Shown here: positions 1 to 64,000 of the stretch, piece after piece
Layout: every line of letters starts with the position of its first letter
How positions within the stretch are numbered: the stretch's first letter is position 1
Assembly: GCA_017469925.1 (NCBI GenBank)
Contig: JAFUFK010000016.1
Coordinates: forward strand, 404,160 to 468,159
Origin: Bacteroidaceae bacterium
GTDB taxonomy: Bacteria > Bacteroidota > Bacteroidia > Bacteroidales > Bacteroidaceae
Reading direction: 5' to 3'
Length of the DNA: 64,000 nt
Position numbers and translations under genes: made by a program
Notes under the pieces: generated by a model
The model's input: only the letters and a program-made list of their open reading frames with translations
Databases searched by the model: none
Told to the model about the DNA's origin: nothing

Positions 1-28
1 TCAGTGCGGCAATGAGGAGGTTTTTCAT
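1..28 (-). CDS. Start of an exported protein, cut by the window edge
   Basis: An ATG at 28 on the minus strand opens nine codons reading MKNLLIAAL before the window ends. A lysine followed by a hydrophobic run is what a signal peptide looks like at its start. It begins 4 nt after the flavodoxin stop on the same strand, so it is probably the next gene of that operon. Nothing can be said about its function. Confidence 0.4.
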
Positions 29-32
29 ATGC

Positions 33-557
33 TCAGCGTTTTAGGGCTTGGTTGGCAATGTGTCGTGCTTCGGTGTCGGCCTGGGCGGCTTCGGCACCGT
101 GGATGGGCGTGCCGGGGAGCACTTCGGCCGTGGGACAGAGGCGCTTGATGAAACGTTCCGAAGCCCCCATGCCCGAACCCTCGTTGGTGCAGAAGGGGAT
201 GATGCGCTTGCCCGTGAAGTCGTACGACTCGAGGAACGTGTAGCACACCATGGGCATCGTGCCCCACCAGTTGGGATAGCCCAGGATGATGGTGTCGTAT
301 TCATCGATGCTGGGCAGCGGGTCTTTCACCTCGGGGCGCGCCTGGTCGCGCAGTTCCTGCTTGGCTTCCTCGATGCAGGTCATATAGTCTTTCGAATACT
401 CGTAGGTCGTGTCAATCTGGAACACGTCGGCCTCGGGCAGCAGGGCCTTGATTTTGGCGGCCACCACCTCGGTGTTGCCAAGTTTCAACTCGCGGATGCT
501 TCCGTTGACATAGTTCTCCCCGCGACGGGAGTAGTACGCGATAAGTGTCTTTGCCAT
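33..557 (-). CDS. Flavodoxin family protein
   Basis: This 174-residue protein fits a flavodoxin, an FMN-binding electron carrier of the cytoplasm. The N-terminus has the strand and phosphate-loop region typical of the family (TLIAYYSRRGENYVNG, about residues 4-19), though the loop is not the strict T-x-T-G-x-T form. The central strand and aromatic flavin-contacting stretch IILGYPNWWGTMP (about 90-102) and the later FCTNEGSG segment (about 122-129) also fit. Bacteroidales have many such short flavodoxins of unknown redox partner. A TAACTTTG box on the minus strand at 589-596 may be its promoter -7 element; no clear TTTG lies at the usual distance. The family call is firm, the physiological role unknown. 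Confidence 0.85.
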   Translation of the reverse strand: MAKTLIAYYSRRGENYVNGSIRELKLGNTEVVAAKIKALLPEADVFQIDTTYEYSKDYMTCIEEAKQELRDQARPEVKDPLPSIDEYDTIILGYPNWWGTMPMVCYTFLESYDFTGKRIIPFCTNEGSGMGASERFIKRLCPTAEVLPGTPIHGAEAAQADTEARHIANQALKR

Positions 558-600
558 ATTTGTGATTTAGTGATTTGGATTTGCACTGCAAAGTTACGAC

Positions 601-639
601 AATCCCCCGAAACGTGCGTTACACATTTTTCGGGGGATT
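601..639. terminator. Inverted repeat after the AraC gene
   Basis: AATCCCCCGAAA at 601-612 pairs perfectly with TTTCGGGGGATT at 628-639 across a 15-nt loop. It lies just past the stop of the leftward AraC gene, so an intrinsic terminator for that transcript is the simplest reading. No long T-run follows on the minus strand, so termination may be partial. Confidence 0.6.
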
Positions 640-666
640 TTATCAAAAACGGAGAATCGTTACAAA

Positions 667-1476
667 TTATTTGCGCAGTTCGCTTGGCTTGGCTCCAAGA
701 TTGTTCTGCACGTAGCGGGTAAAGTGGGATAGGCTGGAGAATCCGAACATCTCGCTGATGTCGGAGAACGAGATACTGCGGTCGCGCAGGCTTCGGCTGA
801 TGTCGAGTGCCGTGTAGCGCGTAATCCAATAGTTGGCGGGCAGTCCGCTCACTTTCTTCGATACTTCGGACAGGTATTTGGGGGTGACGCACAGCAAGTC
901 GGCATAGTATCCGATTTCACGGTTTTGGCGAAAGTCGCCCCTTTCCAGCATTCCGATGAACTGCTCCATCAGTTGGTGGTTCTGCGACGAGATGAGGTCG
1001 GTGCCGTAGATTTGGGCATGGAAGTCGAAGAAGTCGAGTATCATACACTCTATGGCATTCTTCATGGCGTCGCGATGGAAGCGGTGAGTCGTCTGTGCCA
1101 GTCGGTGCTTGATGTAGTCGAAGTTCAAGGCGCATATCTGTTGCTGTTCAGGCGAAAGCCGCATGATAGGGTTCTCGAAGAGCGACAAGTGGCCTCGCGT
1201 GCCATAGTTTGTGGCTGGTGTGGAAATCTCGATGAACTCTTGCGTCACATACACCACATCCACCCGGAAGTCTGGGCTCTCCTCAAGATTCCTTATCAAA
1301 TCGCCCCGGCGGGGGATAATCATGCAGTCGCCTGCCTCAAAGCGCATGAGGCGTCCGCGATACTCAAAGGTGCAGAAGCCTTCGTGGCAATAGGCATGAC
1401 ACAGGAAACCTGCAAATCGCTTGTCGCTGACTCTCCGAAGCGTGTCGTCGATGATGATATGCTCTATCGTATCCAT
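667..1476 (-). CDS. AraC family transcriptional regulator
   Basis: This 269-residue regulator has an N-terminal sensing half (about 1-165) with a cupin-like pattern and a C-terminal pair of helix-turn-helix motifs (about 170-269). The second motif is intact: FGFSSLSHFTRYVQNNLG, followed by KPSELR. The gene starts 2 nt after the stop of the GH115 glucuronidase on the same strand, so the two are almost certainly cotranscribed. It may adjust expression of the xylan-side-chain gene in response to a sugar ligand; that is inference from position. A 45-codon relic of a paralogous gene lies upstream of the glucuronidase at 4061-4198. The effector is unknown. Confidence 0.88.
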   Translation of the reverse strand: MDTIEHIIIDDTLRRVSDKRFAGFLCHAYCHEGFCTFEYRGRLMRFEAGDCMIIPRRGDLIRNLEESPDFRVDVVYVTQEFIEISTPATNYGTRGHLSLFENPIMRLSPEQQQICALNFDYIKHRLAQTTHRFHRDAMKNAIECMILDFFDFHAQIYGTDLISSQNHQLMEQFIGMLERGDFRQNREIGYYADLLCVTPKYLSEVSKKVSGLPANYWITRYTALDISRSLRDRSISFSDISEMFGFSSLSHFTRYVQNNLGAKPSELRK

Positions 1477-1478
1477 TC

Positions 1479-4028
1479 TCAGGGATGGGTGACATAAAGG
1501 TCGTTGACGACCAGGCCGGGGTCCATGAAATAGAGGCGAAGGCGGATGGTCTGGTCCTCGCTGGCCTCGTAGCGTACTTCGGCGGGCGAGTAGCCTTTGA
1601 GTACGGTCTTGTGCCAGTTGTTGCCATAGTTGCTCATGGCTTTGGTCCTGACGCTGGCGGTCTTTGTGGTTCCGTCCGGAAGGGCGATGGCTACGCGGAG
1701 GTCGTAGGTGGCATTCAGGGGGAACGAGCTGAGGCAGCGGACGACGATGGTATTTGCCCCCTTGAAGACGGGCACCTCGTAGTCGGCGTAGGGTGCCGAC
1801 GTCGTGCCCTCGGGGTAGGCTGTGAGGTTGAGGGGCCAGACGGTAGCAGCGCAGTCGCTGTTACCCAGTCCGCGAATGGCTAAGACGGAGCCGTTCTTCT
1901 CTACGAACTGACCGCCGGGGACGATGGTGAGACGGGGCGAGGGGACCTCGCTGACGCTTTCGGCGACATCCTCCTCCAGGGCTGGCCTTGGTGGAGCCAG
2001 GTTGGCGCGGTTGGGTGCAGGATGGTTGTTCATCATGTGGTCCCACTTGCCGTTGGCAATGTCCTTGTTGTACTTCCTTGTGAGTTCCTCTATCTCGTCG
2101 TAGGCCTTGTGAGCTTCGGCTGCGTACCTCAGGGCCGTCTGCTTCTGGCCTGCGCGGGCGAAGACGCGGCTCTGCTTGTCGCGCAGGGCCTTGATGTTCT
2201 GGTCGGCAGCGCCCTTGACGGGATACTCCACCAACTCGTAGAAGGCGTCCCGCAGGCGGGCAGGGACACGGGGCTTCAGGCGGTTGACACGCCTGTAGAG
2301 GCTCTTGTAGGCGGCGATGCGGTCGTTGCGTTCCTCGTTGGTGAGGATGATGTCGTCGGAGGTTATGTGCTCGGGCTTGGCACTGGCGGCCAAATGGTAG
2401 AATTCGAGCCGGATGTCGGCCAGTTCGTCGGCTAACTCCTCGCCGAAGGTCTCGGCGCTCCAGTGGCGGGCATACTTCCATGCATCCTGTGGGCGCCAGG
2501 CATTGATGTCGTAGGCAAGGTCCATGCAGAATTCGAACTCACACTCCTGTGGCTTGATGTCGCCCACGTTGAAAATCCATAGCCTGCGGACGTTCTGTGC
2601 GTAAGCCTTGGTCAGTTCGAAACTGGCAAGGGTGGGGGAGATTGTCGAAAGCCACAGGTAACTGATGGGTGTTCCGTAGTAAGAGATGTGGTAGTAGATG
2701 CCGTTTCCGCCCTGGCGCTGCTGTTCGGCGGAGGTAGGCATCTGGCGGATGTAGCCGTGGTTGTCGTCGACCCAGCAAAGTGTCACGTCCTCGGGCACTT
2801 GCAGTCCCTCGTTGTAGGCATCGAGCACTTCTTTATAGGGCACGAAGAGTTGCGGAATCTTTGTGGGGTCGCCACCCAGCGAGTCGGCGATGAGTTGGCG
2901 CTGGTAGGCTATGATGTCGGCCAGTCCTCTGGCGGTCTCCTTGGCGTTTCGGAATCCATTGATGCCCCGGTCGTGAACACCGCGCATGCCGAGGGTGTAG
3001 ATTACGTCCATTCCGCGTCCCTCGCCGGCACGCATGGCCCAGTACTCCCGAACCCAGTCCTCATGGGTCGTCCAGTCATAGTAGTCCTTCAGGTAATTCT
3101 CGTCATAGAGTTTGTTGTCGGGGATGTCGGCGTAGCCCTTTCGCTTCAGGAAGGGACCGTACTCGCGCAGGTTGTTCAGGGCCATCTGCTCGCAATGGCT
3201 CGAGCCGAGGACAATGTCGTACCGCCGGGCCAGTTCTACGTTCTTCTTATCTACCCAGAAACCGAAACTGCAAGCGTGCATGGCGGGCCACAAAGTGTTG
3301 GCACGCAGCCGGAGCAGCAACTCCATTACGCGGACGTAGGTGCCCGGCCCGATGTTGCCGATGTCCTTATCGACGTTGTGGGCGGCCCAGGGGGTGAGCC
3401 CCCAGTCCTCGTCGTTGATGAACATTCCTCGGTACTTGACGCTTGGCTCCCTGGAAATGTACGAACCAGAGGCATATAAGGCAGACCTCTTTTCCGGTGC
3501 GACGTCGGCCCACCAAACCCAGGGCGAAACACCCATGAGGCGCGAGAGATGGAACAGCCCGTAGGCCGTACCGCGCGGGTCGCTGCCATATATGACGAGG
3601 GCCCGGCGGGCACCCTTCATGGGTTTTTGGATAATCTCGATGCCGAAAGTCTCCCATCTCCCCTCGACGTCGCCGACGTGGGCGAGTTTCCCTTTCCGGA
3701 CCAGTTGACTGATGACCTCAGACTGGCCCAACGTGCCGGCGAAGATGGGGAACTCACAGGGAGTAGCCTTCGCCTCCTTGCCCGTGATGGCTTCGACCAT
3801 GATTGTCTGGCCTGTGATTAAGGCGATGTCGTCGCGGACGTGGCGAGCCACGGTGCCCACTACGGGATGGTCGTTCAGGTCATAGACGATGGCAGCCTTC
3901 TGCTCAGGTGTCGCGATGGGGAAGGCGCCGCCCAGGTGGGCGCTGCCGATGCTAAGCGACTGGGCCCATGCCGAGAACGTAACATTCAGGAAGAGGACTA
4001 GCGCAATAAGGAGGAGTTTCTTCATCAT
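1479..4028 (-). CDS. GH115 family alpha-1,2-glucuronidase (xylan side chain)
   Basis: This 849-residue protein matches glycoside hydrolase family 115, which removes (4-O-methyl)glucuronic acid from xylan chains. The N-terminus is a clear signal peptide (MMKKLLLIALVLFLNV, cleavage after AWAQ near residue 23), so it is exported. A small domain with the family stretch YGSDPRGTAYGLFHLS follows, then the TIM-barrel region with RGMFINDEDWGL, LRANTLWPAMH and CWVDDNHGYIRQ, and a C-terminal beta-sandwich from about residue 670 to the end. Length is normal for the family. An AraC gene follows 2 nt downstream. No susC/susD pair lies nearby, so this is not a full polysaccharide utilisation locus within view. 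Confidence 0.93.
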   Translation of the reverse strand: MMKKLLLIALVLFLNVTFSAWAQSLSIGSAHLGGAFPIATPEQKAAIVYDLNDHPVVGTVARHVRDDIALITGQTIMVEAITGKEAKATPCEFPIFAGTLGQSEVISQLVRKGKLAHVGDVEGRWETFGIEIIQKPMKGARRALVIYGSDPRGTAYGLFHLSRLMGVSPWVWWADVAPEKRSALYASGSYISREPSVKYRGMFINDEDWGLTPWAAHNVDKDIGNIGPGTYVRVMELLLRLRANTLWPAMHACSFGFWVDKKNVELARRYDIVLGSSHCEQMALNNLREYGPFLKRKGYADIPDNKLYDENYLKDYYDWTTHEDWVREYWAMRAGEGRGMDVIYTLGMRGVHDRGINGFRNAKETARGLADIIAYQRQLIADSLGGDPTKIPQLFVPYKEVLDAYNEGLQVPEDVTLCWVDDNHGYIRQMPTSAEQQRQGGNGIYYHISYYGTPISYLWLSTISPTLASFELTKAYAQNVRRLWIFNVGDIKPQECEFEFCMDLAYDINAWRPQDAWKYARHWSAETFGEELADELADIRLEFYHLAASAKPEHITSDDIILTNEERNDRIAAYKSLYRRVNRLKPRVPARLRDAFYELVEYPVKGAADQNIKALRDKQSRVFARAGQKQTALRYAAEAHKAYDEIEELTRKYNKDIANGKWDHMMNNHPAPNRANLAPPRPALEEDVAESVSEVPSPRLTIVPGGQFVEKNGSVLAIRGLGNSDCAATVWPLNLTAYPEGTTSAPYADYEVPVFKGANTIVVRCLSSFPLNATYDLRVAIALPDGTTKTASVRTKAMSNYGNNWHKTVLKGYSPAEVRYEASEDQTIRLRLYFMDPGLVVNDLYVTHP

Positions 4029-4060
4029 ATATATTATATATGGTAATCAAGTCTTTTTTT

Positions 4061-4198
4061 CTACTCTCGCAGGGTACTCGGCTTCACTCCGAGGTTGTTC
4101 TGCACGTATCGGGTGAAGTGGGAGAGGCTGGAGAAACCATACTGCTCGCTAATCCTTCGGAGCGTGTCGTCGATGATGATGTGTTGCATTGTGTCCAT
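4061..4198 (-). pseudogene. AraC regulator relic (ends fused, middle deleted)
   Basis: The 45-codon reading frame begins like the AraC protein at 667-1476 (MDTMQHIIIDDTLRR against MDTIEHIIIDDTLRR). After 17 residues it jumps to that protein's last helix-turn-helix (YGFSSLSHFTRYVQNNLG, then KPSTLRE). About 220 codons are missing in between. It is best read as a second AraC gene that lost its middle by an in-frame deletion. The frame is still open, so a micro-protein carrying only one DNA-recognition helix region is possible but unproven. It lies upstream of the glucuronidase on the same strand, so the ancestral layout may have been AraC, GH115, AraC. Confidence 0.8.
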
Positions 4199-4300
4199 GG
4201 CTTTTACTACGATTTTTGGCTTATCCGATAGCAAATGTACGAAATATTTTGTATCTTCGCACCCGAATACCATAAAAACATACGAAAAAGCACGAAAAAC

Positions 4301-5326
4301 ATGAGATTTTTGATGACGTTTGCCCTGCTCGTTGGCACGCTGGCAAACGGTTATGCGCAGCAGGACGGTGGGCCCGACGTCGTTAACCTGCGCGTAGAGG
4401 GTAGGGGAGACTACGATACCGAATTGCTGGACGGCAAGAAGGTCGATGAGCAGAGCGGCTTCCGCGGCAAGTATCTCAACATTATCCTGAAGGGAGAGTT
4501 CGCCGGCAAGTTCGCCTACGGCTACCGCCAGCGCATGAATAAGTTCAGCCGCGACATGCACTTCTTCGACGCCACCGACTGGCTCTACCTCACCTACCAT
4601 CCCATCCCCCAAGTCGCCATTTCGGCCGGAAAGCAGGTCGTCGCCATCGGCGGCTACGAGTACGACCGTGCCCCCATCGACCTCTACTTCTGCAGCGAGT
4701 TCTGGAACAACATCCCCTGCTACCAGTGGGGCGTCAGCCTCTCCTACAACTTCTCGGACCACGACCAGTTGGTAGCCCAGGCCTGCCAAAGTCCTTTCGA
4801 CACCCACCAGACCGACCTCTACGCCTACAACCTCATGTGGAACGGTCACCACGGCTGGTGGCACCCCATGTGGAGCCTCAACGCCATCGGTGCCGACTCT
4901 GGGCGCTACATCAGTTATCTGGCCTTGGGCAACCTCTTCCGCCTCAGCCGCCATTGGGACATCCAGTTCGACCTCATGAACCGTGCCGGGCGCCATCAGC
5001 AGTGGCTCTTCGGCGACTTCTCCCTCATGGGCGAACTCAACTATCGCCCCAACAACCATCTCCATTTCTTCGCCAAGGGCACCTACGACCATAACCGTAC
5101 GCACACCCCTGCCGACCACTGCGTCCTCCCCGGCACCGAGATTACCCGCCTCGGCTGCGGACTCGAGTACGAGCCCCTGAAAGGCCGTTGGCACGACCTC
5201 GTCCGGCTCCACGCCAACTACTGCTACACCTGGGGCCAGCAGGGTAACCCCGACGGAGCCCTCCTCGACCGCCAGCACCAGGTCAACGTTGGCCTCACCT
5301 GCCGCGTCGATGTATTCAGAAAATAA
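4301..5326 (+). CDS. Outer-membrane porin, OprO/OprP-like
   Basis: The protein is 341 residues from the ATG at 4301. That start is chosen because it opens a good signal peptide (MRFLMTFALLVGTLANGYAQ); the longer frame from 4235 would put 22 unlikely residues in front. The mature part alternates aromatic and polar residues in beta-strands and ends in an aromatic/basic strand (VDVFRK), as in 16-18-stranded porins. The pattern FRGKYLNIILKGEF ... FDATDWLYLTYHP ... SAGKQVVAIGG resembles the phosphate-selective porin O/P family. It is followed after 21 nt by a polytopic inner-membrane protein and may form an operon with it. The solute is unknown. Confidence 0.72.
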   Translation: MRFLMTFALLVGTLANGYAQQDGGPDVVNLRVEGRGDYDTELLDGKKVDEQSGFRGKYLNIILKGEFAGKFAYGYRQRMNKFSRDMHFFDATDWLYLTYHPIPQVAISAGKQVVAIGGYEYDRAPIDLYFCSEFWNNIPCYQWGVSLSYNFSDHDQLVAQACQSPFDTHQTDLYAYNLMWNGHHGWWHPMWSLNAIGADSGRYISYLALGNLFRLSRHWDIQFDLMNRAGRHQQWLFGDFSLMGELNYRPNNHLHFFAKGTYDHNRTHTPADHCVLPGTEITRLGCGLEYEPLKGRWHDLVRLHANYCYTWGQQGNPDGALLDRQHQVNVGLTCRVDVFRK

Positions 5327-5347
5327 CCTCATCACTCCATCACCTCC

Positions 5348-6475
5348 ATGAAATCCCGTTACCTCTCCGCACTCGTCTGCCTCACCATCGTCGGAGGCAT
5401 GTTCACCCTCATCGGCCTGCGCATGGGCGCTGCCCCGATGCTCAACACCATCATGCACACCGCCTTCGACCTCCTCCTCAACACCTGTTTCTACCTGATG
5501 GCCATCTGCGTCATCACCGGCGCCCTCGGCAAACTCTTCGTCGAGTTCGGCGTTGTCGATCTCCTCGAGACACTCCTCCGCCCCCTCATGCGCCCCCTCT
5601 TCCGTCTCCCCGGCATGGCCTCGCTCGGCGCCGTCATGACCTTCCTGTCCGACAACCCCGCCATCATCGCCCTGGCCAAGGACCGCCGCTTCGCCTCCCA
5701 CTTCCGCAAGTATCAGTACATCTCCCTCACCAACTTCGGCACCGCCTTCGGCATGGGGCTCATCGTCATCATCTTCATGATTAGCCAAGGCTACTTCATC
5801 GAGCCCCTCATCGGACTCTTCGGAGCCTTCTGCGGCTGTATCGTCTCCACCCGCATGATGCAACGCTTCGTCCTGCGCGCCTATCCCCAGTACGCCGAGC
5901 AACCCGCCATCGACCTCACTCCTGAGGAAGCCCTCAGCATCCAGCCCGAGCACGAGGAGGAGAAGTCCGTCTTCCTGCGCACCCTCAACTCTCTGCTCGA
6001 CGGAGGCAAGACCGGAGTCGATGTCGGCCTGACCATCATCCCCGGTGTGCTCATCATCTCCACCCTCGTCATGATACTCACCTTCGGCCCCTCCGCCGAC
6101 GGCACATACACCGGCGCCGCCTACGAGGGCGTAGAAGCCCTGCCCGCCCTGGCCAACGAGGTGTCTGGCCTCTTCCGCTTCCTCTTCGGCTTCACCGACC
6201 CCCACCAGATAGCCTTCCCCATCACCGCCCTTGGCGCCGTAGGCGCGGCCCTCAGCCTTGTCCCCAACTTCGTCCGGCAGGGCTGGGTCGATGGCAATGC
6301 CATCGCCGTCTTCACGGCCATTGGCATGTGTTGGAGCGGATTCCTCAGCACCCACACCGCCATGCTCGACTCCCTCGGCTATCGCGAACTGACCTCCAAG
6401 GCCATTATCTCCCACACCATTGGCGGCCTCTGCGCCGCCCTCGTCGCCCATCTCATCTGCATGGTGGCACTGTAA
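5348..6475 (+). CDS. Polytopic inner-membrane protein of the nucleoside-recognition (GATE) type
   Basis: The protein has 375 residues and about eight hydrophobic segments. It resembles the GATE/nucleoside-recognition and spore-maturation-like membrane proteins found throughout Bacteroidales. The region LMRPLFRLPGMASLGAVMTF with SDNPAIIALAKD (about 80-120) is typical. A cytoplasmic acidic loop (EHEEEKS, about residue 200) divides two membrane halves, and the second half contains the repeat-like IPGVLIISTLVMILTFGP. The family is thought to move small solutes, but the substrate is not established. The gene is 21 nt behind the porin, which suggests paired transport across both membranes; this is inference. 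Confidence 0.7.
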   Translation: MKSRYLSALVCLTIVGGMFTLIGLRMGAAPMLNTIMHTAFDLLLNTCFYLMAICVITGALGKLFVEFGVVDLLETLLRPLMRPLFRLPGMASLGAVMTFLSDNPAIIALAKDRRFASHFRKYQYISLTNFGTAFGMGLIVIIFMISQGYFIEPLIGLFGAFCGCIVSTRMMQRFVLRAYPQYAEQPAIDLTPEEALSIQPEHEEEKSVFLRTLNSLLDGGKTGVDVGLTIIPGVLIISTLVMILTFGPSADGTYTGAAYEGVEALPALANEVSGLFRFLFGFTDPHQIAFPITALGAVGAALSLVPNFVRQGWVDGNAIAVFTAIGMCWSGFLSTHTAMLDSLGYRELTSKAIISHTIGGLCAALVAHLICMVAL

Positions 6476-6490
6476 TGACCGACGCCGCCT

Positions 6491-6552
6491 GTGCCACAGG
6501 TGGCACAAGCTTGTGCCATCGGTGGCACAAATGTGTGCCATCAGTGGCACAA
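6491..6552. repeat. Cluster of GTGCCA/TGGCAC palindromes between convergent genes
   Basis: Several copies of TGGCACA and its complement TGTGCCA are packed into 62 nt, including the 16-nt perfect palindrome GGCACAAGCTTGTGCC (6502-6517). Any two neighbouring copies can pair, so the transcript can fold into alternative hairpins. It lies between the ends of the rightward membrane-protein gene and the leftward asparaginase gene, where a bidirectional terminator is expected. No T-run is present. Confidence 0.6.
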
Positions 6553-6589
6553 CCGTGGCTATGTAGTCAGACGATTTTAGCTTGTCGTT

Positions 6590-7627
6590 TTACTCTTCCG
6601 TAATCTCTCCGGCGAGTGAGGTGGTCATGAGGCGTCGGACCTCGTCGGGCGAAAGGCCTTGGCCGAGGAGGTACATGAGTTTGGTGACGGCGCACTCGAT
6701 GGTCATGTCGCCACCGCTGACGACGCCCGCTTCGCGCAGTTGGTGGCCCGTCTCGTAGAGGCCCATGGCGACGGAGCCGGCATCGCATTGGGTGATGTTG
6801 ACGACGACCTTCCCCTCGCGAGTGGCCTCGCGGATGGCACGGGTGAGCCACGCCTGGCGCGGTGCGTTGCCTGAGCCGAAGGTGCGCAGGATGACGCCTC
6901 GGATGTCGGGCATCTGGAGCACGTGTTCGATGGTCTGATGCCGGATGCCGGGGAAGAGGGTGATGGCGATGACGGAGTTGTCGAACTGCAGGTGTGGTTC
7001 GAAGGGTGTCTGGCTCGCGGGCAGGATGAGGGGGAGGTTGTAGTGGATGTTGACGCCGGCCGTGGCCAGTGGGGGGAAGTTGTAGGAGGTAAAGGCGTTG
7101 AACTGTTCGGCACTGGACTTGGTGACGCGGTTGCCGCGGTAGAGGTGCTGACCGAAGCAGACGGTGACCTCGGGCACCATGGGACGGCCGTCGGGATGGG
7201 TGGCGGCGGCGTACTCGATGGCGTTGATGAGGTTCTCCTTGCCGTCGGTGCGCAGGATGCCGATGGGCAGTTGGCTGCCGGTGAGTACGACGGGACGGTC
7301 CAGGCCGCGGAGCATGAAGCTGAGGGCGGAGGCGGTGTAGGCCATCGTGTCGGTGCCGTGGAGTACGACGTAGCCGTCTGCCAGGTCGCGGTGGTCGATG
7401 ATGATACGGGCCAACTGTGCCCAGAGTTCGGGCGTCATGTCGGAGGAGTCGATGGGGGGCTGGAACTGGTGGGTCAGAATCTCGTAGTCGAACTCGTGGA
7501 GTTCGGGCACGTGGTGGCGCAGGTTCTCGAAGTCGAGGGGGCGCAGGGTGCCCGTCTCGGGATGGCGTATCATACCGATGGTGCCACCGGTGTAGATGAT
7601 GAGGATGCGGGGTTTGTGGGCTTTCAT
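6590..7627 (-). CDS. ansA: Type I L-asparaginase
   Basis: This 345-residue protein hydrolyses L-asparagine to aspartate and ammonia. Both asparaginase threonine signatures are present: IYTGGTIGMI near the N-terminus (residues 11-20) and LHGTDTMAYTASALSF around residue 90. There is no signal peptide, so it is cytoplasmic, like type I enzymes. The start at 7627 (MKAHKPRILI) is preferred over the ATG at 7642, because the longer form would run into a TATTTTTG promoter-like box on the minus strand at 7632-7639. It is divergent from alanine dehydrogenase, and both genes deal with small amino acids. Confidence 0.93.
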   Translation of the reverse strand: MKAHKPRILIIYTGGTIGMIRHPETGTLRPLDFENLRHHVPELHEFDYEILTHQFQPPIDSSDMTPELWAQLARIIIDHRDLADGYVVLHGTDTMAYTASALSFMLRGLDRPVVLTGSQLPIGILRTDGKENLINAIEYAAATHPDGRPMVPEVTVCFGQHLYRGNRVTKSSAEQFNAFTSYNFPPLATAGVNIHYNLPLILPASQTPFEPHLQFDNSVIAITLFPGIRHQTIEHVLQMPDIRGVILRTFGSGNAPRQAWLTRAIREATREGKVVVNITQCDAGSVAMGLYETGHQLREAGVVSGGDMTIECAVTKLMYLLGQGLSPDEVRRLMTTSLAGEITEE

Positions 7628-7657
7628 GTGACAAAAATACAAATAAATTGCGAAACA

Positions 7658-7691
7658 TTTGCGCTGTTTTCCGAGATTTTGCGTAAATTTG
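7658..7691 (+). promoter_or_regulatory. Promoter of alanine dehydrogenase
   Basis: TTTG at 7658-7661 and TAAATTTG at 7684-7691 match the Bacteroidetes primary sigma pattern (TTTG, spacer, TAnnTTTG). The spacer is 22 nt, slightly long. The gene starts about 50 nt downstream. Confidence 0.55.
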
Positions 7692-7742
7692 CCCTATGAG
7701 AAACGCTAACTGGATTATTAACCCCTAAAAAAGAAAGTAATC

Positions 7743-8846
7743 ATGAAAGTCGGGATTCCACGTGAGATTAAGAACAACGAGAACCGCGTAGGCATGACCC
7801 CAATGGGTGTGGCCGAGATGGTTCGCCATGGTCATGAAGTCTTTGTCCAGCATACAGCAGGGGAGGGCAGTGGGTTCCCCGACGACGATTATCGGCGGGT
7901 GGGAGCCACCATCCTGCCCGCTATCGAGGATGTCTATGCCGAGGCCGACATGATTGTGAAGGTGAAGGAACCCATCGAGCCCGAGTACCCGCTGGTACGT
8001 CGCGGGCAGTTGGTATTCACCTACTTCCACTTTGCCTGTGAGCGTGAGCTGACCGATGCCATGATTCGCCAAGGGGGCGTCTGCCTGGCCTACGAGACGG
8101 TGCAGCTCGACAACGGAGCCCTGCCCCTGTTGATTCCAATGAGCGAGGTGGCTGGCCGCATGGCTGCCATCAACGGAGCGTACTACCTCCAGAAGACTAA
8201 GGGCGGAAAGGGCAAACTGATAGGTGGCGTGCCCGGCGTGCTGCCTGCCCGTGTGCTGGTGCTCGGTGCCGGTACGGTGGGCGAGGCTGCTGCCCTGCGT
8301 GCTTCGGGCATGGGGGCAGAGGTGACGGTGGCCGACATCTCCCTGCCTCGCCTGAAACATCTGGCCGAGGTGCTCCCGGCCAACGTCCATACGCTCTACT
8401 CCAGCGAGCAGAACATCCGGGCCCAGTTGCCCACGGTGGACATCGTCATCGGCAGTGTGCTCGTGCCTGGCGACAAGGCGCCTTACCTCATTACGCGCGA
8501 CATGCTGAAGTTGATGGAGCCCGGCACGGTGCTTGTCGATGTGGCTATCGACCAGGGTGGCTGCTTCGAGACGTCGCACCCGACGACCCATAGCGACCCC
8601 GTCTATGAGGTCGATGGCATCCTGCACTATGCCGTTGCCAACATCCCCGGTGCTGTGCCTTACACCTCGACGCTCGCCCTGACTAACGCCACCCTGCGCT
8701 ATGCCCTGGCCCTGGCCGACAAGGGCTGGCAGCGGGCTTGCCAAGACGACCCCGCACTGGCTCGCGGACTGAACATCGTCGAGGGACGTGTCGTCTATAA
8801 GGCGGTGGCCGATGTGTTCGGCCTGCCCTATGAGCCGCTGAAGTAA
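7743..8846 (+). CDS. ald: Alanine dehydrogenase
   Basis: This 367-residue enzyme interconverts L-alanine and pyruvate plus ammonia with NAD. The opening MKVGIPREIKNNENRVGMTP is diagnostic of the family, with the substrate-binding arginine. The catalytic-histidine region reads FTYFHFACERELT. The Rossmann loop VLGAGTVGEAAALRASGMGA lies about residue 170-190, and the signature DVAIDQGGCFETSHPTTH lies near residue 270. Length is standard. The mfd gene follows after 3 nt, so the two may share a transcript from the promoter at 7658-7691. Confidence 0.96.
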   Translation: MKVGIPREIKNNENRVGMTPMGVAEMVRHGHEVFVQHTAGEGSGFPDDDYRRVGATILPAIEDVYAEADMIVKVKEPIEPEYPLVRRGQLVFTYFHFACERELTDAMIRQGGVCLAYETVQLDNGALPLLIPMSEVAGRMAAINGAYYLQKTKGGKGKLIGGVPGVLPARVLVLGAGTVGEAAALRASGMGAEVTVADISLPRLKHLAEVLPANVHTLYSSEQNIRAQLPTVDIVIGSVLVPGDKAPYLITRDMLKLMEPGTVLVDVAIDQGGCFETSHPTTHSDPVYEVDGILHYAVANIPGAVPYTSTLALTNATLRYALALADKGWQRACQDDPALARGLNIVEGRVVYKAVADVFGLPYEPLK

Positions 8847-8849
8847 CGA

Positions 8850-11800
8850 ATGAAGCTCGACGAACTACTCAAACTCTACCGAAAGCACCCCGGCGCAAAG
8901 GCGCTGGGGCGCATGTTGTGTGACGGGAAGAAGTTGCGCATGAGCGTAGCGGGAGCCCAGGCCTCGAGCCTGCCGATGCTCTTTGCCTCGCTTTCGGAGG
9001 TGATGCCCGAAGCCCTCGGGCGTCCCATACTCTTCGTCCTCGACGACCAGGAGGAGGCAGGATACTTCTATCACGACCTGGTGCAGATACTTGGTGAGAG
9101 CCGGGCGCTATATTTCCCCAGTTCGTATCGTCGGGCCGTAAAGTATGGTCAGCGCGATGCCGCCAACGAAATACTGCGCACCGAGGTGCTCACCTCTCAC
9201 CTCTCACCTCTCACCCCTCATCGTCACCTATCCCGATGCGCTGGCCGAGCAAGTCGTCTCGAAGGAGCAACTCGCGGAGCGTACGATGCGCCTCCTGCGC
9301 GGACAAAAGATTGACATATCGGAAGTGGAATCGACGCTCGTGGACTTCGGCTTCCACCGGGTCGATTACGTCTATGAACCCGGGCAGTTTGCCGTGCGCG
9401 GAAGCATCGTTGATGTCTATAGCTTCGCGAACGAGAATCCCTATCGCATCGACTTCTTCGACGACGAGATAGACTCCATCCGCACCTTCGAGGTGCAGAC
9501 CCAGCTCTCGCTCGAGCGGCAACAGGAGATTAGCATCGTGCCCGAACTGGCTCCGCAGGCCGACCGCGAGAGCATGCTGGCCTTCCTGCCCGACGACACC
9601 ATCGTGGCCCTGAAGAGCATTACCTACCTGTGCGAAACGGTGGCGGCGATTTACGAGACGGGTTTCTCGCAACAGGCCCAGGCGGAGCAGGAGCAGATGG
9701 GCGAACCTCGGGAGGAGAAGGAGCGTACGCTGGTGGACGGAGAGTCGTTCCGGCGTCAGTTGCTCCGGCTGCGCACGCTCGAGTTTGGCCACCAGACGAC
9801 GCTGAAGCCCGACGGGGAGGTGCGCTTCGACGTGACGGCGCAGCCCATCTTCCATAAGAACTTCGACCTCCTGAGCGAGACGTTTCTCGACTATCTCTCG
9901 CGCGGGTATTCCTTATATATATTGGCCGACTCGGCGAAGCAGAACGAACGCTTGAAGGCTATCTTTGAAGAGAGAAACGGAGCGGCGGAGAACGGAGAGA
10001 CGATGGTTTCTCCACTTCGGTTTACTCCCGTCGAAAGGACCCTGCATGCCGGTTTCGCCGACAACGAACTGCGGGTGTGCCTGTTCACCGACCACCAGAT
10101 ATTCGACCGCTTCCATAAGTACAACCTCCGCTCGGACAAGGCACGGCGGGGCAAGGTGGCCCTTACCCTGAAGGAGTTGCAGCAGTTCGAGGTGGGCGAC
10201 TATGTGGTGCACATCGACCACGGTGTGGGGCGCTTCGGCGGACTTATCCGTATTCCCGAGAACGGCCAGATGGTGGAGAAGATAAAGATAATTTACCAGA
10301 ACGACGACGTCATATACGTCTCTATCCACGCCCTGCACAAGGTCTCGAAGTACAAGGGCAAGGAAGGCGAGGCACCGCGCCTGAACCGCCTGGGCGGAGG
10401 AGCCTGGGAGCGCCTGAAGGAGCGTACGAAGCAGAAGATAAAGGATATTGCGCGCGACCTCATCCGGCTCTATGCCAAGCGGCAGAAGGAGCGGGGGTTC
10501 CAGTTCTCGCCCGATTCGTTCCTGCAACACGAACTGGAGGCCTCGTTCCTCTATGAGGACACGCCCGACCAGATGCGCGCTACTCAGCAGGTGAAGCAAG
10601 ACATGGAACGTCCGAAGCCTATGGACCGCCTTGTCTGTGGCGACGTGGGATTCGGCAAGACGGAGGTGGCCATCCGAGCTGCCTTCAAGGCTTGTTGCGA
10701 CGGGAAGCAGGTGGCCCTGATGGTGCCCACGACCGTCTTGGCTTATCAGCACTACCGCACCTTCACGGAGCGCCTCCGGGACTTCCCCGTGCGCATCGAA
10801 TACCTAAGCCGTGCGCGTTCGGCCAAGAAAACGAGCGAGATACTGCGCGACCTGAAGTCGGGTCAGGTGAACATCATCATCGGAACCCATAAACTCATCG
10901 GTAAGACCGTTGAGTTCCAAGACCTCGGCCTGCTCATCATCGACGAGGAACAGAAGTTTGGTGTGGCCACGAAGGAGCGGCTGCGCCAGATGAAGACCAA
11001 CGTCGATACACTGACGCTGACGGCTACGCCCATTCCGCGCACCTTGCAGTTCAGCCTCATGGGTGCCCGCGACTTGAGCGTAATCCAGACGCCACCCCCC
11101 AATCGCTATCCGATACAGACGGAGTTGCACACCTTCTCGCCCCAGGTCATTGCCGATGCCATCAACTTCGAGATGAGTCGCAACGGACAGGTGTTCTTCG
11201 TCAACAACCGCATCAGCCGACTTACCGAACTCGAGGAACTCGTGCGGCAAGCCGTGCCCGACGCCCGCATTGCCGTGGGGCACGGGCAGATGCCCACGGA
11301 GGAACTCGAACGCATCATCCTGGACTTTGCCAATTACGACTACGACGTGCTCATCTCGACGACCATCATCGAGTCGGGCATCGATATCCCGAACGCCAAC
11401 ACCATCATCATCAACGGGGCGCAGAACTTCGGACTCTCGGACCTCCACCAGATGCGCGGACGTGTGGGCAGAAGCAACAAGAAGGCCTTCTGCTATCTGC
11501 TGGCGCCACCGCTTTCGGTACTCACTCCCGAGGCTCGGCGCCGACTGCAAGCGCTGGAGAACTTCTCAGACCTCGGTTCGGGCATACACATCGCCATGCA
11601 GGACCTCGACATCCGCGGGGCGGGCAATCTCTTGGGCGCCGAGCAGAGTGGTTTCATTGCCGACCTCGGCTACGAAGCCTACCAGAAGATATTGGCCGAG
11701 GCCGTGGCCGAACTGAAGAACAACGAGTTCAGCGACCTCTATGCCGACGAAATTGCCCAGGGCGAGGACGTCGATGGGTCGTCGTTCGTCAGCGAGTGCC

Positions 11801-12246
11801 AGCTGGATAGCGACATCCGCATGAACTTCCCCGATTGGTACGTACCGGGTTCGAGCGAGCGCATGCTCCTCTATCGTGAACTCGACGGACTCGACAGCGA
11901 CGAGCAGGTGGAGCAGTTCCGCCAACGCATGCAGGACCGCTTCGGACCTATTCCCGAAGAGGGCGAGGAACTCATCAGGGTGGTTACCCTGCGGCGGTTG
12001 GGTCGGCAGTTTGGCACGGAGCGCATTGTGCTCAAGAACGGACGCATGCGTCTCTTCTTCGTCCAGAACCCCCAAAGCGCATTCTATCAGAGCCGGGCGT
12101 TCGGTCAACTCATCAACTATGCCACCGTCAGCGTGGCCCGTTGTCGTCTGGCCGAGAAGGACGGACACCGCACGATGCTTATAGGCGAAGTGCCCTCCGT
12201 CAAGGCTGCCGTCGAATTGCTGCAAAGAATTCTTCGTAATTCATAA
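8850..12246 (+). pseudogene. mfd: Transcription-repair coupling factor Mfd, frameshifted at a heptamer repeat
   Basis: Mfd removes RNA polymerase stalled at DNA lesions and recruits UvrA. Here it lies in two frames. The first runs from 8850 and covers the N-terminal UvrB-like part up to about residue 115, then drifts to a stop at 9314. The second covers everything from IVTYPDALAEQV (near 9218) to 12246, including the RNAP-interaction domain, the helicase core (GDVGFGKTEVAIRAA, then the DEEQ box) and the C-terminal UvrA-blocking domain. The switch falls in tandem CTCACCT units at 9189-9216. Loss of one 7-nt unit would rejoin the frames into about 1130 residues, the family length. The gene is therefore probably switchable or misassembled, not decayed: the rest is intact. 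Confidence 0.88.
9189..9216 (+). repeat. Heptanucleotide tandem repeat in mfd
   Basis: Three perfect CTCACCT units (9189-9195, 9196-9202, 9203-9209) are followed by one with a single mismatch (9210-9216). Seven is not a multiple of three, so gain or loss of a unit changes the reading frame. Each unit lies inside the mfd coding region. Confidence 0.95.
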
Positions 12247-12302
12247 TCCGTAATTCGTAATTATTTCGTATCTTTGCACGCGAATTTTAACTTGCCCGTG
12301 TT

Positions 12303-13523
12303 ATGGCTTACGATTTGACACAAATAAAGAACCGCTACGGTATCATTGGTCGCGACCGTAATCTCGATGCCGTACTCGACACCGCCTTGCAGGTAGCGAA
12401 GACCAACCTGGCCGTCTTCATCCAGGGCGAGAGCGGTGTGGGCAAGGAAGTCATACCGCGCATTATCCACGACAATTCGTTGCGTAAGACAAAGCGCTAC
12501 ATAGCCATCAACTGCGGCTCCATCCCCGAGGGCACCATCGACAGCGAACTGTTTGGCCACGTCAAAGGTTCCTTCACGGGTGCTGTCGGTGACCACGAAG
12601 GCTACTTCGGGGCAGCCAATGGCGGCACGCTCTTCCTCGACGAAGTGGGCGAACTGCCACTCTCCACTCAGGTGCGACTCTTGCGCGTCCTGGAGACGGG
12701 CGAGTACATCCCTGTAGGCAGCAATGAGCCCAGGAAGACCGACGTGCGCATCGTTGCGGCTACGAACGTACAGATAGAGAAGGCCATACGCGAAGGACGT
12801 TTCCGCGAGGACCTCTACTATCGGCTTTGCACCATTAGCGTCAAGATGCCTCCTCTTCGCGAGCGTGGCGAGGATGCCGTGATGCTCTTCATGAAGTTTG
12901 CGATGGACACCGCTGCCCAGTACGGCATACCGCAGCCCTTGCGCCTGACACCTGAGGCTCAGCAGGTAGTGATGAGCTATAAGTGGCCTGGCAACATACG
13001 CCAGCTGCGGAATGTCGTTGAGCAGATGAACATACTCTGTAGCGACCGCACCGTCACGCCCGAGGTGCTCGAACGCTACGAGGTACGGCCATCTGTGGAG
13101 ACCACCGACCTTACGCTCCACCAGCCAAGCCTCACGGCGAAGCAGGGCGAATCGGTGGATCAGACGCTGAAGATGATGCAACTGATGATTCAGTCGCTGA
13201 AGATGGACGTCGAAATGCTGAAGCAACGTGTAGAGACCCACCCTCAGAGCCAGCACGCCATCATCCACCAACTTCCTGCTCCGGCATATCCCGAGGCTTC
13301 GGAATATCCAGAGCCCTCGGAATACTCCGAGTATGCCGACTACTCCGACAAGTCCGACAACTCGGACGATGACGAAGACCTGAACCTGGAGAAGATGGAG
13401 CGTCGCCTGATAGAGAAGGCACTGCGCCGCAGCCGCAACCGCCGCAAGGTGGCCGCTGACGACCTGGGCATCTCGGAGCGCACACTCTACCGCAAGATTA
13501 AAGACTATGGGATTGAAGAGTAA
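12303..13523 (+). CDS. Sigma-54-dependent transcriptional activator
   Basis: This 406-residue AAA+ enhancer-binding protein has no receiver domain. The Walker A motif is GESGVGKE (about residue 42-49). The sigma-54 contact loop reads GSFTGA (the GAFTGA motif with a serine), and Walker B is GGTLFLDEVGELPL. The sensor region is present with YRLCTISVKMPPLRER. The C-terminus ends in a Fis-type helix-turn-helix (RNRRKVAADDLGISERTLYR). An unusual acidic, tyrosine-rich linker (about residues 325-360, with repeated EYPE/SEYSE units) separates the ATPase from the DNA-binding end. A TATCTTTG box at 12269-12276 is a candidate -7 element. The gene overlaps lptE by 17 nt. Confidence 0.92.
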   Translation: MAYDLTQIKNRYGIIGRDRNLDAVLDTALQVAKTNLAVFIQGESGVGKEVIPRIIHDNSLRKTKRYIAINCGSIPEGTIDSELFGHVKGSFTGAVGDHEGYFGAANGGTLFLDEVGELPLSTQVRLLRVLETGEYIPVGSNEPRKTDVRIVAATNVQIEKAIREGRFREDLYYRLCTISVKMPPLRERGEDAVMLFMKFAMDTAAQYGIPQPLRLTPEAQQVVMSYKWPGNIRQLRNVVEQMNILCSDRTVTPEVLERYEVRPSVETTDLTLHQPSLTAKQGESVDQTLKMMQLMIQSLKMDVEMLKQRVETHPQSQHAIIHQLPAPAYPEASEYPEPSEYSEYADYSDKSDNSDDDEDLNLEKMERRLIEKALRRSRNRRKVAADDLGISERTLYRKIKDYGIEE

Positions 13524-14016
13524 GTTCCTGCTGATTTTGGCGACTCTTATGCTCGTCTCCTGCACCATTAGCTACAAGTTCAATGGTGCCAGCATCGACT
13601 ATACCAAGACCAAGACCATACAGATAGACAACTTCCCCATCCGTTCGGCCTACGTATGGGCTCCCATGCAGGCCATCTTCCAAAACAAGATTACCGACCT
13701 CTACGCCTCGCAGACCAAACTGAAACAGGTGAAGAAGAATGGCGACTTGCAACTGGCGGGCGAGATTACGGGCTTCGACCAATACAACAAGGCCATCTCT
13801 TCCGAAGGCTATTCTTCGCAGGTGCAACTGAAGATGACCGTCAACGTGCGCTTCACCAACAACGCGAAGCACTCTGAAGACTTCGAACGCCAGTTCTCGG
13901 CCACCACCGAGTACGATGCCAGCCAACAGCTCATCAACGTCCAGGAGGAACTCGTCACACAGATGGTGAAGGACATCGCCGAACAGATATTCAACGCCAC
14001 CGTGGCAAACTGGTAA
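13507..14016 (+). CDS. lptE: LPS assembly lipoprotein LptE-like
   Basis: The protein has 169 residues. The N-terminus is a lipoprotein signal (LLILATLMLVSC, acylated Cys near residue 19), so it sits in the outer membrane. The body carries the LptE pattern for Bacteroidetes: FNGASIDY near the lipid anchor, IQIDNFP, and QFSATTEYDASQQL. LptE plugs the LptD barrel during lipopolysaccharide insertion. It overlaps the sigma-54 activator and precedes a TPR-like gene and secG, an order common in this phylum. Confidence 0.85.
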   Translation: MGLKSKFLLILATLMLVSCTISYKFNGASIDYTKTKTIQIDNFPIRSAYVWAPMQAIFQNKITDLYASQTKLKQVKKNGDLQLAGEITGFDQYNKAISSEGYSSQVQLKMTVNVRFTNNAKHSEDFERQFSATTEYDASQQLINVQEELVTQMVKDIAEQIFNATVANW

Positions 14017-14028
14017 ACGACACACCGC

Positions 14029-14760
14029 ATGAAACGAATCACCGAATACATAGGCACACCAAAGGGTGGGGGACTGCCCGCACAGAAACAGCTCCGCCAG
14101 CTCGTCGAGCGCTATCCCTACTATCAGGCAGCCCGGCTGCTCCTCCTGCGTTCGCTCTACGAGGCCCACGACCCCGTCTTTGGTCAGGAGTTGCGCCGTG
14201 CCGCCCTCTACGTGCCTTCGCGAGAAGTGCTCTATGCCCTCATCGAGGCCGACCGCCTACGGCCGCAGCCCGAGTCGAAGGTCCATAAGGCCAAGGCCGA
14301 CGACCTCGACGACACGGCTGACCGCACCTACTCGCTCATCGACTCTTTCCTCAACACCAGTGCTGCCGATACCCCCAAGCGCAAGGTGAAGCCTACGGCC
14401 GATGCGGCCACCGACTACATGTCGTACATGTTGCAAGTGGAGGCCGACACTGACCAGGAGGTCTCGGCACCCGCTACCTACGGACAGCAGATTCTCGACA
14501 ACTTCCTCGAGCAAGGACGCATCACCATACAAGAGCATCCCGACGAGGAACTCCAGAAACCCCAAATCGACACCTCCGAAACGGCCACTAACGAGATTTT
14601 CACCGAAACTTTGGCCCGAATTTACATAAAACAAGGCAAATATGACAAGGCACTTGAAATAATTCAGCGACTTTCCTTGAAATATCCAAAAAAAAATCGT
14701 TACTTTGCAGACCAAATACGCTATTTAGAGAAAATTATCGCAAATAATAACAATAAATAA
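14029..14760 (+). CDS. Hypothetical TPR-like protein between lptE and secG
   Basis: This 243-residue soluble protein starts 12 nt after lptE. The N-terminal third is helical (LRQLVERYPYYQAARLLLLR). The middle is polar and probably disordered. The C-terminus has one recognisable TPR-type helix pair (LARIYIKQGKYDKALEIIQR, then LSLKYPKKN). No catalytic motif is seen. Its constant position between lptE and secG in Bacteroidales suggests a role in the envelope, but no function is known to me. Confidence 0.75.
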   Translation: MKRITEYIGTPKGGGLPAQKQLRQLVERYPYYQAARLLLLRSLYEAHDPVFGQELRRAALYVPSREVLYALIEADRLRPQPESKVHKAKADDLDDTADRTYSLIDSFLNTSAADTPKRKVKPTADAATDYMSYMLQVEADTDQEVSAPATYGQQILDNFLEQGRITIQEHPDEELQKPQIDTSETATNEIFTETLARIYIKQGKYDKALEIIQRLSLKYPKKNRYFADQIRYLEKIIANNNNK

Positions 14761-14772
14761 CTCATAAAAGAC

Positions 14773-15126
14773 ATGTACAATTTAATCGTAATTCTGATAG
14801 TAGCCGCATCCGTGCTGATGTGTCTCATCGTGTTGATTCAGGAGTCGAAGGGCGGTGGCCTTGCAAGTGGCTTTGCCGACAACAACTCCATGCTCGGCGT
14901 TCGCAAGACGACCGACGTCATTGAGAAGACCACCTGGGGCCTTGCCGCCGCTATGGTCATCCTCAGCGTCCTGAGTGTTGCCTTCCTCGGCAGTCCCAAG
15001 ACCGCCACGGGCACCATCATGGAGCAGGCCACCGAGCAGCAGGCCACCAATCCCAACAACCTGCCTGCCATCCCTCAGGGCGAAGCCGCACCTTCCGCTG
15101 AGGCTCCTGCCGCTCCTGCCGAATAA
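14773..15126 (+). CDS. secG: Preprotein translocase subunit SecG
   Basis: This 117-residue protein has two transmembrane helices, about residues 3-21 and 52-72. Between them lies the conserved SecG loop (LIQESKGGGLASGFADNN). The C-terminal tail, rich in alanine, proline and glutamate, is longer than in E. coli, as usual in Bacteroidetes. SecG assists SecYE in protein export. It is the last intact host gene before the prophage and is followed by an intrinsic terminator. Confidence 0.95.
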   Translation: MYNLIVILIVAASVLMCLIVLIQESKGGGLASGFADNNSMLGVRKTTDVIEKTTWGLAAAMVILSVLSVAFLGSPKTATGTIMEQATEQQATNPNNLPAIPQGEAAPSAEAPAAPAE

Positions 15127-15156
15127 GTGTCAGGCACTGAGAAGACAGAACGAAAT

Positions 15157-15188
15157 AAGCCGCTTCCCGTAAGGAAAGCGGCTTTTCT
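15157..15188 (+). terminator. Intrinsic terminator of the secG operon
   Basis: AAGCCGCTTcc and ggAAAGCGGCTT form a stem around the loop CGTA, followed by a short T-run (CTTTTCTC). It lies 31 nt after the secG stop. Confidence 0.85.
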
Positions 15189-15202
15189 CGTTCTATGGGG
15201 TG

Positions 15203-15244
15203 GGTGCCTAGTCGGACTCGAACCGACGACATTCAGAACCACAA
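15203..15244 (-). other. attL: 3' half of tRNA-His left by prophage integration
   Basis: Read on the minus strand, these 42 nt are tRNA positions 32-73. They comprise the anticodon loop TTGTGGT (anticodon GTG, histidine), the 3' anticodon strand TCTGA, variable loop ATGTC, T arm GTCGG-TTCGAGT-CCGAC, acceptor strand TAGGCAC and discriminator C73, which is typical of tRNA-His. The 5' half is absent: the bases upstream (GCCGC) cannot pair with TCTGA. Everything to the left is host and everything to the right is phage. So this is the left attachment site, with crossover at or near the anticodon loop. An intact tRNA-His should be found at the other end of the prophage. Confidence 0.88.
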
Positions 15245-15399
15245 GCGGCTTAAAGAAAGCAAAGATGCAGAGGATAAACACTACGATGAAGATATGTTGC
15301 AATGGCATTTGCGGCTTTATTACGTCTTTCGATGGATGGCAAAGTGTCTTGATTGCAACTTTCCATTTCCCTATGCGGAGCTTTTATAAATAATCTCCT

Positions 15400-15422
15400 G
15401 CGCGCGTGTGCGCGCTTTTTTT
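15400..15422 (+). terminator. Strong rightward terminator near attL
   Basis: GCGCGC (15400-15405), loop GTGT, GCGCGC (15410-15415), then seven T. No gene in the prophage form obviously ends here. It may terminate a transcript that crosses attP in the excised phage, or block reading from the host into the phage. Confidence 0.8.
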
Positions 15423-15449
15423 GTTTTTTATTTTTATTTTATTAAAAGT

Positions 15450-15563
15450 GCTATAACAGTATGTTATATATTTATATATAACTACGTTATAACACTTATT
15501 TTATTTATTTTATTGTTATAACAATGTTATAAGGTGGTTATAACAATGTTATAAGGTGGTTAT
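15450..15563. repeat. AT-rich repeats and GTTATAAC palindromes next to attL
   Basis: This stretch is almost pure AT and holds repeated GTTATAA/TTATAAC words, including the palindrome TTGTTATAACAA. A 22-nt direct repeat begins at 15515 and again at 15537 (GTTATAACAATGTTATAAGGTG), with a five-base third start at 15559. Such direct repeats within 350 bp of an attachment site are typical of integrase arm-binding or excisionase sites; that role is inference. No gene is seen between 15245 and 15680. Confidence 0.65.
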
Positions 15564-15571
15564 GCTTTGAT

Positions 15572-15605
15572 AAAAAAAAGAGCGACCTTCCCAGGCAGCT
15601 CTTTT
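15572..15605 (-). terminator. Terminator of the leftward gene at 15680-15955
   Basis: On the minus strand AAAAGAGC (15605-15598) pairs with GCTCTTTT (15583-15576) and is followed by further T residues to 15572. It lies about 75 nt after the stop of the small leftward phage gene. Confidence 0.8.
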
Positions 15606-15679
15606 CCATGTCAAACCATAAAAAAACAAAAATATGAAACCAAAATGTAGATTATCTATAGTAGATGTTTTTAGACGTA

Positions 15680-15955
15680 TTATTTTTCGTTTTCCTGTGA
15701 CAACTCGCCAAGTCGTTGTTCTATTGTCTTCACCTTCTCAGGCGACAGGGATATGTCGATACTCTGAGGCTTGGCAATGTTAAACTCTGCCAATTTGATG
15801 AAGACGTGAACTCGGTCTTTTGGTTCAAGCAGCGCGATATCTTTCAATACCGTATCTATCATTCCGCTCGCAATCTCGTTAATCAGCGAACGGGTGATGG
15901 CAGTAACCTTGTTAACGGTCCCCTTCTTACGTCCTCCTGTTTTCTTTCCTTTCAT
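15680..15955 (-). CDS. Small basic phage protein, DUF5681-like; possible small terminase
   Basis: This 91-residue protein begins with the basic GGRKKGTVNKVTAITR motif, a signature of DUF5681-type and small-terminase-like phage DNA-binding proteins. A helical centre follows (SLINEIASGMIDTVLKDIALL), then DRVHVFIKLAEFNIAKPQS, and a C-terminal helix. It is transcribed alone, leftward, from one half of the interlocked promoter pair at 15962-16027, with its own terminator. A role in packaging-site recognition is plausible because the terminase operon has no other proven small subunit. The protein at 36711-37154 is the rival candidate. Confidence 0.7.
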   Translation of the reverse strand: MKGKKTGGRKKGTVNKVTAITRSLINEIASGMIDTVLKDIALLEPKDRVHVFIKLAEFNIAKPQSIDISLSPEKVKTIEQRLGELSQENEK

Positions 15956-15961
15956 ACGATA

Positions 15962-16005
15962 GTTAAAAGATAAAAGTTTACTGCAAATATAGTTGGTTAT
16001 CTTTG
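15962..16005 (+). promoter_or_regulatory. Rightward late-type phage promoter, interlocked
   Basis: GTTAAAAGATAAAAGTTT (15962-15979), 18-nt spacer, TATCTTTG (15998-16005). The -7 box fits the host TAnnTTTG consensus; the upstream box is phage-specific and probably binds an activator. It overlaps the leftward promoter completely, so each box lies near the other start site. It would drive the ejection cassette starting at 16038. Confidence 0.75.
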
Positions 16006-16027
16006 GCCAAAAGTTTTATCTTTTAAT
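15984..16027 (-). promoter_or_regulatory. Leftward late-type phage promoter, interlocked
   Basis: On the minus strand the box ATTAAAAGATAAAACTTT (16027-16010) is followed by exactly 18 nt and then TATATTTG (15991-15984). It matches the rightward promoter here and those at 37190 and 46927 in sequence and spacing. It would drive the gene ending at 15680. Confidence 0.72.
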
Positions 16028-16037
16028 AGTTATTGAT

Positions 16038-16541
16038 ATGGGTTTAATAGGAGGTGCAGTAGGAGGTGGCATAAAAGCCTTGGGTACCGTTTTTGGGAAA
16101 ATCGCACAACGCAAAGCGATGAAAAACATCAAGAAGAGTATTCAGCAGGAACAGGCTGAAAACCAAGCTTGGTATGATAAAAACTACAATGAGGATGCGA
16201 CACAGCGAGCAGATGCGCAAGCCATTCTTACAAAGACTGCTGATATGATTCGGCAGCGCAACCAACAGGCAGCTGGAAGTGCTGCCGTGATGGGCGGCAC
16301 AGAAGAAAGTGTCGCAGCCACAAAGGCGGCTAATGCAGCAGCCATGAGCGATGCGGCAAGTCAGATTGCTATTGCCGGGCAGGAGCGAAAAGACTCTATC
16401 GATTCCACGTATAGGGCACGTAAGCAAGATATTAATGCCCAATTGCGTGACTTGGAACAAAAGAAAGCAGACAATATCTCGTCGGCAATTCAAGGCGTAG
16501 CCGATGCCGCAGGAAATATAGCAAGTAGTATGCCATGGTAA
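16038..16541 (+). CDS. Putative small ejection/internal virion protein
   Basis: The protein has 167 residues from the ATG at 16038. A longer frame from 15993 exists but would start inside the promoter. The N-terminus is glycine-rich and amphipathic (MGLIGGAVGGGIKALGTVFG). The rest is alanine-rich helix predicted to coil (about 25-150) and ends in SMPW. Size, composition and position at the head of a cassette ending in a giant protein recall T7 gp14 and similar DNA-transfer proteins that leave the capsid with the genome. The assignment rests on architecture and order, not on a recognised domain. It overlaps the next gene by 7 nt. Confidence 0.6.
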   Translation: MGLIGGAVGGGIKALGTVFGKIAQRKAMKNIKKSIQQEQAENQAWYDKNYNEDATQRADAQAILTKTADMIRQRNQQAAGSAAVMGGTEESVAATKAANAAAMSDAASQIAIAGQERKDSIDSTYRARKQDINAQLRDLEQKKADNISSAIQGVADAAGNIASSMPW

Positions 16542-17593
16542 AAGAAGAAATAGACCTTATTACTGGAAAGGATGGGGTGATGACAGGTGACAATAACGGC
16601 AATAAGGAAGTGGCCACATCGCCGAACGTGTCACCAAGTGGCAGGCAATTGCCGATAATTCACAACGATATGGAAGAAGATATCGTTGATAAAATAGGGA
16701 ACTCACTTGATGGCGGATATGGAGGCCTGAGACAAAAAGTAGAATCTGCACTCCGTCCAACAAGCAATCTTAATATTTCTTTGCCTCTGTCTCAAAAAGT
16801 AGATGCTATCACACAGAAGGAAATAGAACCTACGATACAAGAAGAAAAGCCTTCCAATGATAATCGACGGGTTTACAATGGCTACGATGATATTATTGCA
16901 GAAAACGAGGAAACGCCAGAGCAAAAGAAGAAGCGTGAGAAGCGTGAGCGTTTAGGTAAGATATTTGCCGCAGTCGGCGATGGCGTTGCTGCACTCTCAG
17001 ACTTGTTTTTTGCCACAAAGGGAACACCATCTTCGTACAATCCCGACACTTCTGTGTATAAAAAGGTGCAGACTCGTGAAGACTATCTTCGCAAGGAGAA
17101 GTTTGACAACGATATGAATCTGCTTAACTCGAAGATTAGGCTTAAAGAGTTGAACGAGCGCCTGAGACGCCAGGATGCTCAAGATAGGTATAATCAAAAC
17201 CGTCTTGATTTCTACAACAAGCAGGAAGAACGCAGGCAAAGGGAACTCGACTATAAGCAGTTCAAAGCCGAAAACGATGCGGCTTTCAAGGACTCTACAA
17301 TAGAGTTGAAGCGAGAATATAACCAGATTCAGCGTGACCTGGCTGATGGTCGTATTACTTTGATGCAAGCTAATGCTCGACTTGCTGATGCAAGAACCCG
17401 ACATGAGAATGTAAAAGCCAACAAGGAGAATCAGGGAACTACTACGACTTACGAGTACGAAACTGATGCGATGGGCAACAAGAAAGTCAAAAGCAAGACT
17501 GTGGCCCCAGCTAATAGTAAGGGTAGGAATAGTAATACTCCTCCAAGCAGAACGACAAATACTGGTAATACACCTCCGTCCAGAAGAAAATAG
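16535..17593 (+). CDS. Putative second ejection/internal virion protein
   Basis: This 352-residue protein has a polar, probably disordered N-terminal third. A basic stretch follows (EQKKKREKRERLGKIF, about 130-145), then a short hydrophobic segment (AAVGDGVAALSDLFFA) and a long charged coiled coil (about 180-290). The C-terminus is a low-complexity Pro/Ser/Asn/Arg tail. No catalytic motif is visible. It overlaps the preceding gene and is followed after 9 nt by the 5285-residue giant, matching the three-gene layout of podovirus core proteins (gp14-gp15-gp16 type). I do not recognise a named family. Confidence 0.62.
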   Translation: MVKEEIDLITGKDGVMTGDNNGNKEVATSPNVSPSGRQLPIIHNDMEEDIVDKIGNSLDGGYGGLRQKVESALRPTSNLNISLPLSQKVDAITQKEIEPTIQEEKPSNDNRRVYNGYDDIIAENEETPEQKKKREKRERLGKIFAAVGDGVAALSDLFFATKGTPSSYNPDTSVYKKVQTREDYLRKEKFDNDMNLLNSKIRLKELNERLRRQDAQDRYNQNRLDFYNKQEERRQRELDYKQFKAENDAAFKDSTIELKREYNQIQRDLADGRITLMQANARLADARTRHENVKANKENQGTTTTYEYETDAMGNKKVKSKTVAPANSKGRNSNTPPSRTTNTGNTPPSRRK

Positions 17594-17602
17594 TAACTTG
17601 CC

Positions 17603-20600
17603 ATGTACAACGACGAAGACAGAAAATGGCTTTTTGACAAAATGAAGAGCGCAGGCGTAAATACTGGCTCTTATGATGATTTCACACAAAGCCTCAGCAA
17701 CAAAGAAGATAGAGATTGGTACTATAATAAGAGTAAAGAGCTAAAACTTGATATCGGTAGCCCAGAAGACTTTGAGTCAATGATGGTTGAGCCAATTGCT
17801 CAACCAGTTATTGCTGGTGGTCCATCAGGCAACGTCTTCACTGAGAGCGAACTGAAAAAGATGGAGAATGGCGGCAATCCAAAGGCAAAGTCTTCTTTGA
17901 AGCCGACAAAGGGAGCCGTTTCAAAGCCGTCGGCACAAATGCCAGGCTACAAACAGCCCGTGGCTGACTTCATGAAGTTGGATACTCGCGACCTGAATAC
18001 GTGGAAGAACCCCATGGGTAAGGTCCGTGACGTTCGTCAGCAGCAACAGTTCTCGACGCAAAAGCCCGGTGAGGACAAGACGGTAACCGATGTAGTGAAG
18101 GCCGTTAAAGGCGATGAGGCAGCAGCGAAGCGCGTTGGCCGGCAGAAGGCCATGCAGCAAATCCGTGACAGAATAGACTATGCCCGGGTCTCTGGAGGCA
18201 AAGAACTGCAAGGCATAATCCCCAATAGTGAAATCCTAGCGCCTACCGTGCTTCGTGATGAAGAAGGCAACCCCATCCTGGGAGAGGATGGCGAACCGCT
18301 TACGGGCGTTACTGGAGACCAAGCCCGTGTAAACGCACAGAAGCACGAGCATGCAAAGTATGAGGAAGCCGAATATAACTCCCTCTCGTCCCAGATGGAA
18401 CGTGCCCAGCAGGAACTTGCCGATATTCAGGACCAGATAGACGCGTTGAAGACTCCCTATGGAGTAAAGGAGGGAGAGGCCAACAGAATGCGCGACCTTG
18501 TAAGGACGCGAGAACAGATAGAACGGCGCATTGCAGGGCTGGAAATAGCGCAGGCAGGTGGTGAACGAGGTTTCTGGAGTGGTTTGCTTGGCACTGGTCT
18601 TGACCTATCGACATGGGCATTTGGTCTTGACAAGTTGGGCGACGCCTCGAGAATGCTATCTATTTCGGAGAAGATGAAGCGTGGCGAGGATATTACCACA
18701 GAAGAGCAAGCCCTGTTGGATGCTACGCTGAAAAATCAAGAGGTGCAGCAACGTCTCGACGATGATAGCAACTTCATGTTCCGGGCAGGTCGGATGACCG
18801 CTGAGATGTTCCCGTTTATGCTCAGCATCGGATTGACAGGTGGAATGTCGGGTGTGGCTGGTATTGGTGTAAATGCTGGCAGGCAAGCTGCATTGAGATA
18901 TGCAGAGAATTTTGGTGCCGATGCGTTGAGAAACAGGATTGTCGCCAATATGCTAAAGGGTACAGGAGCCCTTGTCGGCGACCTCATGGCTGGTTATGCG
19001 ATGGGCAATACCGTAGGCATTGGTAATACGATGGCCGACGTGTTGAACAGAAGGATTGGCCGTCTCACGTATGCCCCTGACGGTTCGATAACGTTTGAGG
19101 GAGGCAAGTCTTGGGCAGAGGCCCTCTATCAGGGCGAAACCGCTCAGGCCTTGGAATACGGCACGGAGATGATGGGTGAGCACATCATCGACCCTGCCCT
19201 GAAGATGATAGCCCGCCAGAGCAAGAATCTTGGCTTCATGCGAGGGCTGTCTCGTATTTTTACGGGCGAGGGTGGCCCTCAGATGATAAAGACTACCTAC
19301 GAGTGGTTGAACAAGATGGGTGTTCAGGGTCTTCCATCGGAAGGTTTGGAGGAAGAGGTAAACATGCTTCTTGGCATTGGCCTCCATGCCGATGACACTG
19401 ATGAGCAGGTAGCCCAGTTCCTCGACAAAGACACCCATAAGGAAATCTGGGGCGGTATGGGCCTGAGCATAGGATTCCTTCATGGCTTTGGCGCAGGAAT
19501 GCAAGGTTTATCGAAGACATACAACACGGCAAACTACTATCGTTATAAGCGTAAGGCAGGGCAGGCCAGTCGTCGTGCGGTAGCCTTATTGGGCAAAGAC
19601 GTGTGGGCACCCTTGCAGGAACGTATAGACAACGCACCTAACGAGGAAATGGGTAAGGTGTATGCCGATGTGCTTAACGATGCCAGCATGAATCCCAGAG
19701 ACAAGGAGGCCGTGCTTGACTATATGGTAAAGCTGACCGAGATGCGTGGCTACAACCTTGGACGATGGAACGCCTCACAGGAAGCACCGCAGCCATCAGT
19801 CAGAGAAGAAGAACAGATTGGTGAACAATTGGCAGAATCGAACAGCCAGGGCTATGATGCCACAGAACCCGAAGACATGCAGGATATCCAGAACCGCATG
19901 GAGATTCTTCGTGAGGAACTTGGCGACGAACTACTTGTGGCCAATCTTGACAACGACCCAGTTGGGACTTTGGCTTCCATAGAGGACAATGATACGCGCA
20001 ATAAGGCGTTGCAATATACCAATGCAAGAGCTGCATACAATGGCCTGTTACAGCGCATAGGTGACGACATCGAAAGCAATGTGCGGGTGGCACATGAAGT
20101 GGTAGAATCCAATGTGGATAAGCATACCAATCAGATTCGTCCTGCTATACTAAAGCATAGCCAACGCCCTGTATATATCGTTGACGATACTAATAGTTAT
20201 GATAATGATAGCAGTATTATTGTCAAGGACGCAGAAACAGGTAAACTGGAGTTTGTATCGCTTAATGATATTGCGTCAATTGGGCAACCCTTAGACCCTG
20301 AACAAGAGAAACAACGTGTTGAAACGGATATCCGCAATCAGATTGCACAGCAGGAAGTAGATAAGGTCAATGGCGTTTTGACTATGTCCATAGGTGATGT
20401 CTATGACCTTATTGACCAACAGGGCAATCCCCATCAGGTACAGATACTTGCTGACAATGGTGACGGAACCGTGCAGGCTGTTGTCGATGGAAAGCAAAAC
20501 GAAGCATTTCCGAAGCAGGTGATTCAGGATATGGCCGACCTGAAAAATCGAGCAAGGGCACAAGAGCAGTATTCTGCGATAGCATCACAGCCAACGGAAG

Positions 20601-23600
20601 AAGAAATACAACCCATCGGGAAGAGTATATTTGGAAATCTTTACGACCAATTCAGAGGAAGGGCAAAAGATGCGGTTTCCTTCCTTTTGAACCGCAAGGA
20701 AGGTAATGCCATAGCCGCACTTCGTCATAAGGATGTTGGCGACATCGACCTGTGGTATGGCGACGATAAGGCTGGACTAAAAAAGATTGCAGAGAAGCAC
20801 CCAGAGGTCCTTAACGATTTGCAGGGTATTATTGATAGGATGCATGTCGTTCGGGCATCGGAGAATCGCGTGATATTGGAAAGTGGTACACACAGGGCTG
20901 TCATTAGCAAGGACTGGTATGGAAAAAAGGCAGACAACTGGTTGTTGACTGCCTATGAAAAGAAAGGAACCTCTGGCGGTAGTATTGACATCGTTCCAGA
21001 ACCCGAAGGCAAGCAGAATGGCACAGCTCCTCTGCAAGATTCATTCTCTGGTGACAAAGTTACGGAAAATACCGGAAACGAGCAAAATATTTCGAAAGGA
21101 AATGCAATGCCGATGGTAGGCGAAGGCGAAAATGCAGAGCCGAACTTCCTTGCCGTTACTCCTGAAAGAGGACATCAGTACATCTATAATGAGGCTGGTC
21201 TTGACCAAGAAGAGGCAGGTCAATTCATCGAAGCAAACAAAAAGGCTGCTGACAATGCACTGAAGAAGGCCTTAAATTCAAAGCCAAACATGGGCACAAG
21301 CCTCAGCAAATACAACAAGGCAAAAGCAGAGTGGCAAGAGAGGGTTAATGCAGCGCAGTCAACGGCAGACTATTGGAATAGTGTGGCAGAGGTCGAGGCT
21401 GAATTGCAACAGAGTCGTGATGAAGAAGCACAGCGTCGCCTATGGTCAACGCCCGAGGGGCGTGCCCAGGCATTGTCGGACGTTACCAGCAAGGGACCAA
21501 AAGCAAAGGCCGAGTTAGCAAGACGGATATACGGTGGTTACTTCAATAGTGACCTCGACGTTCCTGGTACGATAGAGGAACTTGTGGCCATGCTTCTGCC
21601 TTATGGTAGCCTGAACTGGGAGGGCTACGACCGTGGCACGCATCATGTGCGTGGACTGCAAGAAGAGTTGGGTAGTAATCACCGACGCGGCCTTGACCGA
21701 AATGCCGACAGCAATGCGTTCAATTCGTACCTTGCCAAAAAGGGCGAAGGCATGAGTGTGGAGGAGTTGGCCGAGCAGATGTATAGTAGTCCAGAGAATA
21801 TGCAGGATGGCGAGCATCCTCGTTGGGAGGATTCTGAGATACGCAGTGCCATACTTGACGTTCTCATGAATGCAGGGAAATCGACCGACATTCGAGACTA
21901 CGTCCTCAACAGTCGCATCAACGCGGCAGAAGAGGCCCTCCGCGCTGAGGAGGAAGCGGCAGAGGCAGCTAAGGCAGAATATGCCGAAGCCATGCACATG
22001 ACACCTGATGAAGTGGATTTGTGGCAGGACTATCTTGCAGAAGAAATTCCCAGTCTTGTTGCAGCTTATGACGAAATTTATCCTATCTTTGCAGAAGATA
22101 TAATAGAAAACATAAACAATGATGGAGAACAACAGAGTAGCAGAAGCGAAGGCTTGGATAGCCAGTCTGCCGAAGGAGGAAATCAAGTCTTGGATAACGG
22201 AAGCCAAGAAGAAGTACGGGAACCTGCCCGAAGTGCAGAAGTTGTCGCAGAAGATAACGAGCAGGAAGGACCTGTCGGAACAGCAGAAAACGTTGCAGTT
22301 GGCGAATCTGCTCCTGCTGACGTATTACCTGAAGGAGAACGAGTAAACCTACAGGAGCAAATTGCCAATGCTGAGGCCGAAGTCGATACTAATCCTACAG
22401 AGGCCCAGAAGGACGCAGGCAATTACAAGAAGGGGCACGTTAATATAGACGGGTTTAACTTTACCATTGAAAACCCGAAGGGTAGCGAGCGCAGTGGCGT
22501 TGACGCTGATGGTAAGGCGTGGTCCCAGACGATGAACAACACTTATGGTTATATCCGGGGTTCTGAAGGTGTGGATGGTGACCATATTGACATGTTTCTT
22601 AGCGATGACCCAAGTCAAGGCGATGTCTATGTCATAGACCAGGTTAAAAAAGATGGTTCGTTTGACGAGCACAAAGTTATGTATGGCTTTGGCTCCGAAC
22701 AAGAAGCTCGCGATGCTTATCTTTCTAATTACGAAGAAGGATGGCAAGGATTGGGGAATATCACCCATGTCAGCAAGGGCGAGTTTAAGAAGTGGGTTGA
22801 AAGTAGCCACAGAAAAACAAAGCCCTTTGCCGAATATAAGAGTGTAACTGTGACTATGTGGAAAACAAAAAAATCCACCCTCACCGACGCTAATCGTAGT
22901 GAAACGACGCCAATTTCGGATTTAGGTGAACTTTCTGCCGACAAAGTTACGGAGAATCTTTCAAACGAGCAAGAAGAAACGGAAGAAAATGCAAATCTTT
23001 CCGACGAACAGCGAAAAGAAATTGCTAAGACGGTAAAAGGATTCGAGCAAGAAACCCAGGAAGATTTCATTGCTTTTGAGCGCCGTGTGAATGACATGAG
23101 CGATGCAGAGCTTTTAGCCTATATTGAAGCACAAGGGCTTGACGAGACAAAAGCCGACCATCCTTCTGTATATGACGCATACGATGCCCGTCACGGCAAG
23201 GAGTATGTGGATTACTTTGACATGTATGCCGATGGGCTGCATGACTCTACGCGTGACCGGGTGGAAGAAATACTTGCACAGGCAGAAAAGGAATGGGAGA
23301 AAGGGGGCTTTTCCAGCGAAATGCGCACGCAATTAAGCGCACAGATTGATGCTTGCCGTGAATGGTTGGACAGAGAAGAAGGCCAATCTGGTAAGACGAT
23401 TCTTTTCCGTGAAGGAAATGACAAAACGTTAGCAGGGTTCCACAATATCAGTAGTGACAAGCTGAAGAAGGCGTTAAAACAGGGAGGTCTTGCTAACCCG
23501 AGTATGGCTGTTGTCAATACTGAGGATAGGGCACATACAGACTATGGAGATATCAGTCTGATTGCTCCATCTCGTTTGATTAACGCACGCACAGGAATGA

Positions 23601-26600
23601 ATGTTGGAACGTATGCAGGCGATGCCTGGACTCCGACTTATCCCAGCGTGACGTTGTTCTTTACTCCAAAGGGTGAGAAACATCGCCAAGCAATCGCCAA
23701 AGAGAATGCTAATGGGGACAAAGAGCTGGAGAACCACCTACTGCATGCACTTTCTGATTACATAGATGGTAATGGCGACAGGTTACATTTCCTGTTCCTG
23801 GCGCAGAAAGGACTTAACCCTGAGATAGCCCAGGAGCGCACCACACACAGCCATGAAGAATATGAAGCAGTGAAGAAAATCTTCGGTGAAGGTACATCTA
23901 CATTGCCCTCCGACTTCACCAAGGAGCAGAGCGATGCACTTCTTGCCCTGATGATGAGCGAATATGAGAAGAAGGTAAGGGAGGATTCCCAGAAGATAAG
24001 TGATGAGGCAAAGCGTGAGGCCGCAGTTGAGGCTATGCTTGATATTAGACGCAAGTCGCTTACGGATGATAATGGCAAGTTGTGGTTTGCAAAAGGCGAC
24101 AATTATGTCCATGGAGTCTGGAAAGACGAGCAGCGTAGGAAGAATCCTAAGACTGATTGGTATCCATCTGGCAACAGAAGGTATGTTCCTAATACGTTGG
24201 AGAATGTCAGTCGCCTGATGAACAAAGAACAAGCCACCAATGCCTATGACAATGGTGGCCTCAGCGCGACACGAGCCCGTTTGCTCCAGAGGTTTACTTC
24301 CCTTGCACAAATCCGCAAGAATAAGGATTTGTTGAACAGCGACGAAGAGGTAGAAAAGCGTAGCAAAGAAATGTCTGACGAATTGTTTGATATCATTCAC
24401 CAGATATCCGACATGCAGAAAATTGACGATAATCCTTTCTCTAATCTTGACTATGCCGAACGTCGTTTGCAGGAAGCCATGACTATGCGTAATCCTATTC
24501 GATATCTTAACAAAGAGTATGGTTACGACATTGCAGAGGATAGCGAACTGGCTTCACAAATCATGAACTTCATTGAAGAAGTGAAGGCTCTGCCAGTGAA
24601 ATACTTTGAGACAAAGTTTAATCGCCCTGTCTATCTTAACGAATTTGCCGTTGCTGTTGTCCCTGATGATTTAGACGCAGATATGTTGAATCAATTGCGC
24701 CAGAGTGGGCTTGATGTAAGAACCTACAAGTCTGGTGATATTGAGGACCGTAAGCGTGTGAACAAAGAGGCTGTTGAGGGTAGGAGTGATATCCTGTTCC
24801 GAGAGGGTGAACCCGATTACAGCACAATGTCAGAGCCAGACCTTGACAAGGAGTACATGGAGGCCCTGAATGTCGTGGAGAAGCCCCAGCGAATAGAGAA
24901 GTTGCGGAAAAGTGAGCCTGTGGAGATAACAGGCGAGGAATATAGGGGCCAGTATGAGTTGAACCGTGACAGTGCAAAGAAATATATCAAAGAACATCTG
25001 CGCGGGAATTACCAAATTGACGACACGGGCGAGACTATTTTGCTCGCGAAGGATGGCGCACAGAAAGTAACATCACATAGCATGGGGAATGAAGCGCATT
25101 TGAAATCTATTGCGGCAATCCCCCAATTACTGAAGAATGCCATATATATTACGGAATTGCCCAACGAGAAAGGCAATGGAAAATATGACATGTACCGTTA
25201 CTATGTGTGTGGCCTACGTATAGGCGGAGAGGACTATACCGCAAAGATTGTTATCGGTGTCGATGCGAACGGAAAGAAGTTCTACGACCACTCACTGACA
25301 GAGATAGAAAAAGGAAAACTCATTGACGAGGTTGGCGCTTTATCTACCACGTTACCCTCAGACAATGAGTCTTCCTCTATTTCTGTCAGCAAAGATACAA
25401 AGTTACTTTCAATCCTGCAAACAAATCCCGAGGAAATTGCGCGTGCAGAGGAGAAAATGCGCAGCGTGCTTGACGAAATGGCACGCAGGAGAGGCTATAC
25501 AAGCAGCAGTGACTATCAAGGCTCGCTGGCATTCAATGGTGCGGCTCCGTCGAAGAATGCATACTTTGAAACAAAGGAGGAGCGCAAGAAAGCCTTCGCC
25601 AATGGCGACTTCGAGGGGGACTATTCCCTTGGCGACTTCGTGGACAACGGGCTTGACAACCACGATTTGGAATGGCAGATAGATAACCCGATACCCGCGT
25701 CTGGCAGGGATAAGGCCACACTCGCATCGCTGAATAATCTTCGTAGCGCCGTAAAGGGTAAGAAGCGCACGATAAAGATGTACCGTGCCGTGGATGCCTC
25801 GGTGAAAGAAGACTCATTCCGTAACGGTGACTGGGTGACACCGAGTCGCGAGTATGCAGAGCAGCATATCGGTCTTCAGGACTGGAAGAAGGGGCGCATC
25901 ATCGAGCAGGAGGTTTCCATTGACGATGTATGGTGGAACGGTGACGACATCAATGAGTGGGGCTACGACGACGGCAAGGGGTACGCCTACAAGAATACGG
26001 CAAACAACCGTAAACTGACAGACCTTGTCACAAGGGACGATGCGGGGAATGTGATACCTCCGAGTAAACGCTTCGACGAAAGGAGTCAGGATGTCCGCTT
26101 CCGTGAGGACGAGGAGGCCCCCATCTTCATCAGCAATGCGCGTCACGCCGTGGAAGGCATCAAGCAGGAGAAAGCCAAGCCCGAGCAGTGGTTAGCGATG
26201 ATAGAGAAAAACGGAGGCATGAAGGCTGGCGAAGACAAATGGCTCGGTCTCAGCGACTGGCTCAAAGGTCAGGGCAAGAAGACCCTTACCAAGCAAGAGG
26301 TGCTCGACTACATCCGCGAGAACCAAATTGAGGTGCAGGAAGTGCATTACAGCGAGGATGCTGAGACAAATGCTTTCTTGGAATATCGTAAGGAATACAA
26401 GCAATATTACGACGAGGCCGTTGAGAATGGAAAGGAAGACCCGCAGGACGTAGCATGGGAGCGTATGATAGAGGAACACGGAGAAGACTTCGGACTTGGT
26501 TTCTACGCACTTGGCGACGAACTGCAATGGGATAATGACAGCGACTATACCCAGTGGGAATATGAGCAGGGCGGAATAGATAAGCCTATCAACAGCACGC

Positions 26601-29600
26601 GCCTTGACTACACCACGGAAGGCTTGAAGAACAAGCGCGAGATAGCCCTGACGGTGCCGACGGTGGAGAGTTGGAACGAGGGCGATGAGGTACACTTCGG
26701 CGATGCGGACAATGGGACTTCCGTGGCGTGGATTCGCTTTGGTGAAACTACCGATGCAGACGGAAATCGCGTGCTGGTCATCGACGAGATACAGAGCAAG
26801 CGGCATCAGGAAGGAAGGGAGAAAGGGTATAGGACCGCTGAGGCTATTGCGGAGGAAGAAAGGCTTGGTGAAGAGGTCAACAAGGCCCAGGAGGCTTACG
26901 ATGCCTACACCCGTAAGATGAGTGAGAAGTACGATGGCGCGTATGAGGACATCTTCCCCGACATGGCCGAAGCGGAACGACAGGAGGCAGACCGACTGGA
27001 GCAGGCGGTGTATGCCGCAAGCGAGCGTTTACAGAATCATGATGTATCTGACATTCCCGACGCTCCGTTTGAAAAGAACTGGCACGAACTGGCGATGAAG
27101 CGTATGTTGCGCTATGCCGCCGAGAACGGCTACGACAAGATTGCTTGGACTACTGGCACCCATCAAGCGCGAAGATATGATATAGGCAAAGACGTAGAGA
27201 AAATAATCTCTTATGATTACCCATCCGTTAAAGATGCCGACGGGCGCAAGAGCAAGAAGGTGGAAATACGTCTTCGCAATGGTGACACGATGACTATGCG
27301 TGTCGGTGAAGATGGCCGTGTAATAGAAGGACGTAGTGAGACAGAGGGGAAAATGCTGTCTGATGTTGTCGGGAAAGACTTGGCCAAGCGTATTATGGAA
27401 GGCGAGGGCAAGGACGGAAGCATCTTTGATGCCGACCGCGACTTGCCTGCCAAGGTAATAGACGGTGATGGCCTGCGCATTGGTGCCGAGGGCATGAAGG
27501 GCTTCTACGATGAGATACTTCCCCGGTTCATGAACAAGTACGGCAAGAAGTGGGGTGTGAAGGTTGGAGAAGTGGAATTAGAAAAGCCATTTGATGCCGA
27601 CCATGATGCACCGTTAAAATGGCATTCTGTTGATGTCAATCCCGAGATGAAGGAGAGCGTGATGCAGGGCCAGACGATGTTCCGTCCAGGTGGTTTGAAG
27701 TTCGGAGACAAAGCATCCTTTGATATACATCTTGCGCAAAACCCCGACGGAGGGCCACTTGTATATAAGACAGATGTACTCCCAGATGTTTACCCAAGCC
27801 CTTACAATGCTTTTGCAGCCATTCGCAATCACTACCCTGAATACCTTGTACAATGGGATGAGCAAACCGATAAGGTCACCCTGACGTCATGGAGAAGCAT
27901 ATTGGGTAGCCAGGAGCAGAAACCAGCAAGCAAGACGCAACAGCGCAAGGAAGATGCTTATGCTAAACGTGTAAAACGGAATATGCGTAAGAAGGCCGAG
28001 GATATGGTCGAGAAGTTGCATATATCCGACGATGTGCTGATAGTTGACAACGCATCAGAGTTGCCTGATGAAGTCTTTGAGGGCATGAGTAGTCGCACCA
28101 AAAAGAAGACAAAGCGCAGCAAGGGATGGTTTGACCCAACTACAGGTAAGATAATCCTTATCATCGGCAACAATAGAAGTGAAAAGGATATCCTTGAAAC
28201 AGTTATGCACGAAGGCGTAGCTCATTACGGACTGCGCAAGTTGTTTGGCGAACACTTCGACACGTTCCTCGATGAAGTGCACAAACATGCAGACAAGGAG
28301 GTTAAGGACCGCATTAACCAACTTGCTTTCGAGAAGTACGACTTTGACCTGCGTGCTGCTACAGAGGAATATCTTGCAAGCCTTGCAGAAATGACGGACT
28401 TTGAGCGTCCCCAAATGCAAAGCTGGTGGAAGAGGGTGCGTGAGTTGTTTGACCAGATGCTTGTTCGGCTTGGACTTGGCAAATCTCTCACACGCTCATT
28501 AGACGACAATGACTTGCGCTATATCCTGTGGCGTAGTTACCACAATCTGGAGTTGCAACAGAACGGGTTGTTTGGTGTGGCAGATGATATCGCCATGCAA
28601 CAGGAACTAAAAGTACGGGACTTTGCTGTTAAGGCTACGCCGATTATAAAGAATGACTTCCGCATTAGCAATGGTGAAGAAATTCCATTCGGCATGAAAA
28701 TTAAGATTCTTGACGCATACAACGTTGTGAAGGATAAACATCCAGGCGTTGTTGCCCTTATACGCACACCCTATGGATATGTTGCCATAAACAAAGATGC
28801 AGCCGCTTTGCGTAAGGCGTTTAATCTTCCTGATGGACCATATATCTTGTTTGACGAAGAAGTTCTGGATAAAGCGCTTTCAAAGCTTATATCGAGAGGC
28901 AATAGGGTAGCCCTAACAGAAGTAGCCACCAATGAAGCTGTTGCAGAAAAGGTGAGCGAGCCTAATGTCCGATTCAGAGAAGATGGTGTAAGAGAGGAAG
29001 TAGAGAAGTTTACATCTAAGTACAACAGCAAACCGATATCGTTCTTTAGCCTATCGATGAGCGACGAGGAGTTGATTGATGCGCTTGATATTCCCAAAGA
29101 ATATCGTAAAGATGAGGACATAAAGGAACTCCGTAAATATTTTGAAACAGAAAAACCTGCCGCATTATTTGATAGGAAAACAGAAAAAATATATATCTTT
29201 GCAGACGAGTTAAAGCCTGAAAAGACAGAAGAAACTTTGTTCCATGAGAACCTGCATGCTTCTCTCCACGAAATGTATGAAGATGGTATGAGGAACATCG
29301 CTGAACGATTCTGGAATATTGCTCCTGATGAAGGTAAGGTAAAACGCTCGTTTGTAGAGAAGAAATACAAAGATGAAGATGAGAAGAAGGAAGAACTGTT
29401 CGTCTTTTGGCTTTCTCGCTCGATGCGTGACGGAGATGTTGACGACATGCTCAATATGTTTGATGACGAAGGAGACGTTATAAGAATAGAAACATTTTTA
29501 AGAGATATCGGATATGACAAAGAAAGAGAATCAGCAGAAAGAAAGCAAAAAGAGCGGAGGAATAATGGAGTACATCAAAAAGAATTGGACGGTGTTCAAA

Positions 29601-32600
29601 CCGTCGGAGGACGAGGAAGAAGAGAAGACGGATTCTTAAACAACAAGTCTTTCATGCTTGACGAAGGTGCAGGAGAAGCAGAAAACTACGACGCAGGTCC
29701 ACTAACCTTTGAGGAAAGCATAACAAAGGCAATGCTTGAACTTTCAAGAAGAAACAAGCAGAACCTTCAAAACAGAATGGATGCCATTGCTGCGATTAAG
29801 GGCAATCTCCAGCAGTTGAGAATGGCTATGGCTCGTCAGCGTGAGTATGACAGGAGCACGGTTAATGATATTGTGCGTCTTGTAAGAATGCTGATGGACA
29901 CTGGCTTTGTTAGCGACATGACCACCTATGAGGTGCGTCGGTTGCTTGCTATGGTAAATAGTGCCACAGGTCGTGAAGATATTTCACAACAGGCAGACAA
30001 GATTCTGGACCTGATAACATCGCATCAAATCCGTCAGTGTAAGAGCATTCTTGGCAAACAGATAAGCATACGTGCTTCAAAGGTGAACCAGAGTGGGGTA
30101 GAAGTGCAAGGCAAACTCGATGTCGAAGGTCAGCGTATGGTAAATGCGTTGAAGGAAGGCATGGGACTGTATGAGGCTACCATTGACGAGCGTATGAGTG
30201 AATGCCTTGATAAGATGGGTGATGCATCCGACGAGGTGGCACAGAAGAATGCGGCCCTGGAATACCAAGGTCTTATGCTTGCCAAACAATATCTCGAGGA
30301 TGTTAAGGCGAGCGAGCAAGAAGAGAAAGACTTGAAGCATGCTTTAAGTCAGGCTGACGAAGAACGTCGGGCTGGCAGGTTCGGCAGCTACGACCAGTAT
30401 AAAGAATATGTGCAAAGCCTGCGTGACAGCATCATGCAGAATCGCCTTGAGCGTGTGGAAGCTTATCGCAGACTATTCAACTCTATTGGCGACAACCTGC
30501 GAGACAGCGTCAAGAAAGCTTGGGAGTTTAGAGAACGAGAGACTGCAAGGGCCAATGAAATTCTTCACATGGCGAACAGCGACCTTGAAGGTATGTCTGC
30601 AAGTGAGCACAGTAGCCAGAAGTGGTGGGAGAGTGCTGTCAATTGGTCTTGGGTACGAGGACTGATGAAACCACTTGCCACATTCGACGAAATGCTCCGA
30701 TTCTTGGGTCGTAAGAGCGTGGATGGAAGAGGCTATCTTTGGAATCGTTTCTTTAGAGACGGATTTGTAAAGGCTAACGATACGGCTTGGAGAAACCTGA
30801 AGAAGGACCACGAAGAGTTGGATGCCAAGGTACGTGACTTGTTCAATGGTGGTACATATATCGACAAGAACGGAAAGACACAGAAGATGCCAAAGATAAA
30901 CCGTTGGAGCGACCTCTTCTCCCTTGAACGCGACATGCCTACCGCAGATGTTGGTATATGGGATGCTGGAGAAACGAAGACATACACCTTGACTGCCGGC
31001 AACCTTCTGTACATCTATATGGTAAACAAGATGAGCGATGGTCGCATGAAGCTTCGCAGGATGGGTATATCGGAAGCAGATGTTGAAGCCATAAAGCAGA
31101 GCCTTGACCCACGTCTTATCGAACTTGCCGACTGGATGCAGAACGATTATCTTGTAGGCAAGCGCAACACCTATAACGAAGTACACGAGCGTCTGTTTGG
31201 TGCTCCTATGGCTTCCATAGACAACTACTTCCCATTAAAGGTGAATAAGCGCAGCCGTATGCAGGAGATTGACCCTACAGCATATACGGGCGACGGGGAT
31301 GCAAAGCCATCAGACATTACGGGAGCCATCATCAAGCGCAAGAAGAACACTACGCCATTGGATATCACCAATGCCGATGCCTTTGACGTAATGCTTGAAC
31401 ACTTGGAGCAGATGGAGCATTGGGCCGCTTTTGCAGAACTTAGCCATGACCTGAAGACGCTGCTTTCATACAAGACATTCCGCAATCGTTTGGAGAATAT
31501 GAGCAGTGTACGTTTCGGTAGTGGTGATGTGCTTTGGAACAACTTCAAGACAGCATGCGCAATTGCTTGCGGTGTGTATCGCCCGAAGATAGACAAGGAC
31601 AGCATAGACACCTCTCTTGTGAACGTCGCAAAGGGTGTTACCGCTGCCAAGATATCCCTGAGATTGTTCACTGCATTCAAGCAGTTGCTTTCTTATCCTG
31701 CATACCTGAGTGAAGCAAACATCATTGAACTTGCCAAAACAACCAATCCTGTAGGTGCAGCAAAGGCATGGAATTGGGCAATAGAGAATCTTCCAGGGTT
31801 CGCAGAGCGTTGGCAGAGTAGGCAGGCAGGTGACAGCAGACTGATGAAGACCGATAGCGATTGGGGACTTTGGCGTGAAGGCCTTGTAAAAGAGGCAGCA
31901 AGAATAGGCATGTCACCCAATGCCTTTGTTGATGCTCTCACGGTTGTAATGGGTGCAAAAGCCATCTATGAAACAAAGTTGAAGCAGTATAAGAAGGACG
32001 GGCATCCTGCCGACGTTGCCAAAGAGCGTGCATTGCTTGATGCTTCCATTGCATATAACGAAACTCAACAGAGTAGCGAAAGCGGATATTTAAGTGCCAT
32101 GCAGCTTGATAGGACTTTGGCAAGTGTAGCACTCACCGTATTCCGAAATAGTTCGATGGGCTATCAACGCAGGCTGTTCCGTTCACTTGACAACCTGAAG
32201 GAAAAGATGAAGCCCGGGTATCGTGAGGAAACCATTGAGTATATGAGGAAGCAAATGGAACGCGACGGACTCACCCCTGAGCAGGCAGGGCGTGCTGCAA
32301 AGCGTGCATATCGCAGGAGTTGGGTGGAAGATGTCGTAAACACACTCATATTCGGTTACGGCATTCAGTTTGCATGGAATCTGGGTAGTTATATCCCATA
32401 CCTGTTGTTTGGTGACGATGATGACAAGAAGAAGGAGTTCCTTGACGATGCAGCAATACACGCCTTTGCAGGAGGAGTTGAGGGCCTCAGCGGGGGAAGC
32501 ATAATGAGTGAACTTGCCAATATGGGTATGCAGATTGCTATGGCCGACGATGACAGCGAGAAAAAGTCGTTGAAGCAACAGCTTATGAACTATGACTTCA

Positions 32601-33460
32601 ACACGCTTCCTGTTCTCAGCGATATGCAGACAATGCTGCGGCACTTCGGAAGCGATGAGGTTCAGGGATGGAACGACATTGTGAACCTACTTATACAAAG
32701 TGGAATCGGTGTTAATCCTCAAACTATAACCGATGCAGCGCTTGCCATAGAGGATGCCGTACAAGGCGACCTTGGAATGGGGAAGGAAATCGGAATGTTC
32801 CTGATGCGTCTTGCGGCTGTTCCGCAAAGCCAGTTGGACGAGTTGTATCTCGATGAAGTTGGCTTGATTGCAAAGGATGCCAAAGAACTGAGTGTTGAAG
32901 AACTTGCACAGCGATATGCTATTTACAAGCGAAAGCGTGGAGCATACTCGCTTCGTTGGGCATACGATGATGAAGAGAAGGCAGAACTTGAAGAAAAGTA
33001 TGTAAAGCGATTCAACAAGCGTTTGCAAGAACGTATCGCAGGCCTCAGCGAGGATGGCAAAAAAGAAGCATTTGAAGATGCAGATGACGACGACGATATT
33101 GTATTAAAGAACATTGTTGCCAAAGAAATAGCAAAGTCAATGGAACTTCAGGATTATTTTGCAAAGAGCAATCCCACACCTTGGCAGGAAGAGTATCAGC
33201 GAGAGCGTAACTTCTATGACCACATGGACGACTTGACACTTGACGTTGCAGCCAAAGCGGCCAAAGATGCAAACGACAGTCCTCGCATAAAGCAAATCGC
33301 CAATATGAAGAAGAATCTAAACAATATCCGTAAGGCTCTTGTGTTAGATGTTGAAGGACGTGAGGAGAATATGGAGAGGTTGCGCAACCTTCGCGGCAAA
33401 TATCTTGAAGCTTTGGATAATCAACCTTCTGGAGCTGTAGTCGTCGAGATAGAAGAGTAA
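17603..33460 (+). CDS. Giant (5285-residue) polyvalent phage protein, probably ejected with the genome
   Basis: At roughly 600 kDa it fills a quarter of the window. Residues 1-60 hold two copies of a short helical unit (DRKWLFDKM, DRDWYYNKS). Then come a coiled coil (250-320), glycine-rich hydrophobic helices (390-640), a barnase/RelE/colicin-E5-type nuclease-like segment (1005-1121; GDIDLWYGDDKAGLKKI, NWLLTAYE), an inorganic-pyrophosphatase-like domain (1596-1748), a DYGDISLIAPS module (1940-2390), an LPD3-like segment (2466-2580; FYDHSLTEI), an ADP-ribosyltransferase-like domain (2633-2829), a large conserved polyvalent module (2837-3360), an HExxxH peptidase-like region (3536-3541) and an HExxH one (3881-3885). 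From 4018 it is helical, with a hydrophobic stretch at 4911-4937. Such arrays are known as polyvalent proteins delivered into the host. Individual activities are inferred from motifs. Confidence 0.82.
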   Translation: MYNDEDRKWLFDKMKSAGVNTGSYDDFTQSLSNKEDRDWYYNKSKELKLDIGSPEDFESMMVEPIAQPVIAGGPSGNVFTESELKKMENGGNPKAKSSLKPTKGAVSKPSAQMPGYKQPVADFMKLDTRDLNTWKNPMGKVRDVRQQQQFSTQKPGEDKTVTDVVKAVKGDEAAAKRVGRQKAMQQIRDRIDYARVSGGKELQGIIPNSEILAPTVLRDEEGNPILGEDGEPLTGVTGDQARVNAQKHEHAKYEEAEYNSLSSQMERAQQELADIQDQIDALKTPYGVKEGEANRMRDLVRTREQIERRIAGLEIAQAGGERGFWSGLLGTGLDLSTWAFGLDKLGDASRMLSISEKMKRGEDITTEEQALLDATLKNQEVQQRLDDDSNFMFRAGRMTAEMFPFMLSIGLTGGMSGVAGIGVNAGRQAALRYAENFGADALRNRIVANMLKGTGALVGDLMAGYAMGNTVGIGNTMADVLNRRIGRLTYAPDGSITFEGGKSWAEALYQGETAQALEYGTEMMGEHIIDPALKMIARQSKNLGFMRGLSRIFTGEGGPQMIKTTYEWLNKMGVQGLPSEGLEEEVNMLLGIGLHADDTDEQVAQFLDKDTHKEIWGGMGLSIGFLHGFGAGMQGLSKTYNTANYYRYKRKAGQASRRAVALLGKDVWAPLQERIDNAPNEEMGKVYADVLNDASMNPRDKEAVLDYMVKLTEMRGYNLGRWNASQEAPQPSVREEEQIGEQLAESNSQGYDATEPEDMQDIQNRMEILREELGDELLVANLDNDPVGTLASIEDNDTRNKALQYTNARAAYNGLLQRIGDDIESNVRVAHEVVESNVDKHTNQIRPAILKHSQRPVYIVDDTNSYDNDSSIIVKDAETGKLEFVSLNDIASIGQPLDPEQEKQRVETDIRNQIAQQEVDKVNGVLTMSIGDVYDLIDQQGNPHQVQILADNGDGTVQAVVDGKQNEAFPKQVIQDMADLKNRARAQEQYSAIASQPTEEEIQPIGKSIFGNLYDQFRGRAKDAVSFLLNRKEGNAIAALRHKDVGDIDLWYGDDKAGLKKIAEKHPEVLNDLQGIIDRMHVVRASENRVILESGTHRAVISKDWYGKKADNWLLTAYEKKGTSGGSIDIVPEPEGKQNGTAPLQDSFSGDKVTENTGNEQNISKGNAMPMVGEGENAEPNFLAVTPERGHQYIYNEAGLDQEEAGQFIEANKKAADNALKKALNSKPNMGTSLSKYNKAKAEWQERVNAAQSTADYWNSVAEVEAELQQSRDEEAQRRLWSTPEGRAQALSDVTSKGPKAKAELARRIYGGYFNSDLDVPGTIEELVAMLLPYGSLNWEGYDRGTHHVRGLQEELGSNHRRGLDRNADSNAFNSYLAKKGEGMSVEELAEQMYSSPENMQDGEHPRWEDSEIRSAILDVLMNAGKSTDIRDYVLNSRINAAEEALRAEEEAAEAAKAEYAEAMHMTPDEVDLWQDYLAEEIPSLVAAYDEIYPIFAEDIIENINNDGEQQSSRSEGLDSQSAEGGNQVLDNGSQEEVREPARSAEVVAEDNEQEGPVGTAENVAVGESAPADVLPEGERVNLQEQIANAEAEVDTNPTEAQKDAGNYKKGHVNIDGFNFTIENPKGSERSGVDADGKAWSQTMNNTYGYIRGSEGVDGDHIDMFLSDDPSQGDVYVIDQVKKDGSFDEHKVMYGFGSEQEARDAYLSNYEEGWQGLGNITHVSKGEFKKWVESSHRKTKPFAEYKSVTVTMWKTKKSTLTDANRSETTPISDLGELSADKVTENLSNEQEETEENANLSDEQRKEIAKTVKGFEQETQEDFIAFERRVNDMSDAELLAYIEAQGLDETKADHPSVYDAYDARHGKEYVDYFDMYADGLHDSTRDRVEEILAQAEKEWEKGGFSSEMRTQLSAQIDACREWLDREEGQSGKTILFREGNDKTLAGFHNISSDKLKKALKQGGLANPSMAVVNTEDRAHTDYGDISLIAPSRLINARTGMNVGTYAGDAWTPTYPSVTLFFTPKGEKHRQAIAKENANGDKELENHLLHALSDYIDGNGDRLHFLFLAQKGLNPEIAQERTTHSHEEYEAVKKIFGEGTSTLPSDFTKEQSDALLALMMSEYEKKVREDSQKISDEAKREAAVEAMLDIRRKSLTDDNGKLWFAKGDNYVHGVWKDEQRRKNPKTDWYPSGNRRYVPNTLENVSRLMNKEQATNAYDNGGLSATRARLLQRFTSLAQIRKNKDLLNSDEEVEKRSKEMSDELFDIIHQISDMQKIDDNPFSNLDYAERRLQEAMTMRNPIRYLNKEYGYDIAEDSELASQIMNFIEEVKALPVKYFETKFNRPVYLNEFAVAVVPDDLDADMLNQLRQSGLDVRTYKSGDIEDRKRVNKEAVEGRSDILFREGEPDYSTMSEPDLDKEYMEALNVVEKPQRIEKLRKSEPVEITGEEYRGQYELNRDSAKKYIKEHLRGNYQIDDTGETILLAKDGAQKVTSHSMGNEAHLKSIAAIPQLLKNAIYITELPNEKGNGKYDMYRYYVCGLRIGGEDYTAKIVIGVDANGKKFYDHSLTEIEKGKLIDEVGALSTTLPSDNESSSISVSKDTKLLSILQTNPEEIARAEEKMRSVLDEMARRRGYTSSSDYQGSLAFNGAAPSKNAYFETKEERKKAFANGDFEGDYSLGDFVDNGLDNHDLEWQIDNPIPASGRDKATLASLNNLRSAVKGKKRTIKMYRAVDASVKEDSFRNGDWVTPSREYAEQHIGLQDWKKGRIIEQEVSIDDVWWNGDDINEWGYDDGKGYAYKNTANNRKLTDLVTRDDAGNVIPPSKRFDERSQDVRFREDEEAPIFISNARHAVEGIKQEKAKPEQWLAMIEKNGGMKAGEDKWLGLSDWLKGQGKKTLTKQEVLDYIRENQIEVQEVHYSEDAETNAFLEYRKEYKQYYDEAVENGKEDPQDVAWERMIEEHGEDFGLGFYALGDELQWDNDSDYTQWEYEQGGIDKPINSTRLDYTTEGLKNKREIALTVPTVESWNEGDEVHFGDADNGTSVAWIRFGETTDADGNRVLVIDEIQSKRHQEGREKGYRTAEAIAEEERLGEEVNKAQEAYDAYTRKMSEKYDGAYEDIFPDMAEAERQEADRLEQAVYAASERLQNHDVSDIPDAPFEKNWHELAMKRMLRYAAENGYDKIAWTTGTHQARRYDIGKDVEKIISYDYPSVKDADGRKSKKVEIRLRNGDTMTMRVGEDGRVIEGRSETEGKMLSDVVGKDLAKRIMEGEGKDGSIFDADRDLPAKVIDGDGLRIGAEGMKGFYDEILPRFMNKYGKKWGVKVGEVELEKPFDADHDAPLKWHSVDVNPEMKESVMQGQTMFRPGGLKFGDKASFDIHLAQNPDGGPLVYKTDVLPDVYPSPYNAFAAIRNHYPEYLVQWDEQTDKVTLTSWRSILGSQEQKPASKTQQRKEDAYAKRVKRNMRKKAEDMVEKLHISDDVLIVDNASELPDEVFEGMSSRTKKKTKRSKGWFDPTTGKIILIIGNNRSEKDILETVMHEGVAHYGLRKLFGEHFDTFLDEVHKHADKEVKDRINQLAFEKYDFDLRAATEEYLASLAEMTDFERPQMQSWWKRVRELFDQMLVRLGLGKSLTRSLDDNDLRYILWRSYHNLELQQNGLFGVADDIAMQQELKVRDFAVKATPIIKNDFRISNGEEIPFGMKIKILDAYNVVKDKHPGVVALIRTPYGYVAINKDAAALRKAFNLPDGPYILFDEEVLDKALSKLISRGNRVALTEVATNEAVAEKVSEPNVRFREDGVREEVEKFTSKYNSKPISFFSLSMSDEELIDALDIPKEYRKDEDIKELRKYFETEKPAALFDRKTEKIYIFADELKPEKTEETLFHENLHASLHEMYEDGMRNIAERFWNIAPDEGKVKRSFVEKKYKDEDEKKEELFVFWLSRSMRDGDVDDMLNMFDDEGDVIRIETFLRDIGYDKERESAERKQKERRNNGVHQKELDGVQTVGGRGRREDGFLNNKSFMLDEGAGEAENYDAGPLTFEESITKAMLELSRRNKQNLQNRMDAIAAIKGNLQQLRMAMARQREYDRSTVNDIVRLVRMLMDTGFVSDMTTYEVRRLLAMVNSATGREDISQQADKILDLITSHQIRQCKSILGKQISIRASKVNQSGVEVQGKLDVEGQRMVNALKEGMGLYEATIDERMSECLDKMGDASDEVAQKNAALEYQGLMLAKQYLEDVKASEQEEKDLKHALSQADEERRAGRFGSYDQYKEYVQSLRDSIMQNRLERVEAYRRLFNSIGDNLRDSVKKAWEFRERETARANEILHMANSDLEGMSASEHSSQKWWESAVNWSWVRGLMKPLATFDEMLRFLGRKSVDGRGYLWNRFFRDGFVKANDTAWRNLKKDHEELDAKVRDLFNGGTYIDKNGKTQKMPKINRWSDLFSLERDMPTADVGIWDAGETKTYTLTAGNLLYIYMVNKMSDGRMKLRRMGISEADVEAIKQSLDPRLIELADWMQNDYLVGKRNTYNEVHERLFGAPMASIDNYFPLKVNKRSRMQEIDPTAYTGDGDAKPSDITGAIIKRKKNTTPLDITNADAFDVMLEHLEQMEHWAAFAELSHDLKTLLSYKTFRNRLENMSSVRFGSGDVLWNNFKTACAIACGVYRPKIDKDSIDTSLVNVAKGVTAAKISLRLFTAFKQLLSYPAYLSEANIIELAKTTNPVGAAKAWNWAIENLPGFAERWQSRQAGDSRLMKTDSDWGLWREGLVKEAARIGMSPNAFVDALTVVMGAKAIYETKLKQYKKDGHPADVAKERALLDASIAYNETQQSSESGYLSAMQLDRTLASVALTVFRNSSMGYQRRLFRSLDNLKEKMKPGYREETIEYMRKQMERDGLTPEQAGRAAKRAYRRSWVEDVVNTLIFGYGIQFAWNLGSYIPYLLFGDDDDKKKEFLDDAAIHAFAGGVEGLSGGSIMSELANMGMQIAMADDDSEKKSLKQQLMNYDFNTLPVLSDMQTMLRHFGSDEVQGWNDIVNLLIQSGIGVNPQTITDAALAIEDAVQGDLGMGKEIGMFLMRLAAVPQSQLDELYLDEVGLIAKDAKELSVEELAQRYAIYKRKRGAYSLRWAYDDEEKAELEEKYVKRFNKRLQERIAGLSEDGKKEAFEDADDDDDIVLKNIVAKEIAKSMELQDYFAKSNPTPWQEEYQRERNFYDHMDDLTLDVAAKAAKDANDSPRIKQIANMKKNLNNIRKALVLDVEGREENMERLRNLRGKYLEALDNQPSGAVVVEIEE
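22119..22346 (+). CDS. Small gene nested out of frame in the giant gene
   Basis: This 75-residue frame starts with two ATGs at 22119 and is shifted relative to the giant frame (residues 1506-1582 there). It reads as a normal helical protein: AWIASLPKEEIKSWITEAKK, then LPEVQKLSQKI, then LQLANLLLLTYYLKENE. The overlapping giant frame is low-complexity linker rich in Glu, Ser, Gly and Asn (for example SQSAEGGNQVLDNGSQEE). The contrast suggests that the nested frame is the older coding frame. Whether it is still translated is unknown, and it has no clear ribosome-binding site. Confidence 0.5.
   Translation: MMENNRVAEAKAWIASLPKEEIKSWITEAKKKYGNLPEVQKLSQKITSRKDLSEQQKTLQLANLLLLTYYLKENE
29514..29639 (+). 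CDS. Second small gene nested out of frame in the giant gene
   Basis: This 41-residue frame lies in the same shifted phase as the one at 22119. It reads MTKKENQQKESKKSGG, then MEYIKKNWTVFKPS and an acidic tail. The giant frame over it is again low-complexity (KERESAERKQKERRNNG). Fifteen nt after its stop an in-phase Met of the giant (residue 4018, MLDEGAGEA) begins the C-terminal helical module. This looks like a former gene boundary. Confidence 0.45.
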   Translation: MTKKENQQKESKKSGGIMEYIKKNWTVFKPSEDEEEEKTDS

Positions 33461-33484
33461 ACGAAAATTTCACAAGACAAGAGA

Positions 33485-33508
33485 GGGGAGGCTCAACGGC
33501 CTCCCTTC
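33485..33508. terminator. Bidirectional hairpin between convergent phage operons
   Basis: GGGAGGC (33486-33492) and GCCTCCC (33499-33505) form a 7-bp stem followed by TTCTT. It ends the giant-protein transcript. From the other side it overlaps the last codons of the small leftward gene at 33493. Confidence 0.7.
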
Positions 33509-33606
33509 TTGATTCTTGTAGGTTTACCATGAACGGTGTATGTCGCCAATGGATTGTGCGAAAGTGTTGCTATGCCTTCAAGGCCGTTCTTCCCTATCTG
33601 TTCCAT
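33493..33606 (-). CDS. Tiny hypothetical protein at the end of the terminase operon
   Basis: The frame has 37 residues from an ATG at 33606 (MEQIGKNGLEG), ending in HGKPTRIKKGGR. It overlaps the stop of the preceding gene by 13 nt, as in tight phage operons, and its last codons form the terminator stem. An upstream Met in the same frame exists at 33711 but lies deep inside the neighbouring gene. No function is recognised. The support is position and plausible composition only. Confidence 0.45.
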   Translation of the reverse strand: MEQIGKNGLEGIATLSHNPLATYTVHGKPTRIKKGGR

Positions 33607-34052
33607 GGGGTCCGTATCTTTGCAATGATTTTTGCTTTCAGCAGTTTCCGGCCAAGGCGGCGCTCTTCCTTGCGTTTCCGTGAGAGTTCCTTCCGTACCT
33701 GGTCGCACCACTTGAAGTAGTGTTTGCGCTTAATCGCTATGATTTCAGGAGTAATCATGCCACTTTCGTTTCGGTAAGGTGTAAAATAGAACGATTCCTG
33801 AATGAGGTGGATGACATGAGACTGTTTCCCTACATAGCCCTTGCGCTTGAAATACTTCAGGTCGTGCTTTGTCATTACGACGAGTTTGCCGTCGAGGTTT
33901 GGCATGACATAATAGCGTTCACAGTGCTTGGCGTGTGCTTCATCGGCTTTCTTGATGGCCTCATCGAGTGTCAGTCTCGCTTTGAATTTTGCAATTGGAT
34001 TCATAAGATTTACATGTGTCAGTCTCGCTTTGAATTTTGCAATTGGATTCAT
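33594..34052 (-). CDS. Basic hypothetical phage protein with duplicated N-terminus
   Basis: The protein has 152 residues if the outer start at 34052 is used, or 136 from the inner start at 34004. A 48-bp tandem duplication copied the start codon and the first codons, so the protein begins MNPIAKFKARLT-HVNL-MNPIAKFKARLT. The body is soluble and basic, with MPNLDGKLVVMTKHDLKYFK in the middle and a very basic helix at the end (KELSRKRKEERRLGRKLLKA). It starts 23 nt behind the terminase gene on the same strand. I do not recognise a family; a packaging or head role is only suggested by position. Confidence 0.65.
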   Translation of the reverse strand: MNPIAKFKARLTHVNLMNPIAKFKARLTLDEAIKKADEAHAKHCERYYVMPNLDGKLVVMTKHDLKYFKRKGYVGKQSHVIHLIQESFYFTPYRNESGMITPEIIAIKRKHYFKWCDQVRKELSRKRKEERRLGRKLLKAKIIAKIRTPWNR

Positions 34053-34063
34053 AAGATTTACAT
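33968..34063. repeat. 48-bp exact tandem duplication spanning a start codon
   Basis: The segment 33968-34015 is repeated immediately at 34016-34063 without a mismatch. Because 48 is divisible by three, it adds 16 residues in frame to the leftward gene and gives it two equivalent starts. Confidence 0.95.
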
Positions 34064-34075
34064 TAAAGTTAATAA

Positions 34076-36250
34076 TTATATGATAGCCGCAGTAACGGTT
34101 TTTTTCTTTCTCTTGGCCCTGCGCTGTGCCAGAGTGGTGCGCTTGACAATAGTGGGCAAGGGCATTTCTTTGAGACATACATACATGCCGATGGCGCGTG
34201 TCATCAGCTTGTCGTCATGATACCCGGACATGGCCTCATATCCTCCGTTATCCGTCTCAATGTATGTGGCATATTCGTCAAGACATCCTTCGTCACGCTC
34301 AATGTATAGTTGCTCGCGGACAACCTTTTTCAAGTTGTGGATGATAACTTTCTTTGTCAGCGTATTGGTATGGAAGCCGTACTTACGTGGCGCACCTTCG
34401 CGTATATCCTCGGCGCTCTGTTTCCTTGCGTACAGGTTTTCATATACTTCGCGTATCAGGTTTAGGATGTATTCCGCATCGCCCTTTGTGTTGTTGGTTT
34501 CAAGGGTGTTGCTCTCGATAACCAGTTTTGCTTCATTATAGTATTGTGCTATTTGCGTTGCCTTCCATGCCAGCAGGTCCATATCGATGTGACCGTACCA
34601 TTGTGCCACTATGGTAGGTGGAAGTCCGTCAATCATATACAGACGGTCTATGACGAGGATAACAGCAAAGTCGGCCTTAGCAGTATGGCCCTTGCAGACA
34701 TCGACGACAACCAGGTATCGGTCTGTGACCTCTTCATCCTCGTCTTTCTCCACATCCTGCCATATCCAAAGCCTTCCGTCTTTCTCCTTCTTGAAGCGAA
34801 GGTTCTGCAAGGCATCTGCTCCTTCGTCGTCTCTTCCGTATATTTCGCCGGTGAACTTGGGAGGCCTGCAGGTCCCGCGCATCTTATTGATATCGGCAGC
34901 ATCAAACACTTTGCGTCCCGAGTAGGTGAAAGCCTCAATGTCATCCGACGGATATTCCGAAGCCATGGAAGCGTGTGAGGTGTACTTCGTACGTTCGGCA
35001 ATATACCAGTTGATGGCCTCCAGCGTTGCACCGTCTTGCCAGAGTTTCCACAGATATGAGCCAGGTTCTGCACGGTCGGATTCCGTAAAGTCAACATTCC
35101 TGTTCCGATAAAGCCATAGGGCAAACTGCACAATTGGAGGCAATGGGCTATCTGCGTCAAGCGTTTCGGTGATGGGCAGGCTGTACTGGTCAATCTCAAA
35201 CCATGCAATAAATAGTGCCTCGAATTGTGATTTCCCTTTCTTGGCAGCAAGATATTCCTTGTGAAAAAGATTACCTGTTCCGTTTGCCGTTGACTCATAG
35301 GCAATCAAGGTCAATGGTTTATATAAGACTCCAGACAATGCGCTGTTGACAACTTTCTCAGGCGTAATCTTATCCGTATCTTTCCAAAGGGCCACCTCTG
35401 ACAGATGCACAAGGCTGTAGCCACCACCACGGCATGACCTTGGGTTCTCTGCCGTACCAATCTTAATCTTACACTTGCGCTGTGGCACGCGGTGGATAAG
35501 TCCACTCTTACCTACGCCGACATACTTTGCTTCATTGTCGGAATACTCTTCATCGGCATCGTGGAGAAATTCAAGAGGATATTCATCAATCATCCTCTTG
35601 AACATATCATTGATTTCGTCAGAGGTTACGGTTTGGTGCGCAATGATAAGGGAATTAATGCCGATTTTGTGGACAAGCTGTAGCCATGCCATGTATAACT
35701 GTATGCAAGTTGAGCCTCCCCATTGACGCGCCTTAAGCAGGACAATACGAATGGGCTTTCCAGAAACTCGCATCTTCTCCAGTTTATTTACCAACTTTCG
35801 CTGTGCCCTGTTAAGCCTGAACAGAATATCGTCACCTCCTTCTTTCGGAGATATGTAAGCGAGGCTTGCTGCCCAGAAAGCAAAGTCGTGCCTGATACGG
35901 ACGCGCATGTACTCCCGGATGATTTTCTGCTTTTCTTCTTCCGAATAGTATTGGTCAACAAATTCATCGTCATAGAACGCCTTGATGGAACCAGCTTTGA
36001 CAAGTTTCTTTATCAAAGGCACTTTCATCATCGTGTCAGGAAGGTAATGCTCCTTAAATGGAAAGTCTTTTATGGTAACGTGCGTGCGCTGTCCTATAGA
36101 ACCCTCGCCCGTAATGGGGTTGAACTTGGCCAATATGACATTGTTGCGCGCCTCGTTTTCTGCAAGAATTGCTCTTACAGCCTCAGCATCATCGCCCAAC
36201 AGTCGCTCATGGACTTTGGTTATCTTTGTCATTGGTATCACTTTAGCCAT
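34076..36250 (-). CDS. Terminase large subunit
   Basis: This 724-residue packaging motor has an ATPase part with a Walker A-type loop KARQWGGST (173-181), a Walker B strand ending in an acidic residue (SLVHLSEVALW) and the coupling segment YESTANGTG. The C-terminal nuclease has its acidic residues in VVVDVCKG, VIESNTLE and YHDDKLMTRAIG. It cuts and pumps concatemeric phage DNA into the prohead through the portal. Unusually, it lies on the strand opposite to the head genes and far from the portal (51861-53813). It overlaps the rhomboid gene upstream by 13 nt. Confidence 0.95.
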   Translation of the reverse strand: MAKVIPMTKITKVHERLLGDDAEAVRAILAENEARNNVILAKFNPITGEGSIGQRTHVTIKDFPFKEHYLPDTMMKVPLIKKLVKAGSIKAFYDDEFVDQYYSEEEKQKIIREYMRVRIRHDFAFWAASLAYISPKEGGDDILFRLNRAQRKLVNKLEKMRVSGKPIRIVLLKARQWGGSTCIQLYMAWLQLVHKIGINSLIIAHQTVTSDEINDMFKRMIDEYPLEFLHDADEEYSDNEAKYVGVGKSGLIHRVPQRKCKIKIGTAENPRSCRGGGYSLVHLSEVALWKDTDKITPEKVVNSALSGVLYKPLTLIAYESTANGTGNLFHKEYLAAKKGKSQFEALFIAWFEIDQYSLPITETLDADSPLPPIVQFALWLYRNRNVDFTESDRAEPGSYLWKLWQDGATLEAINWYIAERTKYTSHASMASEYPSDDIEAFTYSGRKVFDAADINKMRGTCRPPKFTGEIYGRDDEGADALQNLRFKKEKDGRLWIWQDVEKDEDEEVTDRYLVVVDVCKGHTAKADFAVILVIDRLYMIDGLPPTIVAQWYGHIDMDLLAWKATQIAQYYNEAKLVIESNTLETNNTKGDAEYILNLIREVYENLYARKQSAEDIREGAPRKYGFHTNTLTKKVIIHNLKKVVREQLYIERDEGCLDEYATYIETDNGGYEAMSGYHDDKLMTRAIGMYVCLKEMPLPTIVKRTTLAQRRAKRKKKTVTAAII

Positions 36251-36753
36251 GGGGCAGGGGAGTTAAGAAAACCTACGGTAACACCTGCCACATAGCAATA
36301 AATATGAAGCAGGTTGCCAATGGCTATGTGAAACAATATAGAGCATGCATAGCCTATGGCGATAAATAGTACTATGCAAATGTGATATCTCAGCTTCTTA
36401 GCCTGCCATGATACCATGCCAAGCAGGCAAAAGCAAATGCCCGACAAACCAACGGTCGGTTGTTCGCCTATCATCGAACAAGGGCACGCGCTTGCTAAGG
36501 CATAGGCCCAAAGCAGATAAGACATAGGCACATCGAAGGTAAAGACAATGCTCAGCAGACACCAGGCGTTGAGGCCGACATGGATGAGGCTTGCATGAGC
36601 GAAGTGATAAGAAAAGCGGTGTGGCCATGAGGAATCGTTTGTTATTCCCCATGCAACCATATCCCATCCCAACAACTTGCTTAAAAGGAACATGGCCAGG
36701 ACGGCAAGGCTCAGAACAAGTGCCGCAACTTTCGTTTCCTTTCTTCGAGACAT
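36238..36753 (-). CDS. Phage-encoded rhomboid intramembrane serine protease
   Basis: This 171-residue protein has six hydrophobic segments (about 8-28, 52-72, 76-92, 100-116, 122-141, 147-163), the minimal rhomboid core. All hallmark residues are present: H53, H58 and N62 spaced as in E. coli GlpG (FAHASLIHVGLN), the catalytic serine in GLSG (S104), and the partner histidine H150 followed by G157 in the last helix (LHIYCYVAGVTVG). Rhomboids cut transmembrane segments of other proteins. The gene overlaps both neighbours (43 nt with the upstream gene, 13 nt with terminase), so it belongs to the packaging operon. The substrate is unknown; see the finding on the capsid protein leader. Confidence 0.85.
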   Translation of the reverse strand: MSRRKETKVAALVLSLAVLAMFLLSKLLGWDMVAWGITNDSSWPHRFSYHFAHASLIHVGLNAWCLLSIVFTFDVPMSYLLWAYALASACPCSMIGEQPTVGLSGICFCLLGMVSWQAKKLRYHICIVLFIAIGYACSILFHIAIGNLLHIYCYVAGVTVGFLNSPAPWLK

Positions 36754-37154
36754 TTCTTTTTTGCTTTCCAGATAAATAATCGCGCAGTGTCAGGTGTCAT
36801 GTAGAACGCTGGAGCCTCTTGCTCGACAACTATTTCTACAAGATGCGTCAGTGGAATTTTGCCGTGCAGTTTCCTCTCTTGCTCGACGCGCCTGTAGATT
36901 TCATTGTACATCGCCAGTTTGGTAGGTCGCATTGGCGGTGTCTTACCTTTTATGATAAGAGAAACGACATTCAGCGCACGCTCGGGACTTACCCAAAATC
37001 GCTTTGCCGGCATTTTTACAACTTCCCTATACACTTTGGAGATACTGATACGACCAGTTTGAGAGAGTTGGAGACTTATCTGCTCGCGATAAGCACGCAA
37101 CAAATCAAGGTTGCGCTCCTGCTCAAACTCTAACGTACTTCCTGGTCGTTTCAT
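36711..37154 (-). CDS. Putative DNA-binding protein heading the terminase operon
   Basis: The protein has 147 residues from MKRPGSTLEFEQERN at 37154. The upstream in-frame ATGs lie in the promoter. It is basic and helical, with RISISKVYREVVKMPAKRFW and the phrase PDTARLFIWKAKKKC near the end. As first gene of the operon terminase-rhomboid it may be the small terminase subunit. That would match the usual small-then-large gene order, but no family signature is visible. It overlaps the rhomboid gene by 43 nt. Confidence 0.65.
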   Translation of the reverse strand: MKRPGSTLEFEQERNLDLLRAYREQISLQLSQTGRISISKVYREVVKMPAKRFWVSPERALNVVSLIIKGKTPPMRPTKLAMYNEIYRRVEQERKLHGKIPLTHLVEIVVEQEAPAFYMTPDTARLFIWKAKKKCLEERKRKLRHLF

Positions 37155-37172
37155 CAGGTGAATTTTTTTATA

Positions 37173-37218
37173 CAAAAATACTATCAACCGTTAAAAGATA
37201 AAAGTTTCGCTTCTTAAT
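37173..37218 (-). promoter_or_regulatory. Probable leftward promoter of the terminase operon
   Basis: TATTTTTG on the minus strand (37180-37173) is preceded, with a 20-nt spacer, by ATTAAGAAGCGAAACTTT (37218-37201), which matches the 16010-16027 box at 13 of 18 positions. It is interlocked with the rightward promoter at 37190-37233 in the same geometry as at 15.98 kb, but is more degenerate. Confidence 0.5.
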
Positions 37219-37233
37219 AGGGCCGTATATTTG
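37190..37233 (+). promoter_or_regulatory. Rightward late-type phage promoter for the head genes
   Basis: GTTAAAAGATAAAAGTTT (37190-37207), 18-nt spacer, TATATTTG (37226-37233). The upstream box is identical, base for base, to the one at 15962. Scaffold and capsid genes start 36 nt downstream. Confidence 0.78.
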
Positions 37234-37268
37234 TGGTGTAATAAATTATTAACGTAAACAAATGCGAA

Positions 37269-38069
37269 ATGGCAATGATTGAAAATCAAGAGGTTAAGAG
37301 CAAACGAGATTTGCTTTCAGAACGGATTAGCGGCAAATATCCCGACAAAGATTTTTCCGACGACGAAGCTTTGTTTGGCCAAATCTCCGATGATTACGAT
37401 GATTTCGACAATAAGATTAAGGGCTATCAGGAACGCGAGAAGCAGATATTGGACATGTTCAATGCCGACGAGCGCAGCGCAATCTTCCTGAAAGACATGA
37501 AGCAGGGCAAGAGTCCCTGGACCGCTTTCATCCGTCGTTTTGGTAAGGATGGCCTCGAGGAACTTGTGAACAACGAAGAGAAGTTGCAAGAGTTTGAGGA
37601 GGCCGAAAAAGAGTTCCTGGCCAATGCCGCAAAGAGCAAGGAGATGGACGAACAGCGTGAGAAGAATATTATCGCTACGCAGGCGATGCTCGACGAGTGG
37701 GAGAAAAAGCATGACATGGAATACGGTGATGCAGACGCTATCCTTGCAGTTGCTTCGGCCATTGCCGATGACCTCTTTATGGGCGTTGTAAAAGAAGAAA
37801 CCCTCGACATGCTCCAACGGGCTATGAACTACGAGAAGGACATTGAGAACGCAGCCGCAGAAGCAGAGATTCGTGGCAAGAATGCAAAGATTGACGAGAA
37901 GTTGCGCACACGCAAGGCCAGCGACGGCACCGTAGCCCTTGACGGCAAGACAGGCAATAACATGGCTCCGAAACCTCGCAATCTTGGTGCACTTGGTCGC
38001 TATGGCGGCGAGGGTAACACCACTATCTGGGAACGTGGTAACGAGAAGCGTACACGTTACAATTCGTAA
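37269..38069 (+). CDS. Putative capsid scaffolding protein
   Basis: This 266-residue, strongly charged helical protein lies directly before the major capsid gene. Acidic helices occupy most of it (for example EKLQEFEEAEKEFLANAAKS). The final 50 residues turn basic and glycine-rich and end NTTIWERGNEKRTRYNS. Such an acidic rod with a basic C-terminal tip is the usual plan of scaffolds, whose tip binds the coat protein. The tip motif IWERGNEKR recurs in the HAD protein at 47500. No sequence family is recognised; the call rests on position and composition. Confidence 0.7.
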   Translation: MAMIENQEVKSKRDLLSERISGKYPDKDFSDDEALFGQISDDYDDFDNKIKGYQEREKQILDMFNADERSAIFLKDMKQGKSPWTAFIRRFGKDGLEELVNNEEKLQEFEEAEKEFLANAAKSKEMDEQREKNIIATQAMLDEWEKKHDMEYGDADAILAVASAIADDLFMGVVKEETLDMLQRAMNYEKDIENAAAEAEIRGKNAKIDEKLRTRKASDGTVALDGKTGNNMAPKPRNLGALGRYGGEGNTTIWERGNEKRTRYNS

Positions 38070-38104
38070 GAGATTTTTTAATTATAAACCTAATTATTAA
38101 CAAG

Positions 38105-39547
38105 ATGAAGAAGACAATGAAAACGATGTTGGGCGTTCTGCTCACATTTCTCGCGCTCATTCTGGGCGCACAGTCGGGTGTCGTAATGGCAGCTGCCTCT
38201 ACTTTACCCGATGCCGGCAAGACCACTGGCGGTGAAGGAGGCCTCGAGACTCCTCCTACTGGTATCGCCACTGAGACTCAAGGCCGTCAGGAGGGCGACC
38301 CCGAGTTTTACACCAAGGACATTGATAGCCGAATCGTCAAGATTCGTCCGATGGCCACTCCTGTTGACCAGATTTCTCGTTATGCCAAGGCGCAGAAGAG
38401 TGATTCGTTCGAGGTGAAGTATTACAGTGTTGGCACACGTCCCATCAAGTGCGTGACAAACGCAGCTGTCACTGCACAGAGTAGTGGCGCAAGCCTCAAG
38501 CTTCCTGTAGATGACATCAACATGTTCACCCTCGACGATACCATTCGCGTAGTAGGCGTTAAGGCCAAATACGACTATGCCGGTAATGCCTATGATGCAG
38601 ATTCGGAGAACACACCCGACCTGGTTCTGTGTGTATGCGGTCGTGATAGTTCGACAAATGAGCCTATTGTATATGCGGTTAATGGTAACAAACAGAACGG
38701 TACTGGCCCCACTATCTGGGTTCCTGCCATCCCCAATGGCTCTACCCTTGTTCGTATGGGTAAGGCTTGCGGTGAGCTTGACGTGCAGACAGGCCGATTC
38801 AACAACATTCCTACTGCCGAGATTCAGTACTGCCAGAACTTCATGATTCAGATTGAGCAGTCGAAGTTTGACGAGATTGCCGCCAAGGAGGTTGACTGGA
38901 CATTCAGCGACATTGAGGAGGATGGAATCTACGACATGCGTCTTGCTCAGGAGAACACTTATCTGTGGGGCGACAAGCACGTTATCTATCATCCCACCAA
39001 GGACGGAATGGCAACATGGTTCACTGGTGGTATCTGGTACATGGCCGGCAAGGACATCGAAGTCGGCGAATGGGATGCTACTAAGAAATGTGCCGTCATC
39101 AGCGACGACAACCTTGTTGACATCACTAAGGACCTCTTCGTCGGTACGGGCATCGGCAACAAGCGTAAGATTCTGCTTTGCGGTAGCGACATGCTTTCGG
39201 CCTTCTCCAAGATTAAGAGTGAGAAGTTCCGCCTAAAGGACACCGTAGAAGTTTGGAACCTGAAGTTCAAGTCTTGGGACACTGACTTTGGAGAGGTGCT
39301 GACCATCCACCACGAGTTGTTCGACATGAACGGCATGGCAGATTGTGGCTTAGCTCTCGACCCCGAATACCTGTCTAAGAAGACTCATGTTTCTTGGGGC
39401 CGCAACGTGCTCGACTTGAAGAAGTCTGGTATTCGCAACACTAACGCCGTCGTATTGCAGGAGGTTAGCTGTCTCTATCTTCGCTACGCAAAGGCTCATG
39501 CCCGTATGCGTCTTGCTCAGGCTCCGGCTGCAACCAGCGGTTCTTAA
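38105..39547 (+). CDS. Major capsid protein with signal-peptide-like N-terminus
   Basis: The protein has 480 residues. From about residue 60 it has the composition and position of an HK97-fold coat protein. It follows the scaffold gene and precedes head-completion genes, and its gene begins 35 nt after the scaffold stop. Residues 1-30 are odd for a capsid: lysines, a hydrophobic run (MLGVLLTFLALILGAQSG, 8-25) and VVMAA, just like a Sec signal or membrane anchor, then a Gly/Pro/Thr-rich linker. An alternative is that the leader is a removable delta-like segment. No internal Met gives a convincing shorter start. Confidence 0.78.
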   Translation: MKKTMKTMLGVLLTFLALILGAQSGVVMAAASTLPDAGKTTGGEGGLETPPTGIATETQGRQEGDPEFYTKDIDSRIVKIRPMATPVDQISRYAKAQKSDSFEVKYYSVGTRPIKCVTNAAVTAQSSGASLKLPVDDINMFTLDDTIRVVGVKAKYDYAGNAYDADSENTPDLVLCVCGRDSSTNEPIVYAVNGNKQNGTGPTIWVPAIPNGSTLVRMGKACGELDVQTGRFNNIPTAEIQYCQNFMIQIEQSKFDEIAAKEVDWTFSDIEEDGIYDMRLAQENTYLWGDKHVIYHPTKDGMATWFTGGIWYMAGKDIEVGEWDATKKCAVISDDNLVDITKDLFVGTGIGNKRKILLCGSDMLSAFSKIKSEKFRLKDTVEVWNLKFKSWDTDFGEVLTIHHELFDMNGMADCGLALDPEYLSKKTHVSWGRNVLDLKKSGIRNTNAVVLQEVSCLYLRYAKAHARMRLAQAPAATSGS

Positions 39548-39575
39548 ACTAATAGAATAGTTAAATTATTAGGAG

Positions 39576-39605
39576 GCAGGGCGAGAGGGTGACCGCTCGC
39601 CCTGC
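39576..39605 (+). terminator. Hairpin behind the major capsid gene
   Basis: GCAGGGCGAG (39576-39585) pairs perfectly with CTCGCCCTGC (39596-39605). There is no T-run. Such a stem could stabilise the abundant capsid mRNA or lower read-through into the next genes. Confidence 0.65.
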
Positions 39606-39625
39606 TATCCATTAGAAACGTTATT

Positions 39626-40003
39626 ATGGCAAAGTTCGTATCAAAAACCCATGCTTGTCTGAGTGTCGTCCTTGACAGCGGTAAGAGCAAGCATATATCT
39701 TTTACAGAAGTCACAGGAGGCAGTAGCGTGCTGTACACCGATGATGAGGCTGTCATCAAGGGCCTGCGTCGCCATCCTCGCTTTGGCAAGCTGTTTAAGG
39801 AGGAAAAGGAAGAGCCAGTTAAGGCAACAGCCTCAGTGCCCACGACTAAGGCTCCTGAGAAAAACGAAGTCGAGTTCTCTACACTCGAAGACGCTAAGGA
39901 CTATTTTAGCGACCGCTATGGCGTAAGCCGCAGTAAGATGCGGACTATGGCCGCAGTTGAGGATATCGCCAAGAGTCACGGCATTACAATCAAGTGGAAG
40001 TAA
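39626..40003 (+). CDS. Hypothetical head protein
   Basis: This 125-residue protein follows the capsid gene. The N-terminal half looks like a small beta domain (LDSGKSKHISFTEVTGGSSV, DDEAVIKGLRRHPRFG). A Lys/Pro/Thr-rich linker leads to a small C-terminal helical module (LEDAKDYFSDRYGVSRSKMR). Position suggests head completion or decoration. The last module, with a basic helix, resembles small nucleic-acid-binding domains, but the evidence is weak. Confidence 0.6.
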   Translation: MAKFVSKTHACLSVVLDSGKSKHISFTEVTGGSSVLYTDDEAVIKGLRRHPRFGKLFKEEKEEPVKATASVPTTKAPEKNEVEFSTLEDAKDYFSDRYGVSRSKMRTMAAVEDIAKSHGITIKWK

Positions 40004-40007
40004 TCAG

Positions 40008-40691
40008 ATGGAATACAAAGTAGCCGATATCGTCAGGGAAATCAATATTGCGCTCGACAAGAACATGTCGAGTGAGGCCCTTAGCAACTTGGGGGATGTT
40101 GATACCCTTACGCTTGATGAAATCATTGCCAGCAAAATCGAAGACGCAGCTCGCACCGTTACGCTAAATGCTCCATACACTCTGTTGGATGGAGGCAAGG
40201 CTTTCGGAGATGTGGTCGGTTGGGATATGCAGGCAGGCTATGGCCCGGGACGCATTGTCCTTCCCGATGATTTCCTTCGGTTGCTTGTGTTCCAGATGAG
40301 TGACTGGTCTCGCCCTGTTACCGAACCAATTACGGAGGACGATGCCAGATATGCCCTACAGCGCAGCCGATTCCCCGGTGTGCGCGGATGCCCACAATCT
40401 CCCGTCGTGGCATTGGCGAAACAACCTGTGGGGCTTGTGCTCGAATTTTACTCCTGCACACAAGGAGAAAACGTATATGTTAAGATGGCCCGTTATGTGC
40501 CAATACCCAAGAAGTTCATCTACGAAGGCGAAGCGCGCATTGACCTTTGTGAGAAACTGCTGCGTCCTATAATCTACTATGCCGCCTATCTTGTTGCTAT
40601 AAGCATTGACAACGCAACTCAGGCCGTATCGTTGCGCAGGCAGAGTTATGAACTTATGGGAATGACGGATGGGTCGTCAACGGAAGGGTGA
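40008..40691 (+). CDS. Putative head-tail adaptor protein
   Basis: The protein has 227 residues from the ATG at 40008, 5 nt after the previous gene's stop. It is mixed alpha/beta with PGRIVLPDDFLRLLVFQMSD and SRFPGVRGCPQSPVVAL in the centre and a helical end (YYAAYLVAISIDNATQAVSL). Size and place between capsid and tail genes fit an adaptor bound below the portal. The last ten bases, including the stop codon, are also the first bases of the tRNA-Ser gene. Confidence 0.6.
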   Translation: MEYKVADIVREINIALDKNMSSEALSNLGDVDTLTLDEIIASKIEDAARTVTLNAPYTLLDGGKAFGDVVGWDMQAGYGPGRIVLPDDFLRLLVFQMSDWSRPVTEPITEDDARYALQRSRFPGVRGCPQSPVVALAKQPVGLVLEFYSCTQGENVYVKMARYVPIPKKFIYEGEARIDLCEKLLRPIIYYAAYLVAISIDNATQAVSLRRQSYELMGMTDGSSTEG

Positions 40692-40769
40692 CCGAGAGGC
40701 CTATGGTGGCTCCCTGCTAAGGAGTTTTACGCCAAAAGCGTAACGGGGGTTCGAATCCCTCTCCTTCCG
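40682..40769 (+). tRNA. tRNA-Ser (anticodon GCT), phage-borne
   Basis: The 88-nt tRNA folds completely. The acceptor stem is GGAAGGG/TCCTTCC with one G-U pair, and the D arm is closed by ACC/GGT. The anticodon arm is GCTCC-CTGCTAA-GGAGT, with anticodon GCT reading AGC and AGT. There is a long class II variable arm (ACGC/GCGT stem) and the T arm GGGGG-TTCGAAT-CCCTC. Discriminator G is correct for serine. CCA is not encoded. It overlaps the end of the upstream coding region by 10 nt and sits inside the rightward structural operon, so it must be cut from the mRNA. Confidence 0.93.
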
Positions 40770-40788
40770 CAAAGAAATAAGAATAGCA

Positions 40789-43700
40789 ATGGATATAAGA
40801 AATCTTGGTGTATTCGCAAATATAGATGCCGTTTGGTCCGCTTATTCAAACGGAGGTCGAGAAGGCGATTATCTGTATATTGGTGCCGATGAGGCTACCG
40901 GCACAAAATATCGTTGGAACAAGTACATCCTGAAATGGGAAAACGCGGAAGTTGTAACGGAGACACCGGCGCGTGAGATGAAAACCATAGACGGTGACCT
41001 GACTATCAACAACGATTTGTTTGTAGCGGGAAAGATACATGGGGGCGGGCTCCAGGACGGAAAATCAGCCTACGAACTGGCGGTAAAGAATGGTTTCAAA
41101 GGGACAGAGACAGAATGGTTGGCGTCGCTGGTTGGTAAAGATGGGGATGATGGGAAGTCTGCGTATGAGATAGCCGTAGCAAATGGTTTTGAAGGTTCAG
41201 AGGAAACTTGGTTGGCTTCTCTAAAAGAGGCTTCCGACTATACCCACGAGACGGTAGCTTCTCGTCCATCGACTGGCGAGCCTAATATTATCTATGCTAT
41301 CCCTGGTACGGAATCGTGGACGGAGGAAATCTACGTTAATGGTTCATGGGTGGTGCTTGCTACACATAGCGGAACGATGGCAGAAGTAGATGCAACGCCA
41401 ACCGAAGGCTCTACACATGCAGTGCAGAGCGGTGGGGTGTATTCAATACTTCATGGTCAAGAACAGAACTATGTAGATGGTTTTTATATAGCCAATACGG
41501 GTGAAGCAGTTGCGGACGAATCTTATTGCTATTGTGATTACATCCCAGCAGTTAAGAACGATGTTATTGAGTGGCACTTTGGAACGACACAACTGCCAAT
41601 CTATGTCGGGTTATATAACGCCAACCATGTAAAGGTAGATAACTATTCAGGGAATGTCGAGAGCGCAAGTTCTGGTACACGGACATTTACGATTACGAGT
41701 GCATATTCCGTATATATGCGCTGTTCATTCTCTCTTGCGGACATAGACAATTGTTATGTAAAGAAGAATGGTGTAATTGTATGGTCGCCAAAGCACAAAG
41801 TAAAGTCGATATTGGAAGATATGCCGATAGACAGCATCCCAACAAAGGGGAGCGGGCGAGCAGTGTCTGGCAACGGAATATATGAGCAAATAGACCAAAT
41901 CGCGCCTAAAGCGTCTAACTATATAAGTGGCTACGTTCCCGTCACATCGACAGGTGTATTAAGTCAAGAGGCATCTTATGGCTTTAGTGACTATATTCCC
42001 ATTAAGGCTGGCGATACAATCGAATGGTTGTATGACACAACGAGCAATACTTATGCGAGAGCAATTCTGTACGATGCCAACTATACATATCTCGGTTATT
42101 ATCAAGGAACTTCCAATACTGGCATAAGGACGATTACATTAAGCAAAGCTAATCTTGCATATATCCGCGTCGGCTTTAAGAAAACGTCCTATGCAGCCGC
42201 ATATCTTAAGGTTAATGGCACTCTTGTCTGGTCGCCACAACTCAGTCTTACCAAAGACTGGAACCTCATTCGGCCGACAATGGATTCCTTAGGCTATACG
42301 TCCAGCGAATACGGTGTCATGGTACGCAATGGTTCGCAAGGTTCTGCCGGCAATAACAATGTCGTGACAATATGCGGTGGCGCAGATGCTCCAGGTCTTG
42401 TAATTCCCGTCAAAGAAGGCCATTCGTATAGGTTGTTCGTTGCCCGCCCCAATACTGAGGGTTACCAATACTTCTACAATTTCTATACCTACAACACAAC
42501 AACACCTCCCACCTTGTATGATGTTGCCAGCCGCATAAGGATTTCAGACACTTACAATCTGCCAATATCTACACCCGTTACTATAAAAACTGGTGAATTG
42601 GCAATATCGTTAGTCCTATGTGAGAAGACAGAGGCGAATGGCACATATCACGCCATAAGATATAGCGACTTCCTAAACGATTGGAATAACAATATGATAC
42701 GGCTGGTAGATGTGACCAATAATATCCTTGAGCAGATGAGACAATACTTGCCGTCCATCCAGTCCGTTCTTGCTGACGATATATATAAGCGTAACGCAGA
42801 CAAATTACCCATGCTATACAATGCTTGTCGTTGGAGAAAGGACAGTGCTACATTTAAGGACTTTCAGTGCCTTATATGTACGGATAGCCATGGTGATTCG
42901 TTGTCCGTAGATAATGCTGTTGAGGCGGCAAATAAATTCGAGACAGTAGATGCCTTGATGCATCTTGGAGATTATCAGCAAGGTTACTATTCGCCAGCTG
43001 GCGTAGTTGCGTATCAAGCAGATGTCGCAGCCTCTAAAAAGCCTTTCTTCTTTGTCATCGGCAATCATGATGTCGGCAACAATGCTTATGTCGGTCTATG
43101 TTGCGACCATAGCGAGGCATACACCGCATATATTGAGCCTCTTATCAATGCGGGACATATAGCCGATACTGGCGGAAAGTGCTACTACTATGTAGATAAC
43201 CCTACTTTCAAATTGAGAATTATTGCACTATATGAGTGGGACGAGGATATACAATTCGACGAGGAGTACTGGGCACCAATAACCTATGATAGTACTCTCC
43301 CTAATATCGCGCCAAATACATCGTATGCAGTAGGCGATAAGGTTAATGCTGGTGTCTTTGCCAATTACGGACACAACTACACATCATACTCATTCCAATG
43401 CGCGAAGGCTTGCACAATAAGCACAACGCCCTATAATTCCGTCGCCTATCTCCCCAAGTATAAAATGGCCAGAGGGTATCGCGTTATCCGACAGGAACAG
43501 GCACAATGGTTCTTGGACACACTTGCTTCAACGCCTGCTAATTATGGAGTGCTTGTGTTGACGCACAATCCATACGGACAGACAATCGTATCGCAAGATT
43601 TGCCGTTCAACTATATTGCGGGAAGATTAGGGTCTGCCGCAGCGCAAGACTATATGCAGACCAACTTCATTCAAGAAGCCATTGCCGCTTTCAAGATGGG

Positions 43701-44094
43701 CACCAACTACTCTGCCAATATCGTAATGAAGAGTGGTGCCGCATACATGAACATCCAAGGAGGCAACACCTATGCGTATTCAGTCAGCAAGGACTTCTCC
43801 GCGAAGAATAGCGGAGTATGGGTTGCTGGAGTGCTCGGCGGCCATGTACATAGCGACAAGGTGTATAAGGATGAGACCAATATAGTCTATTCTATCAATC
43901 CCGCATGTGCTGCTACCGATGTATCTAATGCCAAGAATGGTGACATTCGTAGGACGGCAACCGATGGAATAGCCTATGATTGTCTGACGGTTGTCTCAAT
44001 TGCAAACGGTCGCATCGGACTCGTCAAACTTGGAGTCAACGTCACCGAAAACGGAGTAAAGCGCGATTATATGGTGATTAACGCAGCAATATGA
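40789..44094 (+). CDS. Tail fibre/receptor-binding protein with calcineurin-like phosphoesterase domain
   Basis: This 1101-residue protein begins with a virion-attachment region (1-85). Two GKSAYEIAVANGFEG-type repeats (about 89-150), common in adhesins, follow. Then come two related beta-sandwich modules (about 220-330 and 375-485) sharing YIP...GDTIEW and VWSP. From about residue 690 a metallophosphoesterase carries the metal-site motifs: DSH at 699-701, HLGDY, GNHD at 758-761, THNP, and GGHVH at 1017-1021. The enzyme may trim phosphorylated surface glycans or teichoic-like polymers during adsorption; the substrate is inference. The position before the lysis genes fits a tail fibre. Confidence 0.8.
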   Translation: MDIRNLGVFANIDAVWSAYSNGGREGDYLYIGADEATGTKYRWNKYILKWENAEVVTETPAREMKTIDGDLTINNDLFVAGKIHGGGLQDGKSAYELAVKNGFKGTETEWLASLVGKDGDDGKSAYEIAVANGFEGSEETWLASLKEASDYTHETVASRPSTGEPNIIYAIPGTESWTEEIYVNGSWVVLATHSGTMAEVDATPTEGSTHAVQSGGVYSILHGQEQNYVDGFYIANTGEAVADESYCYCDYIPAVKNDVIEWHFGTTQLPIYVGLYNANHVKVDNYSGNVESASSGTRTFTITSAYSVYMRCSFSLADIDNCYVKKNGVIVWSPKHKVKSILEDMPIDSIPTKGSGRAVSGNGIYEQIDQIAPKASNYISGYVPVTSTGVLSQEASYGFSDYIPIKAGDTIEWLYDTTSNTYARAILYDANYTYLGYYQGTSNTGIRTITLSKANLAYIRVGFKKTSYAAAYLKVNGTLVWSPQLSLTKDWNLIRPTMDSLGYTSSEYGVMVRNGSQGSAGNNNVVTICGGADAPGLVIPVKEGHSYRLFVARPNTEGYQYFYNFYTYNTTTPPTLYDVASRIRISDTYNLPISTPVTIKTGELAISLVLCEKTEANGTYHAIRYSDFLNDWNNNMIRLVDVTNNILEQMRQYLPSIQSVLADDIYKRNADKLPMLYNACRWRKDSATFKDFQCLICTDSHGDSLSVDNAVEAANKFETVDALMHLGDYQQGYYSPAGVVAYQADVAASKKPFFFVIGNHDVGNNAYVGLCCDHSEAYTAYIEPLINAGHIADTGGKCYYYVDNPTFKLRIIALYEWDEDIQFDEEYWAPITYDSTLPNIAPNTSYAVGDKVNAGVFANYGHNYTSYSFQCAKACTISTTPYNSVAYLPKYKMARGYRVIRQEQAQWFLDTLASTPANYGVLVLTHNPYGQTIVSQDLPFNYIAGRLGSAAAQDYMQTNFIQEAIAAFKMGTNYSANIVMKSGAAYMNIQGGNTYAYSVSKDFSAKNSGVWVAGVLGGHVHSDKVYKDETNIVYSINPACAATDVSNAKNGDIRRTATDGIAYDCLTVVSIANGRIGLVKLGVNVTENGVKRDYMVINAAI

Positions 44095-44123
44095 TAGCGT
44101 TGATTTTATTATTGTGAAGTAAG

Positions 44124-44615
44124 ATGGGAGAGATTAGGTCATTTATTGTGGCGATATTGACGGGCTTGGCGGCTTATCTGCACCCAATCGCGAACAATGT
44201 ATTCGCATTGTTGTGGCTATTGGGAGGAAACTTCATTATCGGTTTGCTGTGTGGTTTACTGGTATATCATGAGAAGTTCCAATGGAAGAAGATGTTGCAA
44301 TGCTTCTATGAGGCGCTGATATTGTTCGGTCTGGCGGCGTTTATCTACGTCATCGGGCGAGAGAACGGCAACCATGAAGGCGCGATGCAGGCGGTAAGCA
44401 TGATAATATATGCAGCCTGCTACTTCTACGGAGTGCGCATACTCCGTAACCTTCGCGACATGGCAAAGGACGGGAGCCCAGCCTGGCACTTGCTGAATTT
44501 CCTGTATTCCATCATGTCGATGGAGTTTGCCAAGCATATCCCGTATCTCCAGGAATATATCAACACGAAGGGCGCAGAGGCCCACAATGAACTGGAGAAG
44601 GAGGAAAAGACATGA
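44124..44615 (+). CDS. Phage holin family protein
   Basis: This 163-residue protein has three to four transmembrane segments (about 8-28, 32-50, 66-84, 90-112) and a charged C-terminus, as in the larger Bacteroidetes phage holins. It lies directly before a one-helix microprotein and the endolysin, which supports the call. Holins open the inner membrane to release endolysin or collapse its potential. An eight-codon hydrophobic frame at 44091-44117 ends 6 nt before the start and may couple its translation. Confidence 0.78.
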   Translation: MGEIRSFIVAILTGLAAYLHPIANNVFALLWLLGGNFIIGLLCGLLVYHEKFQWKKMLQCFYEALILFGLAAFIYVIGRENGNHEGAMQAVSMIIYAACYFYGVRILRNLRDMAKDGSPAWHLLNFLYSIMSMEFAKHIPYLQEYINTKGAEAHNELEKEEKT

Positions 44616-44710
44616 TACTGATGTGGCTCATATTGATGTGGCTGGCCTCGGCGTTTGTCACGCTGGGCTTGACCTATGTAAAGTGGAAGCGAAGAAACGA
44701 TGGTGAGTAA
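44612..44710 (+). CDS. One-helix lysis-cassette microprotein
   Basis: The ATG at 44612 overlaps the holin stop as ATGA. The 32-residue product is a single membrane helix (MILMWLILMWLASAFVTLGL) followed by a basic tail (VKWKRRNDGE). The 4-nt overlap and position between holin and endolysin support translation. A second holin or antiholin subunit is the likeliest role. The gene is too short for most gene finders. Confidence 0.65.
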   Translation: MILMWLILMWLASAFVTLGLTYVKWKRRNDGE

Positions 44711-44744
44711 TGTGCCACATGGTGTGATAAAAAACTTATAAGAC

Positions 44745-45188
44745 ATGAAACTGACGGAAAACTTCACTCTTGAAGAGTTGTACGCGAGCGCTACGGCTGC
44801 GCGTAAAGGGATAGACAACACACCCTCAATGGTAGTGCAACAGAATTTGCGGATGCTGGCGGAGAAGATACTCCAGCCCATCCGCGACGAGTACCGGCAC
44901 CCCATAACGGTCACGAGCGGCTACAGATGCGCTACGCTTAACAAGGCCGTGAACGGGGCAAAGAACAGCCAGCACCTTACGGGATGTGCGGCGGACATTA
45001 AGTGTACCTATACGAGCAAGGCTTATCTGTTCCGGCTTATCCTGCGGATGATTCGGGAAGGCAAGATTGTCGTCGGGCAACTTATCTGGGAGTACGGCAC
45101 GGCGGACGAGCCGAACTGGATTCATGTATCCTTGCCCACGGCAGGGAAGAAGAACCAGGTGTTGTATCTGTATAAGGTGCAGAAGTGA
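44745..45188 (+). CDS. Endolysin, M15 family zinc peptidase
   Basis: This 147-residue enzyme should cut peptidoglycan cross-peptides. The zinc and catalytic pattern is complete: H77 and D84 in SQHLTGCAADI, and the second histidine H127 in NWIHVSLP, preceded by the typical ITVTSGYRC strand. There is no signal peptide, so it depends on the holin upstream. Length is normal for the M15A group widespread in Bacteroidetes phages. Confidence 0.92.
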   Translation: MKLTENFTLEELYASATAARKGIDNTPSMVVQQNLRMLAEKILQPIRDEYRHPITVTSGYRCATLNKAVNGAKNSQHLTGCAADIKCTYTSKAYLFRLILRMIREGKIVVGQLIWEYGTADEPNWIHVSLPTAGKKNQVLYLYKVQK

Positions 45189-45256
45189 TTGAGAAGTAGA
45201 ATATAACGGCGTTCTTTGACTTATTGGATTACCGCTGTTTTGGTAAAACATATAAA

Positions 45257-45293
45257 TTTGTTTTGCCGAAACAAAAATAAATACCTAACTTTG
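45257..45293 (+). promoter_or_regulatory. Host-type promoter with operator-like palindrome before the P63C gene
   Basis: TTTG (45262-45265), 20-nt spacer and TAACTTTG (45286-45293) match the Bacteroidetes primary promoter. The inverted repeat TTTGTTT-TGCCG-AAACAAA (45257-45275) covers the -33 box and could be a repressor site. The late-type upstream box is absent, so the gene may be expressed independently of the lytic programme. Confidence 0.6.
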
Positions 45294-45312
45294 TTCCATC
45301 AAAGTTAATAAA

Positions 45313-46218
45313 ATGGAAAGTAGAAATAGTATTCAGTACCGTGGTGAACTTGACCTAAACGGTATGATTATACCCTGCTACGTCCTTGAAGACGGAACGA
45401 GAGTTTTGTCCGGGCGTAAAATGCAAGAAGCGTTAAAAATGGTAGATGAGGGTGGCCAAAAATCATCTGGGCACAGAATGGCAGTTTTTCTTGGTCGAAA
45501 AAACATTAACCCTTTTATTTCCAAATATTTGGAGGTGGGCACCCTTGAACCTATAATTTGCTATGACGGCAATCAAAGAATCAATGGCTATCGTGCGGAG
45601 GCATTAGCCGACATCTGCGATGCGTTCTTGCAGGCAAGAAAGGAAATAGACTTGTCCCCTCGTCAGTCGATTATTGCGGAACAGTGTGAAATACTGATGC
45701 GGGCCTTTGCCCGTGTTGGCATAACCGCACTTGTAGATGAAGCCACTGGCTATCAACACGACCGAGAAAAAGATGAGCTCCAAAAGATTCTCAAGGCATA
45801 CATTTCGGAAGAATTGCTGCCATGGCAGAAGCGTTTCCCAGATGAGTTCTACAGGCAATTGTTCCGATTGAATGGCTGGGACTATACCGTCAAAGGCATT
45901 AAGCAACGTCCAGGTGTCATAGGCAAATGGACTAATACAATTATCTATAAGGAACTACCTGTTGGTGTTCTGGAGGAGCTGAAGAAGAAAACCCCAAAAG
46001 ACGACATGGGGAAATTGAAGGCAAGGCTCCACCAGTCGTTGACACTTGATATAGGCGAGCCAAACCTTGAACGTCAGATAACCAAGATTACAGCCTTGTT
46101 TCAGGTGTCCGATAATATGGCTCAGTTCTGGCAAAACTTCCAGAAGATGAAGGATAGGCAAAATGGCCAATTGGAACTTCCATTCGATTTTGACGAAGAC
46201 GGACATACGAAAGAATGA
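45313..46218 (+). CDS. P63C domain-containing protein
   Basis: This 301-residue soluble protein begins with IPCYVLEDGTRVLSGRKMQE (about 18-37), a KilA/Bro-like opening that reads as a small DNA-binding unit. The C-terminal P63C domain (about 180-280) follows, with WQKRFPDEFYRQLFRLNGW and KLKARLHQSLT. P63C proteins are common in phages and mobile elements, and their function is not established. It interrupts the lysis cassette, lying between endolysin and spanin-like genes, and has its own host-type promoter and a structured 3' region with a terminator. It therefore behaves like an independently expressed accessory gene (moron). Confidence 0.82.
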   Translation: MESRNSIQYRGELDLNGMIIPCYVLEDGTRVLSGRKMQEALKMVDEGGQKSSGHRMAVFLGRKNINPFISKYLEVGTLEPIICYDGNQRINGYRAEALADICDAFLQARKEIDLSPRQSIIAEQCEILMRAFARVGITALVDEATGYQHDREKDELQKILKAYISEELLPWQKRFPDEFYRQLFRLNGWDYTVKGIKQRPGVIGKWTNTIIYKELPVGVLEELKKKTPKDDMGKLKARLHQSLTLDIGEPNLERQITKITALFQVSDNMAQFWQNFQKMKDRQNGQLELPFDFDEDGHTKE

Positions 46219-46226
46219 TTTATTGC

Positions 46227-46291
46227 GGTTCTCTCCTTACCCGTGTGCGACCATAAGGCTCACGATTAGGCGCACGGCCTACGAGAGAATC
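46227..46291 (+). ncRNA. Structured RNA element between the P63C gene and its terminator
   Basis: GGTTCTCTC (46227-46235) pairs with GAGAGAATC (46283-46291) over 9 bp, with one G-U pair. Inside it CCGTG-TG-CG (46241-46249) pairs with CGCACGG (46271-46277) with a 2-nt bulge. The fold sits just after the P63C stop, before a palindrome and an intrinsic terminator. It could be a 3'-UTR-derived small RNA or an mRNA-stabilising element. No known RNA family is recognised. Confidence 0.5.
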
Positions 46292-46300
46292 ATTTGACGG

Positions 46301-46314
46301 GTACAAATTTGTAC
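46301..46314. promoter_or_regulatory. Perfect 14-bp palindrome, operator candidate
   Basis: GTACAAATTTGTAC is self-complementary over its full length. It lies between the structured element and the terminator, where a DNA-binding dimer could act. No second copy was noticed in the window. Confidence 0.4.
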
Positions 46315-46318
46315 TTTT

Positions 46319-46351
46319 AAGCGGTAATCCAAGTCGGGTTGCCGCTTTTTT
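46319..46351 (+). terminator. Intrinsic terminator after the P63C gene
   Basis: AAGCGGTAATCC pairs with GGGTTGCCGCTT as a 12-bp stem with two G-U pairs, loop AAGTC, then TTTTTTG. This is a strong rho-independent terminator. Confidence 0.85.
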
Positions 46352-46378
46352 GTTGTGTAACTATAAATGAGATAAGAT

Positions 46379-46819
46379 ATGAAGAAGAAAGAAAGGGACT
46401 ACACTCTGTTGCAGATATTGTTTGCTATACTGATACTTTTGGCCTGTTGCGCCATGAGCAGTTGCAAGACGAAGTATGTGGTGGAGAGCGTGAAAACCGA
46501 TTCCGTGTATATCACCAAGACGCAGTACGACAGCATCTGGCAACATGATTCTATCTACCTGCATGAGTACGCAAAGGGTGAGACAATCTTTGTGGAGAAG
46601 GAGAAGTGGAAGACATTCTACAAGGAGAGGGTGAGGATAGATACTCTTATCGAGAATCATGTGGATTCCGTTGCCGTGCCTTATCCCATGGAGAAGGAGT
46701 TGAGGTGGGGGCAAAAGACCGCCATCAAGTTCTTCCCGTGGCTCCTGGTTGCTTGCGCAGGACTTGCGGGGTGGACGTTCAGGAAGCCGTTGAAGAAACT
46801 TATTGCTATGCTGATTTAG
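46379..46819 (+). CDS. Spanin-like lipoprotein with C-terminal membrane helix (u-spanin type)
   Basis: The protein has 146 residues. The N-terminus is a lipoprotein signal (LLQILFAILILLACCAMSSC, probable acylated Cys29). The middle is charged and periplasmic with coil-like strands (QYDSIWQHDSIYLHEY, KWKTFYKERVRIDTL). The C-terminus has one hydrophobic helix (FFPWLLVACAGLAGWTF, about 118-134) and a short basic end. An outer-membrane lipid anchor plus an inner-membrane helix in one chain is the plan of unimolecular spanins, which fuse the two membranes in the last step of lysis. The neighbours holin and endolysin support this. The family itself is not recognised. Confidence 0.65.
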   Translation: MKKKERDYTLLQILFAILILLACCAMSSCKTKYVVESVKTDSVYITKTQYDSIWQHDSIYLHEYAKGETIFVEKEKWKTFYKERVRIDTLIENHVDSVAVPYPMEKELRWGQKTAIKFFPWLLVACAGLAGWTFRKPLKKLIAMLI

Positions 46820-46827
46820 CCTGCATT

Positions 46828-46914
46828 GGGGGGTATGAAAAAGCCCCCGACTTTCTTGCTGTAACGCCAATTACTTACAAGAGACCTACTTAGTGGCCAT
46901 CGGGGGCCTTTTTT
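46828..46914 (+). promoter_or_regulatory. Two-state hairpin region with terminator (attenuator-like)
   Basis: CCCCC at 46844-46848 can pair either with GGGGGG upstream (46828-46833) or with GGGGG downstream (46902-46906). The downstream pairing is followed by CCTTTTTTG and would terminate. The two folds exclude each other. It lies behind the spanin-like gene and just before the promoter at 46927. Confidence 0.45.
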
Positions 46915-46926
46915 GTGCCGTCAACC

Positions 46927-46970
46927 GTTAAAAGATAAAAGTGGAATGTGGGTGTGAAGGGGTATTTTTG
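46927..46970 (+). promoter_or_regulatory. Rightward late-type phage promoter for the tail/portal genes
   Basis: GTTAAAAGATAAAAGTGG (46927-46944), 18-nt spacer, TATTTTTG (46963-46970). Sixteen of 18 bases of the upstream box equal those at 15962 and 37190, and the spacing is the same. The first gene starts at 47005. Confidence 0.75.
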
Positions 46971-47004
46971 CGCATATAGAATAGTGTAACCATTAAAACA
47001 GAGT

Positions 47005-47472
47005 ATGCAAAATATCACACTGACAGTAGTAAAGGCAGACGTTTACGAAGAGATAGCAAAGACGACATCGTATGTCGGGGCCAAGAAGATAGGAAATGAT
47101 GCCGACTCTTACGAACGTATCTTCACTACGGACGAAGACAGGCAGATGCTTGAACGCTTCTGGCACGAAGCCTGCAATGCCGTGACGACACAAATGCGCG
47201 ATTTCCTTTCTGATGTCAGTCAGCTTGGCGACAGCTTCTTCACGGACATAAATGCAAACTATGAACTGGAATTGAATATGCCGGACCGCTTTGAGACGAA
47301 ACTGACTAACAGCATTGAGAAGGAACTGTTCACTTTCTTTGTCTGCTTTATCCTGGGCCAATGGTATTCGATGACCAATGTCGAAGATGCCGAAGGACAA
47401 GCAAAGAAGGCCGAAGGGGTGATTAAGAACGTAATGGATAAAATCTATTACCTAACCCCTCCTGTATTATAA
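47005..47472 (+). CDS. Small connector-like protein, paralogue 1
   Basis: This 155-residue protein opens with a strand pattern (ITLTVVKADVYEEIA), has a central helical part, and ends with the shared core MPDRFETKLTNSIEKEL ... GQWYSMTNVEDAEGQAKKAE. The same plan recurs in the genes at 47975 and 48459. It is first in the tail/portal transcript. Position and size fit a ring protein of the tail or connector; no family name is recognised. Confidence 0.65.
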   Translation: MQNITLTVVKADVYEEIAKTTSYVGAKKIGNDADSYERIFTTDEDRQMLERFWHEACNAVTTQMRDFLSDVSQLGDSFFTDINANYELELNMPDRFETKLTNSIEKELFTFFVCFILGQWYSMTNVEDAEGQAKKAEGVIKNVMDKIYYLTPPVL

Positions 47473-47499
47473 TACTCTTACATCAATAAATAAAATACT

Positions 47500-47967
47500 A
47501 TGGCAAAGAAGACTATCTGCATTGACTTTGACGGTGTGCTGGCAGACTATAGCGAAGGCTTCCAGGGCAAGGACGTGTTTGGCGAAATGATTCCCAACGC
47601 AGACATTGCTACAAAAGTGTTGAAGAATAACGGATGGACGATTATTGTTTACACAACTCGTCCTGTTACCGATGCTTTGAAAGATTGGTTGAAGGAGAAC
47701 AAGATTACCTACGACCACATCAACGAGAATCCCGACCAGCCCAAAGATACCAGCGAGAAACTTATGGCAGACATCTATCTCGACGATAGAGCCATGTGCT
47801 TCCGTGGCACCTGGAACGAATGGGCTGTGAGGGAAATCGCCGAGTTTACGCCTGCCTGCCTCACAAAAAAGAAAGAAAAGGCTGCTTTTGAAGCCGCTTA
47901 TAAAGAAGGCGACATTTGGAAGCGTGGCAACGAAAAGCGTATTAAGGTGGAAGGAGTGTCGAGATAG
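47500..47967 (+). CDS. HAD-superfamily hydrolase with scaffold-like C-terminal tag
   Basis: This 155-residue protein has HAD motif I as IDFDGVLADYSEG (D9 nucleophile, D11). A later threonine/arginine segment IIVYTTRPVTDALKDWL gives motif II, and DIYLDDRAM gives the metal-binding end. It probably dephosphorylates a nucleotide or small phosphate ester; the substrate is unknown. The last 20 residues carry DIWKRGNEKRIK, nearly the same as the scaffold tip IWERGNEKRTR (37269-38069), though the proteins are otherwise unrelated. It sits between two structural paralogues. Confidence 0.8.
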   Translation: MAKKTICIDFDGVLADYSEGFQGKDVFGEMIPNADIATKVLKNNGWTIIVYTTRPVTDALKDWLKENKITYDHINENPDQPKDTSEKLMADIYLDDRAMCFRGTWNEWAVREIAEFTPACLTKKKEKAAFEAAYKEGDIWKRGNEKRIKVEGVSR

Positions 47968-47974
47968 ATAACTT

Positions 47975-48457
47975 ATGGCAAGCGAGAAGAATATCACGTT
48001 GTACGTGAATGAAATCATGTACGACATCAGCAACAAGGCTTACCTTACAGGGCGTAGCAAAGGCGATGCTTCTGCAAAGGCTGTGCATGACATGCAGGTG
48101 ACGGAGAATCCCAATATTGCAAAGCCGGTGGTTCGTTTCGTTCTGGAGGCATATAGCAGCCTAAAAGGGGTAATGGCCGAATGGGTTACCGTAACCGGCG
48201 CAGTGGTTGCTGATAACACTCCGCTTGTCAGCAATTCTCTTGATGTGACAATTAATGTGCCCGACAACTTTCACGATTCCATGTTGAAGGGAGTTGCAGA
48301 CTCGATGCACAGTTACATCGTGGACAAGGCTCTTGCAGACTGGTTCTCCATCACCAACAAGGAAGATGCGGAACTGTATGCCAACAAAGCCACAAACGAC
48401 ATTGCAAAACTGAAAGAAGCATTATTCAAGAGGAAAAGGCCAATAAGGACCAGCTGA
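47975..48457 (+). CDS. Small connector-like protein, paralogue 2
   Basis: This 160-residue protein opens ITLYVNEIMYDISNKAYLTG and ends with the shared core VPDNFHDSMLKGVADSMHSY ... LADWFSITNKEDAELYANKA. It aligns with the genes at 47005 and 48459 in length, order of strands and this core. It starts 7 nt after the HAD gene. A role in the head-tail connector or tail tube is inferred from the P22 gp10-like gene and portal downstream. Confidence 0.68.
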   Translation: MASEKNITLYVNEIMYDISNKAYLTGRSKGDASAKAVHDMQVTENPNIAKPVVRFVLEAYSSLKGVMAEWVTVTGAVVADNTPLVSNSLDVTINVPDNFHDSMLKGVADSMHSYIVDKALADWFSITNKEDAELYANKATNDIAKLKEALFKRKRPIRTS

Positions 48458-48458
48458 T

Positions 48459-48965
48459 ATGGAATACAACAAGATTGTTACACTCACATTCAAGAGAGAA
48501 GAACTTCTCTATGACATTAAGAACATTGGATGGATTAAAGGCGATGTGATGTCTGAGGAGATGCAACACATAAAGCATTTGATTCAGGACATCGGCGAGG
48601 ATGGGAATGTTGACCGCGTTACCCGAATCATGGACTTGGCCTTTGCCGTCTGTGTGGAGTTGTGCTATCCCTTCAGCAAGGAAGATGTGGATGATGAAAC
48701 CGTAAAGGACGACACGCTGGAGAATGCCGATGAGTATGTGTTGAACCTGCGTGTTCCGGATTCGTTCTCAAAGACAACGGTGCAACTTCTGCTGCGATAC
48801 ATTCACGAGTTTATCATTTACCGAGCACTTTCCGACTGGTTCAGTATTGTCTATCCCGAAGGAAAAGGAATCTGGGACGAGAAGTTGGCCAATGCAGAGT
48901 CGGAGATTAGTGGATTACTCAATTCAAGAACAAAGCGTGTAAGGCGCAAGCAATCGCTATTCTAA
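48459..48965 (+). CDS. Small connector-like protein, paralogue 3
   Basis: This 168-residue protein opens VTLTFKREELLYDIKNIGWIKG. Its core reads VPDSFSKTTVQLLLRYIHEF ... LSDWFSIVYPEGKGIWDEKL, matching the two paralogues upstream. The C-terminus is a basic tail (SRTKRVRRKQSLF). It starts 1 nt after the previous stop and ends 3 nt before the next gene, a tight operon. Confidence 0.68.
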   Translation: MEYNKIVTLTFKREELLYDIKNIGWIKGDVMSEEMQHIKHLIQDIGEDGNVDRVTRIMDLAFAVCVELCYPFSKEDVDDETVKDDTLENADEYVLNLRVPDSFSKTTVQLLLRYIHEFIIYRALSDWFSIVYPEGKGIWDEKLANAESEISGLLNSRTKRVRRKQSLF

Positions 48966-48968
48966 GGT

Positions 48969-51854
48969 ATGGAGAAGGTAATACGATACAATGGTCATAC
49001 CGCACAGCCGTCTGATTACGAAACACCAGACGGTGACCTGGCTTTGTCCCTTGGTCTTGTCCATGAGGATGAGAGCCTGCGCAGTGTCCTGCCTCCCGAA
49101 CAATTATTCAATGTGCCATCGGGGTACAAGGTTGCCTACATCCACAAGACATCATCGTTCGCCCACTACATCCTGCTGAAGTACACGAGTGGTACTTGGA
49201 CGGCTTATTGGGTCGATAATGCATTGGTTGAGGCTGCTTCGAGTCATCCATACGACTTCGCGATAAGCGATATCCATCTGATAGATGGTTATAGCTATTC
49301 AAGTAGTGACGAACCCAAAGTCGTAGGGATAGGCAATACACTTGTTTTCTATGCCGTTGCTGGCATGAACTATGTCCTTTGGAAAGATGATGACTACAAA
49401 TACTTGGGGAGCCATATCCCCGAGGTGGAGCTTAGTATGGGTTTGCTTGGTCGTCCTCGTTTTTACTCGCTTGTCTATGGCTCGACTTTTAATATTTCGT
49501 TTGATTCGATATCAGAAAGCGACATCCAGAACGGAAAGACATTCTCGGAAAGTAACCAGACACGGATAACGGAGCAGGTGATGGGCAAACTTAATAAGTT
49601 TGTCGCAGACACTACGGTTAATCACGGACGGCATTGTTTTCCGTTCATGGTACGGTACGCATTTCGTCTTTACGACAACTCGCTGACCATGCACTCGGCT
49701 CCCATCCTTATGAACCCATGTACCAATGGTGGACCCATTGTTTTCTGGGATAGGGCTGCTGGTAATGGTTCATACACGTCGGCAACACTGAATATTATGC
49801 TTGTGGCCGCAGAATTGACCTATCAAATAGCCCAGAGTTCAGATTTGACTGCAATAAGGAATTGGAAGGATATTGTGAAGTCAATCGACATCTTTATATC
49901 TAAGCCTATATACACCTATAACCAGGACGGAAAGATAGCGTCGTTTGCTGATACAGACAATTTTGACACAAAGTTTATCGGTAAACTTTATGCACATACA
50001 GAGAACGGCAATATTCAATTTGTCCGTCAAGGTGACCCCCCAGCTAAATCGCGTCTAATTGCCCCCATTACAAACGCTGCAGAAATACTAACCTATTATT
50101 CAGAATGGCCTTATCACCAGCTATACGGATTGTACTTTAAGGATGACAGAGGTCACCCCGATACCACATTGCACCTCCCCGAGTTTGACACGGAAACGGT
50201 GCGTGAGAACATTAGTAATTGCAGTAACTTCTACCTTTTGCACTCAATTGCAATTGAAGACCTCACGGATGAGGAGACTACAATAGAAACTCCAAATGAC
50301 TATCTTCCATCGCTCGTTGCACGAGAGACTATGACCGACGACTACCAGAGTCACGACATTTTCTCTCCTCAGAATGCATACGCCTATAACAATCGCCTCA
50401 ACATCTCAAACATCGGGCGGACGTTGTTCAACGGATTTGATGCCGAAACGATGTTTGCGCGGTGCCAGCGTACCCATTCGTACTCCGTAGATAGCAATAA
50501 TAATCAAGTAACAATCAATGCTGATTTCCTTTACGATGAAGGGATGCGAATCTACACCTACATCAAGGAGAACGGACAAGAGTACATTGTCAAGAGCAAC
50601 CATATCTATAATACTCTGCGGATGGTAGAGTTCTTTACGCACGAGTATTCTGGCACTACCGTAAACCGCTCCTCTATGTGTTGGTTTTTTTATCCCAATG
50701 CCAACGCTACAAAGATGGTCGTCGAGCAAGGTGGGATATATCGCTACGAAGTCAAACTCGAGCCACACGCCATGCTTAATGGGGCCTGTGCGCTGCTGCC
50801 GTATGAGGCGGCACGTGAGCACCAGAACATAGGCGCACCAACCAGAGGTAGTACTGATGTAATAGTTCCTGTTCCCAACAAGATATACACGAGCGAGGTC
50901 AACAATCCCTTCTTCTTCCCATTGTTGGGCATCAACACGGTTGGCTCGGGGCAAATACTTGGCCTTGCAAGTGCAACAAAAGCATTGTCGCAGGGCCAGT
51001 TCGGTCAGTTCCCACTATACGCATTTACTACGGATGGCGTATGGGCATTGGAGGTGTCAAGCACGGGCTCTTATTCTGCCAGGCAACCTGTAACGAGAGA
51101 CGTATGTATCTCGATGGAGAGCATCACCCAACTCGACAGCAGTGTCGTGTTTGCCACAGACAGGGGACTGATGATGTTGCAGGGAAGCGAAGCCCTGTGT
51201 TTGTCGGATGACGTACGGCTTGAAGATGAAGAGGACTACGCAACAATGTGCAGAGGCTTGCAGCTGTCTTGCGACCCATCGTTGTCAGGTGCGTTGCACA
51301 TCGTTCCGTTACGAGATTTCATCAAGGACTGCCGGCTGATGTACGACTATACCAACCAACACATACTTGTCTATAACACAAGCAGGTCGTATGCCTATGT
51401 CTTCTCGCTGAAGAGCAAGAAATGGGGAATGATAAAGTCGAACCTGAAGGCGTCACTTAACTCATATCCCGATTCCATTTGTGTGATAAGCGGACAAAGC
51501 AACGATGTGGTGGTGGACTATAGCGGAACGGATGTGACAGCATCAACGGAGATGCCATTCGTGGTGCTGACACGACCGCTTAAACTCGATGCACCCGACA
51601 TCATGAAGACCATCGACACCATCATTCAGCGAGGAAAGTTTGTGAGAGGACATGTAAAGACCCTGCTCTATGGTTCGAGAGATTTGTATAACTGGCAACT
51701 TGTATATACATCCACCGACCACTACCTTCGTGGATTCCGTGGCACACCATATAAGTATTACCGCATCGCCCTTGTAGGCGCGATGACAAAGGATGAACGC
51801 ATTTTTGGTTGTGAAATCAGCTTCACACCCAGACTTGTTGACCAATTAAGATAA
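48969..51854 (+). CDS. Tail tubular/DNA-stabilisation protein, P22 gp10-like
   Basis: This 961-residue beta-rich protein has features that recall P22 gp10 and T7 gp12-type hub proteins. These include GQFPLYAFTTDGVWALEVSS, the following VTRDVC, and SVVFATDRGLMMLQGSEALC in the last third, where such proteins form a beta-propeller. It would close the portal channel and hold the packaged DNA. It directly follows three small connector paralogues and precedes the portal, the order seen in podovirus tail modules. The N-terminal 650 residues are less recognisable. Confidence 0.75.
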   Translation: MEKVIRYNGHTAQPSDYETPDGDLALSLGLVHEDESLRSVLPPEQLFNVPSGYKVAYIHKTSSFAHYILLKYTSGTWTAYWVDNALVEAASSHPYDFAISDIHLIDGYSYSSSDEPKVVGIGNTLVFYAVAGMNYVLWKDDDYKYLGSHIPEVELSMGLLGRPRFYSLVYGSTFNISFDSISESDIQNGKTFSESNQTRITEQVMGKLNKFVADTTVNHGRHCFPFMVRYAFRLYDNSLTMHSAPILMNPCTNGGPIVFWDRAAGNGSYTSATLNIMLVAAELTYQIAQSSDLTAIRNWKDIVKSIDIFISKPIYTYNQDGKIASFADTDNFDTKFIGKLYAHTENGNIQFVRQGDPPAKSRLIAPITNAAEILTYYSEWPYHQLYGLYFKDDRGHPDTTLHLPEFDTETVRENISNCSNFYLLHSIAIEDLTDEETTIETPNDYLPSLVARETMTDDYQSHDIFSPQNAYAYNNRLNISNIGRTLFNGFDAETMFARCQRTHSYSVDSNNNQVTINADFLYDEGMRIYTYIKENGQEYIVKSNHIYNTLRMVEFFTHEYSGTTVNRSSMCWFFYPNANATKMVVEQGGIYRYEVKLEPHAMLNGACALLPYEAAREHQNIGAPTRGSTDVIVPVPNKIYTSEVNNPFFFPLLGINTVGSGQILGLASATKALSQGQFGQFPLYAFTTDGVWALEVSSTGSYSARQPVTRDVCISMESITQLDSSVVFATDRGLMMLQGSEALCLSDDVRLEDEEDYATMCRGLQLSCDPSLSGALHIVPLRDFIKDCRLMYDYTNQHILVYNTSRSYAYVFSLKSKKWGMIKSNLKASLNSYPDSICVISGQSNDVVVDYSGTDVTASTEMPFVVLTRPLKLDAPDIMKTIDTIIQRGKFVRGHVKTLLYGSRDLYNWQLVYTSTDHYLRGFRGTPYKYYRIALVGAMTKDERIFGCEISFTPRLVDQLR

Positions 51855-51860
51855 AAGGCT

Positions 51861-53813
51861 ATGGCAGAAGAAAAACTAATGAGGCTCAGCCGCGTTACCC
51901 GACGCAGCAAAGAAGAAATAGACAGCGTACTTCGGAGTAAGAGACTTGGCAACCGACGTGCGTTTGATGTTCTATTCGAAGCCCAAGCCGCCTATAACGG
52001 AGGCGACCGTTATCGCAAAGACCGTTGGCGTAACAAACGTTATACCTACGGCGACCAGCTTGGCGATGAAATCACCGTTGACGGCAAAACCATAACAGAA
52101 GAGCAACACATTATCGAGCAGGGTAATGCTCCGTTGAAGAATAACCTCATAAGACGACTTGTGAGAAACGTGCTTGGCGTGTACAGAGGCCAGTCGAAAG
52201 AGCCTACCTGTACGGCCAGGGACCGTAACGAACAGCGTGTAGCCGAGTCAATGACAACCCTGTTGCAGTATGTTCGACAGATTAACACGCTCCCTGAATT
52301 GGAGGCTCGTTCGTTTGAGGAATATCTTATTGGTTCGTTGGCAGTACAAAAGAAGTGGTACGGATGGAACGAAGCCATGCAGCGTACAGACTGTTGGACA
52401 AAAGTAGTGGACCCGAACAGGTTTATTGTTGACGTGAACATGCGCGACTTCCGAGGTTGGGATGTAGGCCTCATCGGCGAACTTCATGACATCGATTTCA
52501 ATACGCTCTGCTGTGAGTTTGCTGAAAGTCCTGATGATTACGACCGTCTCTATTCCTTATATACTTTCGCGCGCGATAGGCACTCATTCCTTGACACATG
52601 GGAAGAGTTTGGTTTTTCTCGCAGGCGGAACTATGACTTCATGTTTTGCAGTGACCCGACCCGATGCCGCGTAATTGAAGTATGGCGCAAGGAGGCAAAG
52701 CCGAGATATCGCTGTCACGATTACAACACTGGCGAGTTCTTTAAGATAGAGGTAGATGACTATAAGGTATTGGTCGAGGATGTGAACAACGACCGCATAC
52801 GTCGTGGCTTAGAGGCAGGTTTTGAGCTTAAAGATATCCCATTGATTGAAGCCAAATGGTTTGTCGATTCATATTGGTATTTCTATTACCTTACTCCCTT
52901 TGGCGATATCCTGAAAGAAGGAGAAACACCGTATGACCACAAGAGCCATCCTTATGTGTTCAAGCCTTATCCCTTCATCGACGGAGAACTGCACAGCTTC
53001 GTGGCCGATGTGATTGACCAGCAACGCTACGTCAACCGCCTCATCACAATGTACGACTTCATCATGAGGGCAAGCGCCAAGGGTGTGCTCCTCTTTCCAG
53101 AAGACTCTATGCCGAGGGGTATGAGTATCGAAGATATTGCGGAAGAGTGGAGCCGATTTGATGGCATCTTATTGTACAGGCCAAAGCCGGGCATACCTAT
53201 TCCGCAACAGATTGCCAACAACTCAACGAACATTGGAATCTCGGAACTACTGAACCTGCAGCTGAAGTTCTTCGAGGATATCAGTGGCGTTAACGGGGCC
53301 TTGCAAGGCAAACCTGGTTACAGTAGCACAAGCGGAGTGCTCTATGCCCAGCAGGCAAACAATGCAACTACGTCGCTGCTTGACTTGCTTGAATCTTACA
53401 GTAGCTTCATCAAGGATGCTGCCTATAAGGACATGAGCAACATCTTGCAGTTCTACGATGAGAAGACGGTGAAGATGATTGCCGGGGAGAATGCAAGCCT
53501 TGCAGAAATGCAGAATATCCTCTACGACATGAGCGTAGTTGAAAGCACATCTACACCTGCATACAGGGCAATAGCCAATGAGTTTCTCATGGAAATCTGG
53601 AGGCAAGGACAGATTACGCTCGAGCAATTGCTCGAACATGGCGACTTCCCGTTTGCCGACGAACTTTTGCAGAGCATCCAGAGCCAGAGCAATCAGATGC
53701 AGGAGGGCCAGCAGGTCGCAAGCATGCCGCCGCAGCTTGCAGAGCAGGCAAGGCAAGGAGCGAACATGGATTCTGTGAACAATGCTTACGACATGCTTCG
53801 CAACGCAGCATAA
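51861..53813 (+). CDS. Portal protein, P22-like
   Basis: This 650-residue protein has a P22-type portal plan. It begins with a charged helix, then NAPLKNNLIRRLVRNVLGVY and the crown-side segment AVQKKWYGWNEAM, followed by DPNRFIVDVNMRDFRGWDVG, typical of the wing. A helical stem lies near VADVIDQQRYVNRLITMYDF. The C-terminus is a glutamine-rich helix (QSIQSQSNQMQEGQQVASMP). It forms the dodecameric DNA gate. Unusually it is the last gene of the rightward operon, 15.6 kb from terminase and on the other strand. Confidence 0.9.
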   Translation: MAEEKLMRLSRVTRRSKEEIDSVLRSKRLGNRRAFDVLFEAQAAYNGGDRYRKDRWRNKRYTYGDQLGDEITVDGKTITEEQHIIEQGNAPLKNNLIRRLVRNVLGVYRGQSKEPTCTARDRNEQRVAESMTTLLQYVRQINTLPELEARSFEEYLIGSLAVQKKWYGWNEAMQRTDCWTKVVDPNRFIVDVNMRDFRGWDVGLIGELHDIDFNTLCCEFAESPDDYDRLYSLYTFARDRHSFLDTWEEFGFSRRRNYDFMFCSDPTRCRVIEVWRKEAKPRYRCHDYNTGEFFKIEVDDYKVLVEDVNNDRIRRGLEAGFELKDIPLIEAKWFVDSYWYFYYLTPFGDILKEGETPYDHKSHPYVFKPYPFIDGELHSFVADVIDQQRYVNRLITMYDFIMRASAKGVLLFPEDSMPRGMSIEDIAEEWSRFDGILLYRPKPGIPIPQQIANNSTNIGISELLNLQLKFFEDISGVNGALQGKPGYSSTSGVLYAQQANNATTSLLDLLESYSSFIKDAAYKDMSNILQFYDEKTVKMIAGENASLAEMQNILYDMSVVESTSTPAYRAIANEFLMEIWRQGQITLEQLLEHGDFPFADELLQSIQSQSNQMQEGQQVASMPPQLAEQARQGANMDSVNNAYDMLRNAA

Positions 53814-53823
53814 ACCAGACAAA

Positions 53824-53851
53824 GAAGCGCCGAGGACAACTTCGGCGCTTC
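53824..53851. terminator. Bidirectional terminator between portal and early operon
   Basis: GAAGCGCCGA (53824-53833) pairs with TCGGCGCTTC (53842-53851), followed by TGTTTT rightward. It separates the convergent late and early transcripts. Confidence 0.85.
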
Positions 53852-53855
53852 TGTT

Positions 53856-54245
53856 TTATCGGCAAGGAATTATTGGTACGGCCCTTCCCAGTAGAGGATG
53901 GTGTAGCGCATATCCAGCTTGGCATCGAAGCGTTTCCTGTGACGTTGCCTTCGCATACTTGAACATAGCCTGGCAGATGGTCTTGCTGTATGCCCTGAGA
54001 TTGTTGGTTCTGCGCCAGTGGCGATTGGTAGTATGGCACTGGGCTTCGTGTCTGCCTACTATCTCCGAAGCACGATGACGGACATACATGTAAAACTCCC
54101 GTTCCACGTCATCGTAAACGATATCTATCACATCGTTCTCTTTGAGCGATAGCGACAAAGAAAGAGAGGCGGTAATGTCTATTCGGCCTGTGGCGTGGAA
54201 AGTGATGTCAGGTCGCCGGGTGTGAGGTAGGAACTTATTAATCAT
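53856..54245 (-). CDS. Hypothetical early protein
   Basis: This 129-residue protein belongs to a type I recall from Bacteroidales phages and mobile elements, with no known function. The N-terminal half has the conserved RPDITFHATGRIDITA and VIDIVYDD strands. Then comes YMYVRHRASEIVGRHEAQC, and a basic helical end. The first part could be a small AbrB-like swapped-hairpin fold, but this is weak. It is the last gene of the leftward operon and overlaps the stop of the gene before it (54238-54660) by 8 nt. Confidence 0.65.
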   Translation of the reverse strand: MINKFLPHTRRPDITFHATGRIDITASLSLSLSLKENDVIDIVYDDVEREFYMYVRHRASEIVGRHEAQCHTTNRHWRRTNNLRAYSKTICQAMFKYAKATSQETLRCQAGYALHHPLLGRAVPIIPCR

Positions 54246-54660
54246 GTTTGGGGAGGATGATATAGTAGTACTTCTTTTGATGAGGCTCGAAGACAGGTCT
54301 TACGGGCAGTCGGACAGATTGCTCGGGCTTGATTCCGTAGTCATAGAGGATTCTGTTGACGGTAGGCACAAGACATTCAAAGCCGATGCACTTATGCTTC
54401 TGGTTAAACTGAATCTCGGCAAGTTGCGTGGGCAGTTCTATTTCAGGATTCAGCATGAAGGCATAAAGCGGTCCTCGCACACTGTTGCAAAGATGAAATA
54501 CATACACTTTGGCTTCCTCTTGTCCAAAGACATGCAGGTGGTTGAAGAGCCTGCGAGAAAACGTAACAGAGTTGTCGCGTCCGTCGGCAATTACAAACAT
54601 GCCCCGGTATCTCCATTTGTCATACAGCCGTAGGGCTGTTGCTTTGATACTCCCTTTCAT
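54238..54660 (-). CDS. Hypothetical early protein
   Basis: The protein has 140 residues from MKGSIKATALRLYDKWRYRG at 54660. A longer start at 54681 overlaps the upstream gene and is less likely. It is mixed beta with VTFSRRLFNHLHVFGQEEAK and ends in FEPHQKKYYYIILPKHD. It is probably partnered with the overlapping gene downstream, since the two lie together. No domain is recognised. Confidence 0.6.
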   Translation of the reverse strand: MKGSIKATALRLYDKWRYRGMFVIADGRDNSVTFSRRLFNHLHVFGQEEAKVYVFHLCNSVRGPLYAFMLNPEIELPTQLAEIQFNQKHKCIGFECLVPTVNRILYDYGIKPEQSVRLPVRPVFEPHQKKYYYIILPKHD

Positions 54661-54670
54661 GTTCGTAAGA

Positions 54671-54931
54671 TTAAGATACAAGCACTGCTCCAGGGCTGTT
54701 CTGGATTAATGACATGCGATAGACATTGCGAGAGCGGAAGGTCACCGTTTCGACAAACTTGAACGAATGGTTATTGTCCATCTGTCTGCGATGTTCCTCT
54801 GCCTCAGCCTTGCTGGCAAAGATGAACCCCGAGAGGTCGCATCTCATGGTTCCTCTTGTGTTGAAGATGTTGGTGTAATACTTGTGGCCGAAGATGAATG
54901 CCACGATGCTTTCTAATACAGTTTCTTTCAT
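54671..54931 (-). CDS. Hypothetical early protein
   Basis: This 86-residue protein has an N-terminal hydrophobic helix (VLESIVAFIFGHKYYTNIF). A small beta part follows, with FIFASKAEAEEHRRQMDNN and TVTFRSRNVYRMSL. The pattern of strands separated by a helix with Glu/Arg resembles small ferredoxin-like or SPOR-like folds. It lies in the operon of small genes 53856-55501. Function unknown. Confidence 0.6.
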   Translation of the reverse strand: MKETVLESIVAFIFGHKYYTNIFNTRGTMRCDLSGFIFASKAEAEEHRRQMDNNHSFKFVETVTFRSRNVYRMSLIQNSPGAVLVS

Positions 54932-54965
54932 AGTGGTATTGTTTAGAGTTATTTATGTATTCGTT

Positions 54966-55100
54966 CTACATTGTGAATAGCATGTATCCTGTCTTGTCTT
55001 CGTACTCGACAACCAATCCTCGCAGGTCGGATGTATATATTGCCCTGATACACTCGATGGGTCGCGTAATGCGTATGCTGTTAGTGATAATAGTCATCAT
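54966..55100 (-). CDS. Microprotein of the early operon
   Basis: The 44-residue frame starts at ATGATG (55100), overlapping the stop of the gene upstream as ATGA. It reads MMTIITNSIRITRP, then a beta-rich remainder (RGLVVEYEDKTGYMLF). The overlap, strand and clean composition support translation. Function unknown. Confidence 0.55.
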   Translation of the reverse strand: MMTIITNSIRITRPIECIRAIYTSDLRGLVVEYEDKTGYMLFTM

Positions 55101-55264
55101 CCTTCCTTCTGCATTTTTGTCTCGCGCACAATTGCGTCCATTTGTTCCTGCGTCACATCTATTGTAATGTGTACTCCCTTTGGTTTCTTTTTAACCTCAT
55201 AAGACACCTCGCACGGCATCGTTCTCAAAATACCCATCAGGGCTTCAATTTGTTGTTCGTTCAT
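55097..55264 (-). CDS. Microprotein of the early operon
   Basis: This 55-residue protein reads MNEQQIEALMGILRTMPCEV, then KKKPKGVHITIDVTQEQMD and a charged end. It has a helix-strand-helix appearance. It starts 3 nt after the preceding gene's stop and overlaps the next start by 4 nt, so it belongs to the same tight operon. Function unknown. Confidence 0.6.
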   Translation of the reverse strand: MNEQQIEALMGILRTMPCEVSYEVKKKPKGVHITIDVTQEQMDAIVRETKMQKEG

Positions 55265-55267
55265 AGC

Positions 55268-55501
55268 TTAATTATTATACATTCCTTCAGGTGCTTCAAG
55301 AGCAAGACCTAATGGAATTAGATTATGACAATCTATATGATGAGAATAATAGAATTGGTGAATATCATTGATAATCCTATAGAACTTCTCGTCATTATTG
55401 TCATTACATTCCACAAGTTTATTCTTTAATATCCTCAATTCTTCCCATTCTTCTTTAGTCATATTACCAGCATCCACATGAGGATGAGGAAGATTTGCCA
55501 T
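55268..55501 (-). CDS. Small hypothetical protein
   Basis: The frame has 77 residues from MANLPHPHVDAGNMTKEEWE at 55501. An upstream ATG at 55537 would add 12 residues and leave 7 nt to the previous gene, so the start is uncertain. It is helical and acidic, ending in LIPLGLALEAPEGMYNN. It has lower GC than its neighbours, perhaps a recent addition. Function unknown. Confidence 0.55.
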   Translation of the reverse strand: MANLPHPHVDAGNMTKEEWEELRILKNKLVECNDNNDEKFYRIINDIHQFYYSHHIDCHNLIPLGLALEAPEGMYNN

Positions 55502-55544
55502 ATAGTAAACTCTAAGTTCATAATTACTCCTCCTCAATTGGAAA

Positions 55545-56180
55545 TTAAATCAGTTCAAAACTATAAGCAAACACCCACGGGTTGCTCCGCCATGTGCCTG
55601 TACCGCTCACTTTGTCGATGAGATAGGCAAAGGCGTCGCGGGCGGTGGCCATGTACTTCAGGTTGTCGAGGTCACACTTGTAGGGCTTCATGTATGGAGG
55701 CCACGGTGCAAAGCGGTCCATCTCGTGATAGAGTGGAGGCTTCTCATAGTGGAAGATACCCTCACGCATCGCGTCCTCTTCGCTGATGTCTTGAAGCCGT
55801 TCAACCTTGATGTCGGTGATGTGGATGGCATGGGGCATAAGGTCGGCCTTGACGAACATCTTGTTACTCCAGCCTGGGCCGCAAAACTCCTTCTTGAACG
55901 TCGTCGGCGAGTCCATCATGCCGAGCACGTCGCGGTACTGGCTGTTGGCAATCGCCTCGTAACTCTCGGCAATGGCAACCTCTTCGCCTATCTGATACCG
56001 GGCATACTTTTTTATAACCGCCTTTTTGTTTGCATCCTTGTCCCGGTCCAACGCCAAGGCTTCATCTATGTCGTTGGCTTCCATGCCATGTATTTTCAGC
56101 GGTCGCCGCGTCATGGTCTTGCGTCCTGACAGCACGGCTTGGGTAAGACCGTAGCGGTCTTTGAACATTATCTTTTTCAT
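55545..56180 (-). CDS. ASCH domain protein
   Basis: This 211-residue protein carries the ASCH fold signatures. MFKDRYGLTQAVLSGRKTMT at the start includes the basic loop GRKTMTRR. YQIGEEVAIAESY (about 82-94) marks the barrel strand, then HITDIKVERLQDISEEDAMR, and it ends in NPWVFAYSFELI. ASCH domains bind RNA or modified nucleotides, and phage versions often sit in early operons. The exact substrate is unknown. Confidence 0.82.
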   Translation of the reverse strand: MKKIMFKDRYGLTQAVLSGRKTMTRRPLKIHGMEANDIDEALALDRDKDANKKAVIKKYARYQIGEEVAIAESYEAIANSQYRDVLGMMDSPTTFKKEFCGPGWSNKMFVKADLMPHAIHITDIKVERLQDISEEDAMREGIFHYEKPPLYHEMDRFAPWPPYMKPYKCDLDNLKYMATARDAFAYLIDKVSGTGTWRSNPWVFAYSFELI

Positions 56181-56221
56181 AAGTATTCTCTGTTATTGTG
56201 ATACAAACGATAGAAAATGTT

Positions 56222-56683
56222 CTACATAGAATCGGAACGCCATGTTGGCGGAACATCTATGCGGCGGAGTGCATATTCGTACACGCTGTTGATATAGTCA
56301 AGATTAGTGGTGACATCTACGCCCTGTTTCACTAAAATGTGAAGCCCCAGCTCATAGAATTGTTCCTTTGACAAACCTGCAACATGATACTTGTGTCGGA
56401 TTCCGCTTATCCCTTTCAAACCTTTCGTGTCGGAATAAAGCCGCATAACATCGCACAGATATTCTGTAAACGCTTTCTGTTGCTTTGTTTGTCCTGTCTT
56501 GGGGGCTTCTCCATGTTGCTGTTGTTTTAGCGTATCTACGGCAAATTCGAGGGCTTCGATAAATGTTCTTAGTTCGCTGTCGCCTCTAAGAACGATTTCA
56601 ATCTTGCGGTTCAACTCTTTTTCTGCTTCACTCTTTGCCATCGGCTTAGCCTGGATGGTCTTTGTTCCTGTGAAATGTTTCAT
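56222..56683 (-). CDS. Hypothetical early protein
   Basis: This 153-residue protein is mostly helical. Its basic opening (GTKTIQAKPMAKSEAEKELN) leads to KIEIVLRGDSELRTFIEALE and, near the end, LSKEQFYELGLHILVKQGVD. There is no catalytic motif. It follows the DUF4373 gene (21 nt) and precedes the ASCH gene. Function unknown. Confidence 0.6.
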   Translation of the reverse strand: MKHFTGTKTIQAKPMAKSEAEKELNRKIEIVLRGDSELRTFIEALEFAVDTLKQQQHGEAPKTGQTKQQKAFTEYLCDVMRLYSDTKGLKGISGIRHKYHVAGLSKEQFYELGLHILVKQGVDVTTNLDYINSVYEYALRRIDVPPTWRSDSM

Positions 56684-56704
56684 AATGTTTTTGTTAAAAG
56701 GTTA

Positions 56705-57445
56705 TTAAATGCTTCCCTCGAGAATCTTCAGGAAATTGTCGGGTTGGATAATCCAATCGAAAGATGCAGGCGTCTTTCGCCGTGGTGTCTTGCCATTGAG
56801 GTACTCGGAACGCGCAGCATTGATAATACCCTCCTTGATGAGTTTGGCATCCGGGAATCTTCTGTAAAGTGTCATAATTGCCTCTATCCTCTCCTTGGAG
56901 AGTGTCTTAATGCAAATGCGAGACTGGTAAGTATCAATAGCTTTCTTGAACACCTCCACAAACTGACGTGCGTAGTCCTCGTCGGTCCACTGCTTTGCCG
57001 TCGGTTGCGATGGGCTGTCTGTGGTCTCTGTCGGTCGTTCGGGAGCCTCATCGCTGGTCTTGGTCCAACGTCTTGTCATTCCCGCCCTGCCTGCATCGGA
57101 AAGTTTCCTCTTGCGGATGTCGCTTTCATTCATCCTCTTGCGGAAGGATTCGGAGTAGAAGTACTCACGGTCGTCCGTGAAGACAAATAACCCGAAATCC
57201 TCAACAACGGACTTCACGAGTGCAGCATCCTCACGTAGGTCAAAGGCTATCATATTGTAATCTTTGGCACACATGTAGTTGGTGCTCTCCCTCATGCGTT
57301 CGAGAATCATGAAATAGACTCCGTAGCCCGCGGCCTTGTGCTTCATACGCAGGCGTATGACTTTCTCGTCGTTGCGGGCATCGCTGTCATGTGAAAAATA
57401 GTTCTTCATCAGGTAGGCGGTTGAGGTGTTAGTTGGAAGAATCAA
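56705..57445 (-). CDS. DUF4373 (Lin1244/Lin1753-like) replication-associated protein
   Basis: This 246-residue protein has the N-terminal DUF4373 domain (about 10-115): YFSHDSDARNDEKVIRLRMK, GYGVYFMILERMRES and FTDDREYFYSESFRKRM. This winged-helix unit is found in phage replication initiators. A polar linker (about 130-160) joins a helical C-terminal part (FDWIIQPDNFLKILEGS), which in relatives may contact helicase, as DnaT-like modules do. It is the best candidate for replication initiator or helicase loader here. It overlaps the VRR-NUC gene by 17 nt. Confidence 0.85.
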   Translation of the reverse strand: MILPTNTSTAYLMKNYFSHDSDARNDEKVIRLRMKHKAAGYGVYFMILERMRESTNYMCAKDYNMIAFDLREDAALVKSVVEDFGLFVFTDDREYFYSESFRKRMNESDIRKRKLSDAGRAGMTRRWTKTSDEAPERPTETTDSPSQPTAKQWTDEDYARQFVEVFKKAIDTYQSRICIKTLSKERIEAIMTLYRRFPDAKLIKEGIINAARSEYLNGKTPRRKTPASFDWIIQPDNFLKILEGSI

Positions 57446-57854
57446 GATAGGTGGTTATCTCGCGTATGAAGTCGTCGAGTGAGCGGCAGATGACGTACTT
57501 GTATCCGTCCTGCTCGATGCGCCGTTGCCAATCGCGCTGTGTGTCGGCCTGACGGCCTGTGCGTGTCTTCATTTCTATGAGCAATGCACCATAGTGGTTG
57601 TTGCTCTTTAGGAGAATGAGGTCGGCGACTCCAGCCAGCACTCCCTCTGCCTTCATCTTTGCACCCGTCACCAAATCGCGGCGACCGCCGTTGGGTACGG
57701 CAAATAGATTGTGGCGCAGGGTAGGGTACTGATATCGGAACCATCGGACGCAGGCACATTGTATGCGGTGTTCCTCGTCGGAGGGACGCTTGCGTGGCTG
57801 TTCGGCATTGGTTCGTGCAAGCAACTCCTGGAATCTCTTGGAGAATTTAGCCAT
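57429..57854 (-). CDS. VRR-NUC domain nuclease
   Basis: This 141-residue protein of the PD-(D/E)XK superfamily opens the domain with EHRIQCACVRWFRYQYP. It continues with FAVPNGGRRD and carries the catalytic D in GVLAGVADLILL and E-x-K in LIEMKTRTGRQ. Stand-alone VRR-NUC proteins of phages are thought to act on branched DNA in recombination or packaging. The neighbours SNF2 helicase, RecT and RecE-like nuclease fit. Confidence 0.92.
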   Translation of the reverse strand: MAKFSKRFQELLARTNAEQPRKRPSDEEHRIQCACVRWFRYQYPTLRHNLFAVPNGGRRDLVTGAKMKAEGVLAGVADLILLKSNNHYGALLIEMKTRTGRQADTQRDWQRRIEQDGYKYVICRSLDDFIREITTYLDSSN

Positions 57855-57856
57855 TA

Positions 57857-58294
57857 TTATTCCGACTTATATGGGAAGTAATCCACGAGTTTTGTTTCGC
57901 TAACCGCCTCGAGTATTACGTCGGAATCCCAGTCCTTTACGAGCTCCCTGTATCGTTCGCGTGCATCGTCCACATCGGATGCTTGAATGATGATGCACTG
58001 CGCCTGTTTCTTTTCCTTGCCACTCTTTTCGTCAAAGGTGATAAAGTTGTGCTTAACCTTGTAGAACTTATCGGCAGTGGTGTCGTTGGTGGTAAGTACC
58101 TCTGTGATGTTGGTAATCTTCTCTGTAACCACACGGAACTCTCCGATGGTGTATGCTCCCACTTCCTCCGTGGCACGTTTCTCCGCTTCTGCGAAAGAGA
58201 TAGCATCGAGCAGATAGTTCTCTGTTACCTTGCGAATAACTCCATGGTCCATTGTTTTGTCGTAACGGACACCGACTTCAAAATAACTTTTCAT
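57857..58294 (-). CDS. DUF4494 family protein
   Basis: This 145-residue protein matches DUF4494, common in Bacteroidetes phages and mobile elements. It opens SYFEVGVRYDKTM, then AISFAEAEKRATEEVG, and has FYKVKHNFITFDEKSGKEKK before the strand CIIIQASDVDDARERY. Two similar halves (each strand-helix-strand) suggest an internal duplication. Function is not known. It lies between helicase and nuclease genes with 2-4 nt gaps. Confidence 0.85.
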   Translation of the reverse strand: MKSYFEVGVRYDKTMDHGVIRKVTENYLLDAISFAEAEKRATEEVGAYTIGEFRVVTEKITNITEVLTTNDTTADKFYKVKHNFITFDEKSGKEKKQAQCIIIQASDVDDARERYRELVKDWDSDVILEAVSETKLVDYFPYKSE

Positions 58295-58298
58295 TTGC

Positions 58299-59696
58299 TT
58301 AATTGTTAGATGTGAATAAATTATTAACTAGTTCGTCGAAATACAGTTTGTCTGTGGGGATGTCATCATCGGAAGCCATGATTTGATTGGCAATGGACTT
58401 CTTGCGGTGAATGATGTTGTAGAGGGCATGGTCGATGGTTTCGCGTCCGATGAGGTAGTAGCATGTGACGTTGTCTCGCTGTCCGATGCGGTGGGCGCGG
58501 TCTTCGCACTGGCAGCAATCGGCATACGTCCAAGGGAACTCGACAAAGGCCACGTTGGATGAGGCTGTAAGCGTAAGGCCAACACCTGCTGCCTTGATGG
58601 AACAGATGATAAGCTGACTATTGCCATTCTGGAAACTGTCAACGGCTGCTTGTTTGCCGGCGGCGCTATCGCGGCCAGTCACCCGGACAGCCTTCGGGAA
58701 TGCTTGGCATAGTTCATCTACAATCTCGTGATAGGAGCAGAAGATGATAAGCGGTTTCCCGCTGGCAAGGAAGTTGTTGGCAAAGTCGATGGCCTGTGCC
58801 ACTTTGCCTCTGGCGGCGATTGAGCGTAGCGTCATGAACTTTACCAGAGCCTCCATACGCATTTTGCGACGTATCTCTGCATCCGTGCATTCCTTGTACT
58901 GGCGCAGATATTCGGCAAGGTCACCCTGTGCCAGGTCATATTCTTCGCGATTGCTGATATCGACATACAGGTCGCAACGTGTCTTGTCGGGAAGTTCCGT
59001 GAGGACTCTTGCCTTTTCCCTGCGGATGAGGCAGGAGGAATATAGACGGTCGGATAGTTCGTCGAGGTTGTCACCTTCACCATATCTGGCCATGAATGCA
59101 GCCTTCCCTCCAAACTCATTGAGTCGGTCCATTATAGATAGTTGTGCAACAAGGTCTTCAGGACGATTCACCACTGGCGTACCAGATAGTAGAATGCACC
59201 ATTGCTTGCCTGTGGCAATCCCCTTGGTGAAGATGGTTTGCTGTGCAGACGGGTCTTTTACGCGGTGACTCTCGTCGATGACGATACTCCTGAACATTGC
59301 AATCTGTGGGCAGAAGACGACATCTTTAAGCCTAAACGACTTGCCTGCCTTAATGTCCCACACAAAGAACTTGCGCAGGCTCTCATAGTTGACAATGGCC
59401 ATGTGGTGCATCTTCATCTGTAAGAGATAGGGCCATGTGGTGCGCGTGTTATTGTCAAGCACCAAGGCCTTCTTGTCTGTAAACTTCTCAAACTCGCGCT
59501 GCCAGTTTATCTTCAGCGAAGAAGGACAAATGACCAAACACGGGTAGGCGTTGGCAGCATCAACAATTCCAATGGATTGTAGCGTCTTACCAAGCCCAGG
59601 CTCGTCGCCAATGATAAGGCGTTGCTTGTCAAGCCCGAAGCAAATGCCCTCGCGCTGGTAGGAGTACGGCTCTATCTTTAGTGAGATATTCTTCAT
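58299..59696 (-). CDS. SNF2 family DNA translocase/helicase
   Basis: This 465-residue minimal SNF2 protein has Walker A GDEPGLGKTLQ (30-40), motif Ia CPSSLKINWQREFE, and motif II IVIDESHRVKD (DESH at 141-144). Motif III is LLSGTPVVNRPED, motif V is CSIKAAGVGLTLTASS, and motif VI is QCEDRAHRIGQRDNVTCYY. No accessory domains are attached. Phage SNF2 proteins are thought to remodel protein-DNA complexes or help annealing and branch migration. It lies 1 nt from a DUF1367-like gene and upstream of VRR-NUC. Confidence 0.95.
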   Translation of the reverse strand: MKNISLKIEPYSYQREGICFGLDKQRLIIGDEPGLGKTLQSIGIVDAANAYPCLVICPSSLKINWQREFEKFTDKKALVLDNNTRTTWPYLLQMKMHHMAIVNYESLRKFFVWDIKAGKSFRLKDVVFCPQIAMFRSIVIDESHRVKDPSAQQTIFTKGIATGKQWCILLSGTPVVNRPEDLVAQLSIMDRLNEFGGKAAFMARYGEGDNLDELSDRLYSSCLIRREKARVLTELPDKTRCDLYVDISNREEYDLAQGDLAEYLRQYKECTDAEIRRKMRMEALVKFMTLRSIAARGKVAQAIDFANNFLASGKPLIIFCSYHEIVDELCQAFPKAVRVTGRDSAAGKQAAVDSFQNGNSQLIICSIKAAGVGLTLTASSNVAFVEFPWTYADCCQCEDRAHRIGQRDNVTCYYLIGRETIDHALYNIIHRKKSIANQIMASDDDIPTDKLYFDELVNNLFTSNN

Positions 59697-59697
59697 A

Positions 59698-60132
59698 TCA
59701 GTAGTATCTTGCTATTTCTTCAGTAAGCGACTGGCGGCTGGTGCCACACAGGTATTTGTTCAGGACAAGCGTAACACTTCGGTTATAGAACTTCTCAAAC
59801 TCGATGTTGTCCATTGCGGCAAAGCTGATACTTCCTAAGCGTATTACCTGACGGCCACCATGCCATATCGTATTGAACAAGCCAAGGTCAATCTTTATGC
59901 AGTCGAGCATATCCTCCTCACTTCGTATTCCAAGCATCTGCACCAGCCGTTCGGGAAGGTTGTCGAAAGTAACCCTGACAAGGGCAAAGAACTTCTTGTG
60001 AAACTCATAGTTGCGAGGTTTTGAAATACGGCACAGTACGGTTTCCCCTTCGCGAAGCTTTTGCTTCTCGTCATGGTCGGAATCGTATAAGGGTACAAGA
60101 CCATTAGGGGTGACTCGGCAGTAGATATCCAT
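59698..60132 (-). CDS. DUF1367-like phage protein
   Basis: The protein has 144 residues from MDIYCRVTPNGLVPLYDSDH at 60132, 2 nt after the stop of the previous gene. The longer frame would overlap that gene by 60 nt. The pattern CRISKPRNYEFHKKFFALVR is the DUF1367 signature, followed by a helical C-terminus (DNIEFEKFYNRSVTLVLNKY). Members lie in phage replication/recombination operons near NinB-type proteins; the function is unknown. Confidence 0.8.
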   Translation of the reverse strand: MDIYCRVTPNGLVPLYDSDHDEKQKLREGETVLCRISKPRNYEFHKKFFALVRVTFDNLPERLVQMLGIRSEEDMLDCIKIDLGLFNTIWHGGRQVIRLGSISFAAMDNIEFEKFYNRSVTLVLNKYLCGTSRQSLTEEIARYY

Positions 60133-60134
60133 TT

Positions 60135-60797
60135 TTACATCAGGTTTAGGCACCAATACTGGAATGCCAGTTCCTCGTACTTCTCGCGGCCACACTTGTA
60201 AGTCGCGTCGTCGCGACGTATGAACTTCTTGAACACACAGCCGTTACGCTTGCTAATCCCGTAGATGAAGTCGCGGTCGGAATGTGCAATATCCATGTAC
60301 CATGCACGGCTGCGGTCCCAATCAAAGAAATCCACGGCCTCGTCAAACTCCTTCTGCGATGTGGCAAAGGTTGTTTTTAGGTCGCCGCCGAAACCAAATG
60401 CACGCAAGAACCAATCCCACTTGCAGCGAGTATCAAGCGTAAACGGGAAATCACCATACATAAACTGCTGTGATTGGTTGACCATTACGGCTTGTGTGTC
60501 CGCCTCTTCCAGCACTCGCGCAAGAAACTGGTCGCGCTTTGCTTCCATGCGAAGGGCGTAATACATCTCCTGGGCATGCCGAAACTCATCTTCGGTGTAC
60601 TGCACATCGTCAACAGTGTAACGATAGTAGTTTACTCGCAGAGGCTCTGTAATGACAGCATCTACGAGATTTCCAAAGCGGAATGCGGCTTCGCGGTCGC
60701 CAAACGCAAGGCGAGGGTGGAGGAGGCTTTTGAGTTCAGTAAGGTCAGAGTTGCTGACCTCACTGCGCTCAAAATAGGTGTCGGGGTTGTAATTCAT
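60135..60797 (-). CDS. RecE/ExoVIII-like PD-(D/E)XK nuclease
   Basis: This 220-residue protein opens with a helix, then FRFGNLVDAVITEPLRV, in place of the GxxxHxxxxxP element of RecB-type nucleases. The active site follows: FTLDTRCKWDWFLRAFG, then GGDLKTT (D-x-K), then a tyrosine-rich strand (SRAWYMDIAHSDRDFIYGIS). With RecT two genes upstream it would form an exonuclease/annealase recombination pair, with the nuclease making single strands for RecT. It is shorter than E. coli RecE, as usual in phages. Confidence 0.82.
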   Translation of the reverse strand: MNYNPDTYFERSEVSNSDLTELKSLLHPRLAFGDREAAFRFGNLVDAVITEPLRVNYYRYTVDDVQYTEDEFRHAQEMYYALRMEAKRDQFLARVLEEADTQAVMVNQSQQFMYGDFPFTLDTRCKWDWFLRAFGFGGDLKTTFATSQKEFDEAVDFFDWDRSRAWYMDIAHSDRDFIYGISKRNGCVFKKFIRRDDATYKCGREKYEELAFQYWCLNLM

Positions 60798-60798
60798 A

Positions 60799-61992
60799 TC
60801 ACTTGGCCTTTACTTCGTCTTCGTAGAATATGTGTTCGGAGCTGATGAACTCGCCCTCCTTGGCACATTTCTCGCAGAACGTAATCTGCTTCTTGAACAT
60901 CTTGGATAGTTCTTCGACGGAGAGATGCTGCCCTTCCTTTGTCCACCACATGCTGATAATTTCGGGAAAGGCCTCTACGTTAAGTGGGACAAGTCTCTTC
61001 TTCACACTGGTCTTTGGTGAATATGCTTGCATGTTAGCTTCTGCGTTGGCAAACAGTCCATCCATTGCTTCTGCCTGCTTCTTCATTTCAGCAGCCTGTC
61101 GCTCCTGCTGTTCACGCTGTGCGCGTTCCGCCTCCAGCCGTGCCGCCTCGGCAGCTTCCCTCTCGGCCATTTCCTTTCGGATGCGCTCAGCCTCTTCTGC
61201 CGAAGCTTTGGCTGCACGCTCCAGTTCTTGCTTCTTTGAGGGCATGAGGTCGAGCAGTCGCTGGCGTTCCTGCTCCATCTGCCACTTGAAGTCGCTTCGG
61301 AATCCAGGGAGAAGGGCATCAAGCGTTTCTTTGAATATTTTGTCTCTTTCATCCCCTGATACGCTTCCGGGAAGGCTGCCGCTATACGGGAAACTTTCGT
61401 AAATGCTTTCAGTAGGGAATGATACTGAAGCATTCTGTATGTCCTGCAAACGCTGTTCGTAGTTGGTCAGTGTGACGGATGCAAAAAGATTGCGAATCCC
61501 TGACAGGTAGAAGTCTAATAAGTCATGGTAATTGCCGCGATGACTTTTATCACATTCTGTACGGAACATTGCACGAGCTTGCTCTTCCTGCTGACGCTTG
61601 ATGAGTTCCTGTCGTTTGGCCTCTTCTTCTGCACGTTTCTTGGCAGCCAACTGGTTGCGGAGTTGCTGTATTTGATAAGGCACTGTGCCCTTCTTCGTTG
61701 GGTCAATCTCATTCTCAAAGGTTGTGAATTGTGTGCGAATCTCGTCAAATAGTTTAGTGAGCGGACTCCGCTTCTCGTTCATCTTCTTGACGGTGGCCTT
61801 CGACATGTTGATGTACTTTGCAGCCTGTTGGTCCAGGTCATCGGCCATGCCCTGCTGCTGGATGGTGGCAAGCAAGTCCTGGCCGAACTGGATGCAGCGG
61901 TCGTGGCTCACCTTGTTCTCACTATACGCCTTGGGTGCGTCCTGCATAATCAGGTTGATGTTCTCCTGCTTGATGATGGCTAAGTCTGTCAT
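60799..61992 (-). CDS. Coiled-coil protein between RecT and RecE-like genes
   Basis: This 397-residue protein has a helical start (NINLIMQDAPKAYSENKVSH). A first coil follows (about 110-140; AKKRAEEEAKRQELIKRQQE), then a middle globular part (about 145-250) and a long second coil rich in Ala, Glu and Arg (about 255-320; ERIRKEMAEREAAEAARLEA). The C-terminus has CEKCAKEGEF, a CxxC that may bind zinc. Its place between annealase and nuclease suggests a role in recombination or as a single-strand-end factor. No family is recognised with certainty. Confidence 0.7.
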   Translation of the reverse strand: MTDLAIIKQENINLIMQDAPKAYSENKVSHDRCIQFGQDLLATIQQQGMADDLDQQAAKYINMSKATVKKMNEKRSPLTKLFDEIRTQFTTFENEIDPTKKGTVPYQIQQLRNQLAAKKRAEEEAKRQELIKRQQEEQARAMFRTECDKSHRGNYHDLLDFYLSGIRNLFASVTLTNYEQRLQDIQNASVSFPTESIYESFPYSGSLPGSVSGDERDKIFKETLDALLPGFRSDFKWQMEQERQRLLDLMPSKKQELERAAKASAEEAERIRKEMAEREAAEAARLEAERAQREQQERQAAEMKKQAEAMDGLFANAEANMQAYSPKTSVKKRLVPLNVEAFPEIISMWWTKEGQHLSVEELSKMFKKQITFCEKCAKEGEFISSEHIFYEDEVKAK

Positions 61993-62003
61993 GGTAGTAG
62001 GTA

Positions 62004-62960
62004 TTAGAAGGTTCCGTCATCACTTGTTGCACTATCTCCTGCGGCGGGGTCAATGGTTACCCCTGCCGACATGTCGGGCTGGGGCGCGAAAGAGGGTTGA
62101 GGCTGAGGCATGGCAGGCTTTTCAGCTTTTGATACGCCGTAGAAGTCTTCATCCTGCGGCTCGTCGGGTTGCTGACTTTCCAACTCTGTGCCTCGTCCTA
62201 TGCGCACCTTCGGGTATGTCTTGAAGGCGTGCTTAATGCACTTCGCAGCAAGAAAGCCCGTATCTATCATCCCTTCGCGTTGTTTGTAGAGTTCGTTGGG
62301 ATTCTCTTCCCACACACCATTCTCTTTATTCCACCGGCGGTTGTTCTTCGCCGAATACTCTTGCAGGCGCAGCCAGTCCTCTTCGAGCATGATGCCATAG
62401 TCAACACTACCGTCGGCGCGCGTAATGCGCATATAGCATGCTACGATATGATTGCTGGTGTGCGGAATCTTGCAAGTGTATGATACTTGCTTGCGTCCGT
62501 TGTTGTCGGAAAAGCAGAAATCGTCTTCCTCATACACCATTACAGGATTGTCGGCATGCTGAATTTGCCCGCTCCTGGCACGAAGTACCAATTCTCCATA
62601 GCCTGATACGGTCAATACGAGGCGGCCTTCATAGATGCCTTTCCCGTTCGATTCCGTCCCAATCTTGTAGTTTCTTCCCACAAGATAGCATAGAGCACGA
62701 GAGCCCGGTTCCAGTGACAATCCACAGACGGCAAGGTCGATAAAGGCCGTAAAGATACTAAACTTCGTGGCTTTCTGTTTCTTTTCATCGTCACGGAGAA
62801 TGGCATTGAAATAGATGCTCTCCTTCTCATAGGCAGCCTCACCACCTCCCCATAAGGTGTCATAGATTTGGATGAAGCGCTCGCGAACGGCGTCATCGCG
62901 TACGATGTCGAGCGGTTGCATAGCGTTAATCGCTGCGACGGTTAATTGAATGTTGTTCAT
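62004..62960 (-). CDS. recT: RecT family single-strand annealing protein
   Basis: This 318-residue protein carries the RecT core: FIDLAVCGLSLEPGSRALCY, RLVLTVSGYGELVLRARSGQ, HTSNHIVACYMRITRADGS, and DTGFLAAKCIKHAFKTYPKV. It anneals complementary single strands and promotes strand exchange during phage recombination. The C-terminal 50 residues are a Pro/Gln-rich acidic tail like that of single-strand-binding partners. It precedes the coiled-coil and RecE-like genes. Confidence 0.93.
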   Translation of the reverse strand: MNNIQLTVAAINAMQPLDIVRDDAVRERFIQIYDTLWGGGEAAYEKESIYFNAILRDDEKKQKATKFSIFTAFIDLAVCGLSLEPGSRALCYLVGRNYKIGTESNGKGIYEGRLVLTVSGYGELVLRARSGQIQHADNPVMVYEEDDFCFSDNNGRKQVSYTCKIPHTSNHIVACYMRITRADGSVDYGIMLEEDWLRLQEYSAKNNRRWNKENGVWEENPNELYKQREGMIDTGFLAAKCIKHAFKTYPKVRIGRGTELESQQPDEPQDEDFYGVSKAEKPAMPQPQPSFAPQPDMSAGVTIDPAAGDSATSDDGTF

Positions 62961-62989
62961 CGTTTTTATTGATTTGGATTAAACATTGG

Positions 62990-63208
62990 TTAGTTAAAAT
63001 AGTCTGAAATCTCGGTGATGAGGCCTTTCTTGTCCCAATAGACATAAAGACGGTAGGCCACATAGCCTGTGGCTACAGCGAGAGCCTTTGAAGCCACTAA
63101 TGTAACGAATGAGTCTGCCTCACAGAGAGCGAGAAGCATTGTCGCGCATACGAGAAGCATGAAGACGTCGTTGCGCCAGTTTGTGCAGATTGATAGTAAC
63201 TTTTTCAT
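62990..63208 (-). CDS. Small membrane protein
   Basis: This 72-residue protein has a basic N-terminus and two hydrophobic segments (FMLLVCATMLLALCEADSF, then LVASKALAVATGYVAYRLYV), ending in a charged tail. It overlaps the upstream HTH-like gene by 4 nt. Function unknown; a superinfection-exclusion role is possible for small early membrane proteins but is not shown here. Confidence 0.6.
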   Translation of the reverse strand: MKKLLSICTNWRNDVFMLLVCATMLLALCEADSFVTLVASKALAVATGYVAYRLYVYWDKKGLITEISDYFN

Positions 63209-63507
63209 ATCAGTTTGTCGTTGGCAATATTCTTCAATCTCAATGAGGACAACACACCTTTCAACTTAGTCATTGAGTAGTATCGTATGTCATTCCTATT
63301 TGTGCCGTTCTTATAACCTTCTATGAGCCCAGCATCCACCCATTTCTGTAGCATTACGGGTTTGAATCCAAGGCGCTTGATGTAGCGCTTCGCCTCGGAC
63401 TGCGATATTCTGTCGGATGTCGGCGCTGCATTCCGCACGTACTGCTGTATGCCCATCTCGACGGAATTAGCGATGATGTCCTGAAGCTCTTGTATAGTGA
63501 TGTCCAT
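63205..63507 (-). CDS. Helix-turn-helix-like small DNA-binding protein
   Basis: This 100-residue protein has a helical N-terminus (TIQELQDIIANSVEMGIQQY). A winged-helix-like part of the HTH_17/excisionase type follows (SQSEAKRYIKRLGFKPVMLQ, then KWVDAGLIEGYKNG) and ends with a strand (DIRYYSMTKLKGVLS). Such proteins often act as excisionases or early regulators. It lies at the head of the recombination genes, 1 nt after the repeat protein. Confidence 0.65.
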   Translation of the reverse strand: MDITIQELQDIIANSVEMGIQQYVRNAAPTSDRISQSEAKRYIKRLGFKPVMLQKWVDAGLIEGYKNGTNRNDIRYYSMTKLKGVLSSLRLKNIANDKLI

Positions 63508-63508
63508 T

Positions 63509-64000
63509 TCAATAGCTTTCTTCGTTATCCCATTCTACAAACTCCCCATCCACCAGTCGATACCATGTGTCGGCTTTGATACGTTCACCATCAACATATC
63601 CCGTCTTCACGCACTTGGGAACCCACTGGCCTTTCTCTTTATCATTCATCCACTCGGCAAGTGTAATCCATGAGCCTTTTTTGGCTTTGACTTTGGAGTC
63701 ATGTCCCGCGCACATTATAACGCTATTCTCTCCAGTGCTATTAATCTGTGCAGAGTCACCGCTTGACCCTATCTGTGCATAGTCACCGCTTGACCCTATC
63801 TGTGCATAGTCACCGCTTGACCCTATCTTTGCATAGTCACCGCTTGACCCTATCTTTGCATAGTCACCGCTTGACCCTATCTTTGCAGAGTCACCGCTTG
63901 ACCCTATCTTTGCAGAGTCACCGCTTGACCCTATCTTTGCAGAGTCACCGCTTGACCCTATCTTTGCATAGTAACCGCTTGACCCTATCTGTGCAGAGTC
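63509..64000 (-). CDS. Nonapeptide-repeat protein, DUF7666-like, start beyond the window
   Basis: The frame is open from the window edge to the stop at 63509, at least 163 residues, so the ATG at 63715 is internal. The N-terminal visible part is nine full copies of a nonapeptide (IGSSGDSAK or IGSSGDYAK), expected to form a beta-solenoid. The C-terminus VIMCAGHDSKVKAKKGSWIT, followed by LAEW, caps the solenoid as in DUF7666-type proteins of Bacteroidetes phages. Function unknown. The repeats make length variation likely. Confidence 0.72.
   Translation of the reverse strand, partial: DSAQIGSSGYYAKIGSSGDSAKIGSSGDSAKIGSSGDSAKIGSSGDYAKIGSSGDYAKIGSSGDYAQIGSSGDYAQIGSSGDSAQINSTGENSVIMCAGHDSKVKAKKGSWITLAEWMNDKEKGQWVPKCVKTGYVDGERIKADTWYRLVDGEFVEWDNEESY
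63746..64000 (-). repeat. 27-bp tandem repeat array inside a coding region
   Basis: Units start at 63746, 63773, 63800, 63827, 63854, 63881, 63908, 63935 and 63962, with a tenth partial unit at 63989 running into the window edge. Units differ at only a few positions (CTG/CTT, CAT/CAG and one AAC for CAC). There are no spacers, so it is not a CRISPR array. Confidence 0.95.

Follow-up and report, generated by a model that had tools for sequence, protein, structure and literature searches.

A rhomboid protease gene between the DNA-packaging genes of a gut phage and its coupling to a hydrophobic N-terminus of the major capsid protein

In a phage of gut bacteria the DNA-packaging genes enclose an intact-looking membrane protease. 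The locus lies in a stretch of 64,000 nucleotides from contig JAFUFK010000016.1 of a Bacteroidaceae bacterium, called the window in the following. Its genes and features are:

33493–33711, minus strand: gene Y, a small ORF with GIATLSHNPLA
33594–34052, minus strand: gene X, phrog_22658, of unknown function; soluble, co-occurring with the rhomboid gene
34076–36250, minus strand: terminase large subunit (TerL), phrog_24361 and phrog_5989
36238–36753, minus strand: rhomboid protease, 171 aa, six-TM fold, with the S104/H150 dyad, H53, H58 and N62
36711–37187, minus strand: small-terminase-like gene, phrog_27246, whose name gives no function; terS by position
37269–38069, plus strand: scaffold-like gene, phrog_22323, divergent from terS; probable role from gene order
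38105–39547, plus strand: major capsid protein (MCP) of the SU10_MCP type, phrog_26635
38126–38197, plus strand: MCP residues 8–31, hydrophobic and anchor- or signal-like, ending GAQSGVVMAAA; proposed rhomboid substrate region

Owing to an exact duplication of 48 bp, gene X may start at either 34052 or 34004. The rhomboid ORF shares 43 nt with the terS-like ORF and 13 nt with TerL, in agreement with an earlier note on this DNA, which had described an overlap with a terminase gene. Since these genes overlap on one strand, they probably form an operon.

The product of ORF 36238–36753 is a genuine rhomboid, as judged by Pfam, an AlphaFold model and PDB matches. The profile PF01694 matched residues 45–164 with 25.3 bits (cut-off 22.6), and the only phmmer match was GlpG of H. 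influenzae (2nr9, E 0.0077), in an alignment that is gapless through TM6 and covers both GLSG and H150. The histidine of 2nr9 aligned with H150 is the catalytic one. A dead catalytic site with Tyr for His in TM6, as results from aligning the downstream glycines, is excluded by this gapless alignment and by conservation in 47/47 rows. An AlphaFold2 model based on 40 family rows (pLDDT 91.3, pTM 0.86) has eight helices, of which six take the places of TM1–TM6 and the other two, both short, lie in loop 1; the third and fourth TM helices comprise just 12–13 residues each. Of the 46 rhomboid proteins, its alignment omits L116 for its X letters, L093 for an odd start, L096 because it is cut, the near-copies L047 and L050, and L004 and L013. 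All 18 Foldseek matches in the PDB with E ≤ 0.001 were GlpG (TM 0.63–0.71, best E 9e-5). This is the structure comparison that the earlier note had proposed, and together with the Pfam match and the invariant catalytic residues the GlpG-like fold of the model supports its claim of a complete rhomboid; H53, H58, N62, G102, S104, G105, H150 and G157 all stand where it had placed them.

With GlpG of E. coli and H. influenzae (family S54) the phage protein shares the six-helix core, GxSx, the TM6 His and H-x4-H-x3-N in TM2. It differs from GlpG in being phage-borne, in sequence (16–20% identity by Foldseek), in having no cytosolic domain, in the LH and H-x-x-C of TM6 and in sitting between terS and TerL. 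The rhombosortase equivalog TIGR03902 scored 19.6 bits, under its cut-off of 84, and the dyad, whose loss marks the rhomboid pseudoproteases (Derlin, iRhom), is kept in 47/47 rows. The N-terminus, loop 4 and the C-terminus of the window protein are basic and loops 1–3 slightly acidic; from these charges both termini would be cytosolic, and the active site should therefore face outward like that of GlpG.

Conservation was assessed in 47 distinct rhomboids, that of the window and those of 46 relatives. S104, H150, H58, N62 and G102 occur in every row, H53 in 46/47. The window protein departs twice from the usual TM6 motif, with L before the His and H-x-x-C (C153) for H-x-x-G, the G at +3 being a GlpG-type feature. 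In the 47 rows the residue before the TM6 His is L in 25, V in 12, I in 8, and S and A in one each; that at +3 is always small (C 29, S 8, G 6, A 3, T 1). GxSG is relaxed to GxSA, GxSC or GxSV in 23/47 rows. A motif WR or xR in L1 is listed for rhomboids in the accessible part of PMC12615303, and R46 provides the xR form in 42/47 rows. Among the motifs conserved in active rhomboids, the same part lists A or G before the catalytic His. Its absence from 46/47 rows counts against activity of the phage rhomboid; as profile and fold do agree with the family, we regard it as a common motif and not as one that defines the family. The missing A or G, the H-x-x-C of the window and the relaxed GxSG are what a decayed, inactive passenger might show. 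Such a passenger would hardly have kept S104, H150, H58, N62 and G102 in every row at a mean pairwise divergence of 63% (TerL 38%, terS 57%; 39 rows), and for the serine motif of active rhomboids the accessible part of PMC12615303 gives GxSx. We give this explanation almost no credence; judged by its sequences, the family is conserved in the way an active enzyme would be.

The gene was followed through 130 TerL loci: that of the window, those of 3 GenBank phages, 80 from a scan of viral contigs (the best of 567 relatives) and 46 from another scan. As only the best 80 of 567 were kept, the sample leans to close kin. A rhomboid gene was found in 62/130, with terS upstream of it in 61/62; in the remaining locus (L096) the contig starts at the rhomboid gene, hence no terS is visible. 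The terS and rhomboid genes overlap by 37–55 nt, always 1 modulo 3, in 44/46 distinct relatives, and L093 has no overlap. Among 128 classed loci, the rhomboid is present in 61; another 48 lack it and have terS upstream of TerL, 11 are without the rhomboid and without a recognisable terS, and 8 could not be judged. In the 48 rhomboid-less loci terS lies at most 60 nt from TerL, apart from L082 with 176 nt (47 and one, respectively). About half of the TerL sample, the best 80 of 567 relatives included, is without the rhomboid, shares that are not population frequencies. A scan of viral contigs with a single protein found nothing. A scan with a rhomboid alignment gave 55 loci, 51 of them new as rhomboid loci, although many are contigs of the TerL sample met again. 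In all 51 the order is terS, rhomboid, TerL on one strand, which supports the place among packaging genes given by the earlier note, where a survey of synteny with the terminase had been suggested.

The same gene is present at the same position in the Bacteroides phages BS-TP4 (PQ571277), BKO1-TP3 (PQ571269) and BF1-TP2 (PQ571263), where the overlap with the terS-like gene is 40, 40 and 43 nt, respectively, compared to 43 nt in the window. In these phages the rhomboid is recorded in the deposited annotation only, via structure alignment, and the BKO1-TP3 protein carries the label glycoside hydrolase. Rhomboids borne by viruses are not new as such, since BFVD holds others. A phage-encoded "Rhomboid membrane protein" has also been named in the Stenotrophomonas phages DLP5 and DLP3 (175 aa in DLP3); in the accessible parts of the two papers that of DLP5 is called a moron gene, and that of DLP3 is listed among hypothetical proteins and is not beside the terminase (PMC5834331, PMC7326821). 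The earlier note had called a virus-encoded rhomboid in a structural operon unusual, which holds for the place between packaging genes and not for its viral origin. Among the titles and abstract openings listed for open PMC full texts, no report was found that links a phage rhomboid to the terminase or to capsid processing.

Rhomboid distances follow those of TerL (r 0.73) and terS (r 0.74; Mantel, 39 rows, neither value being reached in 2000 permutations), and descent is therefore largely vertical. Near-copies were merged at 97%, giving 94 representatives; the TerL tree omits L126 (with rhomboid) and L132 (with terS, without rhomboid), whose TerL is too short. On the best TerL tree the presence of the rhomboid requires at least 13 changes, and 8 when only well-supported branches are used and undetermined rows are counted as lacking the gene. 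We read these changes as probable repeated loss of the rhomboid.

Inspection of the MCPs pointed to a possible substrate. The MCP of the window begins with MKKTMKTMLGVLLTFLALILGAQSGVVMAAASTLPDAG. The term anchor refers here to a hydropathy call (Kyte-Doolittle, 15 residues, ≥ 1.5). In the TerL-based sample, the start of the MCP was readable in 77 representatives, and the hydrophobic segment was present in 34/35 with and 0/42 without the rhomboid. Hydropathy in rhomboid-bearing phages apart from L106 is at least 1.59; in those without the rhomboid it reaches 1.34, or 1.40 when reading begins at the preceding in-frame stop, and in a control stretch, residues 61–105 of the 35 MCPs of rhomboid-bearing phages, it never exceeded 0.68. 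Anchors hidden by wrongly assigned start codons were considered and rejected: between the previous stop and residue 45, no 15-residue stretch of the 42 MCPs exceeded 1.40. The segment appears to be translated, given its differences by codon position (0.22/0.13/0.41). The rhomboid thus appears to track the MCP type, with near-perfect phyletic coupling to the segment in the sample. Along well-supported TerL branches, 6.7 of 7 independent pairs were concordant and none opposite (median p 0.016); the Fisher p of 4e-21, which is uncorrected, overstates the coupling. In a second, overlapping set of MCPs from the rhomboid and gene X scans the segment was found in 38/38 distinct proteins, among them MCPs with scores as low as 145–312 bits. 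Pooling the two overlapping samples gave, as distinct MCP N-termini, 57 with segment and rhomboid, 46 with neither, one with the rhomboid only and none with the segment only. The segment persists in very divergent MCPs (L223–L227, 145–501 bits). Its presence in phages with the rhomboid and its absence from others make likely the membrane-embedded substrate that the earlier note had postulated.

A further scan used two patterns of the MCP core, NMFTLDD and RMGKACG, which lie outside the N-terminus and the rhomboid; it samples the anchored-type lineage, because its 11 seed MCPs all came from rhomboid-bearing phages. It gave 76 loci, of which 4 were too short and 72 could be read for the rhomboid, 71 having it and one lacking it. 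The segment was scored in 70 of the 71, and L315 also has it, behind an upstream Met. The MCPs of 48/76 loci were already in the earlier sets; the other 28 have MCPs absent from those sets, and among these all 25 readable ones have both rhomboid and segment. L335, the sole readable locus without the rhomboid, is alone in lacking the hydrophobic core and has NVLYGIEGRRSQMK instead. As it is the same contig as L065 of the TerL sample, this double loss counts as one case: the rhomboid is gone, and of an MCP otherwise of the anchored type the anchor alone is lost. An anchored MCP without the rhomboid was never seen in our samples and the rhomboid without an anchored MCP once, in L106, whose MCP is placed inside the unanchored clade. 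Such an asymmetry is expected if the anchor needs the protease.

When the MCP tree was built with residues 1–70 removed, the anchored MCPs grouped in a single clade that includes L065 (support 89, not starred). Only a few independent swaps of MCP lineage therefore underlie the coupling, which comes from MCP lineages exchanged with gain or loss of the rhomboid against the TerL background. This may also be taken to mean that the rhomboid and gene X are inherited along with the anchored MCP lineage as one structural module, with the rhomboid acting on another membrane protein of phage or host, for instance in host envelope change, superinfection exclusion or lysis timing. The agreement of rhomboid with TerL and terS distances (r 0.73 and 0.74, 39 rows) and the retention of the rhomboid in L106 without an anchored MCP would fit this speculation. 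Mere linkage does not readily explain that rhomboid and MCP type switch together in 6.7/7 pairs whereas the adjoining TerL stays, nor that L065 lost just the anchor. Furthermore, a crude gene-content table of 13 phages (7 versus 6, clusters in at least 3 phages, greedy gene calling, for leads only) held no TM cluster besides the rhomboid that was confined to rhomboid-bearing phages. We consider inheritance as a module, with some other target, unlikely. Physical proximity could carry part of the coupling, though gene X sits on the far side of TerL.

Gene X encodes proteins of 104–165 aa directly after TerL, without TM segments by hydropathy. It was found in 35/38 representatives with and 3/47 without the rhomboid, and 6.2 of 8 independent pairs were concordant and none opposite (median p 0.03). 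The three X-bearing loci that lack the rhomboid (L018, L020, L028) are one clade with MCPs of the unanchored type, and in BF1-TP2 gene X is still present on the opposite strand, more than 2 kb from TerL. A scan seeded with X of rhomboid-bearing phages gave 38 new loci, with a TerL match before X in 37; a rhomboid match was found in 31/31 of those with enough upstream contig, that of L260 being partial. In L260 the partial match adjoins a run of N. Another scan, with an alignment of X that was too variable, gave no loci. A model of the gene X protein (pLDDT 94.9) matched nothing in the PDB better than E 0.71. We infer that gene X encodes a soluble partner of the rhomboid; as a substrate it was rejected for want of a TM segment by hydropathy. 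The gene Y profile matched in 21/38 representatives with and 0/47 without the rhomboid. Neither gene Y nor the "YajC-like" gp5 of BS-TP4 has a predicted TM segment, and both were rejected as membrane substrates.

The MCP is the likeliest substrate of the rhomboid. Small residues recur in its segment, with G21 in 49, A22 in 51, G25 in 51, A29 in 54 and A31 in 51 of 57 rows. The small-residue end of the MCP segment is the candidate cut region; it resembles rhomboid substrates, which have helix-breaking small residues in their TM segments. An internal start at the MA of MAxAS was rejected as the reason for a conserved Met, M28 being present in just 45/57 rows. The AxA end also resembles a signal peptidase I site, and A29 and A31 are nearly invariant. 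Host signal peptidase I might thus remove the segment, with the rhomboid clearing the leftover signal peptide or being chaperone-like; non-proteolytic rhomboid relatives are mentioned in the accessible part of PMC12615303. By the Bacteroidetes rule given in the accessible part of PMC10367356, however, Q is expected at +1 after the signal peptide, and it follows AxA in 0/57 rows, which makes ordinary secretion of the MCP unlikely. An invariant catalytic S and H (47/47) would not be expected of a chaperone-like protein either, and we judge removal by signal peptidase I highly improbable.

We propose that the rhomboid is active and GlpG-like, is made together with the terminase and cuts the hydrophobic N-terminal segment of the phage's own MCP, at a probability of roughly 0.56. 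Through this segment the MCP would initially engage the inner membrane, the rhomboid would clip the segment in the small-residue end, and the clipped shell protein or prohead would be freed or matured before packaging. Rhomboid activity, the membrane insertion and cleavage of the MCP, their timing and the role of gene X are all things that we infer. The wider picture is more tentative, its chances being slightly short of even: a tailed phage would build its head from membrane-anchored MCP, and its own rhomboid, made with the terminase, would mature the capsid by releasing the shell from the membrane, so that intramembrane proteolysis would form part of head assembly in a tailed phage.

The topology of the MCP is a real puzzle here. 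Its N-terminus starts with lysines, so that by the positive-inside rule the capsid domain would end up outside the cytoplasm; most known rhomboid substrates are opposite in orientation to such a lysine-first, capsid-outside MCP. Either the segment inserts reversed, or it inserts as a loop or in a fraction of copies only. The puzzle is sidestepped if the segment works inside the capsid and the rhomboid merely destroys or rescues those copies that wrongly enter the membrane, as most MCP would then stay cytosolic. The same phyletic data agree with this role in quality control, and a precedent exists in GlpG and Rhom7, which cleave orphan membrane subunits in Shigella according to the accessible part of PMC7232013. 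It leaves the tight position between terS and TerL unexplained, and the hydrophobic core kept in strongly divergent MCPs argues for a dedicated membrane step instead; quality control is in our view a rather doubtful explanation.

In tailed phages, the maturation of the capsid is usually described as being carried out by soluble proteases within the prohead. The proposed role of the rhomboid, maturation of the MCP N-terminus, is shared with the prohead proteases (S78, S49), which are soluble enzymes. These two were the protease families searched in 23 contigs (11 with and 12 without the rhomboid, some possibly fragments): S78 (PF04586) matched in none, and S49 (PF01343) gave one match of 11.9 bits, below the cut-off. 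Signal peptides are also reported for the MCPs of "Nixviridae" prophages of P. gingivalis, another case of a Bacteroidota phage capsid protein; their cleavage is ascribed to phage prohead proteases, and the word rhomboid is absent from the text (PMC10367356).

The rhomboid of the window belongs to an ordinary protein family; its place is unusual, and it shows strong coupling to a property of the MCP. What is new here is the link to the MCP N-terminus; the gene itself is already present in the three deposited Bacteroides phages. If the proposed cleavage of the MCP is true, some phage heads would form at the inner membrane, or be released from it, via intramembrane proteolysis. It would also supply, for a bacterial-type rhomboid, a natural pair of enzyme and substrate, and the search for substrates of bacterial rhomboids has been challenging, according to the accessible part of PMC7232013. 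The idea is directly testable, as the three deposited Bacteroides phages have named hosts.

Other features of the window include:

17603-33460, a giant ORF of 5285 aa
40682-40770, a tRNA-Ser (gct) within the prophage structural gene region
57429-57854, a VRR-NUC nuclease

In a small and crude gene-content comparison of 13 phages, the VRR-NUC nuclease cluster was found in six of the seven phages that carry a rhomboid gene between the terS-like gene and TerL, and in none of the six (0/6) that lack it. The cluster that includes the 5285-aa ORF was present in three phages of each group in the same crude table.

Among the related phage loci, L106 encodes a major capsid protein (MCP) of the unanchored type, without a hydrophobic N-terminal segment, adjoining a retained rhomboid and gene X, the soluble phrog_22658 protein encoded after TerL (L106:2363-5995). 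This combination is possibly the result of a recent MCP swap. In the divergent phage L224 about 1.4 kb separates the end of the rhomboid from the start of the TerL frame (L224:3920-8384), and extra sequence may therefore have been inserted between the two. Loci L113 and L114 come from MAGs whose labels are Staphylococcus sp. and Clostridia bacterium; contaminated bins appear a more probable reason for the phage's presence there than a jump between hosts.

Deposited names in two GenBank Bacteroides phage records are misleading:

L004:11923-14548 and L003:12431-14527, misleading GenBank names

TerL is annotated as "tail spike protein" in both, and the rhomboid of BKO1-TP3 as a glycoside hydrolase.

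Inspection of the window also revealed two tandem repeats. An exact 48-bp tandem duplication at the 5' end of gene X (33968-34063) looks recent, and because of it the gene has two candidate start codons. The other, with 9.5 copies of a 27-bp unit, occupies the extreme end of the contig (63744-64000) and is possibly the reason why the assembly stopped there.
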